Positions 1 through 64,000 of a stretch of DNA of 64,000 nucleotides are shown here, one piece after another; positions within the stretch are counted from its first letter, which is position 1; each line of letters starts with the position of its first letter. A model generated the notes under the pieces. The model was not told the DNA's origin, searched no databases, and was given only the letters and a program-made list of their open reading frames with translations. Origin of the DNA: Apostichopus japonicus (Eukaryota; Echinodermata; Holothuroidea; Aspidochirotida; Stichopodidae); assembly GCF_037975245.1 (NCBI RefSeq), contig NC_092576.1, positions 30,172,611-30,236,610 of the forward strand, read 5' to 3'. The translations under genes and the position numbers were made by a program.

Positions 1-2
1 CT

Positions 3-692
3 AGAATCTTGCATGTCAACAGGATAGCTGATAGTTTGGGGGAGAAAGCAACGCAAGCTCTCATTGGCCTTCAGGTTATTTCTGGTTGCGACACAGTAAG
101 TGCTTTTCAGGGAAAGGGTAAGAAGAAGCTTGTGAACATCTTGTTGAGCAGTGAGAGTCACATGACCACATTCAGTCTGCTGGGTACGGAATGGACAGTT
201 ACACATGACTTGATTAAGCAAACTGAACAATTTATTTGTGATGTGTATGACCAAAAGGAGTGCAACAAAGTCAATGATGCTCGATACAACCTTTTCAGGC
301 TTGAAAAGAATGACAGTGCACTTCCTCCAAAAAGTGACAGTTTGATGCTACACACAAAACGGGCAAATTACCAAACAGCAGTCCACAGACGGTGCTTGCC
401 ACAGAGAGTCAATGCACCAAACCCACATGGCCATGGATGGTTGTGTTCTGGAACCGACTTGACTATTCAGTGGATGACACTTCCACCAGCTCCCGACACT
501 GTGATGGAGGGCATCAGATGCAAGTGCAAGAAAACTCAATGTGAAACATTAAGATGTGCATGCAGAAAGGCATCTTTGCTGTGCACAGAGCTTGGCCAGT
601 GTACTTCGTCCTGTGAAAACAAAGCTGATTTTGAAACTGACTTACCAGATGAAGTTGAGAGTGATTGTAGCGATGAAAGTGACATAGAATGA
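3..692 (+). CDS. XPG/FEN-like protein with C-terminal CXC tail, partial at left edge
   Basis: The reading frame is open to the left window edge, so this is only the C-terminal part of a longer protein; the apparent first residue is a TTG inside the frame. Near the start is ALIGLQVISGCDTVSAF followed by GKGKKK. This resembles the helix-hairpin-helix region of XPG/FEN1-type PIN nucleases (GCD followed by a glycine/lysine-rich turn). Near the end are CKCKKTQC and CACRKASLLC, a cysteine-rich pattern similar to the Tesmin/TSO1 CXC fold. The tail is acidic and ends at TGA. Proteins of this layout are, from memory, abundant and uncharacterised in invertebrate genomes, often in many copies, so a mobile-element origin is likely. 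An Academ-type XPG accessory protein is one possibility. Family assignment is by motif only. Confidence 0.6.
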   Translation, partial: RILHVNRIADSLGEKATQALIGLQVISGCDTVSAFQGKGKKKLVNILLSSESHMTTFSLLGTEWTVTHDLIKQTEQFICDVYDQKECNKVNDARYNLFRLEKNDSALPPKSDSLMLHTKRANYQTAVHRRCLPQRVNAPNPHGHGWLCSGTDLTIQWMTLPPAPDTVMEGIRCKCKKTQCETLRCACRKASLLCTELGQCTSSCENKADFETDLPDEVESDCSDESDIE

Positions 693-775
693 AATGTAAG
701 GTACAACAATATGACACTTTTTTTACATTGTGACACTGTCAGTTTCCATGGACATTTTCAGCTGTTTACTTTATT

Positions 776-1385
776 ATCATTTTGCAGCATTTGGACACAC
801 AATTACACAACTAATACATCTTATTTTAGGTACTTTGTTAAGTATCATTTTGAGCAAAGATCATAAGGCGAAGACCCATGTCGACAAAATCCTATTTTTT
901 GTGTTTTTATATTTAGCACATATAAAAAAAGTTTCAAATTACACTTTCCCTCCCTCTCATTTTTCAGCAATTGGACACACATTTGAATTTAGGTCTAACA
1001 TTTAAAATTATTCCTAAATACATTATAAAGTATTATTTTGAGGAAACAACAGGTGGCTAAAGCACCTGTGCAGACAGTTATACCTATTTTTTTGTTTTTA
1101 TAAAAGAAAATGCTTAAAATGTCACTTTTTACCCCATTTTTCAGAAATTGGACATACATTTGAATATGAACATTTTCAATTATGTCTAACTACATTATAA
1201 AGTATTATTTGGAGGAAAGAACAGGTGGCTAAAGCACCTGTGCAGACAGTTATACCTATTTTTCTTGTTTTTATAAAAAAATTGCTTCAAATGTCACTTT
1301 TTACCCCATTTTTCAGAAGTTTGACAAAGTATTATTTTAAGGAAAGATCAGGTAGCCCCAAAGACCCCTGTAAACAATTCCTATT
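776..1385. repeat. Imperfect tandem repeat, ~172-179 bp unit, about 3.5 copies
   Basis: The block beginning ttttcagcaattggacacac recurs near 781, 960, 1137 and 1309. Each copy continues with a 'ttataaagtattatttgagg' type segment and then aggtggctaaagcacctgtg, and ends in a T-rich stretch. The second and third copies are closest; the fourth is truncated. No coding potential is visible. It lies directly downstream of the XPG-like fragment and may be its 3' flank or an element tail. Confidence 0.75.
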
Positions 1386-1724
1386 TCTAAGCACTTTTTG
1401 AGGGTCTGGCCCACAGTCTATGTTTATGAAAACTGTTTAACCAAATGATTGACATAACAATATGTAACATTTATTATGTGAGGGTTTCATGGGGTATTTA
1501 CTTGAAATATTGACTTTGGATAAAGGACTATACAATCACATACCCCACTTTTCAGATTTACTGCCTGCTTCCACAGAGCCCTAAATTTTTAGGACAGTGC
1601 CCACCATAAGGCAACATGTACAAAATAACAATCATTAATTTAGTCTGTTTTCTCATTACTTTGATAACTTTAATCTTGAGGTTCATTGTTCTCCATCAGT
1701 GAAGTAAGAGGGCAAGAAAATTAC

Positions 1725-1840
1725 CCTTTGGATTTGGTTTTTGTGTTAACTAGAACGCCTGCTGATCTGCGGTAAACTTTTTCTTCTCCTGGTCCTGCCA
1801 CTACTGTCTGTGAAGCCTTGTGACACTTCAGTGATCTCCA
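1725..1840 (-). pseudogene. Third exon of decayed THAP-domain gene
   Basis: On the minus strand a pyrimidine-rich tract ending in ACAAAG precedes an open stretch of 116 bp, and a GGTAATT donor follows. The frame reads WRSLKCHKASQTVVAGP, then EEKVYRRSAGVLVNTKTKSK. It joins the upstream exon at 2153-2227 in phase 0 without a stop. Its style (basic, with repeated V/T residues) matches the linker that follows the THAP domain in the related plus-strand gene at 39.6-45.9 kb. The following exons of the gene would lie below 1720, but repeats and the XPG-like fragment occupy that space, so the gene is truncated. Confidence 0.45.
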
Positions 1841-2152
1841 CTTTGTAGACAAAGAAAAACAGGAGTATTGAAAGGTGAAAGAAGCTCGCACTCTTCTTTC
1901 TAAAACCCTTTTACAACAGTGTCTAGGAAGCCACGTACAAAATCCCACCGGGAAGGACGTTTCCCTGGCAAACAATTATGTAAGACATCAATTTTGCACT
2001 GGGAAGTAAAGTGCCCATGCACTTTAATCAACATTTTCGGCCCTGATATCAACTTTTAATTTGCTTGGTGGTGACCCCTCCCCCTAACACACACCACCAA
2101 CTAATGTGCTTCTGATAATTATAACAATTATGTACAATGTGTTTGTCATTAC

Positions 2153-2227
2153 CTCTCCTTCAGATTCTATGGCTAGGTGAATGGCTGTTGCTGCTTCTTC
2201 AGTTGTCTTCAATGAATCCCGTTCTAC
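2153..2227 (-). pseudogene. Second exon of decayed THAP-domain gene
   Basis: This 75-bp minus-strand segment has a T-rich tract plus GTTTGAAG acceptor and a GAG|GTAATG donor. It encodes 25 residues including TTEEAATAIHLAIESEGE. It is in phase 0 with both neighbouring exons (3244-3682 and 1725-1840), which supports a real splice chain. It is too short to identify by itself. Confidence 0.4.
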
Positions 2228-3243
2228 CTTCAAACACAAAAAAAAACATAGAGAACAATATCATGCAGTAGTAAAACATTTATACTTTGGTACCTTTTTA
2301 CTTGGCTTTACTTTAGTGACTGATTAATACTAACAACATACATAGAAACATTAACAGGCAGGCTAGGAATCCACAGGCGTAGAAGATTATTGCATTGTAA
2401 AGACATGACTCTGCGTTAGGGAGGCAAATTTTTTGGCCAAGGACGCAAAATCTTTACATTGCTTGCGCCCGGCGTACGCATTTTTTTTTTCACAAACAAA
2501 CCCCAAGTACACACTCATTATTCGGCCTATGCAAAATATAGCAATGAATGAATTAACATATCTTTCTTACTTTCAAAACCAAAACACCACTTCTAAAGAA
2601 CCAAAATATAATGCAACCCTACACAGATGTTCATTCTAACAATTGTCGATGATGCTTTTTCATATTTCTCGCGAGTTGATTGGCTAATAGTCCCTTACTT
2701 ATTGGTTTGGAAACATTTCATACGTTGTGCTCAATGAACGTAAACAATTACTTTCACCTGTGTGGAGATAGCGAAGTTTGTGATTCTATCATTTGTGTGC
2801 ACTGAAATATCGTAACGTTATATGCCTTACTGACAACACATTACGACCATGGTACGAAGTTGTAGTTTAGTGCATTGAGAGTTGCCAAATAACATGTGCA
2901 TTCAATAGCACAGTGATTTCTTCGTTGCAAAGTTTTTCGCGGTCCCTTTGACCACGGGCTTCAATTATTTTTCCCCTTTTTTTGTGCCACGTTTTACATC
3001 GTAAAAGGAGCCACTGAAGCTTGAGCTTCTCTATCAACATTGTGTAAAAAGTTATGTACAAACTGTAATGGCAAAGGGTTCGGATCTGGTCGGGGCTGGG
3101 CCGACTAGCCTATAGTGGTAGGGGAAAGAAACTTCATTTAACTTTAATAAAGTTCTATTGGGTAACTATTCATGGTAACATTTGCAATAAGAATTAAGAA
3201 CCAGGGTCTGCACAGTTATAAAAACCTGACAGGTACAAAATTA

Positions 3244-3682
3244 CCTCTTTCCTTTGTCTTTTTTCCGAGGAAACTCTTCGTCTTTTTGGATTTAGTGCAA
3301 GCCTAACGCTAGTACTAGTAGTAAATGACCTAGTACTAATAGTGCTCGGTCCCGCACCCTCCAAAAGATCGCTTCTTAAGCCACTGGAGGTTTCCTGTTC
3401 CTCCGATCGTTCCTTAGGGGTATTCAACGTGGGGTACTTGCCAAGAAGAACTCGTTTCTGTCGACCCGTTAGGCCCATTTCTTTCAGTAGGAAGGAGGGA
3501 TCATCGTCTGTTTCCGTTTAGTGTTCGCTACATACGGAGCTGTACTGGCTTGGACCAGTGAAATCAGACCTGGTGTTCTGTACAAAACTTGGTCCATAAT
3601 CGCCATCCTTCGGCCATCGATGAAGGCTAATTACATTGGTTATGACGTTACTGCATCCCCCGACAACACAACGGATCGGCAT
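3244..3682 (-). pseudogene. THAP-domain exon with in-frame stop
   Basis: The minus-strand ATG at 3682 starts MPIRCVVGGCSN, the classic THAP beginning (Met-Pro, C-x4-C). Further on is SSVCSEH, the second half of the C2CH zinc ligand set. The next codon, where THAP proteins normally carry Phe, is TAA at 3518-3520. The same frame then continues cleanly (DPSFLLKEMGLTGRQKRVLL) to a KRQRKE|GTAATT donor at the lower end. THAP domains bind DNA and occur in P-element and Kolobok-like transposases and their host derivatives. One nonsense codon in an otherwise clean exon, plus loss of the 3' exons, indicates a dead copy related to the 39.6 kb gene. Confidence 0.7.
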
Positions 3683-3782
3683 TTTCGTAATATATTGTAA
3701 AAAACTTGACAGTTGTAGCGATGTAGCGTATTCCGTGGGTTCCGTCACTGAAGGTAATCGTGTATGTGACGGCATGATCGTC

Positions 3783-4355
3783 GCGCATCCTGTCTGTGGT
3801 TAGCACTTGTGTTTCTAACATGACGTCATCGTTGTGTGTTAGGAAATCACGTTTTTCGGGTCTGCTACCGGAAGTGTATTTGAAAACTTTAATTACTCAT
3901 TAGTGCTCGGGGTTTTAAGGGTCATAAGAACAGTTTTCAACATAGATTTTATCATAGATTCTAGGGGAATTACTCTCGATTGGTTCGATTTTTCGTGTCA
4001 TGGCCTCTTTAACATATTAATAAAGTTTTGTACACTGTGCTCACAAATAGTACTTTCAAATGCACATATGGGCTGTCTTGCTTGTGTTACCATCTCAGTT
4101 TCGAGACACTTTTTCCAAAAACAATGAAATAAATAAAGATTGAATCACATTTTAATTGTTTCAACAAAATTGATTAATAAAGTAGACTTAGAACAGTCTT
4201 GATTGTTATAACTGATTTATTTTCTCTTCCTTTCTTACAACTTCGAAGCACACTTCTTCTTCTCCTTCCTCGAATTTTCCACCCTCGGAAACCCGTCACA
4301 TAAAACATGCATATGATTGGACAATGATTATCACATGAGTAGGGGAAGTACCCTG
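3783..4355. other. Intergenic stretch without recognisable gene
   Basis: This lies between the THAP exon and the gypsy element. It holds short spurious frames only. AATAAA-like motifs near 4131 and 4177 are in AT-rich DNA and not attributable to a gene. Confidence 0.4.
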
Positions 4356-4393
4356 TACGTAATTAACTGAAATTTTGACATCACTATACGACA
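4356..4393 (-). repeat. 3' LTR start of the gypsy element
   Basis: This is the second copy of the LTR start. It is immediately preceded on the minus strand by the purine tract at 4394-4402. Similarity to the 5' LTR stops at 4356, so the remainder of the LTR is missing or unrecognisable. Confidence 0.6.
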
Positions 4394-4402
4394 TCCCCCT
4401 AA
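4394..4402 (-). promoter_or_regulatory. Polypurine tract next to 3' LTR
   Basis: Minus strand TTAGGGGGA abuts the TG of the 3' LTR. This is the position and composition expected for the primer of plus-strand DNA synthesis in LTR retrotransposons. Confidence 0.5.
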
Positions 4403-4950
4403 TTTAGTAAAAAAAAGGTTTGATACACAAATCTTTTTTTTCTTTTAACTCTTGTTACACCAAAACTCTGAAAATGATGCAAACACTTTTTGTTTCCTTT
4501 TGTCAACCAACAAAAACTTGAAAATTTCTGAAATCACCAATTTACATCTGATTCATTCTAAACATAACTCTCAAACACTCTAATATACTGTACATGTCAA
4601 ATGGTTAGTTCCAAGATGTAGAATATCATTTCCTGTAATAGGTTAATAACATGTACTAACATTGATGTTCATAGGTCCTGTTACTTATAAGTAAATGACT
4701 TTGAAAAGGTGCGCTCAAGACAACCAGATAATAGTTTTGTCTTGTTGGACAATTACATAATAGCATCATAGAGAATAATAAACATATTCGTACCAACTTT
4801 GTCTTGACATTGTGAATCTGAGGACTTCAAAATACACAATAATACTATAACTGGCGATCCAACCTCAAAAGCATCTAAATGAAGAGATTGACAATATCAC
4901 ATACTGTAACATTAACACAGGACTATAGTTTTTGAAAAACCTCCACTAAA

Positions 4951-7900
4951 TTACACATGAAGCTTTCTGAAAAACCTTTGCGGACTTCCACTCAGCTGAA
5001 TTCTACGATCTCTTAAAATGCTTGTAACAATATCCTTTGACTCTGGATATGTTTCAACATTCCAGCAAAAATAACAAATGTGATTTTCGCCATCATTAGT
5101 AGTCATTGCAAATGAAAACAAAACTTGCAATTTTCCTGCTTGAAATCTAGCTCTACAGATAGTCATTTCATTATCTGTTGGCGCTTCAACAATTAATTTC
5201 AGCTGTTTCTGAAGCTGATCTCTACTAATTGGATACGGTACAGCTAAACCATTGTTAACTGCCGGACAACTCATATAATCTTCTAATCCAACTGATTCAA
5301 TTTGTCTTACACACATAAATTGTTCTCGTGTAAGAGTAGGTAATGAGTTCCCCTTTTCATCTGTAAACTCAATGGAATGTGATGTCTTTTGATCAGTAGA
5401 ATTTGCAGTAGCTTGACCCAAAGCTTCTTTTAGCTTTTGCAAATGTGTTATATTCTTCTTCTCACTAGAAGCTCTGATAAATGCAGGCTTAAGTCTGTTG
5501 TAATTGAAAACATCATGTAATATCTCCCTTTTAGTGTAGCAAGAATGTAATGTGTTGTATCAAGAATTTGATGAACTACGAAAGGTCCACACCATTCACC
5601 ACGAATTTTCCTTGAATTTGCTGTTAAAGATGAAGAAGATGGTTTAGATAGGTACACTAGTTGTCCTATTGAATATACAGGCATTCTGCCTAACTTCTGT
5701 GTTATTTCTACATTTTGCTTTTCCTGATGTTTTCTCTGAAGAGAAAGAATAGTTTTTGAAACAGTATGAGACATACCCGACATAGGGTTGAAAGACAAAT
5801 TACTGAAATCAGGCGCTTTTCTACCAAATGCCAATTCATATGGACTGTAATTGCCCAGATAAGGCGACAAGAACGAATTATAGGCATAACATGAAGTCGC
5901 TACAAAACGCACCCAATCTGTTCCGAATTGGTTTAAATTGACCTTCACAAAGTGTGCAACTGTTTGGATGTGTCGTTTGACTTGCAAACTACCATGGTTT
6001 TCAACACTTATCTTCTGGTCAATTTGAAGTGTGTTACATAGTAATTGAACCAATTTCCTGTGAGAGAAGATCCTGAATCAGTTATAAGACTTGATGGTGG
6101 TCCAAAAATACAAATGATCTTTTGAATAAGTGCCTCGCAAATAGTTTCGGCATCCAGACTTTTCAGTGGTGCACAAATAATAAATCTTGTTATTTCACAA
6201 CAGGCTACCATAAGGTGCTTGAAACCTGTAGGTGAAGTCGGCATTGACTGCTGACATCTTAGACAAGACTTGACATACTTGCTAATTGTGTCAAACATAT
6301 TAGGCATGTAAAAAATACGTCTGATAGTGACATATGTACGAACAAATCCTTGATGATTGCATAATAAACTGTCATGATATCGAAAGATAATAGTTTCTGA
6401 CACCATTGCATAAAATGTACTGTTCTGCTTTCATTTGCACACTTTTTGCTGCTTTTCTGTCCTTAGGCAAAATGTCATAGGCTAGATAATCATAAACTGG
6501 CTTAACATAAATTGATGTTTCCTGTTCTATTTTTAACTGCTGCACATCAATTGGTAAGTTGTAATCTCTAATAATTTTCCTCTTTATATCAGTGGTTTGG
6601 GTACCCTATACAATTCAGGAGGGGGATCTCTGACCAGCTCTTCAGGTTCCCTATCCACCAGTCTGGGTTCATTGGCTACCAATGGTGGTGGTCTGGTGTT
6701 AACATGTGGTCTGAGATCTCTCACACCATTTCGCAAGTGATCATGTTCTGGCAAATTAACAGGTCTATGCAATTGAAACTGTCTTCTGGAGTTTCCACTA
6801 TCAGAAGAGCGATTAGCCGTTTGACCATTAGTTTGAGCGATTTCACTATGCGATTGTGCTGGCTCTGCAATAGTTTGATTTGTGTTTGACCCCTTTGGGA
6901 ACAAATCTGGAATATCTATACCATGTGTCCTTGCATATGACCTTGTAACTATTGGGTTACATACAGGTTGTGTAACTTCAACAGTTCTGAAGTAAACAGA
7001 GAAAATGCTATAGGAACAACTTCGTCAATCTCGGAGTGACTATAATTTGGATTTCTTGACAAAAAATCTGCTACAACCAAATCTGATCCCTTTCTGTAAG
7101 CAATCTTCAATGAATAATCGGATAATTTCAGGATTAATTTTCGCAATCTAGAAGTGCTAGGTTCATCCTTAGATTGTAAGATCTGAACTATAGATGAATG
7201 ATCAACAAATGCATTGAATTCATTTGGCTTCAATAGATGCTTAAATGCTGTGATGTTTATCAACAATCCAAACATCTCTAACTCTGTAACACTATAGTTT
7301 TGGCAGGCAGTGGTAAGACTTTAGAATAATAACCAAGAATATATTCTTTGTTTTCAACAGTTTGAGTTAAGTAAGACCCAGTGGCAGTGCGTGAAGTGTC
7401 ACTGTACAAATTGAATGTACCAGTATCAGTACGCAATATTGGTGGATTAGTCATCATTGATCTTATCTGTTCAAATGCTACCTCATGTTCATCACTCCAC
7501 ACAAATCTTTTATGCTTTCTTGCAAGGTGATGAATTGGTCTCAATACACTTTGGATTTTGGGAACAAAATTTGAAATATAGTTTACCGCTCCAACAAATC
7601 TGCTTGTTTCTTTTGGAGTTTTTGGACGTTTCATTTTCCTAATTGCTTCACATCGGTCTGCGAGTGGTTGTATACACAGACAACCCCTTTCATTCACCAA
7701 AATCTTATGACCCATGTATAATACACTGCTTCTGAACAATTTACATTTCTTAGGACAAACTTTCAATCCATTATCTGCCAAACATTTCAGTAACAATGTT
7801 AAATGCTTCTTATGTTCACTCTTATCTTTACTGAATAAGATAATGTCGTCGTGATGTGCAATACAAAATTCTGTAGAACCAGGTATAGCTTGAAGAATAT

Positions 7901-8608
7901 CATTGATTTTCGCCTGAAATATACCAGGAGAAATATTAAGACCTTGTGGCAATCTTTTATAGTAAAAGTGATTTCCTCCATTATAGGAAGTGGAAGGCAA
8001 TGAAAGGATGACTTAATGTCTACTACACTCAACACTCTGGCTTCTGAATTCCCTATTGTCTTTAGGGTCTCAGAAAGCAATGGGAAAGGATGATTGATTT
8101 TCCTCATTCTAGAATTCAAGTATCTGAAATCTGTAACTACCCTCTTTTCACTTGATTCCTTCTTTGATATGAGTAACACCGGAGATGTGTAAGACTGATG
8201 TCCAATGGACAAAATACCTAATTTAACCAAATGGTTTAACTCTTTGTCAATGGCTTGCTTACCACTATCGGAAGCAAAATAAGGTCTGATATGAAATGGT
8301 TCATCATTGGATAGCTCAATATCAACTTTAAAGTTTGGGCAGCTTGACAACTCTCCATATAAGGAAAATGCTTGTCTATTTTGTGAGAGCAAGTCATACA
8401 CTTCCTCTTTTTCAACAGGTGTTAACACACTCTGAGACAAACTGACATATTTATGGATAATCTCATCTTCAGACAATTTCAAATTAGGATCATCTAGATC
8501 CAAATGTGGATATTTCATAACACGTTCCTCAACAATAGTGCTAGACCCCACAGATACTTTGTGTAATGAATCATTACTTGACTTTTGGGTTACATATTGT
8601 GATGGCAA
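4951..8608 (-). pseudogene. pol: Gypsy pol: reverse transcriptase, RNase H, integrase (frameshifted)
   Basis: From the 5' side (8608 downward) the frames carry reverse transcriptase (YTSPVLLISKKES, RVVTDFRYLNSR, DIKSSFHCLPLP). After a frameshift near 7990 come RLPQGLNISPGIFQ and the catalytic box, here HHDD where gypsy elements usually have a Y/F-x-DD type motif. RNase H follows (FNLYSDTSRTATGSYLTQ) and changes frame near 7300, continuing as AFVDHSSIVQILQSKDE. The integrase has a zinc-binding part (CLRCQQ) and a core with FGPPSSLITDSG, NHGSLQVKRHIQT and NSFLSPYLGNYSP. A further frameshift near 5525 leads into a C-terminal extension (5442-4951). The shifts make the product non-functional. Confidence 0.85.
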
Positions 8609-8648
8609 AGGTTGTACAACATCGTGAAGTTCTGCCTAATCAGCAGGT

Positions 8649-8768
8649 TCATGAGTAATCTACAAAGGTATAAAAATGTGCTCTACACAAATCACGGTCG
8701 ATTCTATCACCACAAAATCTTGTAGGAACAAAATCTGTTACTCTTAACCTTTGCGCTGGTTGTGCCAT
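8649..8768 (-). pseudogene. gag: Start of gypsy gag, truncated
   Basis: A minus-strand ATG at 8768 opens 39 residues including FVPTRFCGDRIDRD and ending in FVDYS. This resembles gag N-termini of the 'F-x-G-D ... A-x-x-F-x-x-Y' type. The frame ends at TGA (8649-8651), and pol sequence begins about 40 bp later. Nearly all of gag and the aspartic protease are therefore missing, most simply by internal deletion. Confidence 0.45.
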
Positions 8769-8779
8769 GTTAACTGATG

Positions 8780-10034
8780 AAACACTAACGACTCATACCC
8801 AAAATAAATTCACATCAAACATACCACAAAACTCAAAGTGAATTGTGAGACAAAGCTTGGCCAAATCTGAAAATTTCCACAATTTAGAGCTAGGCCCTTC
8901 AGTATGGCAGACCAATATTTGCCTTCATCAATGTGCATGCAACACCAAGTAGCATGAAAAGATTGACCAGTGTATCAAATATCTGTTGTAGGCTATGTAA
9001 GGTTACAACTCGACTGACGATAATATAAATAAATTTTTACGTTAGACTGGTTTGTAGTTTCTTGCACATAGGCTTTCGAGTAGTAGTTACTGGTATGGTA
9101 GGCCACCGGTAGAAAACTGTTGGTAGATACCAAAGTTCAGGAACGGTTACAAATTGCTGCAGAGACTTTCTGATGCTAAAGTCTTGAACGTGTTTTGTTT
9201 TGTTTTGAATAGGATTAGTCCAGGCAGGCTAGATTTTTGTGCTGAATTCCCTTGTAAGACTGCGTTGGCTAGGTTTTTTCAATGCTTCAGGCTGCATTAG
9301 TGTAGTAGGCTGCAGTATGCTATTCCAGGTTACAGTGCTGTAAGCTCCAGTAAGGGCTAGGCTTCATGGCTCTGTGTTGAAAGCATAGGCTAGGCTATGG
9401 TGAATTCAAGCTGACGGTTAGTGTAGAGCTAGGCTTTGGTTGGCCACAGGGTCATCAGCTCCACAGTGAATATAAGCTCGAAAAAAACAAAAAAACATCC
9501 AATCTACGTCATTACTGAGGTTCTATAATTTGTCTTTTCAATTTCAGTCCGATGCCAGTTACGTTACGAACTTACGGTTGGGTATGGCTCACAATGTACG
9601 TAGGCCTACGACCGATAGGCTATGATAGGATTCGTTAACGATGTAGTTAAGCATATGGAAAGTCTCGAGCCTAAGTTGCGTTGTACACTCTAAGCAATAA
9701 AATGAGATCGATGGTGACTTCGTCACTGGATGGCCAATTTGGATGTGTGTAGGCTAAGCTAAGTTCATCGAATATCAGTGGTTGGTCATAGGATAGCCTA
9801 AACTTTTCATGGTCATACTCACAAATGATGGAAAGTGTGTTTGAGTCCCAAAGATTCTAGGCTTATTTAAATGCCTGAAGACGGACACTACATCAATCGC
9901 AGCTAGGACTGATGGTTACAGACGTAGTCTCGGCTAGGCTAAATCGTTATAGCGTAGGTTCGTCTACTGTACGGTAGGACACGGCTTGAATAAAGTTCCG
10001 CAGATGTGCCGAAAGCTCCGTACGTAAAGCTCTT
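8780..10034. other. Non-coding leader/LTR region of gypsy element
   Basis: There is no usable reading frame. The sequence is rich in short ctaggc/taggcct words that recur elsewhere in the window. By position it should contain the rest of the 5' LTR and the primer-binding site, but I could not recognise the site. Confidence 0.35.
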
Positions 10035-10074
10035 TACGTAATTAACTCTGAAATTTTGACATCACTATACGACA
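10035..10074 (-). repeat. 5' LTR start of the gypsy element
   Basis: On the minus strand this begins TGTCGTATAGTGATGTC. It matches 4356-4393 except for a 2-bp indel. It marks the upstream limit of the element; the lower limit of this LTR was not found, and the 9.0-10.0 kb region has no coding frame. Confidence 0.6.
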
Positions 10075-10756
10075 ATAAGTAGAACAGTAAAGACACGTGG
10101 TCTCCCTTCTGTCTTGGGCTTGAACCGAAAACAAGCAAAACCGTAAGTTGCTCTTGTGTTCAAAAGAAAAGGAATCACTGTATCCACCCATTTCCACCTT
10201 CAGTGAGATAACAATTAAACCGGGTGTTTTGCTACTTTTATAAAGAGACAGGGACGAAACAATATTCAAGCTCAGCAAGAAAGAGAATGTTAAATGAAGA
10301 ACAAAGGCCAAAAAGCTGACGCTGAATAGAGAGACATGCTATGAATAGAAAACATTGAGAACCCTCAACAAAACGAAGCTTATAATACAACCATAAGAAA
10401 GTGAATTAAGACTGAGTGAAGATAGAGACTGAACATAATAACAAACCATATGAAGTAAACACAGACTGAAGATGAAAACTTCAAAAAGGATATAGTGAAT
10501 GATGTTTCTATGTAACTGATATTTAAGCATGTTGTTGTTAATCATTATATCGTACATTTAAATACATATACGCTCTCTGCCCTTGTAAACTCCCATGTTG
10601 GCTGCTCTCTTCAAAGAATCTGTGACATTTACCTATACTGAAAAAATGCATAATATTGTCCACTTTTCGATTGCTTTGCAACAGCCAGAAGATGGTGAAA
10701 CACTTATTTCAACCACTGGTTTACCTTCCTTATATACGGTTTTATAGCGCTGGTTT

Positions 10757-10993
10757 TTTCAGTACTGTGTATACTAAATGAGAAGTACACGAAAATATCA
10801 AATAAATTTAGAGGAATGGCTTTGGTTGGTCTCCATGATAGCACAGAAAGAAAAGAACAATCATATGAAAACAGTTGGCAAGGCGGTTCAAATTACATAC
10901 AGTTACATAGCACAGGTACTTCAGTACTGTGTATACTAAATGACAAATAAAAGAAAGTACCAAAATAAAGTTAGAGGAATGGCTTTCGACGGT
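10757..10993. repeat. Duplicated ~75-bp segment
   Basis: The sequence from cagtactgtgtatactaaatg to agaggaatggctt occurs at about 10757-10825 and again at about 10920-10988, separated by ~95 bp of unrelated sequence. The copies differ by small indels. No coding frame is associated. Confidence 0.65.
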
Positions 10994-11139
10994 ATTCTGG
11001 AAAGAAGCAGAGAGTAAAATGAATTGTTGATTCCAAGCTGAATATAAAAAGGGACTTTGGACGGATTTTCCAATATCCCATATTGCTGAACAGGTAATTT
11101 CGATTAATGCATGCCTATACATATAAGGTTGAAATTCAA

Positions 11140-11540
11140 AACCAACTTCATTTCTTGAGATATGGTGTTTAAAAGGTTCTGAGAAATTGACATCTGTTGA
11201 CCTCAAATGTGCTTTGATCTATGTGTTAAACAATAGGGATCATTTACTCACACAGTGCTATCTATATGGGCAAGTTCGAAGTTCAACCAAATTTCCCTTC
11301 TTGAGTGTTAACAATGATTTCGGAGTTTGACCTCTAATGACCTTTCAACATCATGAAAAACAATTGGGATCAGCTTCTCACACAGGGCTATCTACAAGTT
11401 CAACCAAATTTCCCTTCTTGAGATAGAGTGTTTAAAAGATTTTAGAACTTTCACCTCTGTAGACCTGTAATGACCTTTGAACATCATGGAAAACAATAGG
11501 GGTCAGCTACTCATCAAGGCATACCTATGTACAAAGTACT
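11140..11540. repeat. Diverged tandem repeat with gacctctaatgacctttgaac-like core
   Basis: Three diverged copies of a ~120-150 bp unit can be followed. Landmarks are ttcttgagat(a)…gtgttta, gacctctaatgacctttcaa, catcatgaaaaacaat and ctcacacagggctatctat. Related words occur in the intron repeats at 25.7-28.1 kb (for example gaccctgtgacctcatta, gagatgagcacc). This is non-coding. Confidence 0.6.
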
Positions 11541-11689
11541 TACTGTATATTTCATTACTGTTTACCTATTTTCTTTCATGTGCATTAAGTAAGGTGAACA
11601 CACATTTCCTCAGATGATGTTCATGGTTGAACTTCAGAGTAAACTCATGTGGAATGAATCAGAGTTACTCAACATTGCCCGCCATTCTC

Positions 11690-12490
11690 TCTTCAGCTCA
11701 TTTCTTGATGTGTATAATACAGGGCACTGGCATATCTGATGACCCAGTTGTGAATCTGAAAAATCTGCCACATATTCAGCATCAAGGGAAGAAACAAAGT
11801 CCTTAAGCCACCAGAGAACCGCTTCTTCTTCAGGGCGAAGATCTCCCTGACTCTAAAGTACATCAGCAACCTTTTTACCAGTTGGAGATTGCATTACAAA
11901 TATCAAATCTATCATTTGTAGAGAAACCTTGCCCCAGAAAGCAGCCATATGGCTAGGAGGCATAGCCTTTCTCATCTCCTCCACAAATGGTCTACTTTTG
12001 TGGATAAGTGCTGACTCAGCAATTGCAAGAAGCTGTAGTAAACAATCAGCTTGGTCTTGTCTGCTGGAGTTAGGGCATTAAAATCTTTCAATGCCCGTTT
12101 CAAAAGAGCTCTTTCGGACACTGTGATGAAATGTAAGAAATCTTTAACAAGGTCCATGAAAGGTCCATGAAAACCTTGATGGGACCACATGGGTCAATGC
12201 TACAGTATGGCGAAGAATTGCACCCAGAGTGATATAGCCACCCTTAAATGCACGATGCTTGTGGAGAGGCACTCGTGGAACCCTGGCTCCCTCACCAGTA
12301 AAGTACAGTTATCCAGCTTCTGTCCAAAACATGGAGAACATGTCTCTGGTCAGACCTCCAAAGTCTGCTCCTTCCTCACCTTCAAACTTAACCTTCAGCC
12401 TTTTTGATGTTCACTCCTTATTTTCTTTATAAATATTCATGACATCTTCGGTCTCATCAGAGAGACATTGGTCCAGAGCATTGGAAGCTT
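11690..12490 (-). pseudogene. HECT-like domain remnant
   Basis: Reading the minus strand from 12490 down, short frames line up in HECT-like order. KRLKVKFEGEEGADFGGLTR, then FSMFWTEA, resembles the N-lobe start of HECT ubiquitin ligases. Further down are SERALLKRALKDFNALTP, RPFVEEMRKAMPPSHMAAFW, then EEEAVLWWLKDFVSSLDAEY. The pieces sit in different frames with several stops, so this is a decayed copy. The HECT call rests on the first segment. The later part looks like a conserved C-terminal region of the same invertebrate family, which I cannot name with certainty. Confidence 0.5.
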
Positions 12491-12639
12491 CAAATGTGGA
12501 AATATCTGCTGAATAAATAAGTACAAACTAGTGTGTTACAAATATACTGTACATATATAATGCGCGACTAAAAGCGTCAGCCCTGGAGTTATCCTTCCCT
12601 CATCTGTACAAAAGCTTGTTACTGTACGCTGACAACATC

Positions 12640-13800
12640 AAACACCACCGTTGTAACCTCGAAGAAGCCATGTGAGGGATTTGCCGGGTTTCGCCAAAGA
12701 AACCCAATAAGGGCTTATGATCCGTTGTGATTTGAAACTGTCGCCCATACAATACTGATGAAAATATTTCACAGAGAAAACTATCGCTAAACCTTCTTTG
12801 TCCAGCTGGGAGTTATTTCTCTCTGCTGGTGTTAAAGTTCGTGATGCATATGCTATCGGACGCTCACTACCATGGGCTTCTCTATGAGCACCACAAGGGC
12901 TAGCATCATAAGATAAAAGTAAGTCCTTTGTAACATCAAAGTGAAGAAGTATGTGTACTAAAATCTACTTCCTTTTGCAAGTGTGAAAAGCTTCTGACTA
13001 GGGTTTATCCCACGTCCAAGGGCAACCATTACGCAACCATTGTGCAGGAGTAGGGGGGTTGGGTAAAAACTTGCCATAAAAGACTTTAAGTTCTGTGACT
13101 GAAGTTGGCGCTGGAGCATCAAAATGGCTTAAATATTCTTGTTTGTTGGCTTTAATCCCTCAGCAGTGATACGGTGTCCAAGGTAAGTTACATCAGACGC
13201 GAAAAACACTTTTCCTTCCGTAAGCGAAGACCAGCAGTCTCTTACCGCGAGAGCACTCTTTCCAGATTCTCCATGTAGTCTACGTCTGTACTTCCTGTGA
13301 CTAAGACATCATGAAGGAAACAACGGGTATGTGGGATGTCAGCTAACAAACTCTCCATGACTCGCTGGAAGATGGATGGTGCTGTGGCAATACCATATGT
13401 GTAACGATAGAGTCCTTTAATGCGTATTAATAGAAAATACTTGCCTTGACTCGGCATCTAATATCAATTGCTGGTAAGCCTGACTAAGGTCTAACTTAGT
13501 AAATAATATCCCACCACTTCATGGTCTTGAAGTGCACCAAGATCGTCTTGGAAAAGTGAGGCATGTTGGGACATGACACTGGCACTTGTCATGGCACAAT
13601 CCTTTCTCAATACGAAGAACATGTGTAGACACTTTGGGTGGTAGAATGAGAGGGAGGTCACTGACCGGATTTGACCGGTCACTGAGGGTGCACAGTGTTA
13701 AAAGACCCTGTTAGCCTGCATTATTTGCTTCCATATCTAACTGAAGCTCAAGTAGCCAATTTCTGCCTAATATGGTTGGCCCATTGCCTTTGATAACACG
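12640..13800 (-). mobile_element. Second gypsy fragment: protease end, RT, RNase H
   Basis: From 13800 downward on the minus strand there is a protease-like end near 13790-13735 (frame-broken, including a GRNW-like remnant). Reverse transcriptase follows with YTYGIATAPSIFQRVMESL and FLHDVLVTG, where the usual Y-x-D-D box has degenerated. RNase H near 12700 has GRQFQITTDHKPLLGFFGE. There are many stops and shifts. No LTR was found; the upper end is cut by the LINE that starts at about 13801. This is a different gypsy lineage from the 4.4-10 kb element, judging by the RT sequence. Confidence 0.7.
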
Positions 13801-15169
13801 GGATATAAAACGTCACGGCCAAACGGCACTACCGAACCATCCCATTCTGAAAAACGAAACTCAGCCAATAAAACATACGCCCGCCGACCTGCAGAGACAA
13901 AACGCCCAACCCCCCACTTAAAACATTCCAAAAAACACAAAAGGACGACCAGCACGGAGTGAAACAAAACCCCTCCCCGGCGCACCACCGTCCAAAAAAG
14001 GCAGCCCCAGATAAACGGCGTAGATCGCCTTCAGTCTGAAGGCGAATGTCACACTTCACCGCCTCCAGGACTGCATGCCAAGTGGCCAATTTCCCCCTAA
14101 AAACCACATCACATCTATTCCGCCAAACATGTTTTTTCACAATAGAGCAAACAAAAATAATGCGATGCAAAACAGCTACCGAACAAACTGGAGGGTCTAC
14201 CCCATATAAAATAAAGCCCTGCCCCACCGACCATCAACGGTCTCCCGTAACACGGTCGGTCCGGGTCTGGAACCACTCCCATAAGTTAACTACAGAGCAA
14301 CAATGCCAAAAAACTTACTAACATGCGGTACTCTCTAAACTGTCACAGCCGGTCCTTGGGCACAGTCCATCACCCAATCGCCAATGATATCTTTTTTGGT
14401 TGGTCACCAAGGCACCGTGTGCAATTCTCCATGCAAGATCACGGAGCCTGCCACCATTCAGCCTTGAATGCACCGAACGCTATACTCGGGCAGAATGACG
14501 TCCCTGGACAAAAATTGCATTCAAGGCCCTATCCCGCAACGAACTGTGAACGAGGGCCGGCTGTGACAGGTCAACAGGGGGCAACTCAATCAGAGCGGAA
14601 CAAATGACACGCACCACCCTGTTTGGAGTACTACTATGCGGTTCTCTGTTGCTAAACAGCGCCGGGACCCATCGACGCAGGTGCAAACCGCCCCAAAAAC
14701 GTACAAAATATGAACCAGGCAACCGTGGGGCAGAGTTACCGCTACAAACAACTGCTTAAACAACAAAAAGGCCAATTTGCTTCCCAGATGAACCACCCCT
14801 AACCCACCCTTCTCCAGTTTTTGGTACATTACCGCCCTTTTGACAAGCTCTGTACCACCCGACCAAATAAATGAAAATATCGCTGTCTCCAACCGCACCA
14901 GGACGCGACGCGGAATTGGATACACCGCGCCCGGGTACCACAAGATGGGCGAAACAAAACGATTAACTACGGTGACTTTCCCAAGGATCGAAAGCCAGCA
15001 GGTGCCAAAGGTTTCGAGCCTGCTCTCAAGTACCTCGGCTCTCTCGTTCCAGTTTACATCACAAGGTGCATCGCAGCCGAACCATATAGCATTAATTTTG
15101 ATCCGACCACGATGCACCGAATGGTAAGTCTCTGTATCTCCAGCTACCAAGGCGAAGGCCCTTTGTCTT

Positions 15170-15983
15170 TTACGGATTCAACTTCGCCCCGGTAGCTCTC
15201 TCAAAGATAGATAAATCCTGCGAAAGGGCACGAAAGGAGCCCAGACTCGAAACAACACACGTGACGTCATCTGCATATTGTATGCACTTCACTTTGGCAC
15301 CCCCTGGCACAACGAAAGGAACAAGTCTTGAGTCCCTTTCCAAAAGACGAGAGAGGGACTCGCCAAACAAAACATAAAGTAATGGAGACAGAGGGCACCC
15401 CTGGCGCACCCCCCTCTCCACGTTAAAAACCTCCGAATAAAACCCATTTACGAATCCAGAACTGAAACTTTCCTAATACAAAACAGAAATCCATTTACGA
15501 AAATCCGGGTGCAACTGAAACGTCTCCAATACATTCATTAAAAACCCACGATCCACCATGTCAAAGGCCTTCTGCTGGTCCAGAGACACCAATGCACATG
15601 GCAGCACAAAGTCCGTCAAGTCGCGCATCAAACACAAGTTCTGCTGGATGCAATGACCCTTCACTGCACACGTCTGGAAATCAGCCACAAAATGCGGCAT
15701 AACCAGTGCAAGGCGGTTGCACAAAGCCTTAGCCAGCAACCTGTAGTCCACATTTAACAAAGGTGATTGGACGCTTGTTATGAGGATCCAAGGGGTCCCC
15801 AGACTTGGGCTGCAAAGTAATAATGCCCAGACGTTGACTTTGGTTTAACAGTCCGTTTTGGAAGACGGCTCTGAGCTCGGGTCCTATTAATGCCCAGAAG
15901 GTTCGGTAGAACTCCCTCGGAAGCCCGTCCGAACCCGGGGACTTGCCATTCTTCATCTTCGAAAGCGCCTTCCAAAAGCTCAA
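15170..15983 (-). pseudogene. LINE reverse transcriptase
   Basis: Three consecutive frames hold the RT blocks: MKNGKSPGSDGLPREFY, then RLGIITLQPKSGDP; LVSLDQQKAFDMVDR in the middle; and GVRQGCPLSPLLYVLFGES with the catalytic CIQYADDVTCVV at the end. The blocks are in the right order but need at least two frame changes, so the enzyme is inactive. Confidence 0.8.
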
Positions 15984-16340
15984 CAGTGGTTATTCCGCCC
16001 CCCCCCCCCAAATATCATTGACATCGTGGGGAACAGTTTTTGAGGATTCCCCTCAATAAATCGGCCTGTGCCGACAAGTCGACACTGCCACGCGTAAACA
16101 AACTCAAATAATAATCCTTGTTTACGCGGACAATGCCGTGAGGGTCACTAACCACGGTCCCATCAGTAGCGCGCACAGATGGGACGCGTCTGTCACACGC
16201 CGATGAGCTCACGGACTGGTATCGTTCCTCGGCTTCCACCGCTTCGACAAGGGCCCTGACGCGGGCACCGTGGTACTTTTCATCAAGATAGGTCTGCAAA
16301 GCGATGACAGCCGAAGTTTCGCCAAACTTCACCTCCGCGC

Positions 16341-16661
16341 ACAGCTTCGAAAAATGTTCTCTTCGACGCCGTGCGCGGGTCACGCAGTATTGAGACTTCA
16401 CATCATCCCACCATTGGGATGTAGAGGCAAAGGCCGGCTTCAATGTTTGCCATCCTTTGTACCTTGTCTCGAAACCTTGGCGGAACTCTAACTGTCGGAT
16501 TCTTGGCGAGGCAGAGTTCCGCCAAGGTTTCGAGACAAGGTACAAAGGATGGCAAACATTGAAGCCGGCCTTTGCCTCTACATCCCAATGGTGGGATGAT
16601 GTGAAGTCTCAATACTGCGTGACCCGCGCACGGCGTCGAAGAGAACATTTTTCGAAGCTGT
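16341..16661. repeat. 149-bp inverted repeat (fold-back) with 23-bp spacer
   Basis: Arm one is 16341-16489 and arm two is 16513-16661, both 149 bp and apparently identical as inverted copies; the same protein word (FRQGFETRYKGWQTLKP) is encoded by both strands. The lower arm is in the LINE's own orientation. The upper arm is the inverted extra copy and cuts the endonuclease from the RT. Confidence 0.9.
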
Positions 16662-17274
16662 TAGGCTTCCATAGGGCCCGCCCGATCGGGAAAAAGGAAG
16701 GCAAAACAAAACGTGCTGCTACAGTGTCATGGTCAGAGAGCGGACAGCTGAGCGTCTCGCAACCCGAAAATTTAAAACTCACGGGCGCATACACTCGATC
16801 TATTCTGGGGGCATCTTCTCCGTTCGGCCTCACCCACGTATACGCCGTACTACACGGGTGCATATGCCTCCAGACATCGGCTAAAAGGTGTGCCGAAGTG
16901 AATCTGTCCAGCTCTGTGATCCCAGCGTCAGGACTAGCAGACACAGAAGCCCCGAGTCTGTCAAGACCCGAGTCTGGGACACAGTTAAAGTCTCCGACCA
17001 AGACACATGGTGCACTACCAGGAACAAAGGAAGGTAGCGTGTTAAAAAATTCTGGTCTAGCAGAAGGCCAATTGCAAAGGGAGATGTTACCCTGTGGATA
17101 CTTGAATAGAATGCAAAGCAATCGGCCCTCGTGATCCGTCTCCACCCTAGTAGCAAAACCCGCCTGACGAGGTGACAGAAGGATGACAGTGCCACAGGAT
17201 GAAGACGAACCAAAGTACTTTTCAATCACAAAACAGCAAAATATGATATTAGCCAAGTCTTTCCCTGCCAACAA
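16662..17274 (-). pseudogene. LINE apurinic-like endonuclease domain
   Basis: This frame carries the exonuclease/endonuclease/phosphatase fold signature: CVLVGDFNCVPDSGLDR, TAYTWVRPNGEDAPRIDRVY and CPLSDHDTVAARF (catalytic Asp/Asn and the final SDH). The N-terminal part contains SRRQAGFATRV-like sequence and a beta strand before GRLLCILFKYP. The frame ends shortly after entering the inverted copy at 16661, so the link to the RT is broken. Confidence 0.75.
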
Positions 17275-17344
17275 CGTTAATTGAAGATTAATTAAGGATA
17301 TTTGCAGATGAGAAGAGTGTCCACGACAAATTCCACAGTTGAAC

Positions 17345-18710
17345 TTAAACGCATACTAATTTGATTTGATTTGATTCGCACTGAGATTGTTCAAAATACA
17401 AAACTATTACAAAGACAAAATGGACAAAAAGGACGGAAAAGAAACGACCAAAAAGAGTAACAGGAGCTAAACCCATTAGGCTGACTGAACGTCCGCCCAT
17501 TCCAATGGGGCCCTATAGACGAAAAATTGCACAATGAATGGAAAAAACTAGGGAAGCAATAAATAAGACACAAAAAATGAAGATATTGCACAAAAAACAG
17601 AAAAGTGCCTCCCTCTCCCCCACCCCCAAAATTACATGCGATGTTTCCTTAATTCAGCTCTAAAAAGATGAGAACACTTAATGGATTTGATATTGTTTGG
17701 AAGAGAATTCCAATCCTGAGTTGCCGCGAAGTAGAAAGTAGAGCTAACACCACCCTTAGAATCAATAACATAGAAATTGTAATGTCTTGAACGAGTCCCC
17801 TGGTTATGAATGGCAGAGGTTTTGGTGAAATTGGTGGTGAGGTAAAGAGAACTACAGTTGTTAAGGATTTTGTGTGTGTGGTTTAACCTAATGAATTTAG
17901 CTCTACTCACTACGGAAAACAATCCAAGACTAGAAATGTCCTCCTGCCCAACATGGAATCTCGGTCCTTGCATAAGTATGAGGCGAACGACTTTATTTTG
18001 AGTAATCTGAAGCTTCTTTTTAAGAGCACTGAACCAAGAAGAGGAAGAATTGTCAAAAAGACATTGAATAAGGGCCATGCAAAGCAGTCTTCTGCACCGT
18101 TGACTCAGGCAACTGGCTTGGCGATACAGAAAATGGAGCCTGACATTGGCCCTTTCAATAATATCAATGGCATGCTCGTTTAAGGACATACGGTTGTCGA
18201 TTAAGACACCAAGCTATTTGACAACATTAGTAGCAGAAATGGAGTAGTTGCTACTTGTTGTAATTTTGAAGTCACCAGCTTTTTTTAGCATGCCATTAGT
18301 AACAAAAAGAATTGCTTCAGTTTTCTCAACATTGAGAGACAGTTTGTTGTCAGTAAACCAGTCACTACACGCTTCCAGGGCCTCTCCAAGTCTTTGGGAA
18401 ATCACCCTGGCGGTCTTGTGGGAGAAAAATATGGCACTATCATCTGCATATAGCAAGAGCTTAAAATCAGTGTTCGATGAAACACACATGTCATCGATAT
18501 AGCAGAGAAACAGGATAGGACCCAAAATACTCCATTGAGGAACGCCATAGGTGACCGCCATTGGCTCAGAGCACCCGCCCACGCTTGTGACTTGAGATCT
18601 ACCGGAAAGATATGAAAGAAACCATTTAATTGATTTAACACCCATAAGTTTTAGCTTTTGACATACAGTTCCCCCAAAACCCAGTAGTTTTAATTCAACC
18701 AATGAGAGAT
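17345..18710 (-). mobile_element. CR1/Rex-like LINE, 5' truncated
   Basis: The minus-strand frame 18702-18214 starts inside RT (LKLLGFGGTV) and includes GVPQWSILGPILFLCYIDDM and the catalytic LLLYADDSAIFF, then LSLNVEKTEAILF. The frame 18189-17632 continues with the C-terminal part (LFDNSSSSWFSALKKKLQ, TFYFAATQDWNSLPNNIKSI). The 3' end at about 17357 carries a short aatttgatttgattt repeat, like the microsatellite-type tails of this LINE group. The 5' truncation in RT and one frame change at ~18200 mark it as a dead copy. Confidence 0.75.
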
Positions 18711-18935
18711 GCAGGTTTAGTTATGGGCCGTTGCTATGAATAGATTGAAGACTTTGCGTTGGTACAACCGAAGAGATGTATGGAACTCCCTGGTAAAACT
18801 GCCATATAGACTGTACAGAAATAAAGCATGATGTTGTATTTAATAGGCCTATTGGTCAATGACGTTCGTAGTGTTTAAATATTCATATTATGGGCGAGGT
18901 TTCTTGGGTTCTAACGGAAATATCTTTCAGAAAAC

Positions 18936-18990
18936 AAAGTTGAAAGTTGCCATTAGGGAAACAGTCCCCTTACACCGAAGGTGCAAAATT
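18936..18990 (+). repeat. Dispersed ~50-bp repeat, copy A
   Basis: Contains cattagggaaacagtcccct. The same stretch is present in reverse orientation at 38094-38148, about 85-90% alike. It has no clear reading frame. Confidence 0.6.
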
Positions 18991-19059
18991 TTCCACTTGA
19001 ATTGTTGCAAAGTGGCTGCTTATCTGGCTATACCACACATGGTTGAGCAGGTTTTGTAA

Positions 19060-19830
19060 GATGAGCCAGATCAGAATGACCACAAGATCGCTTATGCGAA
19101 CTAATTTAATTAAACCAGTTTCACAGGACATAAGGGATTATATGCACTTCAATGAGCAATCAAGACAGTATAGAGTGTATAGCTGAAATGATATTGACTT
19201 CTTAACATGTACTGTGTTGAGTGGAAGACTTGCATTTAAAACTCATCTCTGTACATGTCAAGACCTCAACTATCTTGTAACTATGTTTCTATGTAATATA
19301 CAAATAATAACACAGATTAAGGATGAGAGAAAAGTTGCTACATTGATGCATGTTTGCAGGGAATGAAAAGCTAGGATTGAACCACAAAGAAGTACAAAAC
19401 AGAAAACAAGAGTCATCATGTTATAAATTGTGGTTAGTCTTTTATTGGATCTCAAAACCTTATAACTTACAACAGAAATACGTTTAGACTCAAACACACT
19501 ATATCGCAAATTGTAGCCAACAAGTTCAGAAGAGAGCACTATGCACCCCCCCTGCCCCCCACCCCGAAAAATAATAGTAATAACAATAAATCATAAAATG
19601 ATGCAAATTCACATGTGTGCCTTTTTTGGACAGATGTAAAACTCAACCAGTTTGTAAAGAAACATTTTAAAAACTGAGGTAAAACATTATAAATAAAATA
19701 TTTCAAATGAGCTGAAATTTGTGCTTATATATATTATGGTAATCACAGTACAGAGACAAAAATTTTGAGCACCGTTGCTACAGTATGCAAACATTACTAT
19801 AGTAAGTAAATAGGGGATTTTGAAGAAAAA
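19060..19830. other. AT-rich spacer, no gene seen
   Basis: This is probably the 3' untranslated and downstream region of the long minus-strand gene. A minus-strand AATAAA is present near 19441-19446, about 390 bp beyond its stop codon, and is a possible poly(A) signal. Confidence 0.3.
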
Positions 19831-19832
19831 AA

Positions 19833-22800
19833 CTATCTTACATAGTTACAATAAAACGCTCTTCTCTTTCGAGGAGGAGACCTTTGTAAACTGGATTGTC
19901 GCCATTCAAGTTCGTTATGAAGCTTCTTACGAGGAGACAAGGCTCTGAACTGCTTAAAAAAGCTCACAAAGTGTTTTTTACTTTCTTCAAATGTTAACTG
20001 TTTATGCTGGCACTTTTCCCTCATTAATTTCCATACATAGTAGAGGCCTGGATTTCCTTTTCCTCTCTTTTTATCATTTTTCATTATTAACTTTCTCTTG
20101 GCCTTCTGCTTGAGGAAACTTATCATTTTCTTCTTCCCAAAGTGTACATCCTCTAATGAGATATTTTTGTTAACTTTTGACTGCAATGTATCAAAAATAA
20201 GTATATAGGCTGAAGGTGTAAGCAGTTTACCACTTTGTATGCAGTCATTTACATACTGGAAGTCAAGAATAGGGAAAGATGATCTGATTGCCTTTGGAAT
20301 ACATCCTGGGACCTTGCTCTTAGATGTTAAACTTTTGTTTGCCAGCACTGTGTACTGTTTCGTAGATCTTTTAAAACCTGATGGAAGACTTGCTTCAACA
20401 CAACCCCCATTTTCCTCGAGAAGCTTAGCCATTTCTGCATGCTTATACGACTTGCCATTCAGTTTAGGAATAGATCCACATAGGATGAAAGTATGATCAG
20501 CAAACATTTTCCCCTCTGTATTACTGTTCACCTGACTCCCACAGCATTTAGCTCGCTTTAATAACAACCTTTTATAGTTACGTTGTATAATATAAGCTGC
20601 CTTGTGCTGCTTAATGTATGTTTTAAATGCACATGCAGCTTTCTCACTCTCCACACTACCATTCCCCTCCAAAATTTCATAACTGAGTCTCTTCCACATA
20701 TTACAAAATATTGACAATATTGGATCAACAGAATTTGATCCACCATGTCTTGTAGTGTGTTGAAAATAGTATGTATTGTGAACATAATTAGTATGCTCAC
20801 CACCTTCAGACTGAAATCTACCCACAGAAAATGGAAGGTGCTTCATAAAATAACCACCGTAATCAATAAATTTTATCATATAAGGTGTAAGACTTTTTGC
20901 AGTGTACTTTGCAACAAATAAGTGGTAGAAACATTCAGCATTACAGTTATACTCCTCAATATCTCTTTCCCTGTAACCCCAACTGTAATCTATTGGATCT
21001 GAGGATCCTTCTTCACAACCATGGATAAGGTCTGGAGAATTATCCTGTTTTATGATTCGAATCATTTCATAGAAATGATTCCACATTTTTTTGATCAACT
21101 CAAATTCACTGTACTGTTGCTGAAGATTCAAATCATTTACAAGTTTTAGTGGTATTTTCAATTGAATGATACTTTGTGAACAAACATCATTAAGAACATG
21201 TGGAAACTCTTCTAATTTGCCAGGTGGTGCAGGCGAAATGATTGTCCATGCATGATCCTTGTTCAATTTAATAGGCTGCAGCCTACCTGAACAATCAAAC
21301 GGAATATGAAATCTTCCTTGTCTTACCCCACGCTTAATTATATTCCTTTCTAAATTACCAATCTTTTCTTCCTTATATGCAACTCCATCCCTACCACTTG
21401 CATTAATACAATTACACTCTAGCAAGATATCTGTAATAAGCAGTGTTAAAAACTTTTCAACTACTCTTGCCAGCCCATGGAGGATGCAAAATACAGTGTG
21501 AGATAAGGGGATGGACGGAAGCAGAGAAGTCGGATGACTACGATCAATTTTAGGAACAAGCCCTGTTCTTCTTCCACTTGAACTATCAACTTCCCCCATC
21601 TGATCTTTCGGACACTTACTATAGATGTTCCAGCCAGTGTATGAAGTCGGGGAAAGTTCCCTTTTGCCATCTAATATAGCCTCTAAAAACATCTCATCAC
21701 CAGTCAAGAAGAAGAAATCACCATCCTTTGTCTTAGTACTGACAAACTTGTCTAACCACATTGCAGGTTTTCCAATGTTTTCTTCTAAGTTATTTCTAGA
21801 GTCACTCTCATAGAAAATAGTCAGAGGAAATATTTCTTTTGGACTTTGATATGAGAAATTATGTAATGCCAGTTCATTGTTTAGAAGGCTTAAAGAAAGA
21901 AACGCACTTTGTCTCCCACCAAATTCTCTACCATCTCCATACACCCTCCAATATTTGTCACCTAAAACCCAATAATACTTAAAGGAAAGAACTTCTATCA
22001 GCCTTTGTGGCATAATTTTCCAACCAGTTGCAGTTCGGGAAGGTTGAAGGATAATTTTGAACTCTTTCCAGTACTCTTTTTTACGAAGTTGTTCCTTTCT
22101 ATAACTGGGTAGCTTGCCAGGAAGCATCTTTCGCAATTTATCGATTAAACGCCTTCCACTATAATTCTCTTCCAGATGAATGACATCATCTGAAGTCAAA
22201 CGAGCCTCATTTTTTATTTCATGAAGGAAGTTCTTGAAATATTTCTTAGAGGAGTTCACCTTAGACAGAACATATAATATGTCACTTTTGCTAAGATGAC
22301 CAGTAAATCTTCTGAGGTGCCTCTTCTTGTTAGTTATAACATATGATAGGCTTTTCAGCATTTTGACTTTATTCCGATTAAAGACATGTTTGTGACAGTA
22401 CTTCAACAATGCCTGAAATTTTTTCGTCCTACCTCTGATATTTCCATTAAAATTTATCTCTGGATACTCTAATTTTTTCTTGCATGTTTTCCTTGGACTG
22501 CTACATAAGGATTGCACACTGTCAGACTGCTTTTCAGATTGAACTTTTTGATACATCTGGGTCTTAAGCATACTACCAATTTCTTTCATAAGACAATCAC
22601 AGTCTACATTCCACCTTCCTTCCCTCTTTTCTTTAGTGAGAATTAGTAACGCATCAAAGTTAATGTGAGTCCTTACTCTTCCTTTCATAAGGAAACATGC
22701 AAGTGGGTCAGACAACTCAGCTTTTAATCTTATATCAATGAAGCTGTATCCTTCCTTTTTAACATGCTTAGACATACCAAGAACATTAAATATATCTTTA

Positions 22801-22881
22801 CAGTTCAAATATACCTTATGTTCCTGAATTACGTACTGAACTTTCTGAGAAGCGATTGAGTGGATGTTTGTATATTATCAG
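19833..22881 (-). CDS. Exon 7: RNase H-fold transposase-like region, IQ motif, BRCT
   Basis: This ~1,000-residue uninterrupted frame is open upstream of its apparent start (a TTG at 22808) to a stop near 22883, so it is a continuation and not an independent gene. In order: a Lys/Arg-rich part; YGDGREFGGRQ, LTGDEMFLEAILDG and CILHGLARVVEK, the type of spaced Asp/His boxes seen in RNase H-fold transposases; GGEHTNYVHNTYYFQHTTRH near residue 690; an IQ-like AAYIIQRNYKRLLLKRAK near 740; and a BRCT-like block (TFILCGSIPKLNGKSYKHAE ... FPILDFQYVNDCIQSGKLL) near 770-870. The C-terminus is very basic. No disabling mutation was seen inside. The DDE assignment is a hypothesis. Confidence 0.6.
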
Positions 22882-25800
22882 AATTTCCCTTTGATAAGAC
22901 AGTTTCACTGGTATTCTTTGGAGTGAAAGAACCTTTGTTAGTTTTCTTACTCATCGTAGGTGTTCCACAACCTTGCTGTACAGCAGCTTTATGAATAACA
23001 CTACTACATCTACTATTTGTCACATAACATTTTGTCTTAGGAGTTTTTGTTTTAGGTGAGGACATTTTTGGATTCACAGGAGCTCCATGACCATTATCAA
23101 TGCAACTATCATTTGCATTATTATCCTCTGTAAATTGACTTTCATCTATTAGAACCTCAAACTGGTTTTCAAAACGAAGAGATTTACTGAAGGAGCTTTT
23201 TGACAACTTTTTCCCTTTCCTTTTGGGTGTGACTGTTACCCAGTTACTGTCTGGAAAATGCGCTTTAGGACTGGTGTTTGTGCAACCATTTAACTCTGTA
23301 TGAGCATTATCAGTGAGACTGTCAGAGGGGTTGTTGTCACAAACACTTCTAGTTTGCTCATTGTTAATAGTCAGGTCTACTGTGGGGAATACTTGATTTC
23401 TACAGTCTTTAATTTTGGATATTTCAGCCATATCAATGGGGATATATGTCTGTACAGTGTCACATTTTCTGTACACAAGAATGTGAATCCCTTTGTTTTG
23501 GATAGATGTAGTGTAGCTGTCTCCAAACTGTAAATTAGAATTACTAACTGCTCCACCAAAGCAATTATACAGAATCGGTTTATCATGCAAACCATCTAAA
23601 TGAGCAAACATATTGTTGTGCTTCACCACTGTTGAAAAATGGTTTGGTTCAACCAGAACCGCTGCAGTCAAGTAATAACCACACTTAAATACATTGACAT
23701 ATTCATTAATGTGCAGAGGAGGGTTTTGATAGTTTTTAGAGTTATGAATTCCCAACTCAAGCACTAACACATTTGGCAGAGCTATATCTCCACTCAAAAC
23801 AGTACTCTTCTTTGTGCAACAAACAGGTATCTTAGAATTAATGTAAACGCCAACTTGTTTTTCTATAACTTGGTCAATTAAGCCATTACACTTTGTGATG
23901 GCAGTTTGTGTCAAAGCCAAATTGTTTGCAGATATAAAACTGCTTTTTGTAGTGCAGCATGATGAACATTGGGAAACACAGTTACATGTGATGCTGAATT
24001 CACTTCCTCCGTCATCACACATTTTCTGCAAACCAACTAACAATTCAGCGTCCCCCCTTCCTTTTGGAGCAAAGGCCAGTGGTTTGTCTTGAGTGAGAAA
24101 GTCCCACACAGGTTCACGCCAAGAACAGTTTGGCTTCCCTAACTTATCTCTCTGTTGAGACAGGCGATCTAACAACCTAATTAATGGGCCCCTGTGGGGT
24201 AGCTGATAGTCTCTACAAAACTTAAAAATTCCAAAATAATAGATCTCGATTAATGAATCAATAGCACATGAAGCCCCATGAAAATTGTGGTTTGGGCATC
24301 GTAAACCGTTTTGAAAATGAAAAATGTTTTCCGAGAAATACATACTAAATGTATACAGCGAACATGGAACACACAATAGGAAATAAAATTCAAGCATCTT
24401 GTACAAAACTTTGACCAGGAAATTGTTAAAAATTAAAAATTGTTAAAAAAATTAAAACCAAGCAGTGGTCATTACTGCAACCCACATAAATACTTTTTTA
24501 ACTCCTCCCTGTAGGTTACCTGCCCAATGGTGCAATGGCAAATTCCAATCTTCACAGTTGCCCAAAGCTGGAAGTCCTTTACATAAATTAATATGGACGA
24601 CACAAACTGTGCTCTTCCCTCCTCAAAGTGAACATCCCACTGAAATTTCCCAAAAATGCCATCCAATTTGCCCAAAGTTCCCTGCAGCATGGAAAACTCT
24701 TTTCTTCTTTTCTTGACCATATCAAAAAGTTCCAGGTCTACATCCAGGTCACAGACACCCCATGAAAATCTTTTGCTTGCAGTTCTCCTTTCTAAAGCCT
24801 GCTTAATTTTTTTAATTCCATGGTAACAAAGAATTTCTTTTCTTTGTTGGCACCTAGCAAAATAACTCTCCTTTGTACTTAGCAGTGCATCTTTTACTGC
24901 CTTTTCTCTTATATCATTAACAAATTTTTTGGTCTTTTTTGAGAGAATAGCCTTACTCCTATGAACTGCTTCTGCATTAGCAGATACCTTTACGCCGTCC
25001 ATCACCTCTCCATTCTTTATAAAACTACCTTGAAAAGTTTTCTTTCCATCAGGTTCAACTGATATTTGCTCCACAGCCAAAGACAAGTCGACATCCTTCA
25101 AATGGGCTATATCTCCACATGATAACAGACACTGACTAGCATCCATGGCTGCAAATATGAAACTGCTGCCTGCAAAAATGGAAAAGATGTGTCAAAGTGG
25201 CTGTCTTCATTCAGACTATTTAACACAAGATTGTCTGCCTCTCCATTTCATTCAAATCAATTCTATTATTTAATCAATCCCATCCCTAATAAGGCTATAC
25301 GGGTTAAACGGTTAACTGAACAATCAGTTAGGTGGACTTATTGTGTCGTCAAATTAAATGTTTTTTTACAGCCATTTCACTCTAGCTGTTGCTTCTCTGG
25401 CTTTATTAAATTTCCACTCAATGTTTTGCTATATTGAAATTTCCACCAAAGCTATGAATGTTCTCCATTACATCACACAGGGTTGACCAAATAGTCCGGC
25501 AGATTAATTAGGTTGTCTGCTCCTTAACAATGGGCACAATGTATGGCTTGTACTGATTAGAACAGCATACCCCACTATAAATAAGCTGGCCTAACGTACT
25601 GTACTGCATAATGTTCAGTAGAGTGGAATCTGGTCATGAAACACAAGTCTATCGTGGTCAGGAGAGCAAGCAGAAAGCCAATGGGCTTAGTGTGATTCCT
25701 TGCCATTGTTGATTAAATAGATCAACAAGGTTCTTACACTGACTGTGGACCTACCTACCAAATATGTTAACTTAACACGTTAACAAGTTTATTTTTAGCA

Positions 25801-28800
25801 AAAATCAACTCAAGCCCTGCCCCCTAATAATTGTGCATAATATCACATTGAACATACATTATCGTGTACCTGCTACCTTCACACAAAGTATCATTCAATT
25901 CTGAAAATGTAAACATTTGACCCTGTAATCTCATTAATATTCTTGAGATGAGCACCAGAATGAATAGGGCTCTTCTACTCACTTTGGCCAATGAATAAAC
26001 CAAGTATGACTTCAATCCAACTTGTCGTTGTTCAGTTACCGTGTTTACAAGCTAGTTTAGTGAAAATCAACTGAAGCCTCGCCCCCATAAAAAAAATATG
26101 CATAATATCATCTTGAACATATATCACCATGTATTCGTTATCTACCAACATATTAATATTAAGCTTAAATAAATTCTGACTTTTTCTCGCCGAATTATTA
26201 GCATTTGAAGATTTTTACGTTTGACCCTGTGACCGCATTATTATTTATGAGATGAGCACCAAGATCAATAGGGTTCATCTACTCACTATGGCGCATCTAT
26301 GTACCAAGTATGACTTCAATCCAACTTGTCGTTGTTCAGCTACTGTGTTTACAACTATTTTAGTGAAATCAACTTAAGCCCCACTCCCATAAAAAAATAT
26401 GCATAATATCAACTTGAACATATATTACCATGTTCTAAATATCTACCCAACACATTAATACCAAGTATGAATAAATTCTGACTTTTTCTTGTGGAGTTAT
26501 TAGCATTACCATGTTCTGGTTTTGATCCTATTTATCAATCCCTTTAGTGAATAAACTTATGTGAATGAACTTACCAGTCTTATCACTTCTTTCGGCACCA
26601 GTTCGGGCATCATTTGAAGGATGTGCAGCAGTTGATATTTCATGCCTATTGGTCACTGAAATGTGGCAGGAAAATCATGTAAGTAATTTATATAAACAGT
26701 TCCATTATCAACTTCAAGAACTACATATAGCAACATCTTTTTTTGCAACCCTCACCAGGCACTAGCCAATAAGCATACCATTTGACATTTCTATTGCAAG
26801 GTAGGGAAAGGAAGGGGCCTGACTGACTGAACATCCTTAAAAATTCACACTGGGATATCAGCCTAAAGCCTGCATGTGTTGGGATTTAATAAACTCAGTC
26901 TCATGACTTTTACCCTGCAAATCTTTGATACTAATGATACAGGATTTTCAAACATTTTAATCAATTACCAAGTTCAACATGGTGTCAGATTATATCCCAG
27001 GAGGTTGGAGTGATCAAATGATTTGTCCAAACCCCCTTCTCCTGGAGGTTGAAGGTGTAAATTTAAAGTTTTGTTAAGCTACACCAGTACGTATTCTGGA
27101 CTTTGTTTAGATAGTGCTATTGACTTTCAAGGCCATTTGTACTATTCCCTAGGTCAGCAACCCACCCCAGAATGCTTGGGAAGGGACAAAATAAATTGAA
27201 CATGTACTCAACTACTCACTTGACTCTCTACGTGGCATCTTACATTTGGTGTGAACAGGATATTTCCTTTGCCTTTTCTGGACTTGATTATCTGCAAATA
27301 TGCAAAAATGATTGACACAGTTGTGAAAGAACAGAAGGAGCACAATTCTTAGTAAATTTTACCTGATTGAAAGTTGTGTGAGAATTATTACCATTACCTT
27401 CCATTTTTACCTGCATTCCCTGTTTAACTTTTGTCAAATGGTTATAGGACATAATTGCTCATAATAACAGACAAAGATAGCCAAACATAAATAGTCAACT
27501 ATGTAACGGTTAACCAGAAAGCCAGTGGGCTTATTGTGATTACTTACCAACCGAGATGATTAAATTGATCAGCAATGTACTTTTACTGACTGTGGACCTA
27601 CAGTACCTACTAAATATGTTAACTTACCATGTAAACAAGCTATTTTTAGCAAAAATCAACTCAAGCCCTGCCCCCTAATAAATGTGCATAATATCAGATT
27701 GGACATACATTATCATATACCCGGTATTTACCAACACTTACACACAAAGTATGATTCAATTCTGAAAATGTAAACATTTGACCCTGTGACCTCATTAATA
27801 TTCTTGAGATGAGCACCAAGATCAATAGGGCTCTTCTACTCACTATGGCACATGAACAAACCAAGTATGACTTCAATCCAACTTGTCGTACAGTTACCGT
27901 GTTTGTAAGCTATTTTAGTAAAAATCAACTGATGCCTCGCCTCCATAAAAAATATGCATAATATCATCTGGAACATATATCACCATGTATTCGTTATCTA
28001 CCAACATATTAATATAAAGTATAAATAAATTCTGACTTTTTCTTGCGGGATTATTAGCATTTGAAGATTTTTACGTTTGACCCTGTGACCTCATTATTAT
28101 TCATTAGATGAGCACCAGAATCAATAGGGTTCAACTCAGTATGGCGCATCTATTATCTTTCACCCATTGACTGCACAACTTTTGACAGCGAAAGAATGTT
28201 TTTCTTATACTTTCAAATTAATTGAAGATACAGTACCATGAGTCACACCAAGGCAGCTCACCATGCACAGTTAATTAACTATGGACCTCTCTTGTTGTAA
28301 GGGGTGATTCCCACACCAAATATGAGGTTCTCATATGGTGCACTTTCCATGTACAGTGGTTTCAGCAACCAATAAAATGCCATTGTATACTCACTGAAAC
28401 ATGAATGAGTAAGTACTGTGTATAATGTGTCAATAATGTGTATAAAAAAAATAAAATGCAACAGTTGCTTACCTTCAGTACATGACAGTAACTGGCTTCC
28501 ATGAATTGTTACTTTCTCTCCACCTGGCAACTGTATTGTAACTTCCCTCTTAAAGCGATCGACTATTAGAACGTCGGCAGTGACAACTTTTTCTTTGTAT
28601 GTAACGCTGACTACTTCACCAGCAGACAAACGTCGAAGGTGTGAAAGATACCTAAACTCCTGAGGGTATCTCCTTTTACCATAGCTAGATGAGGCTGCAA
28701 ATTAGATATTAAAAGAAAAATACATTTCAACACATCTAGTATAGTAAAGCTAGATCTAATGGCATATATACGTGATATTACCTAGAGCTGTAAAGCACTT

Positions 28801-31800
28801 GTCAATTGAATGACTCACCCCACTAATCCTGGACAAGGTCAGTCATTGTAACAATGTGGGTTAACATACACTGACACACCCCTCAGTCACTGTTATGACT
28901 GACTTCTCATGTAAAATGACACATCCATCAGTCACAATATTGACACACAGTTTTATGTTTTTCATTGTTAAGCTCAGCTAAAATGACCCAACCCAAGGTC
29001 ACTCCTGTCACTGAAAATTTTGATAAAGTGACACACTTGTGAGCCACTCTTTCAGTGTCAATGACCCACATTTGACTGACCATGTCCAGGGTTAGTGGGG
29101 TACGTCATTCAATATACAAGTGCATAAAAACTGCTTGAGGTATAGATGAAGGATCCTGAAAAATTTATTAGATGCACACCAGACTTTAAAATATAATGGG
29201 GTAGAATTAACATTTGCTAGCTTTAATGTATATAAGCAGGTAATGCTACTCTATAAAACCCAGCAAAACTTTTCATTACAATATAAGTTGCATTGCACAG
29301 TCACTACAGTGCAACATTCGTAGGCACAAGCTCATATGAGTAGCCACTGGCCAAGCAGTTTGGCAGAAGAGTTTGTAGGTTGTGTTGTGCAAACCTGATT
29401 GCTTCATTAAGATTAATGTATTTTACTAAAGTGAGGATCCATTGAAATATATGAATAATGTGTTAGTGTTACTGATTTTTCAATAAGTGCATCAAGAAAG
29501 CATGAAAAGGAAAAGATCTGGTTCTTTGTGTTGTACATGTAAAGTGTATAAACCCATGTGTGGTGTAAATATTATGACTATATATATCAATCAGAAGACT
29601 ACGTCCTCCCACTCCTTCGTATGATCATATGAGTTCCACTACGGTGCTACTATGATGATTTACGTCAATTATGGCAACTGCGTACGAAAGATGCAATCCC
29701 ATAAAACCCATCCAAGTGTATATGTGCAAATTGAATTGTGTCTACACAGTGTATAGGTGCAGAGTTCTGATTGAAACAGTATACACAGTAGGTAAAGATG
29801 AACCAATATCACATACCAAATAAAAATTGGACCAGTGGCTGTTTAAGACTGGGTTATATTCGGCATTGCACAGGTGCAAAGTAGCCTACTGTGTGATACA
29901 GTACCAACATTTACATACTACATACAAAATTGGACCAGTGGCTGTTTGGACCAGTGGCTGGGCTATATTCTGGTGAGCCTCTAACCTGGGATGATGGCAA
30001 AATCTCAATTAACCAATGAATATAGGACAGAATATGGAAAATGTTGTAGGTGGCTAATTTCTTATCCCAGAGAGAGAAATTGTGTTGCTGCTCATGAATA
30101 ATTCATTGGTGCAACTTTCAAAAAATGCAAGATCCATTACTCATTAGGCTAATCCTGTTATGCATCATTATTTGGGGTGTATTTGGGGTGTACAGCTGCT
30201 GCCAGAAGTTTACTTGTTGAGACTGATTTCATACGCTATTAGTAACCCTTCAATTTAAGTCTAAGTAGCATTTTTACTACGATTAAAATCTGCACAGTAG
30301 ACTTAGGCAGTTTCTGTTACTCTCGGCATCCCATACTTTTAGCTGATCACTTTCGGTACACAAATATTGGTGCGGAAATAACTTTTATTTTTCACTTGGT
30401 AACATGTACATTGAATGTTCTTCTCCAATTTTTGGAAATCAAATCCAAGATGATGAAAATAATCTGGGAAAGTATTAGAGAAATTCCCTTCCTGACTTTA
30501 AATGTCCAATGACTTTTTCAGCGCCACCTTAATTTGATTAGGCCCTAGTCTACATTAGGTTAAGTGCTGCCGTAATAAAGATTCACATCATGCAACTAAA
30601 AAATAAAGTTAATACAATTTATAGGCTACCTAACGTTAGGCTATTTTGCTAGGTGTACACGATGCACCACAACCCAGTCTTAGCTAGGTTAGGTCTAACT
30701 GAGGCTGAGCTTACTACTTTTAATTTTAGAAATTACTGTACATAGCCTAGGCGGTAACAACAGGTATACAAGTAACATGCTGTAGGGCTAGTATGACTAA
30801 GAATTAGTTACCCAGGTGCCTAGCAAAATTTGTGACAGTGGTCAAATTATATTCATTTATAACCCAATGTTCTCAAATGGGGTGACAAACAAAGAAAGAA
30901 ATACCAATAAATTTCTCTAAGGAGATTCTGGTCAGAGCAATTGTCTCAGTGCCGCCCAAAACATTTTCGGTGTCGAACTGGTTGCCATGTACCTTAGCCT
31001 AGGTCTAATTGCTATGTAACTTGAAAGGTTAACGTTATGTCTTACTACGTAACGCTATGGCTAGGCTACTTTCGTGAATCTCGCACGGTATTGCGAACAA
31101 ATTGTGCCTAAATTCCAGACCCCGAAAGGCCAAGATATCGTGATTTAAGCAAAACTGCTTTCGTCCGCAGAGCCACTTCTTTTCTGAACCTACGCCTTAC
31201 TTCAAGAATGTATAAGAAGTATTAAGTGAGAGTCTACATCGAGTAGTTTTACCGATTATCGAAAGGTATAATATGTATAGTGTCGTGCACGTTAATCAGT
31301 AGTATACTAGTATAGCTGTCTGATGATGGTTCCTATAACATTACGTACACAACAAAGTCAACATACGCACAGAAACGTTTCTGTGGCCATGATGGCTCCG
31401 TGCCAAACTTTTTGGTTTGACGTCATCATTTTCTACAAATCGTAGTCTTAGCAAAAAAACTCTGTAATCTGCAGTCATTTTCTTTACATTTAGATCCAAT
31501 TATGACAAATAATTATGATCTGGAATACAATATATACGTAAAAGTGAACTGTATACGCTATTAAACTTCACTCTTTGACACTGCTCTTAGGATACTGTAA
31601 AATCGGCATTGTGACATAAGTACATATTAATAAAACGCCGTGGAATTCTGTCCCCCTCCAGAGCTGAGACCCACATCTAAGCTCGAGAACACTCTCTCGC
31701 AAAAATAATCAAACTGCATATTGTTAACATAACTAACGGTAGCTACATCAAATAAAAACTTTCAATGAATTGTCACACTTACCGACGCCATAACTGAAGG

Positions 31801-31975
31801 GCTCTACAGGCCATCGCACGGATGATAATGGAAGTTCTTCGTCGTGGTCTTCACTCCAACCAATATATCTTACACGTATCGAATCGCTTTCCTGGATCAC
31901 CCCAATGACTACAGCGTCTTCCCATCTACCCAACTCATCTATAGCTTGAATTTTATTTCCTACTGTGTATTCCAT
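19833..31975 (-). CDS. Multi-exon gene: Tudor-like / USP-like protease / transposase-like / BRCT
   Basis: I trace exons at 31975-31783, 28694-28473, 27291-27220, 26655-26575, 25169-24520, ~24397-22829 and ~22881-19833. The first four introns all have GT-AG ends and phase 1, and the fifth is phase 0; frames join without a stop through the fifth exon. The product would be about 1,900 residues. An agenet/Tudor-like start reads chromatin marks in known proteins. The later parts resemble a ubiquitin/SUMO-type cysteine protease, an RNase H-fold transposase-like core, an IQ motif and a BRCT. The size of the last exon suggests origin from an intron-poor mobile element that acquired, or was acquired by, a host-like 5' part. 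The junction of the last two parts needs a frameshift or a small intron. Function is unknown. Confidence 0.6.
22829..24397 (-). CDS. Exon 6: USP/USPL1-like cysteine protease domain
   Basis: The conserved pieces are a Cys box (CPNHNFHGASCAIDSLIEI, Cys near residue 42) and, about 210 residues later, a His box (EPNHFSTVVKHNNMFAHLDG) with a following Asp. That order and spacing fit papain-fold ubiquitin/SUMO proteases of the USP or USPL1 type; a Cys-rich piece (CNCVSQCSSCC) between them could bind zinc. The last ~200 residues are low-complexity, Ser/Thr/Asn/Lys rich (VTVTPKRKGKKLSKSSFSKS). The upstream splice acceptor is uncertain: GTACAAG|ATG at 24397 keeps phase 0, while the better pyrimidine tract at about 24355 does not. 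The stop at 22829-22831 overlaps the next frame. Confidence 0.55.
   Translation of the reverse strand: MLEFYFLLCVPCSLYTFSMYFSENIFHFQNGLRCPNHNFHGASCAIDSLIEIYYFGIFKFCRDYQLPHRGPLIRLLDRLSQQRDKLGKPNCSWREPVWDFLTQDKPLAFAPKGRGDAELLVGLQKMCDDGGSEFSITCNCVSQCSSCCTTKSSFISANNLALTQTAITKCNGLIDQVIEKQVGVYINSKIPVCCTKKSTVLSGDIALPNVLVLELGIHNSKNYQNPPLHINEYVNVFKCGYYLTAAVLVEPNHFSTVVKHNNMFAHLDGLHDKPILYNCFGGAVSNSNLQFGDSYTTSIQNKGIHILVYRKCDTVQTYIPIDMAEISKIKDCRNQVFPTVDLTINNEQTRSVCDNNPSDSLTDNAHTELNGCTNTSPKAHFPDSNWVTVTPKRKGKKLSKSSFSKSLRFENQFEVLIDESQFTEDNNANDSCIDNGHGAPVNPKMSSPKTKTPKTKCYVTNSRCSSVIHKAAVQQGCGTPTMSKKTNKGSFTPKNTSETVLSKGNSDNIQTSTQSLLRKFST
24520..25169 (-). CDS. Exon 5: unrecognised conserved-looking segment
   Basis: 650 bp with acceptor TTTTGCAG and donor GGGCAG|GTAACC. 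The frame has MDASQCLLSCGDIAHLKDVD, then a Lys-rich helical part (KKTKKFVNDIREKAVKDALL, RKEILCYHGIKKIKQALERR) and ends with GIFGKFQWDVHFEEGRAQF and a strand-rich tail. No named domain is recognised. It connects in phase 0 to the protease-like exon. Confidence 0.6.
25670..26510. repeat. Intron repeat cluster A (~290-bp tandem unit)
   Basis: Tandem, diverged copies with landmarks actcaagccc(t/c)gcccc, atgcataatatca, gaccctgtgacc(t/g)cattat, gagatgagcacca and gacttcaatccaacttgtcg. Copies start near 25790, 26060 and 26350. The block lies in an intron of the long minus-strand gene. Confidence 0.7.
26575..26655 (-). CDS. Exon 4: short linker
   Basis: 81 bp between a TTTCAG acceptor and an ACTG|GTAAGT donor. 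It encodes TNRHEISTAAHPSNDARTGA and a polar tail. The composition suggests a disordered spacer. Phase 1 on both sides fits. Confidence 0.55.
27220..27291 (-). CDS. Exon 3: short basic linker
   Basis: 72 bp with ATTTGCAG acceptor and GTGAGT donor, encoding NQVQKRQRKYPVHTKCK and a few further residues. It is rich in Lys/Arg, possibly a nuclear localisation signal. Phase 1 on both sides agrees with neighbours. Confidence 0.55.
27510..28150. repeat. Intron repeat cluster B, duplicate of cluster A
   Basis: Parallels 25670-26300 almost line by line, including the unique lead-in tgactgtggacctac and caagccctgccccctaata. It lies two introns upstream of cluster A in the same gene, so the segment was duplicated with the intron or by recombination between introns. 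Confidence 0.7.
28473..28694 (-). CDS. Exon 2: small beta-barrel-like segment
   Basis: Acceptor ATTTGCAG and donor GAAG|GTAAGC. The 222 bp read LSAGEVVSVTYKEKVVTADV, then REVTIQLPGGEKVTIHGSQL. Alternating hydrophobic strands with 'V-x-V-x-Y-x-x-x-x-x-x-A-x-V' suggest a second Tudor/DUF4537-like barrel. Phases match exons 1 and 3. Confidence 0.6.
28795..29123. mobile_element. MITE with ~58-bp terminal inverted repeats
   Basis: The left end GCACTTGTCAATTGAATGAC and the right end (reverse-complemented) GCACTTGTATATTGAATGAC match and continue through CCCCACTAA(T/C)CCTGGACA. The ~330-bp element has no coding frame and sits in intron 1 of the long gene. Internally it has repeated gacaca/cagtcac words. 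No clear target duplication was seen. Confidence 0.75.
29130..31780. other. Rest of intron 1, no gene seen
   Basis: Contains a short partial duplication of ttggaccagtggctgttt near 29828 and 29932, and many ctaggc/taggcct words. No exon-like frame was supported. Confidence 0.4.
31783..31975 (-). CDS. Exon 1: agenet/Tudor-like domain
   Basis: ATG at 31975 opens MEYTVGNKIQAIDELGRWED. The segment continues with VRYIGWSEDHDEELPL and RWPVEPF. The spacing 'V-G-x-K-I-x-A-x-D ... W-x-x-A-x-V ... V-x-Y-x-G-W ... D-E ... R-x-x-P' is that of Tudor/agenet/MBT-like barrels that bind methylated histone tails. The exon ends GTCG|GTAAGT, phase 1. The start is supported by being the first ATG with no upstream frame. 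Confidence 0.65.
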
Positions 31976-33430
31976 GTTCGCTTTTGGCCAAGTTAGAAAG
32001 CCATCAACTTATCATAAAAACTATTGTAAAAAAAAAGTTTTCTGATCCACTTTCTCCACGTCTTGCTTTCTTGGTGAACAGAGCTCAAATGGCGTGGGTA
32101 CGCCGTCTTGTTTATTCCACGGATAATGGGCCGTCGGGTCCTGTCTTTGAACTTGAATACTGACCAGGAAGTCGTTTATACCACACCAATTTGCATACAT
32201 ATTCTATTTGCGTGAACAATAGTAGTGTGTTTAAGCCTGTAAACAATTGGCGGACCCAATCAACAATCGTGTTTATTACCGTAGGCTATAGATGAAAATT
32301 AAGAGACTAATTAGCGAATTCGATATATCGGTTTTTCGTTCTGATATTATATGCGTAAATTATTTCCCTGTTTCGACTCTTTCTCTTCCATTTGAAAATC
32401 CAGCCTTTAGTTAGACTGCCGTTCACCCTTCCCACAGCCAGTTTGATCACCTTTCCAGTATATTAAAAGGCCCGAGACAGGGGGAGTTTTTTCCCCCTAA
32501 TGAATCAAATGATCAAAATGTGATCGAGCTGGGCCCTAGCCCAGGCTCCTGCAGAAATTAGCAAAGATGAAGTCGAGGCACTAGTTGCGGTTTGAAGTGT
32601 TGTTATTGTATTTTTTTTAAATTAATTTTACAACCAGTGAGGGCAACAAACGGAAGAAATAGTAATGAATACCTATGTGGGGGGTTTTGTTTCTCGATTC
32701 TCGACGTTTCACTTTGTATTCACGGTAACACGGAACGATGATTTTTCATTGAAGATATAAAAATAATCATCACTTCAGGTTAGGCATCGAGCTTATCATA
32801 ACATTGACACATTACAACATTTGTGAGCCCAAGTCGTGTGTGTGCTAACTGAAAGGAACGCCCTATTACAACCCCAGTAACGCCACTGCTGGTAATATAT
32901 GGCCCGTAATAGTGTAAGCGAAATTCATGACGAGCTGTAAACATTTTGCTGTCTGACCGACATCGGGTTAAAATTCGGACCGAGCCTCAGCTGCATTTCA
33001 GTTAAACACCTGTACGTCGGACGTCCATACGACCAAAATCTGACTGAACAATGTCTATCCGACGTCACACCGACTGCAGCAAAATCAGAGGCAATTTGGT
33101 GCAATATAGCACACTTCAACCCACCCACTCCTTTTTGTATATAATTTTGCATTTTCATCTGGCCTTAGATGCAATTTGGTGCTCCAAATAAGATTTTTTT
33201 TTCTCATTTGGAAATGAAAAAGGGGTTTCCTGACTTGCGAAGCGGGAGGGGGGGGGCGGAATTATACTTCCGCCCCTCCATATCTTTCACAGGGGGGTGC
33301 GGGGGGCTGGCGCCCCCAGCCCCCCGGTTCCTACGCCCTTGTGAAACAACACCGACTCTGTTAAAATACAATCTTTCTCAGTCCGTTTTCTTGTATCTGC
33401 TTATATAAAGGCAGTTAAACAAAAGGTTGA
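31976..33430. other. 5' flank of the long minus-strand gene
   Basis: No coding frame is supported. The region near 32970-33180 contains a partial repeat with caatttggtgc twice (33091 and 33172). The end holds a GC-rich hairpin at 33301-33325. Confidence 0.35.
33301..33325. repeat. Perfect GC hairpin, 10-bp stem, 5-nt loop
   Basis: ggggggctgg, loop cgccc, ccagcccccc. It sits inside a G/C-rich repeat that reads like the end of a dispersed element; a function as an RNA structure is not shown. Confidence 0.7.
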
Positions 33431-33439
33431 TGTGTCAGC

Positions 33440-34010
33440 TTTATGCCTGGCAAATACATAGCTGAAGGGCAAAATTATATTCTTTATGTTATTGCGAGTC
33501 CATGATGCATGTGAACTGGATGGAAAACTATTTGAGATAAACTGAAAGTCTTCTACTGTGTTTCAATTTCATGTCGTAGGCACACCAATCCTTTCACCAA
33601 AGAGTGATTACAATGATAGCTTTTGCATTATGAATCTTATTTGCTGTTTTTTACAATATTTTTTTTTATATTGCTTCCTGGGCTTTGTTCAGCTATTACA
33701 TTATATCAGCTCTTGGGTATCGAAAGTTTCAACGCGCATGTTGAAATAACTAGCATAGTGTTGGTTTCCAAAACTTTCCAGTTATTATTTGTAAGCCCAA
33801 TTTTTGATAATTCTTTTATTTCCATTTTTTTTTTGTAGTTGTCTCCACTTTACAGCTTTAATTGTTTTGTATCTGTACATTTAATTGTTTTTGTATTGCT
33901 ATGTTTTACTTTTTATGTATAACGTTGAATGTATAAAGCAGGGCCTTATTGGAAATCAGCTTTTGCTGAATAAGCAACCCTGGATAAAAATGCGAATAAA
34001 TAAAAAATGT
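33440..34010 (+). mobile_element. 3' tail of a LINE
   Basis: The sequence ends with gcagggccttattggaaatc, a short stem of cagcttttgctg, then gcaaccctggataaaaatgcgaataaataaa. This kind of 3' UTR is common in CR1/Rex-like LINEs of invertebrates. No RT frame remains upstream, so only the tail is present. Confidence 0.4.
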
Positions 34011-34019
34011 CGGGCATTC

Positions 34020-35920
34020 GGGCCCTCCATACACTCGCTCAGCGCCCGCAACACAATTTCATAATCTAAGGTACCTCCCACCGACCATCCTATTGATATT
34101 ATGTGCTATTCGCCTCATAAGAATAGGAGGATGCTGTTAGCATTGAATGTTATTTTAAGGGGATCCGTAGATACAAATTGGCACCCGTGATCAAATCTCC
34201 GTATATTTATTTAACTCGGTTAGCGTAAAGCTAACTTCTCCCGAGGACCTGAAGTATCATAACCAATAGTGAAATGAAAAATATAGTAATATACAATAAT
34301 AATAAGAACATTAATATAAGAAAATGAATAATGACTGGGAGTCATTTTTCCAAGAACAAGAGCCATTTCTGAAATCACGTAAAGGTTGCCACATATTCCA
34401 AACTAGTATAAGCGCATGAAAAGAAGAACGATAGCCGCCCGTTTTTTCCCTTCAGATCTCAGTACGAGAAACATGTATTTTATTTGTATAATAGAACAAC
34501 TTTCGTTAATATTTTCCTACCCTAGCTATATGTCGATTTTACAAAACCTTCATGAAAACAGACTTTTTGAAAATGGATTTTGAAGCTCAGTCAACAATTT
34601 AAGAAATGCTTAGGCCTACCGTTAAATACTGGCGTCAAAAAATACATTTCGTATTTATTCCAATAAAGATCCACAACGGATAACAATGCTAAGTAGAGCT
34701 TACTTAAAGAGAAATAGAAGCTGCATGTACAGCATGGTCATTTTAAGTATCCAAGTACTATACAAAGAGATCGAGTTCACCGAAACATCCCTTTTCCTTA
34801 TCACCTGAGGAAAACCGTCTTTTATAAATTATAGTAGGCCTACCATACAGTACTTTACATTTGATACAAAAGTTTCTTCTATACAACAGTTTCCCAAAAT
34901 TTGTATGTGTCGCAATAGTTTTAAGTTTTAACCAAGGGCAGTACCATTCATAATTTGCATATTACACCAAAATTTACAATCGGCGTCCAGACGGCGGGAA
35001 AATGTAACATAATGTTCAATCTGTTGGGTCGTTTCCATGGTGCGATGAACTTGGGCAAGTTGCCAAGTTCGAATGTCGATGACCTACTTATGTTCCGTGA
35101 CCAATGTCAATGGGAATTATGTGTGTAAAAACTCGTGTTTTTCCACGTGTAATATATATAGAAGTTTTACGTAAGGGGAGCGAATTTCGGGGCGGCTCGT
35201 TGATTGTGAGGAAGCACTTATCTAATCATCAACTTTTGTGAAAAATATCTTACGTTTTTTTTCTCCAGAAAATGTTTTTGACTAGTAATTGGAAACTCAA
35301 TGTATCAAGAAGTACTGAGTCTAGACCTTATCATTGCATTTTGGGGGAAGACAGATCTTCAAGTGCAAAATATTGTTTTTTCATTCAAGGTTATCGTGGT
35401 TTTCTTGCGAGGTGTATACGGCGTAACTTTCGATGTAGGCTTAGAATTAGGATCGGCCGATGCCTACCTAGTTTGCATGAATTTTTACCTAAATTCAATT
35501 TAATGGGAATCACTAAGCATGTCGGAAAGACAGGACTCGACTTACTACTAATACTTTAAGTTTAAAAGTTCACAATGAATAGTTTTTAACAATCAACCAG
35601 TCCCCACCTGTTTGGAACTTCAGACAACAATAATGTAACTTAGGGGCTACATAAATACGGGATTATAAACTACATATATAAGAATAGTACAGATTTATTT
35701 ATATCGTTAATCGGCTGTTGTTTACTCCAGAAAATATACTTTCAATACGTACAATATCAATCTTCGTACAAAAGTTCTTAAAAATAAAAAAAAAGTAGCG
35801 AAAGATAACTAGAAATGACATCGTGGAACCCCCCCCCCCCGCATTAATAAACGAATCCATTTCATTACAGCATCAACTCTCAAGTACCGAACAGCAGTGT
35901 GTAACAGTACCGTACCCTAT
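34020..35920. other. Gene-free AT-rich stretch
   Basis: Short frames only (for example around 35272-35559), without any motif or splice support. A run of C at 35828-35840 is noted. Confidence 0.35.
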
Positions 35921-35928
35921 GCTATAAT

Positions 35929-36371
35929 CAGTGTTACCAGAGTTAGCGTTTTTACACTAGATCTAGCGTTTTTAGTCATTTGTGGGGTTCTAGCGCACGT
36001 TTTTTCTAATTTTGGTAATTCTACCGTTTTTTGCCTAAAACTAGTTAAAATTACCAAAAATTGACCACTTTTCAGATTTGTTAGACAAAATTCTTACTTG
36101 GAGACCCATCCAAATTTATTTTGAGTATTTTTGCCCAATCTTCGGAATTTCCTACCGAAAATTTCCATATTTTTTCAAATTTTCTGGGTCAGACTATCAC
36201 TCAAATCAACTATTCAAAATCTATTTTGTGATCGGTGACCATTCATCCTACGAATCTGTGCTAAATTGACTCCAAACAACACGAATGTTAGGGAAACTAC
36301 CATTTAGCGTTTTCTAGGGTTTTATTTTCGCAAATCTAGCGTTTTTTCGTCAACTGTCGCTGGTAACGCTG
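35929..36371. mobile_element. hAT-type non-autonomous element (MITE)
   Basis: The ends are CAGTGTTACCAG and, reverse-complemented from the right, CAGCGTTACCAG. Both are flanked by the 8-bp direct repeat GCTATAAT (35921-35928 and 36372-36379). CAG...-type ends plus an 8-bp target duplication are diagnostic of hAT transposons. The interior has repeated tagcgttttt words and no transposase. Length is 443 bp. Confidence 0.9.
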
Positions 36372-36379
36372 GCTATAAT

Positions 36380-39329
36380 AATTTACAGTCCCGTGCGAAG
36401 ATGGATTTAATTTGATATGCTCCCTTCGGTTTTGGATCAAAAATGATTAAATCGTTATAATTATTATCACAAAATGTGGTGAAATGCATAAGGGTGAGAT
36501 TTTGTACATGGGAACCTTCACAATCATCGTTTGAAGGAAGAATAAATAACGAAAATTTCTGAATAACTTTGAGGTCTCGTAACATGCTGAGTTCACTAAC
36601 GTTCGATATTTGGTGTAGCCTATAGGTCCAAATTACTACGTGAAAAGTTGATTCGTTAATATGTCTAGGCCAGTGCGTAAATTGATAAGATATTATTCAA
36701 ACTAAGAACACAGGAACCAGAAATAAACGTGTTTTCTTTTCTCTAATTCAAATAGTAACACGTAGATATTTTTATTATGTCCTGGATTCCCGGGAATGAT
36801 ACCGAAACGAATGTAATAACCAGTTGTTTTCCCAATACCGGTAGTAGTTACACATTGCACTGTGATCGGGGTTAGTCAATGCCGGGATCGGGATGCCGGT
36901 ATTCACTTGACTACCGGGATCCCGCACAACCCTAGTAATGAAATAGCCTATCTTCCCTCAAAATTGGTACATTGTACTTAATGCAACTCTTCTCATGCAT
37001 GTAACAAAGGCTTGTATGTATCCTTGTGTATGTATAGGCCCCTACTAAACCACCTCAGGAGTTTCGCGGAAAAAGAAAAAGGATTTCCCCAAAAAAATTT
37101 CCAAAGATAAAAAGATGACGATTGTCCGTACCAAGTAACCATGTGTTTATGAATAGCGAATGGCCTAACCTACTAGATGTGTTAATGGCCCGAAAAGCGC
37201 CAAGAATAGTTACCCAAACTTTCCATCTCAAAAAGTATCTCAAACAAATCATCCATCTTCAATCTTTACCAAAATGTTAATTTTAATACCTAATTCTTAC
37301 ACTCCGACGTTATTTTGTACTTATGTTCAATATAATTCCGTTTATGAACAAATAAAAAATATGCCGAACTTAGTGTTTAACATCCTTGTTCGTCACTATT
37401 ATTAACTCCATTCAAGCTCAATTAGAAATTTAAGCTTAGGCCAATCAAACTAAGTAAATAGTGACAACGTAACTAGTGTAGGATTACTGTTTAACGTTTC
37501 CAGATTGATATAAAGGAATGATAAGAACTAAAAACAACTCCAATGATGTTTCTAATAATAAAAAATTGCATTTACTTGTGCAGCATTAATTTTAACAAAA
37601 ATATAGACCGTATTCAGAGGCCGGTTTCTCAATGTTACAACATAGGCCTAATGCGACAGCTATGGATTCGAGGCACATGAAAATCTCAGGTTTGGATGTA
37701 GTAACGTTTGGGAAATTTCCAAGCGTCGGTTATGAAAATTAGCGGTCGTCTGGTGTTATGTATTAAAGGCAAGCCAGACGCGGAAAAATCAGGAACCGGT
37801 GAATAAAAATCACGAAAATCGGAACCGGCAGCTAAAGGGAACTAAGACACGGAATACACTTCATACGATCATATGTCGCGAGTACTGTATGTACGCCTGT
37901 AGCTATAGCTGTGCATGCCTGTGAACAACGTTTATCTCTTGATCATTTGCATATAGCTGACACACTAGCTAATGCCGCGAGCAAACCGCATGTTCGTTGG
38001 TCCGTGTGATAGGGTTAAGATAAGTGGTGTAAGCAGAGCTGAAGCTCGAGATAAGCCCAACCCGAGCTCCCCCGCTTGAGGTCGGGTTGGAAATGCAACT
38101 TCGCTGTAAGGGGACTGTTTCCCTAATGCCAATTTTTCGACTTTTATTCCACCATTTCAAGTCAGATTTAAATAGATAAGCTAGGTATGTATGTCGTTAT
38201 GGCATAGTGGAGTCAGTGAGGCTGAGAAAAATCATAGAAAAGGACGCAAAATGCTGCTTTAATATCTTTGAATCAGAGCTGTTGGAAATTCAAGAATTTC
38301 TGCTTTTGCGTTGTGTGTTAATACCTTTAGAACTTACTACATAGCTCTTTATCAAAATGCTTAAATACTAGATCCTCTTAAAAGAATATTCCCATGGATT
38401 TTCTGATACATGATAGAGTAGAATTTTATCAGTCAATTTGTGAAAAAACTATGTTGATACCATCTTGCCATCAAAAATTATAGTATTTTACAAAAAGAAA
38501 AAGGTCAATAAAAATGCCTTCAACAGGACATGTCTTTGTATAGTTCGCACATTCCTGCATTTTTTTTTCTCTAATATATGAAATTACATGATTTGGGTTG
38601 TTTAAAATGTGAAAAATTTTCAAAAAGATTGATACTAAATGTAAACTAACTAAAACCATATTCGACTGTTCTGAGGATAATTGATACCTTCAGTGAGGAA
38701 AAATATCAATTAATATTATATAAAGAGAAAACATCAAAATGACCCAAAATCTCCTGTCATATCATGCTCGTTGTCCACCTATATTGCACATTTTCATTCT
38801 AATTTTTTTCTGCTTCATAACTTTTCAAACAGGAATAACAAACAAACCGAGTTTTCTCACCACTTGATTATTAAAATAAGTTTCTAACACTACTAAATAA
38901 GAAAATTGTAGGCTGATATGCTGTATTGCCATTTAGGTTCATTGTCTAATAGCTGCCTGCTCCTCATCTGACTGTTTGCAGAAGTGAACTTTCCCTTGCG
39001 TGCGGAAGTTAAATGGTGGTCAGGACAGCAAGAGAGGCGCACCCTGCAAGTCACACCCTGAGAGTCAATCCAGTGTACCAATGAGATATTCATTACCTCC
39101 ACCACTTTATGATGGCTTCACTCTGAAAATAAGCCTCATGTGTGGAACTATGGATATATAATGGATCTTATCCAATTTACCAATTTTTCTTTTTAAATTC
39201 CATTTGCACTTTGGTAATTTGTCTCTAAAACGCTGTTGAAAGTTCCGCTACAAAACTGAGCACTATACGAAGTTGGTTTAAGTAATTGAAGTTGGTTTAA
39301 GTCATTTAAGTTAAAGTAAGTCATTTAAG
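36380..39329. other. Intergenic stretch with one dispersed repeat copy
   Basis: No gene is supported. It includes a 9-bp-stem hairpin (ccaacccga / tcgggttgg, 38058-38090) directly next to the dispersed repeat copy at 38094-38148, and short direct repeats of agttggtttaagt and tcatttaagttaaag at 39260-39335. Confidence 0.35.
38094..38148 (-). repeat. Dispersed ~50-bp repeat, copy B
   Basis: Reverse-orientation partner of 18936-18990, sharing cattagggaaacagtcccct. It adjoins a short GC hairpin. Confidence 0.6.
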
Positions 39330-39333
39330 TTAA

Positions 39334-39548
39334 AGACCAACTATGGAGACTTTTCGATGAACATAAAATCCCACCATTTTTCATGTATGTAATCCTTAAC
39401 TGACTCCAATTACATTGCTGTAATTAACTTTACCAATTTCGAACGTTAAATACGTGAAAAATGGGACGAAAAGTCAGCTTCTATTTCAGACATTCCTGAA
39501 ACATTCCTTAAACATCAGGTCACCATGTGACGTCAACGTTTGTATACC
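39334..39548 (+). repeat. Left inverted end of the TTAA element
   Basis: Matches 56931-57162 in reverse orientation at its outer ~17 bp and at its inner ~33 bp; the middle is diverged. TTAA at 39330-39333 precedes it. It lies 85 bp upstream of the transposase ATG and may include its promoter. Confidence 0.65.
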
Positions 39549-39632
39549 TCACTCACAACTATACTTTTAGTGTGTAAAGTCGTATACTTGAGCTGCCAAA
39601 AACATCAAGGATATTACTCCTTTTTCCTCAAA

Positions 39633-42600
39633 ATGCCACAATTCTGTGTTGTTGGAGGTTGCAGTTATACCTCAGCCAACAAAAAGATCAGCTTTTTTAG
39701 GTTTCCGAGTGGAAGAACAGACGTAAAACGCCGTAGACTTTGGATAAATTTTGTGAGATCAACGCGTAAAGATTTTTCAGCACCCTGAGTATCTCATGCC
39801 GAACACGTTAAAGTATGCTCAGTGCATTTCAAAGAGAGCGATTGGGATCCTCAATATTTGCTACGCAAGAAGTTGGCCAAGGCTGGCGTAATATTAAAAC
39901 CAAAATTTAAAGTAGGAGCAGTCCCATCTTTGAAGCCGCAAAGAGAGTCACCCTATAAGAAGAGACGTCTCCTGTCCATCAGACGACAACGTTCCAAGGT
40001 ATGTATAAATCTCAGCCTTCCAACCTAGGCTAGCTTAGGGTCTACATTGATTATGCTAAAGCGATGTGTAATAGCCTACATGCAGTTGCATGATGCAACA
40101 AATTTTCTACGAAAGCGCTAGCGGAGACTGAAACTGAAGTTACGGTACACGTAAATCGCGAAACCTGTCAAAAATTTTGATTACTAACCAAGCAATCCTG
40201 GGCATTGTACCTATGTTGTGCTATCACTGAAAGCTTCAATACCGTTGCAGCCAATTCGTACAACTTTCTATTCAAATTTGGTTCTGATGAGGCGTGATGA
40301 AGAAACATTAGGCCTAATATGACATAGCCTAAGCCTAGCTAACACTAATACTAATAGCTAGTATAACGTGAAGGCGCTCATACAGTGATGTAGGATAAAC
40401 CAACTGTGGTATCATGGCTATAGCCTACTGCAAGCTAAGCCTTACAACAGTGTTCCTCAACCATACTTAGGCCTAGGTATATATGTGGTTTCTCTCGTGG
40501 AGTGCAGTTCTTGCTGTAAGGTGCTTCAGGAAGGTATATGTGAGGGCTGTATTTTCAATCTTTGTGGTGGTGAACTTTTATTCAAAGCTTTAGTGCGAAC
40601 AATGTTTTTTAATAAGAAAAACATAGCTTAGACTACATTACCACGAGAAGATCCTACTGGGGTTTCCGACATGATCATCTGCTTGAGTTTTCACTCCGTT
40701 TGAAAAATATGCTGGTGAGAACCTTGGGTATTCATCTTATTTTTCTTGAAAACCCAGTTTCTACACATGAATTAATTATTGCATATTGCTACCTGTATTG
40801 GCTTTAGCTCTTCATTCTGTCACATTCCCTTTGAATGACTCCCTTTTTTTGGTGCAACCAATATGGTTATGGGGTCAATCTACTTCCTTTCTTTTGTCTC
40901 TTCAGGTGGTATCAAGATTAATTCAAAATCTTTCCAAAGGATGTTGGAAAAGGACTAGCTACTCTGCAAAATGATGCAGATACCTTGCAAGGTTTTGCTG
41001 ACCAAGTTAGGAGTGAAATGCCCCAAGTGAATGCTATAAGCGTGGCCCCATCAGGTTACACAACTGTGCAGTCTGAAAATGACGGGAAGACCCACAGAAG
41101 TCACATTCAAGGCGGTGCGAAAGCGTCAGTGCTCGAAAGCAGTTACAGTATGCAGTAAAAATTGGGGTATTACCAAAGGTAAGAATGTCTTGTAGGTTCT
41201 GAAGGCAGGTTATATACTATACTATCATAGAATGTGCTTTTTCATGTGTATTTCTGGTATAACATACATAATGTCATAACTGCGTAGTCATTAAAGAATG
41301 TTTGAGTGTGGGGGTGGGGTGGGTAACATATTTCATGTTTTCTATTCAGGCCTAGAAATTTTTTATAACAGTGGATTTCTTTCATACAAGTTGTCCTACA
41401 TGACAGAGGGGGGTTCCAATTAACAGGTAAAGCAAAATATGTAACAGATCATCAGTAGGTAGTATTAATACTTGTGGTTGACATATAACAAGGTTTGAAA
41501 ATGAGAAAGATTTTTGCTCTGGCTCTGTGTGGACCTATTCATTACCACTTTTTGCAATTTCTCTCGGGATATCAGTTATTGAAACTTTGTTTTGTGGGAC
41601 TTTATCATAGACAAGAAGATTTGATCCCAGGAATGGCCTGAGGAGGATAAAAAGGTGGTTAGAATAGCTCTCATAGTAAGCACCAGCTCCAACACTTTTA
41701 GGAATTATCTGCTCTCTAGCTTGTGCATACTGTATCTATATGGTAACAATTAAATATTCTTTATCATCACAACATTTTACCATGCAAGTAGAACATTAGA
41801 AAATGCCAAGCTAGTGGTGCATACATGTATTTACATTGTGTGACTACCTTAGTTAACTTCACTGTTAACTTCATACAGGAATGCAGACACCTAAATGGCA
41901 CTCTGTGGAGACAAAGGAAGTGGCAACACAGTGGGAAGATCTTCATGAAGAGCCTCGAGTAAGATATGACCCTCCTTCTCCTGATGTCATTGATAGCTCT
42001 TCCAGTACAGATTTTTGCAAAAAGCTAAACAGCAAAATAATAGTGGATCCGGAATACACACCGGACAGTGATTCATTGCCCCTCAAAGACCCACATCTAC
42101 AGTACTTGGAATCTAATGTGTAAGTATTATATCATATTTCCTTTCATTGTACAATCATAGTTGAAGTCAATTGCTTATGCTCATTATTTTGTACTAGGTT
42201 TTAGAGAGTATCCCTACTTCTCAATTGAGCAATGACAGTCCCCATTCCTAAAAAAGTTCTGTAAAAGGTTTCTTCTATAGCTTTTTACTGTATCTGTAAG
42301 AAAATTCATCTAGTTTTTGTTCAATCCAATCGTATACACTTGTAAAATATGCAGATTGACAACCCAACTGTTGCCCATGGGCAATGTGTGTTGAGTGAGA
42401 ATCTGAGAATGAATTTCAAACATGATGTATTGAATGAAAGCAATTTTGAAGACCTGTGAAATTATACAAATTTTGCAAACATGTACTATAACCCTTGTCA
42501 TGAAGAAAATTCCATACAGCAAAATCATTCATGAAAAACTCTGATGTATTAACAAATGCGTTTTTATTCATTTTAAAATTGCATCTTTTTTTTCCTTTAT

Positions 42601-45600
42601 TTTCTCAGAGAGAGCATCGATGAGCCAACACCTCCTGACATTGAGGCAAAATACATGGTATTTGAAAGCTGCCTTTTGGATTTGTTTAGGGTATGTCCTG
42701 TTTGCCATGGAAAATCTCCACAGATCAGTCACATAAAGGGAACCATGGTGGTCATCAAGCAGCTTTACCAGGAGCCAGCACCCTGTGGCCTGGTAAGGAA
42801 GTGGTTTAGCCAACCATTCATTGGTAACCTTCCTGCCGGCAATATCCTCCTTTCCAGTGCAATTCTCTTCAATGGGGCATCTCCAAAGAAGGTTCTGAAG
42901 GTCCTTTCAGCCATGAATATGGAAAGTATTGCATATTCATCTTTCATGGAACACCAAAGGCTGTATTTCCAACCAACTGTCGTAAACATTTGGAGTAAAA
43001 TGCAGCAATCACTGATAGACCAGCTCAAAGATACCAACCAGCAGTTGGTCATTGGAGGCGATGCCAGGAACGATAGTCCGGGGCACACAGCCAAGTATGG
43101 CTCCTACTCATTCCTCGAGCAGAACATTAATAAAGTCATTCATGTTGAGTTGGTTCAGGTAAGAGATTCAAAATGATTTTGTATTGCCCTTTTTTTCCCT
43201 TTTGCTTTATTGTGGTGTCAACAGGTGTCAAATGGTTAAACATTGGTAACATGATATCTCAAAAGAAGGAAGCTTGGAACAATCACATGTTTAGTATGCT
43301 GATTCAACACAGGAAGCCTATCAGTGGAACTGTTAGGTTAGCAGCTGTCATTTAGACTATACTATCTTCACAACTCAATGCTTTTTGGCTGTATTACTGA
43401 GATCAAGTATGTTGTACAACCCTATGGTACAGTTGTCAAACTCAAAAAAAGTAAGGTATATTAACATCATCTAAACCAAAATACATGCATTCAAGTTATT
43501 GTGAGTTGACCAATGACTACCTTTGAAGAAAGGGGGGGGGTATTCAATGCTTCATTATTATAATTTTTTTTGGGGGGGGGGCATATTTTGGGGCCACTGG
43601 CTTCAACCTTTCCAACTAATTTGAAAATACAATGTGCAAAGTACTGTTCTAAGTTAATAGTTACGTTTCTCATCATCGAATGATTTTTGTTTTTCGTTAT
43701 CAAATTAGGTCCAGTTGTATTCTTCTTTATAAAAATACCTTAACATCTCCAATGTTTTTTTTTTTGGGTGGGGGGGGGCTGGTGGGGTGGTTAAACTGGC
43801 TATGAAAATATGTCACATCTTCCTTTCTTGTTTTCTTAGAAAAATTAAGTTGGCAACAGCTATCGAATGCAGCTGGAAGGTTTGAAGAGGGGAACGTCAT
43901 GAATATCTCGTGTGGGCCTCAACCTTGGGACCATAATTACAGACCGGCACAGTCAAGTAACTAAATGGATTAGAGAAGAGTTGAGCCAGAAATCTGGAGT
44001 GGTGCATTACTTTCATGTTTGGCATATATCCAAAGGTACCTTCAGCACTCAATTAGCATAGCAAAGTGTCGTTTATTTGATTATTCTGTCTGATATCTGC
44101 TGACATGATAAATATATTCTATGAAGTAATATCACACTTCAGACATCCATTTTATGCCATTCAGTGTTCCCTTGGCCATCTATTTCTAACTTTCAGCTGA
44201 TTTGTTTTTAATTCCTGTAATGGCGTATGTAAGATAACCATGATAACCACATCTTCTCCTGCATAATTTGTAGGAATAAAAAAGAAACAAAGGGCTGCCG
44301 GTGCAAAGAGCGACTGTGGGTTGATAAATCACTGGACATGGAGTATAATCAACCACGTGTATTGGTCTGCCTCATCAACCCCTTATGGAAACGGTGATGT
44401 CATGGCTGCCAAGTTCGCATCCATCTTGAACCACATCATGAGCATTCACATCCACAACAACGACCATTTTCCAGCCTGTGAGCATCCACTTGTACCTGAT
44501 GCAGAGCGACAGAAAGCTTGGGTTCCAATTGGTAAGCGACCTGTTTCACCTCGCGATGTAATTTAGCCGTTTATTGACAGTCTTATTAAAGCTGTAATAA
44601 ACTTTCATTGCAAGTTAACATTTAGATACCGAGGAAGTATTTTTAACAGTTTTGTAGAGTATGGAAGCATGCATTTCATAATCAGTCAGTTAATTTTCTA
44701 CATATTGGTTGTTCTCTTCCATCAATGAAATCAACTCAACATTGTAATAAGTACCGTTAATGAGATCATTTTCGAAAGACTTTGGTGAGTACATTATAAG
44801 TACCTGCTTAGACACATAAAGTGAATTTCGTTTGTTTCTGTTTATCTCAGATTCAAAAGCTGCAGAGGAGCTACTAAGGATTCTGGATTCCCCTTACCTA
44901 ACTCGAACCATGAAAATGATGTCACCATTTCATCAAACCCTCCGACGTTGAAACATACCATTCGATCATCAACATATGGCATATAGCTACCAAAGCATGC
45001 TTGTCCGGTGAGGAATTTGACATATTTTTATTCCTTAAAAGTAAAGTAGAGTGTAGAGGTAGAATAGGGTCTTACAAACGGAGTACAATTCACAGCACTG
45101 GTCCTAAACACCTCCAATAGTACCACTCATGTACTATTACAATACTACTTTATGAGAATTCTTGTGTGTTCATGAGGCATAAGCTGTAATCTTTTTTCTC
45201 CTTCCCATACAGATTGTATCTTGCTGCTATGCACTATAATGAAAATGCTGGACGATCCCAGAGAAAGAAGAAAGATGGGACCCTACGGTGGTCGATCAGC
45301 TTCCCAAGGGGGAAGGACGGAGACTATGTGCTGCACAAGCTCTTGGAGGAGCCTACTTTTGGTATGAACTATGACATGTTTGCTATAACTTTTAACTGAA
45401 ATCAGTACTGAGCTCTATAAAATTGTACTGCCATGTTATGGTGAAGGAGGGGAGGGTGGTTGGCTGGGGTTGGAGAGGGGAAAGTTTTATCCTCTTTTTC
45501 AGCTCATGTGGAATAAAAGTAATACCAAAGCAGGCAGATTTGCCTTTGATCATCATATACCATAGAAGGGGTGGTTTCCTTTCTTTGTTATTCAAAAATG

Positions 45601-45864
45601 AAGGAAATTTTTATGAGGACTCGTGAAAGTGACCAGATGACTAGTAAAATATGTAAGGTATTGCAAACTTTATCTCACTTTATTTCAGAATATGTCCATG
45701 AGCTAATGGAAGAGGCAGTTCAGTTGGTGCAGAGAGGTGGAAAAACTCTAAGGCAGACTATACCAATCCTGAGCAATGTTCCACCTCCACTTGCTGCTTC
45801 CTTAGAAAACACCCCGAGTTGCAAGTTGCTGTTGGAAGGGAAACTTCCAGATTTGCCCATATAA
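39633..45864 (+). pseudogene. THAP-domain, Kolobok-like transposase gene (9 exons, inactivated)
   Basis: Exons: 39633-39998, 40906-41178, 41879-42119, 42609-43158, 43840-44035, 44274-44531, 44851-45007, 45213-45361, 45689-45864, with canonical splice ends; phases agree from exon 3 on. Exon 1 is a THAP domain (MPQFCVVGGCSY ... VCSVHFKESDW). Exon 4 carries LVIGGDARNDSPGHTAKYGS, exon 5 GLNLGTIITDRHSQVTKWI and YFHVWHISK, exon 6 NHVYWSASSTPYGNGDV, exon 8 AAMHYNENAGRSQ: the catalytic-domain words of a THAP-associated transposase family I equate with Kolobok. Damage: TGA at 39786 in the THAP domain, a frame change in exon 2, a TAA at 43846 and a shift in exon 5, and shifts in exon 7. Splice sites survive, so inactivation is fairly recent. 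It converges on the minus-strand ballast-domain gene. Confidence 0.8.
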
Positions 45865-45986
45865 AGTAAAATAGAGTAAACTAAATGAAAGAGGATGCGA
45901 AATCATTGGTTTCTATTTATAATTACCCCAACTTTTTTATGGAACAGTCGCATCAGAAGTTTTAACTTGAAAATAAAAGTCAAATG

Positions 45987-47911
45987 TCACTGCTCATCAA
46001 CAATTCCTGGTTGGAATCCTGTCATTCTTTGTCTCCTGGGAGGTGGAAAAGTTTGTCTTATTCTGTCAACCACACAAGAGGGTAAAGGAACCGTGTTATT
46101 TCGACCAAGTATACCCCAATTCCATCGGACCACCTATCGGTAAGCTGTGTATCTGTAGCGCCTTTCCAAAGGAAGAAATAACGAAAACGAAAAATACTAA
46201 TGTACAACTGTTTTAGTTAAAGCTTTTTATAACCCTCTACAATATGTTTCTGCCTACATGGTATCTCAGAGCAAAACTTTCTTAATGAGCAAGTGCATAT
46301 CTTGGATCAACATACATTGAGATGGATAGGGGAGAGAATGGGTGGGTCCAGAGATACTTTTTGCCTCGATATGGGTTGACTGAGGTGCTTTGAGAGGATT
46401 CGGCCATGGGGGAGGAGTGGGAAGGGGTGAGTTGACCAGGTGAATGATGATGAAAACAACACACAATGAAAACCATGTATAAGGCAAAAGTAAACATGGT
46501 TTGTCTTTGCAATTATATTAAGCTTTAAGCCAAGTTTGGTATGCAAATTACAGTAAGAATGCCTCCATACCTACTTCATGATCGTTACTCACTGATGACA
46601 GTCCTCAAAGTACTGAAATGTGTGATTGTTATGCTGTGATAATATTTTGTACTTACTCGTGATCTCTATGGGGTACCTGTCTCTGTTCCCTTCTGCTGTA
46701 GCCAATGTATGCTACATCCAGAACCACAATGCACAAAGCTACTGACTCAAAAGCTTCGTGTTGAGTGATGCAAGTCTCAGGTGTACCTGCCTGCAGCATT
46801 GTATCCTGCATACATGGTATTTCCTGACAACAAACGCTCTCAGTGACTGTTGGCATTAATGCACAGGCCCCACAGCGACACCTACATTATGAAGTAAAAA
46901 AGACCCAAAGCTTGGAAGTATGTTTAGAAATGTTTTATGATGCCAAAAAAGGCAAACCACTGCATTCAAGCAGATACAGTAGGAATTCAAGCAGCTGCAG
47001 ACTGGATTACTACTTTTGAATTTGTAAACAATAGATGAATACCAATACCTTGCTGAGTTAATTGAGAAGTGTTTTAATCAAGTGTTTGTATAATAACTTT
47101 GTGGATATATAGCAGAGGTTACACCTATGGAGTAAGTTGCTTCAGTGCCGTAACTATTCACAACATAGAAAATGAATGGCTTCCATACAGATATTATGTT
47201 AACTACATCTTCAGTATTTTCTTTTGGAATCTACGTTAATAAGACCTTACCCAACCAACCAATGGGTACACTTTGTTCTTGCAAAAAAAAAAAGGTGTGA
47301 TATCATTAGCTTCAAATTCATGTCAACGTCTTATTAAATGCTTGTTTAAACTATGGCACATAAGAATCAAATTATCTGGTATTGCAACAGAAGTGGGAGC
47401 GTAAAGACCCATTCATATTTGTGGTGTAAAGCAATCGACAATTGAAGAATTAATATTTGTTAAATAAAACCGACCACAAAAGCGAAAAACAAGAATTTTG
47501 GTAAGCAGTACCCTGTGGCCTAAGAATCCAGTTTCCCTCTATGGTTTATCGGGAAAAATAAATAAATAAATAAAACATGAAATGTGACTTGAAAGTATTT
47601 AGTACCTACCAGTCGAGTCTTTGAAGCCTTTCCATGTTTTCATTTCTTTCCATTGGCTGCCGTGGTTGCTGTTCCCCTTCGGGGAGTAACGGTTCGAATC
47701 TGTATGGGGCAGCGCCAACCAAATCACGGGCGAATTCTTCTTCGTCCGTGTCAGGCAATTGCTCTTCTTCTGATGAAGTGCTTGATGAATCAGTATCATC
47801 CTCGTAAGGGGACTCCACGCACTCACCACCGATCTCGCCAATAGCTATTTCTTCGTCCACTTCAAAATCATTATCAAAATTTTCCCCTAACGTGGCGGTA
47901 GCGAATGCCAT
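45987..47911 (-). pseudogene. P2X7 C-terminal 'ballast'-like domain gene (3 exons)
   Basis: Exons 47911-47610, 46881-46657 and 46152-45987 join in phase 2 at both introns with GT-AG ends. Exon 1 (ATG at 47911) is acidic and Ser-rich, with a GAAPYRFEPLLPE word near its end. Exon 2 begins WCRCGACALMPTVTESVCC across the junction, then ETCITQHEAFE and LDVAYIGYS. Exon 3 reads YTAYR, a TAG, then VVRWNWGILGRN and LPSCVVDRIRQTFPPP. The Cys pattern and the R-Y-x-A-Y-R ... R-x-x-F-P ending are those of the cytoplasmic zinc-binding 'ballast' domain of the P2X7 receptor, which also occurs alone in invertebrate proteins. There is no P2X channel part. The TAG in exon 3 (probably from CAG) would truncate the domain. 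Confidence 0.8.
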
Positions 47912-48637
47912 GTTTAAGTTGATGTTCGATGTAACTTGTCAAACCATTGTAATGTTTATGTGTTGGGTCAGGTTGTGGTAGGAAACCGACAACTTTTAGA
48001 GAACGAACACGCGTCTTATACTGTAGGCTAACTCTATCGAAGAATTTATTCCCCGACAATCACGTGTACAATAACAATGAACTATTTAGTGGGTTACTCC
48101 TCGAAAGGCGTACAAGCAGCACAATAGTTTCGCATATAACAACAACAAAAGACCTTACGTTCAATTTGCTGCTGCATCCGTTTTAATAAACTATGAAGTT
48201 TATTCGCCATAGCTGTTTACTCTGACATTGTTATGCTGACATTGTTATTCAAATAATGCTAAACTGATGAACTTGTAAATGAAGTCTTCAAAAGTTTTCT
48301 GTGAATAGGATCGATCGATTAAAGGCGATATCGCTCGTAGACTTTTTTTTGAGGGCGCTGGCATTATCGAGGTTTCAGCGAGGTTTAATGGGACCCCGAA
48401 AACTCACGTGACCTCGGTGGCAAATTTAGATCAGTGAATAGCACAGGCAAGCGTATGCGTAACAAGCCCGTACCCATGCACACATAATGTTATAGCACAG
48501 CATTTCAGATTATTGTACTGTTTACCGCAAAGGATTTTCGTACGCGATAGTTTGTTGTTTGTGTGCCTTTTGAGTAAAGAATACTGTACGATTTTCGTAC
48601 AAATACATTCGATTAGACTAGAGTATAGTGACAATCA

Positions 48638-48916
48638 TGGAAAAGGGATCAGGGCAAGGAGAATCGGGCGAAAGAAAACGACCTTATCCTGGAACGAGCG
48701 TATAGGTTCAAATGGAGGAAAGCCATTGTTGCATGGACCTGACAAAAACAGCAGTGCAAAGGAACAACAGCGACGAAGAGATGCCACGAAGATCTATCTT
48801 GTACGTTCCTACGTAAACTGGCAAATGGAGAAAGAACTCTACAAACATGTCCACGATTTGACTTCTGTTAGCAACGCAGATTTCGCAGAACATTTGCTTC
48901 AGGATCACACAAAAAG
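48638..48916 (+). pseudogene. First exon of a third gene in the TTAA element
   Basis: The ATG at 48638 gives MEKGSGQGESGERKRPYPGT and then a stop. In another frame the exon continues as DATKIYLVRSYVNWQMEKEL and SNADFAEHLLQDHTKR to an AAAAAG|GTAATG donor. A single frameshift near 48700 therefore separates two coding-like halves. The gene diverges from the ballast-domain gene, 727 bp apart, which could be a shared promoter region. The product is not identified; the last part resembles small helical modules found in other repeat-encoded proteins. Confidence 0.4.
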
Positions 48917-48929
48917 GTAATGATTTGCT

Positions 48930-51750
48930 AAGCTAGGCTAAAACTGTATAGGGTAATACTAGAGTTAACTGTAACAGGATAAATCGGCCATGATTTTAGA
49001 TGTAACTCGTAAGAAAGGTGGTGCAAAATGTGTGTTCGGGTATTAAAACAGCTCTTACTTATATAGCCATTTCCAGCGAAAATCAAAGATACCGCCTTTA
49101 ACAACTTTTTTTTTTTAAACTATCATTACGTGGACCGCAGTTTTAATACTTTATTAGATACTCAATCCTTCATAACGCGGGCGTCCCTTTGCCCTTTTTA
49201 TCCGCCGACCGCCTCATAATTCTTTAATAATTCCTAATTATAAACCCCCAAGCCGCCTCTATGTTATATTTTAATCATCCTGCCTGAATTTGGAATCCTA
49301 AAATTGCAGAAAAATATAGTGTACAGGTAAGTGAAAAAAAGGTGTTTTCCGCATAAGAATTTTTTCAGCGGAAAGTAATCAGCGGAAAGTAACGTATGCG
49401 GAAAACAACTGAAACCATACTAGTACATAGTAGTACTACAGGGTATTGTCCTAGGTAACTGTCAGTATTGCGAAGTACAGAAAACTGCAAAGTTCGGACA
49501 CCCCTAAGAAATACACGATTTCACCATGATAACCTACAAGCGAAAGCCAATATCACTAAAAACTAGGAAGCTACAGTTATTTCCTCTCCAAAATGACCCG
49601 TGCGCAAGTATGTACGTACATATCTGTCAATAAAATGAAGATAGTTTTTGGGGTATTTTAAGGCTTAGGTGTTCGAACTTCGCAGTGTCTATGCTATTGT
49701 ATTTGTAACATACATGATTTGATGAGCCTAGGCTTTGTAACTAGGCCTATCATTCATTATTTTTCCAATGGACCTAGCGTATGCTAATCTTATCATACTT
49801 ATCCTAGCACAAAATAGCAGTAAGTTGTATTATTGAGTCATCATCATCACTGTTTGTGAATGCTTGTCATGAGGATACTGTATAGGCCGTTTCTTACGAC
49901 TAGTCGTAACAATTATAAACTATTCTTACGACAAAGGCAAATTCAAGTGCAGTAAATAAAGCAACTGCGCATGTAGTAGAGGTAACCCTAAACATAACCC
50001 TAAACCTCAATCCTAACCCTAACCGGAAGTTATTGTTACTCATCGTCGTAAAATTAGTACTCCTAATCATAAAAATAGCAACTGCCCATGGGTAGTCGGA
50101 AATTATTCTTACGACTAGTTGTAAGAATAGCCACTTTGTACTGTATACAGTTAAAAATTAAAATATCCTTCCTAAAGAAGACAGGGACTGGGGGTCTTTA
50201 GTTTCACTCCTCATATTTATGCCATGGAAAGCTGGGCCTTCTCATCACCAAAAAGCAAACTGTTTTTGCCTCAACAAATTGATGGAAATATATTTTCTAA
50301 CCACTAGGCCTAGGTCATCTGTTCATCCCCACCCCCTCCAGGTTTTAAATTGTTATCAGCTGTCCTTGTTTGAAGAATAATTCTTGTGAATGAGCATTTG
50401 AAAGAAAAGCCTCACCTATGCCCAGTCATAATTAACTGGGCATATAACATAGGACTAAGGCCTATAGTATTAGTAATAAGTATCTGAATTTAGTGTTCAT
50501 AGTAACTGTATTCCCTAATTTTGTAATATACACCAGTGAGGAAGGCCTACTGTGCTGTACAAGTACAACCACATGGACCTGCAATTTTTCCTATAAAAAT
50601 AATGCATCTACATAAATAATTTAGAATCACTCCTAACTGATTCACATGTTTTCACACCGCTGTGTATGCAACTAGACCTTAGGTTTTTCTAAGGTCAGCC
50701 ACAGCCAGCATATATGCAATCAAGTTTTAATGGTTCATTTGGGCAACAGGGTGTTATACTGTTATCTACTGACTGTCTGTCCAATATTCCAGCAATCATG
50801 TGTACATGTCTGTGTTTGGGATTTTTGAAGGAACCCAACTGCTATGCAAGAAATTAGGTAAATTAGCCTCACAAATTGAGGGACCATAGTACATATAGCT
50901 ATACCTATATAAACCTTTATATAGCCATGCCTGGGGGTAAGAAAGTACCAGTTTTTTTTTGTGGAGGCCTGATGCTTATACTTTATGATGCTGTGCTAAG
51001 TTATCATATTTTTAATATATAGTCAGTATATACTATGCTTGTTTTTGTTCAGCTTCTTGTCAATGATCTGATGTTTAGTGTTCAAAAATTATAATATCTA
51101 TTAAATTTGGTGGCCGAAACTATCTCTTGTGGAGAGTAATCTAGCGTTAAATTAATGGTAGTCTGAAATCAAGCTATTCATGTAAACAGGAATTTTTCAC
51201 AATGGTGGGCTTATGTCATGGTGTAAGCTAGCATCTCAATTCTCACTCATGAAACCAACTGCTCACATAAACAGGAAGTTTAAACAGTAGGTAAATAATG
51301 AGTGTACATCAAACTCTGATCAAAAGACTGGACATCTTTTAGCGATATGAAACCAATCAGTTCAGTAAGACAGGAAGTTTACATAGTAAATTTTACATTG
51401 ACATGTGAGCTCAAGTTGTTGGGCAAGCAGTTGGGCAACACAAAATTATCCTTACAATTCTTGAAAGGTACCGCGGTTTATGGATATGTTGAAGAAGAGT
51501 ATGAAAGAATATCTCATCCTTATCTGGGTTTCAATCAATGTGGGTTAACAATATGTTATTATTGAAATATGCCTAAGTGTTTGTTTGTTACTTTTCTCTT
51601 TCATATTTTTTCTTGGGTAGGTATGATAAAAACATGTATGTTTGTAATGATTTGGTCATTACCAGATTCATTATGCATACAATTAAGCTTGGGGTGTACA
51701 GTAAAATTACTATTTCAGTTATATGATTTACGGACAATTTTGTTGGTTTC
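48930..51750. other. Intron-like stretch without exons seen
   Basis: No supported frame. It contains the MITE at 49885-50138 and no other recognised structure. Confidence 0.35.
49885..50138. mobile_element. MITE with palindromic ends and telomere-like core
   Basis: The left part ggccgtttcttacgactagt and the reverse-complemented right part (ggctattcttacaactagtc) match. Both are flanked by the 9-bp direct repeat TACTGTATA (49876-49884 and 50139-50147). Inside is a degenerate array of taaccctaa words (49982-50024). It encodes nothing. A 9-bp target duplication would suit Mutator- or Merlin-like elements. Confidence 0.65.
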
Positions 51751-51759
51751 ATTGTATAG

Positions 51760-51858
51760 GTTTCAAATGCATCTTTTCCGGAAAGATGCTGAAAGTCAAA
51801 CAGGCATTCTCAGCAGCTGTCACCACAGAAGGATCAGTTGACACTCAGAAAGGAGAAG
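51760..51858 (+). CDS. Candidate exon in the TTAA element
   Basis: Acceptor TTGTATAG and donor GGAGAAG|GTAAAT. One frame reads KMLKVKQAFSAAVTTEGSV and ends in phase 1, joining the exon at 52723. The upstream phase does not match the exon ending at 48916, so at least one exon is missing or shifted. Confidence 0.3.
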
Positions 51859-52722
51859 GTAAATTTATATGTTTATCCTTGCATGAATTACAGACTGGAA
51901 GAGCAGTGCTAATCTTATCTGATCTGATGTGATCAGAAAAATAATACAATTTCATTCTCATTAAATTCCAAAAGAAAAGAAAAAAATGGTAGCATATTGC
52001 TCATCCACTAAAAAGCATACATGTGTATGAAAATTTATAAAAGTAAGTGGGCCTGATATTATCAGGATCTTCTTTAGAGGCAAACTGACTAGTAACAGTA
52101 AATTCAAGAGACACAATAGAGCCTGGAACAGAGAGGACATGGTGAACACAAAGAAAGAAGTTAATGGTGTATTGAACAAAAGGAGTCAGTGAAAGCAGAG
52201 GTATTTAGATAAACTGTGGAGTACAAAGCGAGGATTAAGTAAGGAGAGAGGGCGAATAAACTATAGCAGAATACAGAGATGGAGCAGGATAAAGTTAGTC
52301 ATGTCCTTCCTGTATATTGAGCCCATTCAGTTGAATGGTGCTAGGGCATTCCGTCCGCTCTCTCTATCTCTGCTGTGGTGTACTATGTCTGAGATGGTTA
52401 GTCTACGAATTCAGTTACCTGTTGGGACATGTCTTTAATGGTATGATTGGGCAGCTGAAAGTGTTCCCCTACTGGAGTCTCCATTTTCATGGTATTGACT
52501 TGTGACTAGAACTGCTTCTTGAGGGTGGTCTTGGTTTCACCAACATACTTGTAACTTCAATGTCCTCTAAACTCAATGACACCATTTAAATTGAAATATC
52601 AGTTTCCAGTGCTGCATAAGTGTGATAAGTTGTAAACAAAAGGTATATTTTTAGTCACAGCCATAGAAGCTATAGCAGGATACTTGCAATCTAGTAACTC
52701 TTGTTTTATGTAATCTCTACAG

Positions 52723-52925
52723 ATACTCCTGATCCAGTTACTTCAACACCTCTCAAGAAGCCATCTGCCAATGTTCTGTCCAATGTCACCAGTAGGATTA
52801 GATATGGAGCAGCATGGGAGAAAAACCTCAGACTATACGAATACACATTGCCACATTTACATGATCCTGAACAAAAGAGATCATACATATGGCAGGGGCA
52901 AGCACTTTTCCCAGACTTTTGTTGA
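52723..52925 (+). CDS. Candidate exon following 51760-51858
   Basis: Acceptor TCTCTACAG. The frame continues from the previous exon as DTPDPVTSTPLKKPSANVLS, a Pro/Ser/Thr-rich linker, and runs to a TGA at 52923. An internal donor may end the real exon earlier. No domain was recognised. Confidence 0.3.
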
Positions 52926-52929
52926 CAGG

Positions 52930-55060
52930 TTGTGCGACATTCCCAAACGTTGGATTAGCAGCTAATGATACATCTGCATCACCAGATTGAGATAAATTGC
53001 TTTCGTCCATTTTGTTCGATAGTAGCTATGACTGTGAATCAGGAGCTTGGCCACCCTCTAAGTCAAGGTGGGCAAGGTTGGGGAAATTCAATCAAGGAGT
53101 AACACTCAGAGAATGGCCAGCTTTATATTATTGTATATAGGCCTACACGCACAGCGTGTATAAATATCTGTATCGGTTTATTTATACTGGTGTTCATTTC
53201 CGTTGCCAGGAGGGGATATGATTTGAACGTGGGGGAGGGTGTGGGGGGTGGGGAGGGGGTCCCATTTGAAGTGTCCAAACGATGCTAATCTTTACATCTA
53301 TCTTCTTGAATGACATGTACCCCTATCGACACGATCAATCAGTCCTGTCTCTCACCTCCTCTCATGCACTGGTGTATTTATTTCCTGGCAAGATAACAGT
53401 TAGGCATAGTAAGGGTCAGAGGTCATCACAACTTAAAGAGTTGTGCGAGTCCCTGTGGTCTCTTACATCCTGGTAGCAGTAGAGAGAAGAAGCCTAATAG
53501 ATCACAAACCATAATCATCTTCTGTTGTGTCTTATTTTCCAGCATCCTTGAAACATTATATCCTTCCCCTTTGATTTGTTGATGTCATAAAGCTGTATTT
53601 ATGTGGTGCATTATTTAATTCCAGTATTTAGATTGTATATTCTTCTTGTGTATTTGACAGTATCCCAGTGATCTCCATTTTTCTGCTCTTGGTTTTTTTC
53701 TCTCTGTACTTTCATATCATATCTATCTCTACCCCTAGCCTCCATCTCCACATTTTCTTTACTTTCTTCCTCCATCCCTTCATCTGTCTTTCACGCTTTC
53801 TTTCTTGACCTCTTTCCTCCCCTCTGTTTACCCTGTATGTTTTAGTTTGCCGACTCCCCCCCCCCCCCCCGCATCTCACCCCCAAAAAAGTTCACAAGGT
53901 TGACAAGTCTCCCCGTGCTAGTCCCAAGCTATACACCCTTGTTGTGGTGACCGTTCAATATACTTGCGGATCAAATGGAAAGCCCCACCCCCACCCCTTA
54001 TTCCCAGTGTAATGAATCGGCAAATGGAAGATTATTCGGAGTTGTTCGTGATGGTTCAATGATCTTATAGTCAGGCATAGGCCTATATGGTTCTCTTTGT
54101 CCTTCATTGCCGTCGAAGTTTGAAATGAATTAATCGTGCTAGGAACTTCCGGGCAATGTTTAATTTTCTGTGGCAAGAAAAAAAGCTTCCCCCCAGTCTC
54201 TCCTGGTTGACTATATAGAGCCCGTACGCCTATATGGTCACACAATAGTATATATAAGTATGATCCATGCAGACATCTAGTATATATTTTTTTAAATTCA
54301 ATCCACTTTCAGTTAAAGTTTCGAGTTGTAATTCGAGTCAGTCGTGATGAGGTGCCCCATGGTGGAGCTGGGTAACCCACCCCAACCCCGTTGCCGACTT
54401 TTTGGCATTTCGTTGGGAGCCGTTCGGAACAAGAACAGGATAGTCAATTCTGGGAGTACAGTACGCTGGAAAGCAATACACTGACGTGATTTAGAAAAAA
54501 AAGTTTTTTGCTTTGACGGCCGATGCTCAGCGAGACACTTTTCAATGGAAATAACTATTAGTTTATTGTTCATGTACTTATTCCCTTTTTGCCAATCCTT
54601 TCTAAAGAGGGTGGAGCCGCCCCTTATGGCAACGTATTTTCCTTCCCTTTTCCGTTCAAGTTTCGTTATTTTTTAATTCGGGTCAAAGGGGTGCAAGGAC
54701 AGGGTTTACGTGCACCGGTTAGGAGGACGGGGTGCAGCTAGGGCAAGTGCTCTGTGATCGCCTAAAGGGCCCGTTGCCAGGAGTCCAAATATAATTAAAT
54801 ATACATATTTATCTGTATATGGTATATGACATAAAATGCTTTGTCTTTCCCTCCTGATATATAACTAAAATTTATATATAAAATTATATGTATAATTAAT
54901 ACCTAAATTGGCTGAAATACCAATTGTTCACACTTGTAATCACTTCAGTCAATTTTTTCACTCATTCGCGTTTGTCTTTTTGTGACACCAGTCAGCGTGA
55001 ATCAGACATAAAGTTCATAACGATTAGTTTCTTGAGCTGTTTCTTGACTTCGACTAAAAG
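52930..55060. other. Spacer with pyrimidine-rich tract
   Basis: No supported gene. 53690-53870 is strongly C/T biased on the plus strand and ends in a C run at 53857-53870. Confidence 0.35.
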
Positions 55061-55068
55061 AGTAAAAG

Positions 55069-55273
55069 CAGGGAACTGCTGAGTAGCAGCTCCCTGGTCA
55101 AACTATTACGCCTGATGCAAAGCTCGACCGTAACCTATACTGTACAGCCCATTAGTTGTGAAAAGTTCTGAACGTAAAACAAAGCACTGAGTTTTGTATC
55201 ACACAACACACACGAAAACGCGGCGTAATACCGCATACTACTGACCAGGGAGTTGTTCCATAACAACTCCCTG
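55069..55273. mobile_element. Short fold-back element with hairpin ends
   Basis: The left end cagggaactgctgagtagca, ctccctggtca and the reverse-complemented right end cagggagttgttatggaaca, ctccctggtca are alike and are each self-complementary. An inner attacgcc word is also shared in inverse. The element is ~205 bp and non-coding; no target duplication was identified. Confidence 0.5.
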
Positions 55274-55294
55274 TACTGCCACAGACAAGAAACT

Positions 55295-55528
55295 ATGCAG
55301 GAATTTGGCCAAGGCCACCGTTCAAGTAACCGAACCCGTTTATTGCTTACTAGCCGTAAATACGGGATTGCTGAGAAATTACGAGACAACAGCGACGATC
55401 CGATAGAGGGTAGTATTGATATTATTTTTGAATCGGGTGGTGTGAAGGACAGAATTTACGAGGAAATTACGAGCGATCCCACCTTTAATACCGATTTACC
55501 ACAACGTCTTTTGAAACTGATGTATTAG
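55295..55528 (+). CDS. Candidate terminal exon or small ORF
   Basis: A clean frame from ATG at 55295 (open from 55253) includes SSNRTRLLLTSRKYGIAEKL, SIDIIFESGGVKDRIYEEI and ends LPQRLLKLMY. The balanced composition and late stop look protein-coding. By position it could be the last exon of the third gene in the TTAA element. The product is not recognised. Confidence 0.4.
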   Translation: MQEFGQGHRSSNRTRLLLTSRKYGIAEKLRDNSDDPIEGSIDIIFESGGVKDRIYEEITSDPTFNTDLPQRLLKLMY

Positions 55529-55539
55529 TCACATTAGCT

Positions 55540-56930
55540 ACTTCATCTGACAATCCACTGCATGTACTTTGTCACCTGTAACATTTCTAACGGACAAACA
55601 AACAGTCGCAGCATCTGCCCCCTTCCCCGGACTCCGGCCGAGTTTGATTGTTAGTAATTCTTACTCTCTTATATATATTTTTTATTACGAATCAGCATTC
55701 TGGATCTGGAGACCGTGGAAGGGATACATCAACATAGCACAACCCTATTACCTTTTGTCGGTGTGTATATTGTACTTACTATTTTCGTGCAACATAACAT
55801 AAACTGATTTCCTAATAAGCCTCACAAAACTGCAGGATAAGTATTGATAGACCTGCAGTCTTAGCCGGAACTATGATGCAATAGACCTACATTACATAAA
55901 TAACTTTAAATGGATTAATTTTTCCCTTCAATTCGAATGGACAGTATGGGGCCTAAATACTCGCAATAAAAGTGTACGTAGCTCCCTATTTTTAATTATC
56001 GTTTTGCATTTGTAACCATTCGACATGCACAAAAAGCCTATGGGTACTCATACATGACCCTGCCTTTGTGTACGCCGCGAATGTCTCTTTCTGCGTAGCT
56101 AATGTGAAATTCACCCTTTCAAGTCTCATCGTAAACACGCCCGGACGTCCTTACATGTAACATTATATCACGCAATTGACAGTAATATATTTACTGTAAG
56201 AGATGACCGTATATATATACCGTGCCAAGTGTGTAGCATTGTTAGTACATGTACGGTAGTTAGTTACAACTCTCGCCGGCGTTGGCTCACAGCATGTGTA
56301 AATAGCCATGTTAGGATTTTTCTATTTCATTTGTTGTATTCCAGTATCGTGAGTTCGTGATACATGTGTAATATTGTCCGTTCTGTTTATTCCGACATCT
56401 GCATGTTCCAAGGAGTTGAATAAAAACGGTAGTATGTAGCGATCGGACGTTTTATTTCGTTAGTGACTGTCTCGTGATTGTGGGATGTTAGTACTGGTCA
56501 AGGCCTGTTTCAACTAGACCTAACTCTATGGAATTACACAGACTCACGGTAGTTTTTCGCCCAGGATTGAACAAGAAACGTGGATTAGGATATTCACTGC
56601 TAAATTTGTTAATTGACAGGATACTTTTTCTGTGTTTGTATACTTTTTGATATTAAAACGAGTAAGTACTATGTAAGTATATTGTACCGTACGGACCTAT
56701 TGACGCTACGCTATGTAAAAGATGCCTCCATTTGAGTGGAAATTTTGGTCATAAAATAAGCAATTTAACTAAAATTTCTGCGTATAATTGTCTTAAAACT
56801 TGTTGTTAACCTTCATGTGTTCTTGTTTTAAGCTAACAGCTTTTCAAACGCTCGAAATTGGAAGTCAAAAACAGTACAATTGTTCGCTATCTGTGTACAA
56901 ACAGTGCCTATATGAACGTTCGATTTTCGC
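55540..56930. other. Gene-free stretch inside the right part of the TTAA element
   Basis: AT-rich; no supported frame or repeat structure. Confidence 0.35.
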
Positions 56931-57162
56931 GGTATACAAACTTTGACGTCACACGGTGACCAGAGGCTCCTTTGGGTCAATCTCTGTTTTCAGACATTCC
57001 AGAGCTTTAGTCACGTGACTACCCAAAATGTCCATTTTCGTGGTCGTTTTGATGGGTTATAGTAGGTTTTCGAAGATTATTTTTCACACATGTTGATTAT
57101 GGGTATGTAAACTAAATTAATTGAAAATCTCAACCAAAAAAAATTGCCTCTATATTTGGTCT
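56931..57162 (-). repeat. Right inverted end of the TTAA element
   Basis: Inverted counterpart of 39334-39548, followed by TTAA at 57163-57166. Confidence 0.65.
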
Positions 57163-57367
57163 TTAAAGTGTGTATAACTGCCTTTTTAAATACATTTTGC
57201 TGGAATTTGGGTTAATCTCAAAGTTATTTTCTTCGGAAATAGTACAACATTGTCAGTTCAACTAAGAAGACAACCTTATCTTTCTCTTGTTTCAGCCCAA
57301 CTTCAGCTATGACATAGTTTCTGGGATATGGGGATCAAAGAAGTACAGGGAAATGAATGCAAATTAC

Positions 57368-57576
57368 CCTGATCCTCATCAAAGAGCCATGGGAACCGCC
57401 CCTTGACATCAGCAATTTTTTGAGTGGCTTGGGTGGTCATCAACCACTTCAGCCTGTCGGCAAACGTTTTTGTCATCGCCAGTTTGACATGTTGGTAGTC
57501 TGGTTGGCGTTTGCTTTTCTCCTTCCTGAGGAACTCCACATGTTTAGATATGCTTTGATCATCTTCCGATGCAGAT
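57368..57576 (-). pseudogene. Exon-like remnant of an uncharacterised family
   Basis: Acceptor CCTTAG and donor CAGG|GTAATT on the minus strand enclose a clean frame. It reads EFLRKEKSKRQPDYQHVKLA, FADRLKWLMTTQATQ and VKGRFPWLFDEDQ. The pattern 'P-D ... V ... A-M ... T ... R-x-x-W ... F-P' belongs to a family common in invertebrate and fish repeats that I cannot name. It lies just outside the TTAA element. Confidence 0.45.
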
Positions 57577-57844
57577 CTAAGGTAAATACCATGCCATGCC
57601 CCACTGCGGAATGGTTTGTACTGAAGTTGTTCATGACTTTTGAAGTACTAATTCTTCTCTTCTTTGCCTGAACTTCAAAAAAAGCACTGTCTTTACGTTT
57701 TCTGCAATTTCTGAACTTGTCTAATACTCTGTTCTTCCAAATAGTATAGAAAGAAAGGAACACAACATAGGCATTACAGTACATGTACAGATGAATATGT
57801 TCTCTTGATAAGTGTGTCTGCCCTAAAATTGTTTTTCAAGCCCC

Positions 57845-58020
57845 CTTCACAATTTTACATCTCCTGCATATCCTGCCACCGTTGAAATGCACCTGAAAAC
57901 CTCCAATTTCGTGGGAACCTAAGTTGTCTGCGGACAACAAACGAGACAGTTCCTCTAAAATTGTGCTCCTGTCAATCTTCTTCCATGATTTTTAAGTCAT
58001 TGATAAGAGGAGCAAGCACG
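57845..58020 (-). pseudogene. Frameshifted remnant of another repeat-associated family
   Basis: The minus strand reads APLINDLKIMEED and FRGTVSFVV in one frame, then ADNLGSHEIGGFQVHFNGG and ICRRCK in the next. Words like 'A-D-N-L-x-x-H-x-x-G-G-F ... C-R-x-C' are characteristic of a multicopy uncharacterised protein family. At least one indel and a stop separate the pieces. Confidence 0.45.
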
Positions 58021-58564
58021 TCATCTAGGCTGGAACTTTAACAAATCATCTAGGCATATTTATTTGAAATATCCTTTATACCTCGACTACAAATTTAAGT
58101 AAGCTCCATATAAGCAAACAATGTTCTTGTTCTTGTATTTAAATTTGATTGAAATATTTTGTGTTTACACCAACAGCAAGTTGTCATGGCGTGTCACATC
58201 AACCAAGTAACAGCTAAAACTTCCAGATGAGTTGGATTGTCCCCAGGAAGTGAAGAGCCAAGCTTACACAACGTTTACTCCCATCTCTATTTGGGATCCC
58301 TCCCAACAACAATATGATATGTTGCTTTAGTATGAACTGGCCAAAAAAGAGTAAAATTTGAATTCAAAAGAAACAAGCTTAAAATCGTGAACACCTGAAA
58401 TACAAAATATACTTGGTTTAAAAATACTCACAATCACATGCCAATAACACACCATGATAAGCCTTGATTCTTAACTTACTACACACAGAGTTCCACAGCT
58501 CATCACGAATGAAATTCAAGACCATTTCCAGACCCATTTCAAGAGGGGCCGTCTCTATAGTCCT

Positions 58565-58643
58565 CCGTCTCATTGGTCCCGTCTCATTGGTCCCCGTCTC
58601 ATTGGTCCCCCGTCTCATTGGTCTCCCGTCTCATTGGTCCCCC
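58565..58643. repeat. Tandem repeat, ~17-bp unit, five copies
   Basis: Units of the form ccgtctcattggtccc follow one another with 1-2 bp length changes. The array directly continues the left inverted end, and only one unit is present at the right end (62572-62585). Confidence 0.85.
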
Positions 58644-58869
58644 TTAATGAAAAAACACTAACAAATTTGGGCCGTATCGTTTTTCTGGCAAAATTTGCCC
58701 ATGATTCACATGCGTCAACATTCTCGCACGCCGGGGTCCCTCTTACGGTTCAGACACTTGGACACCTTCCGTTACATCCTATTCATGACGTCCTAAAAAT
58801 GTCAGGTCATTTGCATATTCGGTTAATTAATTAAAATTCATTAACCTATCTGCCTTACACTAAATTACT

Positions 58870-59865
58870 CTATATACCGGGAAATACCGACTTTTATACT
58901 TTGGAGTGTTACCATGGTTACTGGGTTAGTCCGATTTCCCCATCTATTCAGGGTATCACCGCTAGGATGTCACCTGTCCGAAATAGGATGAAACTTGTAG
59001 GTGCGTTACTTCTCCGGGGTGGTAGTGGTGGCATTTTTGAAAAAATATAAAACGCTCATAATAATTAGTGTTACTACGTACGGAAAATCCCGACCCTTCT
59101 ACTTTGGAGCGTTACCATGGTTACTGGGTTGTTCCGATTACAGCCATCCTTTCAGGGTACCACCGCTAGGGTGTCCCCTTTCCAAAAGAAGGATGAAACT
59201 CGTAGGTGGTTCTCGGTGATAGGGGTAAATTTCAAAGAAAATCTGAAAAGGCATAATAATTTCCTATATACTTTTTTGAAAATCCCGACCCTTCTACTTT
59301 GGAGCGTTACTATGGTTACTGTGGTTGTTCGACTACGACCATCTTTTCGAGGTACCACCGCTAGGGTGTCCCCTTTCCAAAATAGGATGAACTTGTAGGT
59401 GCGTCTCTTCTCCGGGGTGGTGGGGGGGGGGTCATTTTGAAAAAAATCCGAAAGGTCATAATTACTGTTACTATATGTACGGGAAAATCACGACCTTTCT
59501 ACTTTGGAGCGTTACCATGGTTACTGGGGTGGTCCGATTACGGCCATCTTTTCGGGATACCACAGCTAGGGTGTCCCCTTTCCACATTTGAGTAAAACTT
59601 GTAGGTGGATTTCTCCTCCGGGGTGGTAGGGGGGTCAGTTTCGAAAATATCCGAAAAGCTATTAAGAATTAGTGTTACTATATAGGGGAAAATCACGACA
59701 TTTCCACTTTGGAGCGTTACCATGGTTACTGGGGTGGTCTGATTACGGCCATCTTTTCGGGGTATCACCGCTAGGGTGTCCCCTTTCCAAAATAGAATGA
59801 AACTCCTAGGTGTGTGACTTCTCCGGGGTGGTAGGGTGGTCATTTTGAGAAAAAAGTAAACAGTC
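58870..59865. repeat. Tandem repeat, ~200-bp unit, five copies
   Basis: The word ggagcgttaccatggttact recurs at about 58903, 59106, 59301, 59506 and 59711. Other landmarks are gctagggtgtcccctttcca and cttctccggggtggtag. Copies are 80-90% alike by eye. Small frames in it are repeated in each copy and are not genes. Confidence 0.85.
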
Positions 59866-59869
59866 AGCA

Positions 59870-62570
59870 AAAAAAGTCTCGGTAGCGTGCGCCATGGAAC
59901 ACCCGGAAGGCATTCAATTCCCCCACCACTCCCCACGCCTCCGAACCGCCAAAATAATATCAGATTCATCATCAGCGCCCCAAGAAGCACCAGAACAGGT
60001 GTTATTCGTTCGATTTTGGAGACACCCACTTGGGCTCGTGACCCCCTCCCAATGGTTTTTGCCCCCCATGCCCCTACACAACACCTAATTCAAAAATAAA
60101 CTTCAGAATCGTGATCAGCGTGTCGAGAACAACCAGAAAAAATACACTTGTCTTTGCGACAAAAATTATTTTCACCCCCAAAACCCTTACAGTTTTACAG
60201 TTTTTGACGAAATTGGCCAAAAAATGGATTTCGTCAAAATGACATCACATGGGGTAATCGATGCCCAGGAGCCCAAATCTGCAATTCCCAGGTCCATAGC
60301 TGCTTCCGTTCGAGAGATACGTGGTCCCAGAGACCCGAAAGAAATACGTGTTCTTCATACGTGCAAAACTTGGAAAACCCCCTCTTGTCAATCCCCCCCC
60401 CCCCGTCCTCTCTGAAGTACTCATCGACATGAAATTTTGACGTGTAGTAGAAGACACCCTCGTCATTGTCATACATCAATCGTGTAATTATCTGACCGGA
60501 AAAGGCTTTGTCTATATGATTTCTATCTGCGCCAAAAATAGGTGTTTTTGTCTTGAAAAGTTAAAAAAGTACCTCTTTTCGGTACCCCTTCCTTTCCACC
60601 GAGGGTATGTGACGGGGCTGAATTTTGGTTATATGGGAAAAGAGAGTCGTAGCTACGTGTAGACAACTGATATGGTAGCATTAATCTTCGGGAAGGGGGT
60701 ATAGTCTATACGTTTTTGAGGTCCCCCCAAAATAGATGTTTTTCACCGGTAGTAGCTATGATAACCCTAAACAAGCACGCCAGCGCCGACGTCAACATTG
60801 AAGTAGCTTTTCTTTACCACTTTAGGTCAAATGGAAATCAGGAAAAGTTATAATCGATGGATAGCCCTATCTGTGGCCGGATGTCCCGTTCCCACCGGGT
60901 CCCCGCTTTGGATGTAGCGTGACGTCACATCGACCCACTTTTCGACTCATCTGTACCCGTATCTCAACAACGGAACATCCGATCGTTTCCAAAATAGCAC
61001 CAATGGATTTGGCATGTCCGAAACTATCGAGAACAATATTTTCATGTATTATGCAACTTTTGTAATTGCTGACGTCATCGGTGATGGCGCTATTTTGGGC
61101 GAAAATGAAAATTCAGCCAATTTGCTCGATTTCTAGATTGTGATAGTACTGATAATTAGAGATTATATAGACGTCGTTTGATCCAATTACGGTCATTGAT
61201 TTGTTTTATATTTTTCATACTTTTGTGAAACATTGATGAAATTTTTTTAAATTCACAGAATCAATAGAACATGTCTTTATATATTTTTTCTGCTATTTAA
61301 AAGGCAATCGGTTATCTAGTTTTGTAATAATTGACGACTGCGTTTTGTGACGTCACTTCCGGTCAGAAAAAATAGGGTCAAAACCGGAACTTATTTTGTA
61401 CAGACTGAAACGATAAGTCTTCGGTGTGAGTTACAGGTCGATAGCTCATTCCTCCTGTCTCAGAAACGGACCCTAGGTAAAACTTTAAAGCGCCCTCATT
61501 ACGGAAGTAAACGACTTGACACAAGGTTAAGATGATCACGTCATAGTACGCATCATGTTACACCACGACACCAATTTGTGTCCCGAAAAAACCATATCGT
61601 GTACACACAGGAGTCGAATATGCTAACTCCAAGTTAACCCTAGGGGTTGGGGTTAACTTTGAGTGTCAGCCATCTTGGATTGGTATGACCTTAGGTCTAA
61701 AAACAAAATTCACCATTTTTGGTGGTCCGACTTATATATCATATCCAATAAAAAATATACAAAATTGATGAATTCAACTTTGGACCTCCGATTGAACCGA
61801 TGACCTCATGGCCGAAGTTTTTCAGGTGACCATTCCTTATGAAGTCAGACGTCATAGTAGCAAGTTTCGTGGAAATCGGTCACTCTCACGATTTTTGACG
61901 TTTGATCCCCCATAACACATGAACCGGAAGTGACATATACTTGCCCTTTGCATATGTCAGTGCCCTATTGTCCCAAAACATCCACAAAAAATTTGAAGGT
62001 CAAAGGTCAAAGTTTGCGATTTTCGACCTTAACCCTAGGGGTGGTCATTTACCCAAATAAAATTAAAAGGTAGTATACCAATTCACTTGAATTTTTTGGC
62101 TGTGATAAAAAGTCATGTGACCCAAACTGACCGGAAGTGTTGGTGGGTGTACCGTGACATCAGTTCAGCCCTTTGACCAAATATCGGCTCCTGTAACCCC
62201 CACTATTACATAAAAAAAAATTTGGTCACTTCCGGACAACTTTTCACATTTTTTTCACCTTGGGTCACACTACGCCCCGAGGCGCATGTTTTAGAAATTT
62301 ACCAAAATTTTGGGTAAAAATTTGTTTTGGAACCCCTAGGGGGTCCCGTGGGGTGGGGACTGACGAAAATTTTTTCGGAAGTTCGGACATTTTGGTCAAA
62401 TGGGACTTAAAAATGGACACTCGCGACCTGGGGTCCTAATTAGGGTTATGCTCACCAGGCCTCGAGGATTATTTCATTTTTGGTACTTAGACGGACATTT
62501 TCACTTCCTTACGGATTTTTTTTGGTGAGCTATTGTATTATTCTCTATTCTCTTAACACCACAAGGTGCA
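59870..62570. other. Non-coding interior of the 4.2-kb element
   Basis: No coding frame. Repeated cttccggt/accggaag and gacgtca words are scattered through it, notably at 61360, 61920, 62130 and 62230. Confidence 0.4.
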
Positions 62571-63139
62571 TGACCAATGAGACGGGATTATAGAGACGGC
62601 CCCTCTTGAAATGGGTCTGGAAAAGGTCGTGTATTTCATTTGTGATGAGCTGTGAGAGTTTAGTGTTTGAGTTTTTAATTAAGAGAGCCGTAAAAATGTA
62701 CGCACTGTAACGAAAGACAGCCTTTCCGTAGCATTTTGGGTCTGTTATACAATAACCAGTTATTTTCCATTTTCAGATTTCGATTTATTTTAAACCAGTA
62801 TAAATATCAAATCTTTACAAATATTTATAAATAGGTGTTCTTGCTAAGGTTAAACAAATGATATGGTAAATGGTGAAAAAAAAAAAAAAAGGAAAAAGTA
62901 AAGTGAAAGAAATAAGATTGTAAAATAGATTAAACATAAAATGATGAAACAGTCATTACTGAAACTATAATTAGGTTCTAAACTATCAAATTGTATAAAC
63001 ACTGATGCACAGTATATGAACGAATTTCTATACAGTTGAATTCTTTATTCGGGCAAGATATTTGGATTTCTGGGGGTTCTGGTTGACTTCACTAGATGAC
63101 TCATGAGTGGGACATGCAGTGGGTGTTTTTCGTCATTCC

Positions 63140-63640
63140 TGATTTTTAGCTCATACCAGCATGCTGGTGTGAGCTATTGTTACAGTGCGGCGTCTATTAC
63201 TCTATCCGTCAACAATTGTTAAAACCACTCCCACTCGCAGTGTTTAATGGAATTTCATGAAACTTGGACACAAGGACCATTGGGTATAGGGCCATCAGAG
63301 ATAGTCCGAAATTTGGGGTCAAAGGTCACCTGTGGGCCGTAATGGGCCATTTTGTGGATATAGGCAAAATGCTTCTTCTCCTACAGATTCCATGGTACAA
63401 TGCTGAGGGTTTGTCACGATAGTACTATGGAACTGTTACCTTCAGGGTGTTCATGAATTTGAGATCAAAGACGAACTAGGGGTCTTTTGTGGCCCGGGCC
63501 GCGGCCCTATATTTTCAAATTGCTTCCGTTCGTACAGTGTATGGCCAGTTATATTGAAACTTGGTCACAACGTTCGGAAAATTTAGGTCAAAGGTCATAT
63601 AGGGGGTCATCGGGGGTCATTGTTTCTAATATTTTCAAAT
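63140..63640. repeat. Dispersed repeat with 28-bp palindrome at its head
   Basis: 63148-63175 is a near-perfect palindrome centred on ccagcatgctgg. After it come two diverged copies of a unit with (a/t)tgaaacttgg, acaa and ggtcaaaggtca landmarks (63250-63340 and 63550-63620). This type of repeat is, from memory, widespread in marine invertebrate genomes. Confidence 0.55.
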
Positions 63641-63671
63641 ATCTCAATTTCCTCAAGATTTTGATGGATCA

Positions 63672-64000
63672 TATTCAAATTCATATTCAAATTCAAACTC
63701 CCATCGTTTCTTTAAAGCAATAAGAATAGTACAACAAAAGAGTAAGAGAGACCCTATTACAATTAAAATTGGCGATAAACATATAGGAGATACCGACGCA
63801 AAAATTAAAGAAATCAGCAAACATTTCGAAAAGACTTTTAACTGCAATATTCCAGATCCCAAACCAAACGTGTTTCCAGAGAAACTAAACACGCCCTTTG
63901 ATGAAGATGAAATTAAACAAGCAGTCTCATCCTTAAAAAATAATAAAACCCCAGGTTGTGACAAGGTCACAGCCGAACATCTCAAATATGCCCCATGCAC
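63672..64000 (+). pseudogene. LINE RT region, partial at right edge
   Basis: A plus-strand frame without an ATG is open to the window end. It carries IGDTDAKIKEISKHFEKTF, then FDEDEIKQAVSSLKNNKTPG and CDKVTAEHLKYAP. The 'I-x-x-A-V-x-x-L-K-N-N-K-x-P-G-x-D' block opens the reverse-transcriptase domain of many LINEs. It starts abruptly after a ttcaaattcatattcaaatt run, so the element is probably 5' truncated there. It continues outside the window, so its state is unknown. Confidence 0.6.

Follow-up and report, generated by a model that had tools for sequence, protein, structure and literature searches.

A probable Kol0-type Kolobok transposon with a KolX (P2X7 ballast-domain) gene, interrupted by a nested TTAA-flanked element, in Apostichopus japonicus

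Results

The window (the whole 64,000-nucleotide stretch of A. japonicus DNA analysed here) contains a segment that begins and ends with TTAA, at 39330-39333 and 57163-57166, the two copies of the target-site duplication. Directly inside these lie the left terminal inverted repeat (AGACCAACTATGGAG; 39334-39348, forward strand) and the right one (AGACCAAATATAGAG; 57148-57162, reverse strand); with the TTAA of each side included the pair (39330-39348 and 57148-57166) is 19 nt long and 89% identical. Further in, a subterminal pair at 39515-39548 (GGTCACC..TGTGACGTCAA, forward strand) and 56931-56964 (reverse strand) is 34 nt long and 91% identical, and its left member is a possible transposase binding site. 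The window has two occurrences of the 19-mer GGTCACCRTGTGACGTCAA where 0.01 are expected (at most 3 mismatches). When the two ends, of 300 bp each, are compared with each other, the best 34-mer agrees at 31 of 34 positions, while 198 randomly drawn pairs of 300-bp pieces from the window reach at most 24. Genome-wide the inner block is found 667 times (at most 2 mismatches), against 13 for its reversed control; the motif AGACCAAMTAT by itself is not significant (6 places against 3.56 expected, at most 1 mismatch). The termini of this outer element read AG...CT, that is, they have the 5'-RR and YY-3' ends of Kolobok elements.

A transposase gene is encoded on the forward strand between these ends. 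Its THAP exon (39633-39998) has an in-frame TGA at 39786-39788 in the window copy and, with this stop replaced by X, matches Pfam PF05485 at 4.7e-14; it would be spliced to DDE exons that occupy 41889-45862, at about 41889-42118, 42610-43159, 43840-44035, 44274-44532, 44851-44990, 45213-45361 and 45690-45862, limits that are approximate and predicted from sequence alone. An extra exon near 40906-41180 is possible. The transposase exons of the window copy contain stops and one frame break, and their DxxH motif reads HVWH, the D having been replaced by H. In the copy on C7 described below, the motifs GGDARND, TDRHS, DVWH and VETYHS are legible in that order across the exons, so that this copy appears to encode a DDD/E transposase with C/DxxH between the second D and the E, residue roles being assigned here by pattern and not by structure. 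No Pfam transposase model passed the cut-off, the best being Mutator (PF20700) at 0.064 and 0.11. The THAP match and these D-D-DxxH-E motifs bear out the first-pass annotation, which had placed a THAP/Kolobok-like transposase gene between the ends.

The second gene lies on the reverse strand and converges with the first. Exon 1 (47609-47911) encodes an acidic N-terminal part, is an open frame in the window and on C7, and recurs in the public predicted protein P0011, which contains the modelled exons 1 and 2 and the start of exon 3. Exon 2 (46674-46880) encodes a cysteine-rich part, and exon 3 (45990-46169) is interrupted in the window copy by an in-frame TAG (46134-46136), at the residue where P0011 also ends. 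Exons 2 and 3 together (X at the stop) match PF20478 (P2RX7_C) at 5.5e-11 and the P2X7 chain 9e3m_A of the PDB at 2.4e-6, aligning with residues 476-591 of that solved chain. The gene thus encodes the ballast domain found at the C-terminus of the P2X7 receptor, but in the window it stands without the channel part; following Kojima & Bao (below) we call it KolX.

Are there other copies with the same ends? A 10.78-kb copy at C7:7446705-7457488 is 96.1-96.4% identical to the window copy and looks intact: it has the same TTAA-flanked ends in flanks that differ from those of the window, and its THAP frame, its KolX frame and those of its transposase exons that were examined are open. Seven of the eight loci cut out around the inner block are short copies of 1378-1627 bp with internal deletions, in which the left end (positions 1-471) is joined to the same right end. 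TTAA stands on both sides of the window copy, the C7 copy and all seven of these short copies, whose flanks are all different; the eighth locus, L006, has the 19-mer alone and no further match to the outer element. These copies, together with the 19-nt and 34-nt repeats, show that the inverted ends are genuine and form one pair, as had been proposed. More diverged copies on C17 and C8 are 96% alike over about 10.8 kb; the THAP-side end of C17 is TTAA-AGATGAACG, C8 has no TTAA at that end, and the counterpart of KolX exon 1 in both is a weak match. Another diverged copy, C16a, has stops and a non-E residue at the E position.

The convergent order of KolX and transposase genes, noticed at first in the window, holds in diverged copies as well: it is present at six of the eight non-window ballast loci fetched (C7, C17, C8, C1, C9 and C16a) and absent within the stretch examined at the other two (C4 and C16b). 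There are 139 ballast loci in all; of a sample of 20 further ones, six are followed on their 3' side by a transposase no more than 4 kb away, all convergent, as compared with none of 26 control pieces taken from stretches already in this analysis; since L036 and L038 are alike, and L035, L043 and L046 are alike, the 20 loci are not fully independent. The remaining 14 have no such transposase within 4 kb, so many ballast genes in this genome are without one nearby, and these could be decayed copies, genes of other elements or host genes. The expectation that ballast genes lie near transposase genes therefore holds for part of the loci only. The open reading frames of at least 95 aa beside the 14 loci are mixed: one at L032 resembles a glycosidase gene by eye, and L035, L043 and L046 have in common one of no known identity.

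Exons of a third gene (48637-52922, forward strand; pieces 48637-48702 and 48702-48917, about 51761-51857, and 52722-52922) had been read as cargo of the same transposon, a claim that is not supported, as all of them sit in a separate nested element and not in the outer one. The nested element (AGGCGATATCGCTCG...CGAGCGATCCCACCT; 48319-55488) is 7.2 kb long, has a 22-nt terminal inverted repeat (86%) and AG..CT ends, and is flanked by TTAA at either end. From the C7 copy 48323-55485 is missing, with a single ATAA at that place versus the two TTAA of the window, a separate copy stands alone at C6:8176111-8184619 between inverted, TTAA-flanked ends of its own, and the genome contains 128 left ends with TTAA versus 3 for the control (the search pattern began with TTAA, so that ends without it fell outside this count). 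Transposase queries find no match inside the nested element. In comparison with P0001, whose cluster has 48 member sequences, the reading frame of the gene is disrupted in both exon 1 and exon 2 of the window copy. No good Pfam match was found for the gene (best Dsc3_N at 0.15), and P0001 gave nothing at 0.01. Ten of 53 candidates in the homologue search with the gene reached E≤0.001, and all five found with region 36-95 of P0001 lay within E≤10; in both searches the matches whose source is named are all from Apostichopus.

Discussion

What kind of element is the nested one? We lean, by a narrow measure, towards another Kolobok family, present here in a gene-carrying form, in which the orphan gene would be a lineage-specific accessory and the transposase would act in trans. 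Its TTAA and AG..CT ends, the excess of left ends over the control, the lack of a match to the transposase queries and the size of the P0001 cluster favour this, but no autonomous partner was found, the left ends were counted with a pattern that itself starts with TTAA, and the frame of the gene is broken in the window copy. That it represents an undescribed TTAA-flanked family of Apostichopus, in which a spliced orphan gene (193-aa protein) replaces the transposase, we would put at even odds.

The first-pass annotation took the whole segment for a single giant transposon of 17.8 kb carrying three cargo genes. Both outer ends are indeed inverted and TTAA-flanked, but the C7 copy without the insert, the solitary C6 copy and the abundant left ends of the inner segment make this very improbable; the apparent giant size arises because a second TTAA element is nested inside the outer one. 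Two separate short elements that flank by chance host DNA with a transposase and a ballast gene are less probable still, for although seven of eight loci do hold a short deletion copy that has these same ends, the window has a lone left end on one side and a lone right end on the other, facing inward, and the full arrangement recurs at C7, where the bases beside the TTAA differ.

Our preferred reading, to which we assign a probability of roughly 0.93, is that 39330-57166 is a decayed Kol0-type Kolobok of about 10.7 kb into which a 7.2-kb TTAA element has been inserted between KolX and the right end. The core of the original proposal, a TTAA-flanked Kolobok-type transposon that holds a ballast-domain gene as well as a THAP transposase, is thereby retained, and the further copies that share its ends speak for it. 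The transposase, with its N-terminal THAP DNA-binding domain and D-D-E core, would bind the terminal and subterminal repeats, excise the outer element and join it into a TTAA site, with duplication of the TTAA. The convergently encoded KolX would be an accessory protein, whose domain is later found as the P2X7 ballast; our guess is that it binds DNA or the transposition complex. The window copy itself is very probably unable to move on its own, because its THAP, KolX and transposase reading frames are broken.

This arrangement resembles Kol0 (type Kolobok-1_XT) as set out in the accessible sections of Kojima & Bao (2022; PMC9587614): a TTAA target, 5'-RR..YY-3' ends (which those authors contrast with piggyBac), a DDD/E transposase with C/DxxH, and as a regular second gene of the lineage KolX, a protein similar to the cytoplasmic ballast of P2X7. 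The second protein here appears to be of this kind, judging from the PF20478 and PDB matches and its recurrence beside the transposase in diverged copies, and the AG..CT termini and THAP domain fit Kolobok. The Kol0 hosts named there are vertebrates, annelids, cnidarians and sponges, whereas the present host is a sea cucumber, and we file the element by its features and not by a tree. The XKol elements of Xenopus, in the part of PMC6004289 available, share AG ends, TTAA (on both sides in nine of the ten full-length elements tabled) and a THAP plus DDE transposase; their full lengths of 6.8-13.9 kb make 10.7 kb ordinary, and a word search of that text gave no match for KolX or P2X7. KolobokP (PMC9587614) belongs to the same superfamily, has a second gene on the opposite strand and counts echinoderms among its reported hosts, but it differs in its long terminal direct repeats (about 450 or 660 bp) and His-Me nuclease; we rejected it, as the second gene here is KolX and, in the list of the 20 largest direct-repeat families, the longest repeat measures 38 nt.

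The suggestion that the ballast of P2X7 has a mobile source is not new, since Kojima & Bao, in the sections available, had already identified KolX as the P2X7 ballast in 2022 and reported that a fusion with KolX gave rise to P2X7; a word search of the accessible text of Rump et al. (2020; PMC7016195) found none of transpos, THAP, mobile and Kolobok. The term "cargo" does not fit, because according to the same sections of PMC9587614 KolX is a regular second gene of Kol0 and not the passenger of one copy. What is possibly new, with respect to the open-access literature, is an echinoderm member of Kol0 and a nested element with an orphan spliced gene.

The full copy, the deletion copies and the recurring gene order give independent support, apparently in an echinoderm, to what has been published on the P2X7 ballast domain, namely that it is a gene of Kol0 Kolobok elements. 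Among the matches to the window KolX are sea-star and tick proteins named "P2X purinoceptor 7-like", which suggests that some such invertebrate gene predictions may be transposon genes. A THAP "transcription factor expansion" is reported in sea cucumbers (PMC13228809, whose accessible text has no match for Kolobok), and part of it may have the same transposon origin. If our reading of the nested family is true, it would propagate a gene specific to this lineage, which would be either a passenger mobilised in trans or an accessory factor for a Kolobok.

Ends of the outer element and the element nested in it

The first-pass annotation proposed a single giant transposon with related inverted ends abutting TTAA at 39334 and 57162 and a second inverted block inside them. 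Both pairs were recovered by a repeat finder run on the window: a terminal pair of 19 nt (89%, TTAA included on each side) and an inner pair of 34 nt (91%) at comparable depth from either end. The terminal 11-mer by itself is not significant (6 places in the window, 3.56 expected); the inner 19-mer has 2 places in the window at ≤3 mismatches with 0.01 expected, and the best 34-mer between the two 300-bp ends matches at 31/34 positions, the maximum in 198 random pairs of window pieces being 24. Across the 671.6 Mb assembly, in which the window occupies C16:30172611-30236610, the inner block is found at 667 places (338 + 329) at ≤2 mismatches versus 13 for its reversed control.

The single giant transposon is contradicted by two other copies. 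C7:7446705-7457488 (10,784 bp) is a full copy, 96.1% identical to the window over 39330-48322 and 96.4% over 55486-57167, with TTAA on both sides and neighboring bases that differ from the window's; it lacks window 48319-55488, and at that site it reads GATCGATCGA-ATAA-TACCGAT versus the window's TTAA...TTAA, a single-copy empty site one base off TTAA. The missing sequence stands alone at C6:8176111-8184619, again between TTAAs, with one block in a different order and ~1 kb extra. Window 48319-55488 is thus a second TTAA element nested in an element of the ~10.8-kb type. It is bounded by a 22-nt inverted repeat (86%), and its left end, TTAAAGGCGATATCGCTCG, is found at 128 genome places at ≤2 mismatches versus 3 for the control, a count that covers TTAA-flanked ends only, as the search pattern starts with TTAA. 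Transposase queries found no match in the insert at E 0.01. The exons of a third gene, which had been placed between the outer ends, are indeed there but lie within the nested element and are separate from the outer transposon. Compared with the related protein P0001, exon 1 and exon 2 of the window's copy of this spliced orphan gene contain frame breaks; homologue searches gave relatives from Apostichopus or unnamed sources only, the largest cluster having 48 member sequences.

Do the left and right outer ends belong together? Of eight loci cut around the inner block, seven contain short elements of 1378-1627 bp that each pair one AGACCAACTAT end with one AGACCAAATAT end; all seven are bordered by TTAA at either side and their flanks differ; at the eighth (L006) the inner 19-mer was the only match to the element. 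The short elements consist of positions 1-471 of the C7 copy joined to ~9642-9737 through 10784, at ~92-98% identity over the main blocks (lower over one L004 block, 84.5%, and over a 54-58-bp block, ~81%), a composition that marks them as internal-deletion derivatives. The two outer ends belong together.

Elsewhere in the window, retroelement fragments with broken frames occupy 4951-8635 (-), with reverse transcriptase and RNase H models matching 7278-8012, and others, non-LTR type by eye, occupy 12638-18720 (-), with RVT_1 matches at 15473-15844 and 18214-18720. At 19833-25191 (-), three long open frames of 1013, 537 and 239 aa follow one another; the first has BRCT similarity below threshold (1.5e-5), and together they may represent a further large mobile element.

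Proteins of the outer element

The THAP domain matches PF05485 (4.7e-14). Every Pfam model fell below its cut-off on the transposase (Mutator 0.064), whose motifs are legible in the C7 copy; the diverged copies on C17 and C8 mostly keep them (C8 reads TDCH), and that at C16a, one of the fetched ballast loci, is without the E at the last motif position and contains stops. The proposed THAP/Kolobok-like transposase is upheld, as is the ballast domain of the convergent gene, KolX, which matches PF20478 P2RX7_C (5.5e-11) and the PDB P2X7 chain 9e3m_A (2.4e-6, over chain residues 476-591); the part of PMC9587614 on this domain gives human P2X7 476-595 as the KolX-like region. With the C7 KolX as query, 5 of 172 candidates had E ≤0.001: the predicted protein P0011, P2X purinoceptor 7-like proteins of a sea star and of a tick, a carp protein with a P2X7 intracellular domain, and one unnamed. 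A second THAP-like stretch, 36% identical to that of the element (1.3e-12), lies at 3410-3682 (-).

Open frames run through the THAP exon, the examined transposase exons and KolX exons 1-3 of the C7 copy. In the window copy THAP is interrupted by a TGA and KolX exon 3 by a TAG, and the transposase contains stops plus a frame break and reads HVWH where C7 has DVWH. Judged by these reading frames, the window copy is broken and an intact-looking copy is present elsewhere in the genome. P0011, an uncharacterized protein in a public A. japonicus gene set, carries window-type KolX sequence and terminates exactly at the window's TAG; it seems to be the truncated KolX of the window copy.

Ballast genes beside transposases

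Transposase exons were found, convergent each time, at six of eight fetched ballast loci outside the window (C7, C17, C8, C1, C9 and C16a), and were not found within the stretch examined at C4 and C16b; these eight were mostly picked from the best genome matches. A second set was drawn from the 139 ballast loci represented by 150 scored matches out of 491 candidates: the window's locus and the eight fetched loci were removed, the other 130 were put in seeded random order, and the first 20 were taken. Within 4 kb on the 3' side, transposase exons are present at 6/20, all convergent, versus 0/26 4-kb controls cut from the window and from C6 and C7 (Fisher one-sided ~0.004 by hand arithmetic, which overstates the evidence because some of the 20 loci resemble copies of one another). 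No transposase was found in those 4 kb at the remaining 14, so the expected proximity of the two genes is borne out in part: the association is clear and far from universal. Three of the sampled loci (L035, L043 and L046) have in common an unknown ORF nearby (TAAEADANCTGDIPSSSDTD...), which is another recurrent context for ballast genes. Several matches to the ballast each fall within one open frame of 170-213 aa and lack the intron of the window's gene (e.g., C17:16725219, 205 aa); these would be other KolX families or host genes.

Relation to published Koloboks and P2X7

Xenopus Koloboks are described, in the part of PMC6004289 that treats them, as 6.8-13.9 kb long with AG ends, TTAA and THAP. 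The window element is a new, broken member of Kol0 Kolobok with KolX, and a second TTAA element is nested inside it. Rump et al. 2020 described ballast capture, and their paper has no matches to transposon terms (PMC7016195). In their passages on this lineage, Kojima & Bao 2022 (PMC9587614) state that the membership of these proteins in Kolobok transposons had gone unmentioned in previous studies, that KolX of the Kol0 lineage contains the P2X7 cytoplasmic ballast, and that P2X7 arose when a P2X4-like gene fused with KolX. The main inference drawn at first from the window, a mobile source of the P2X7 ballast, therefore agrees with the published one.
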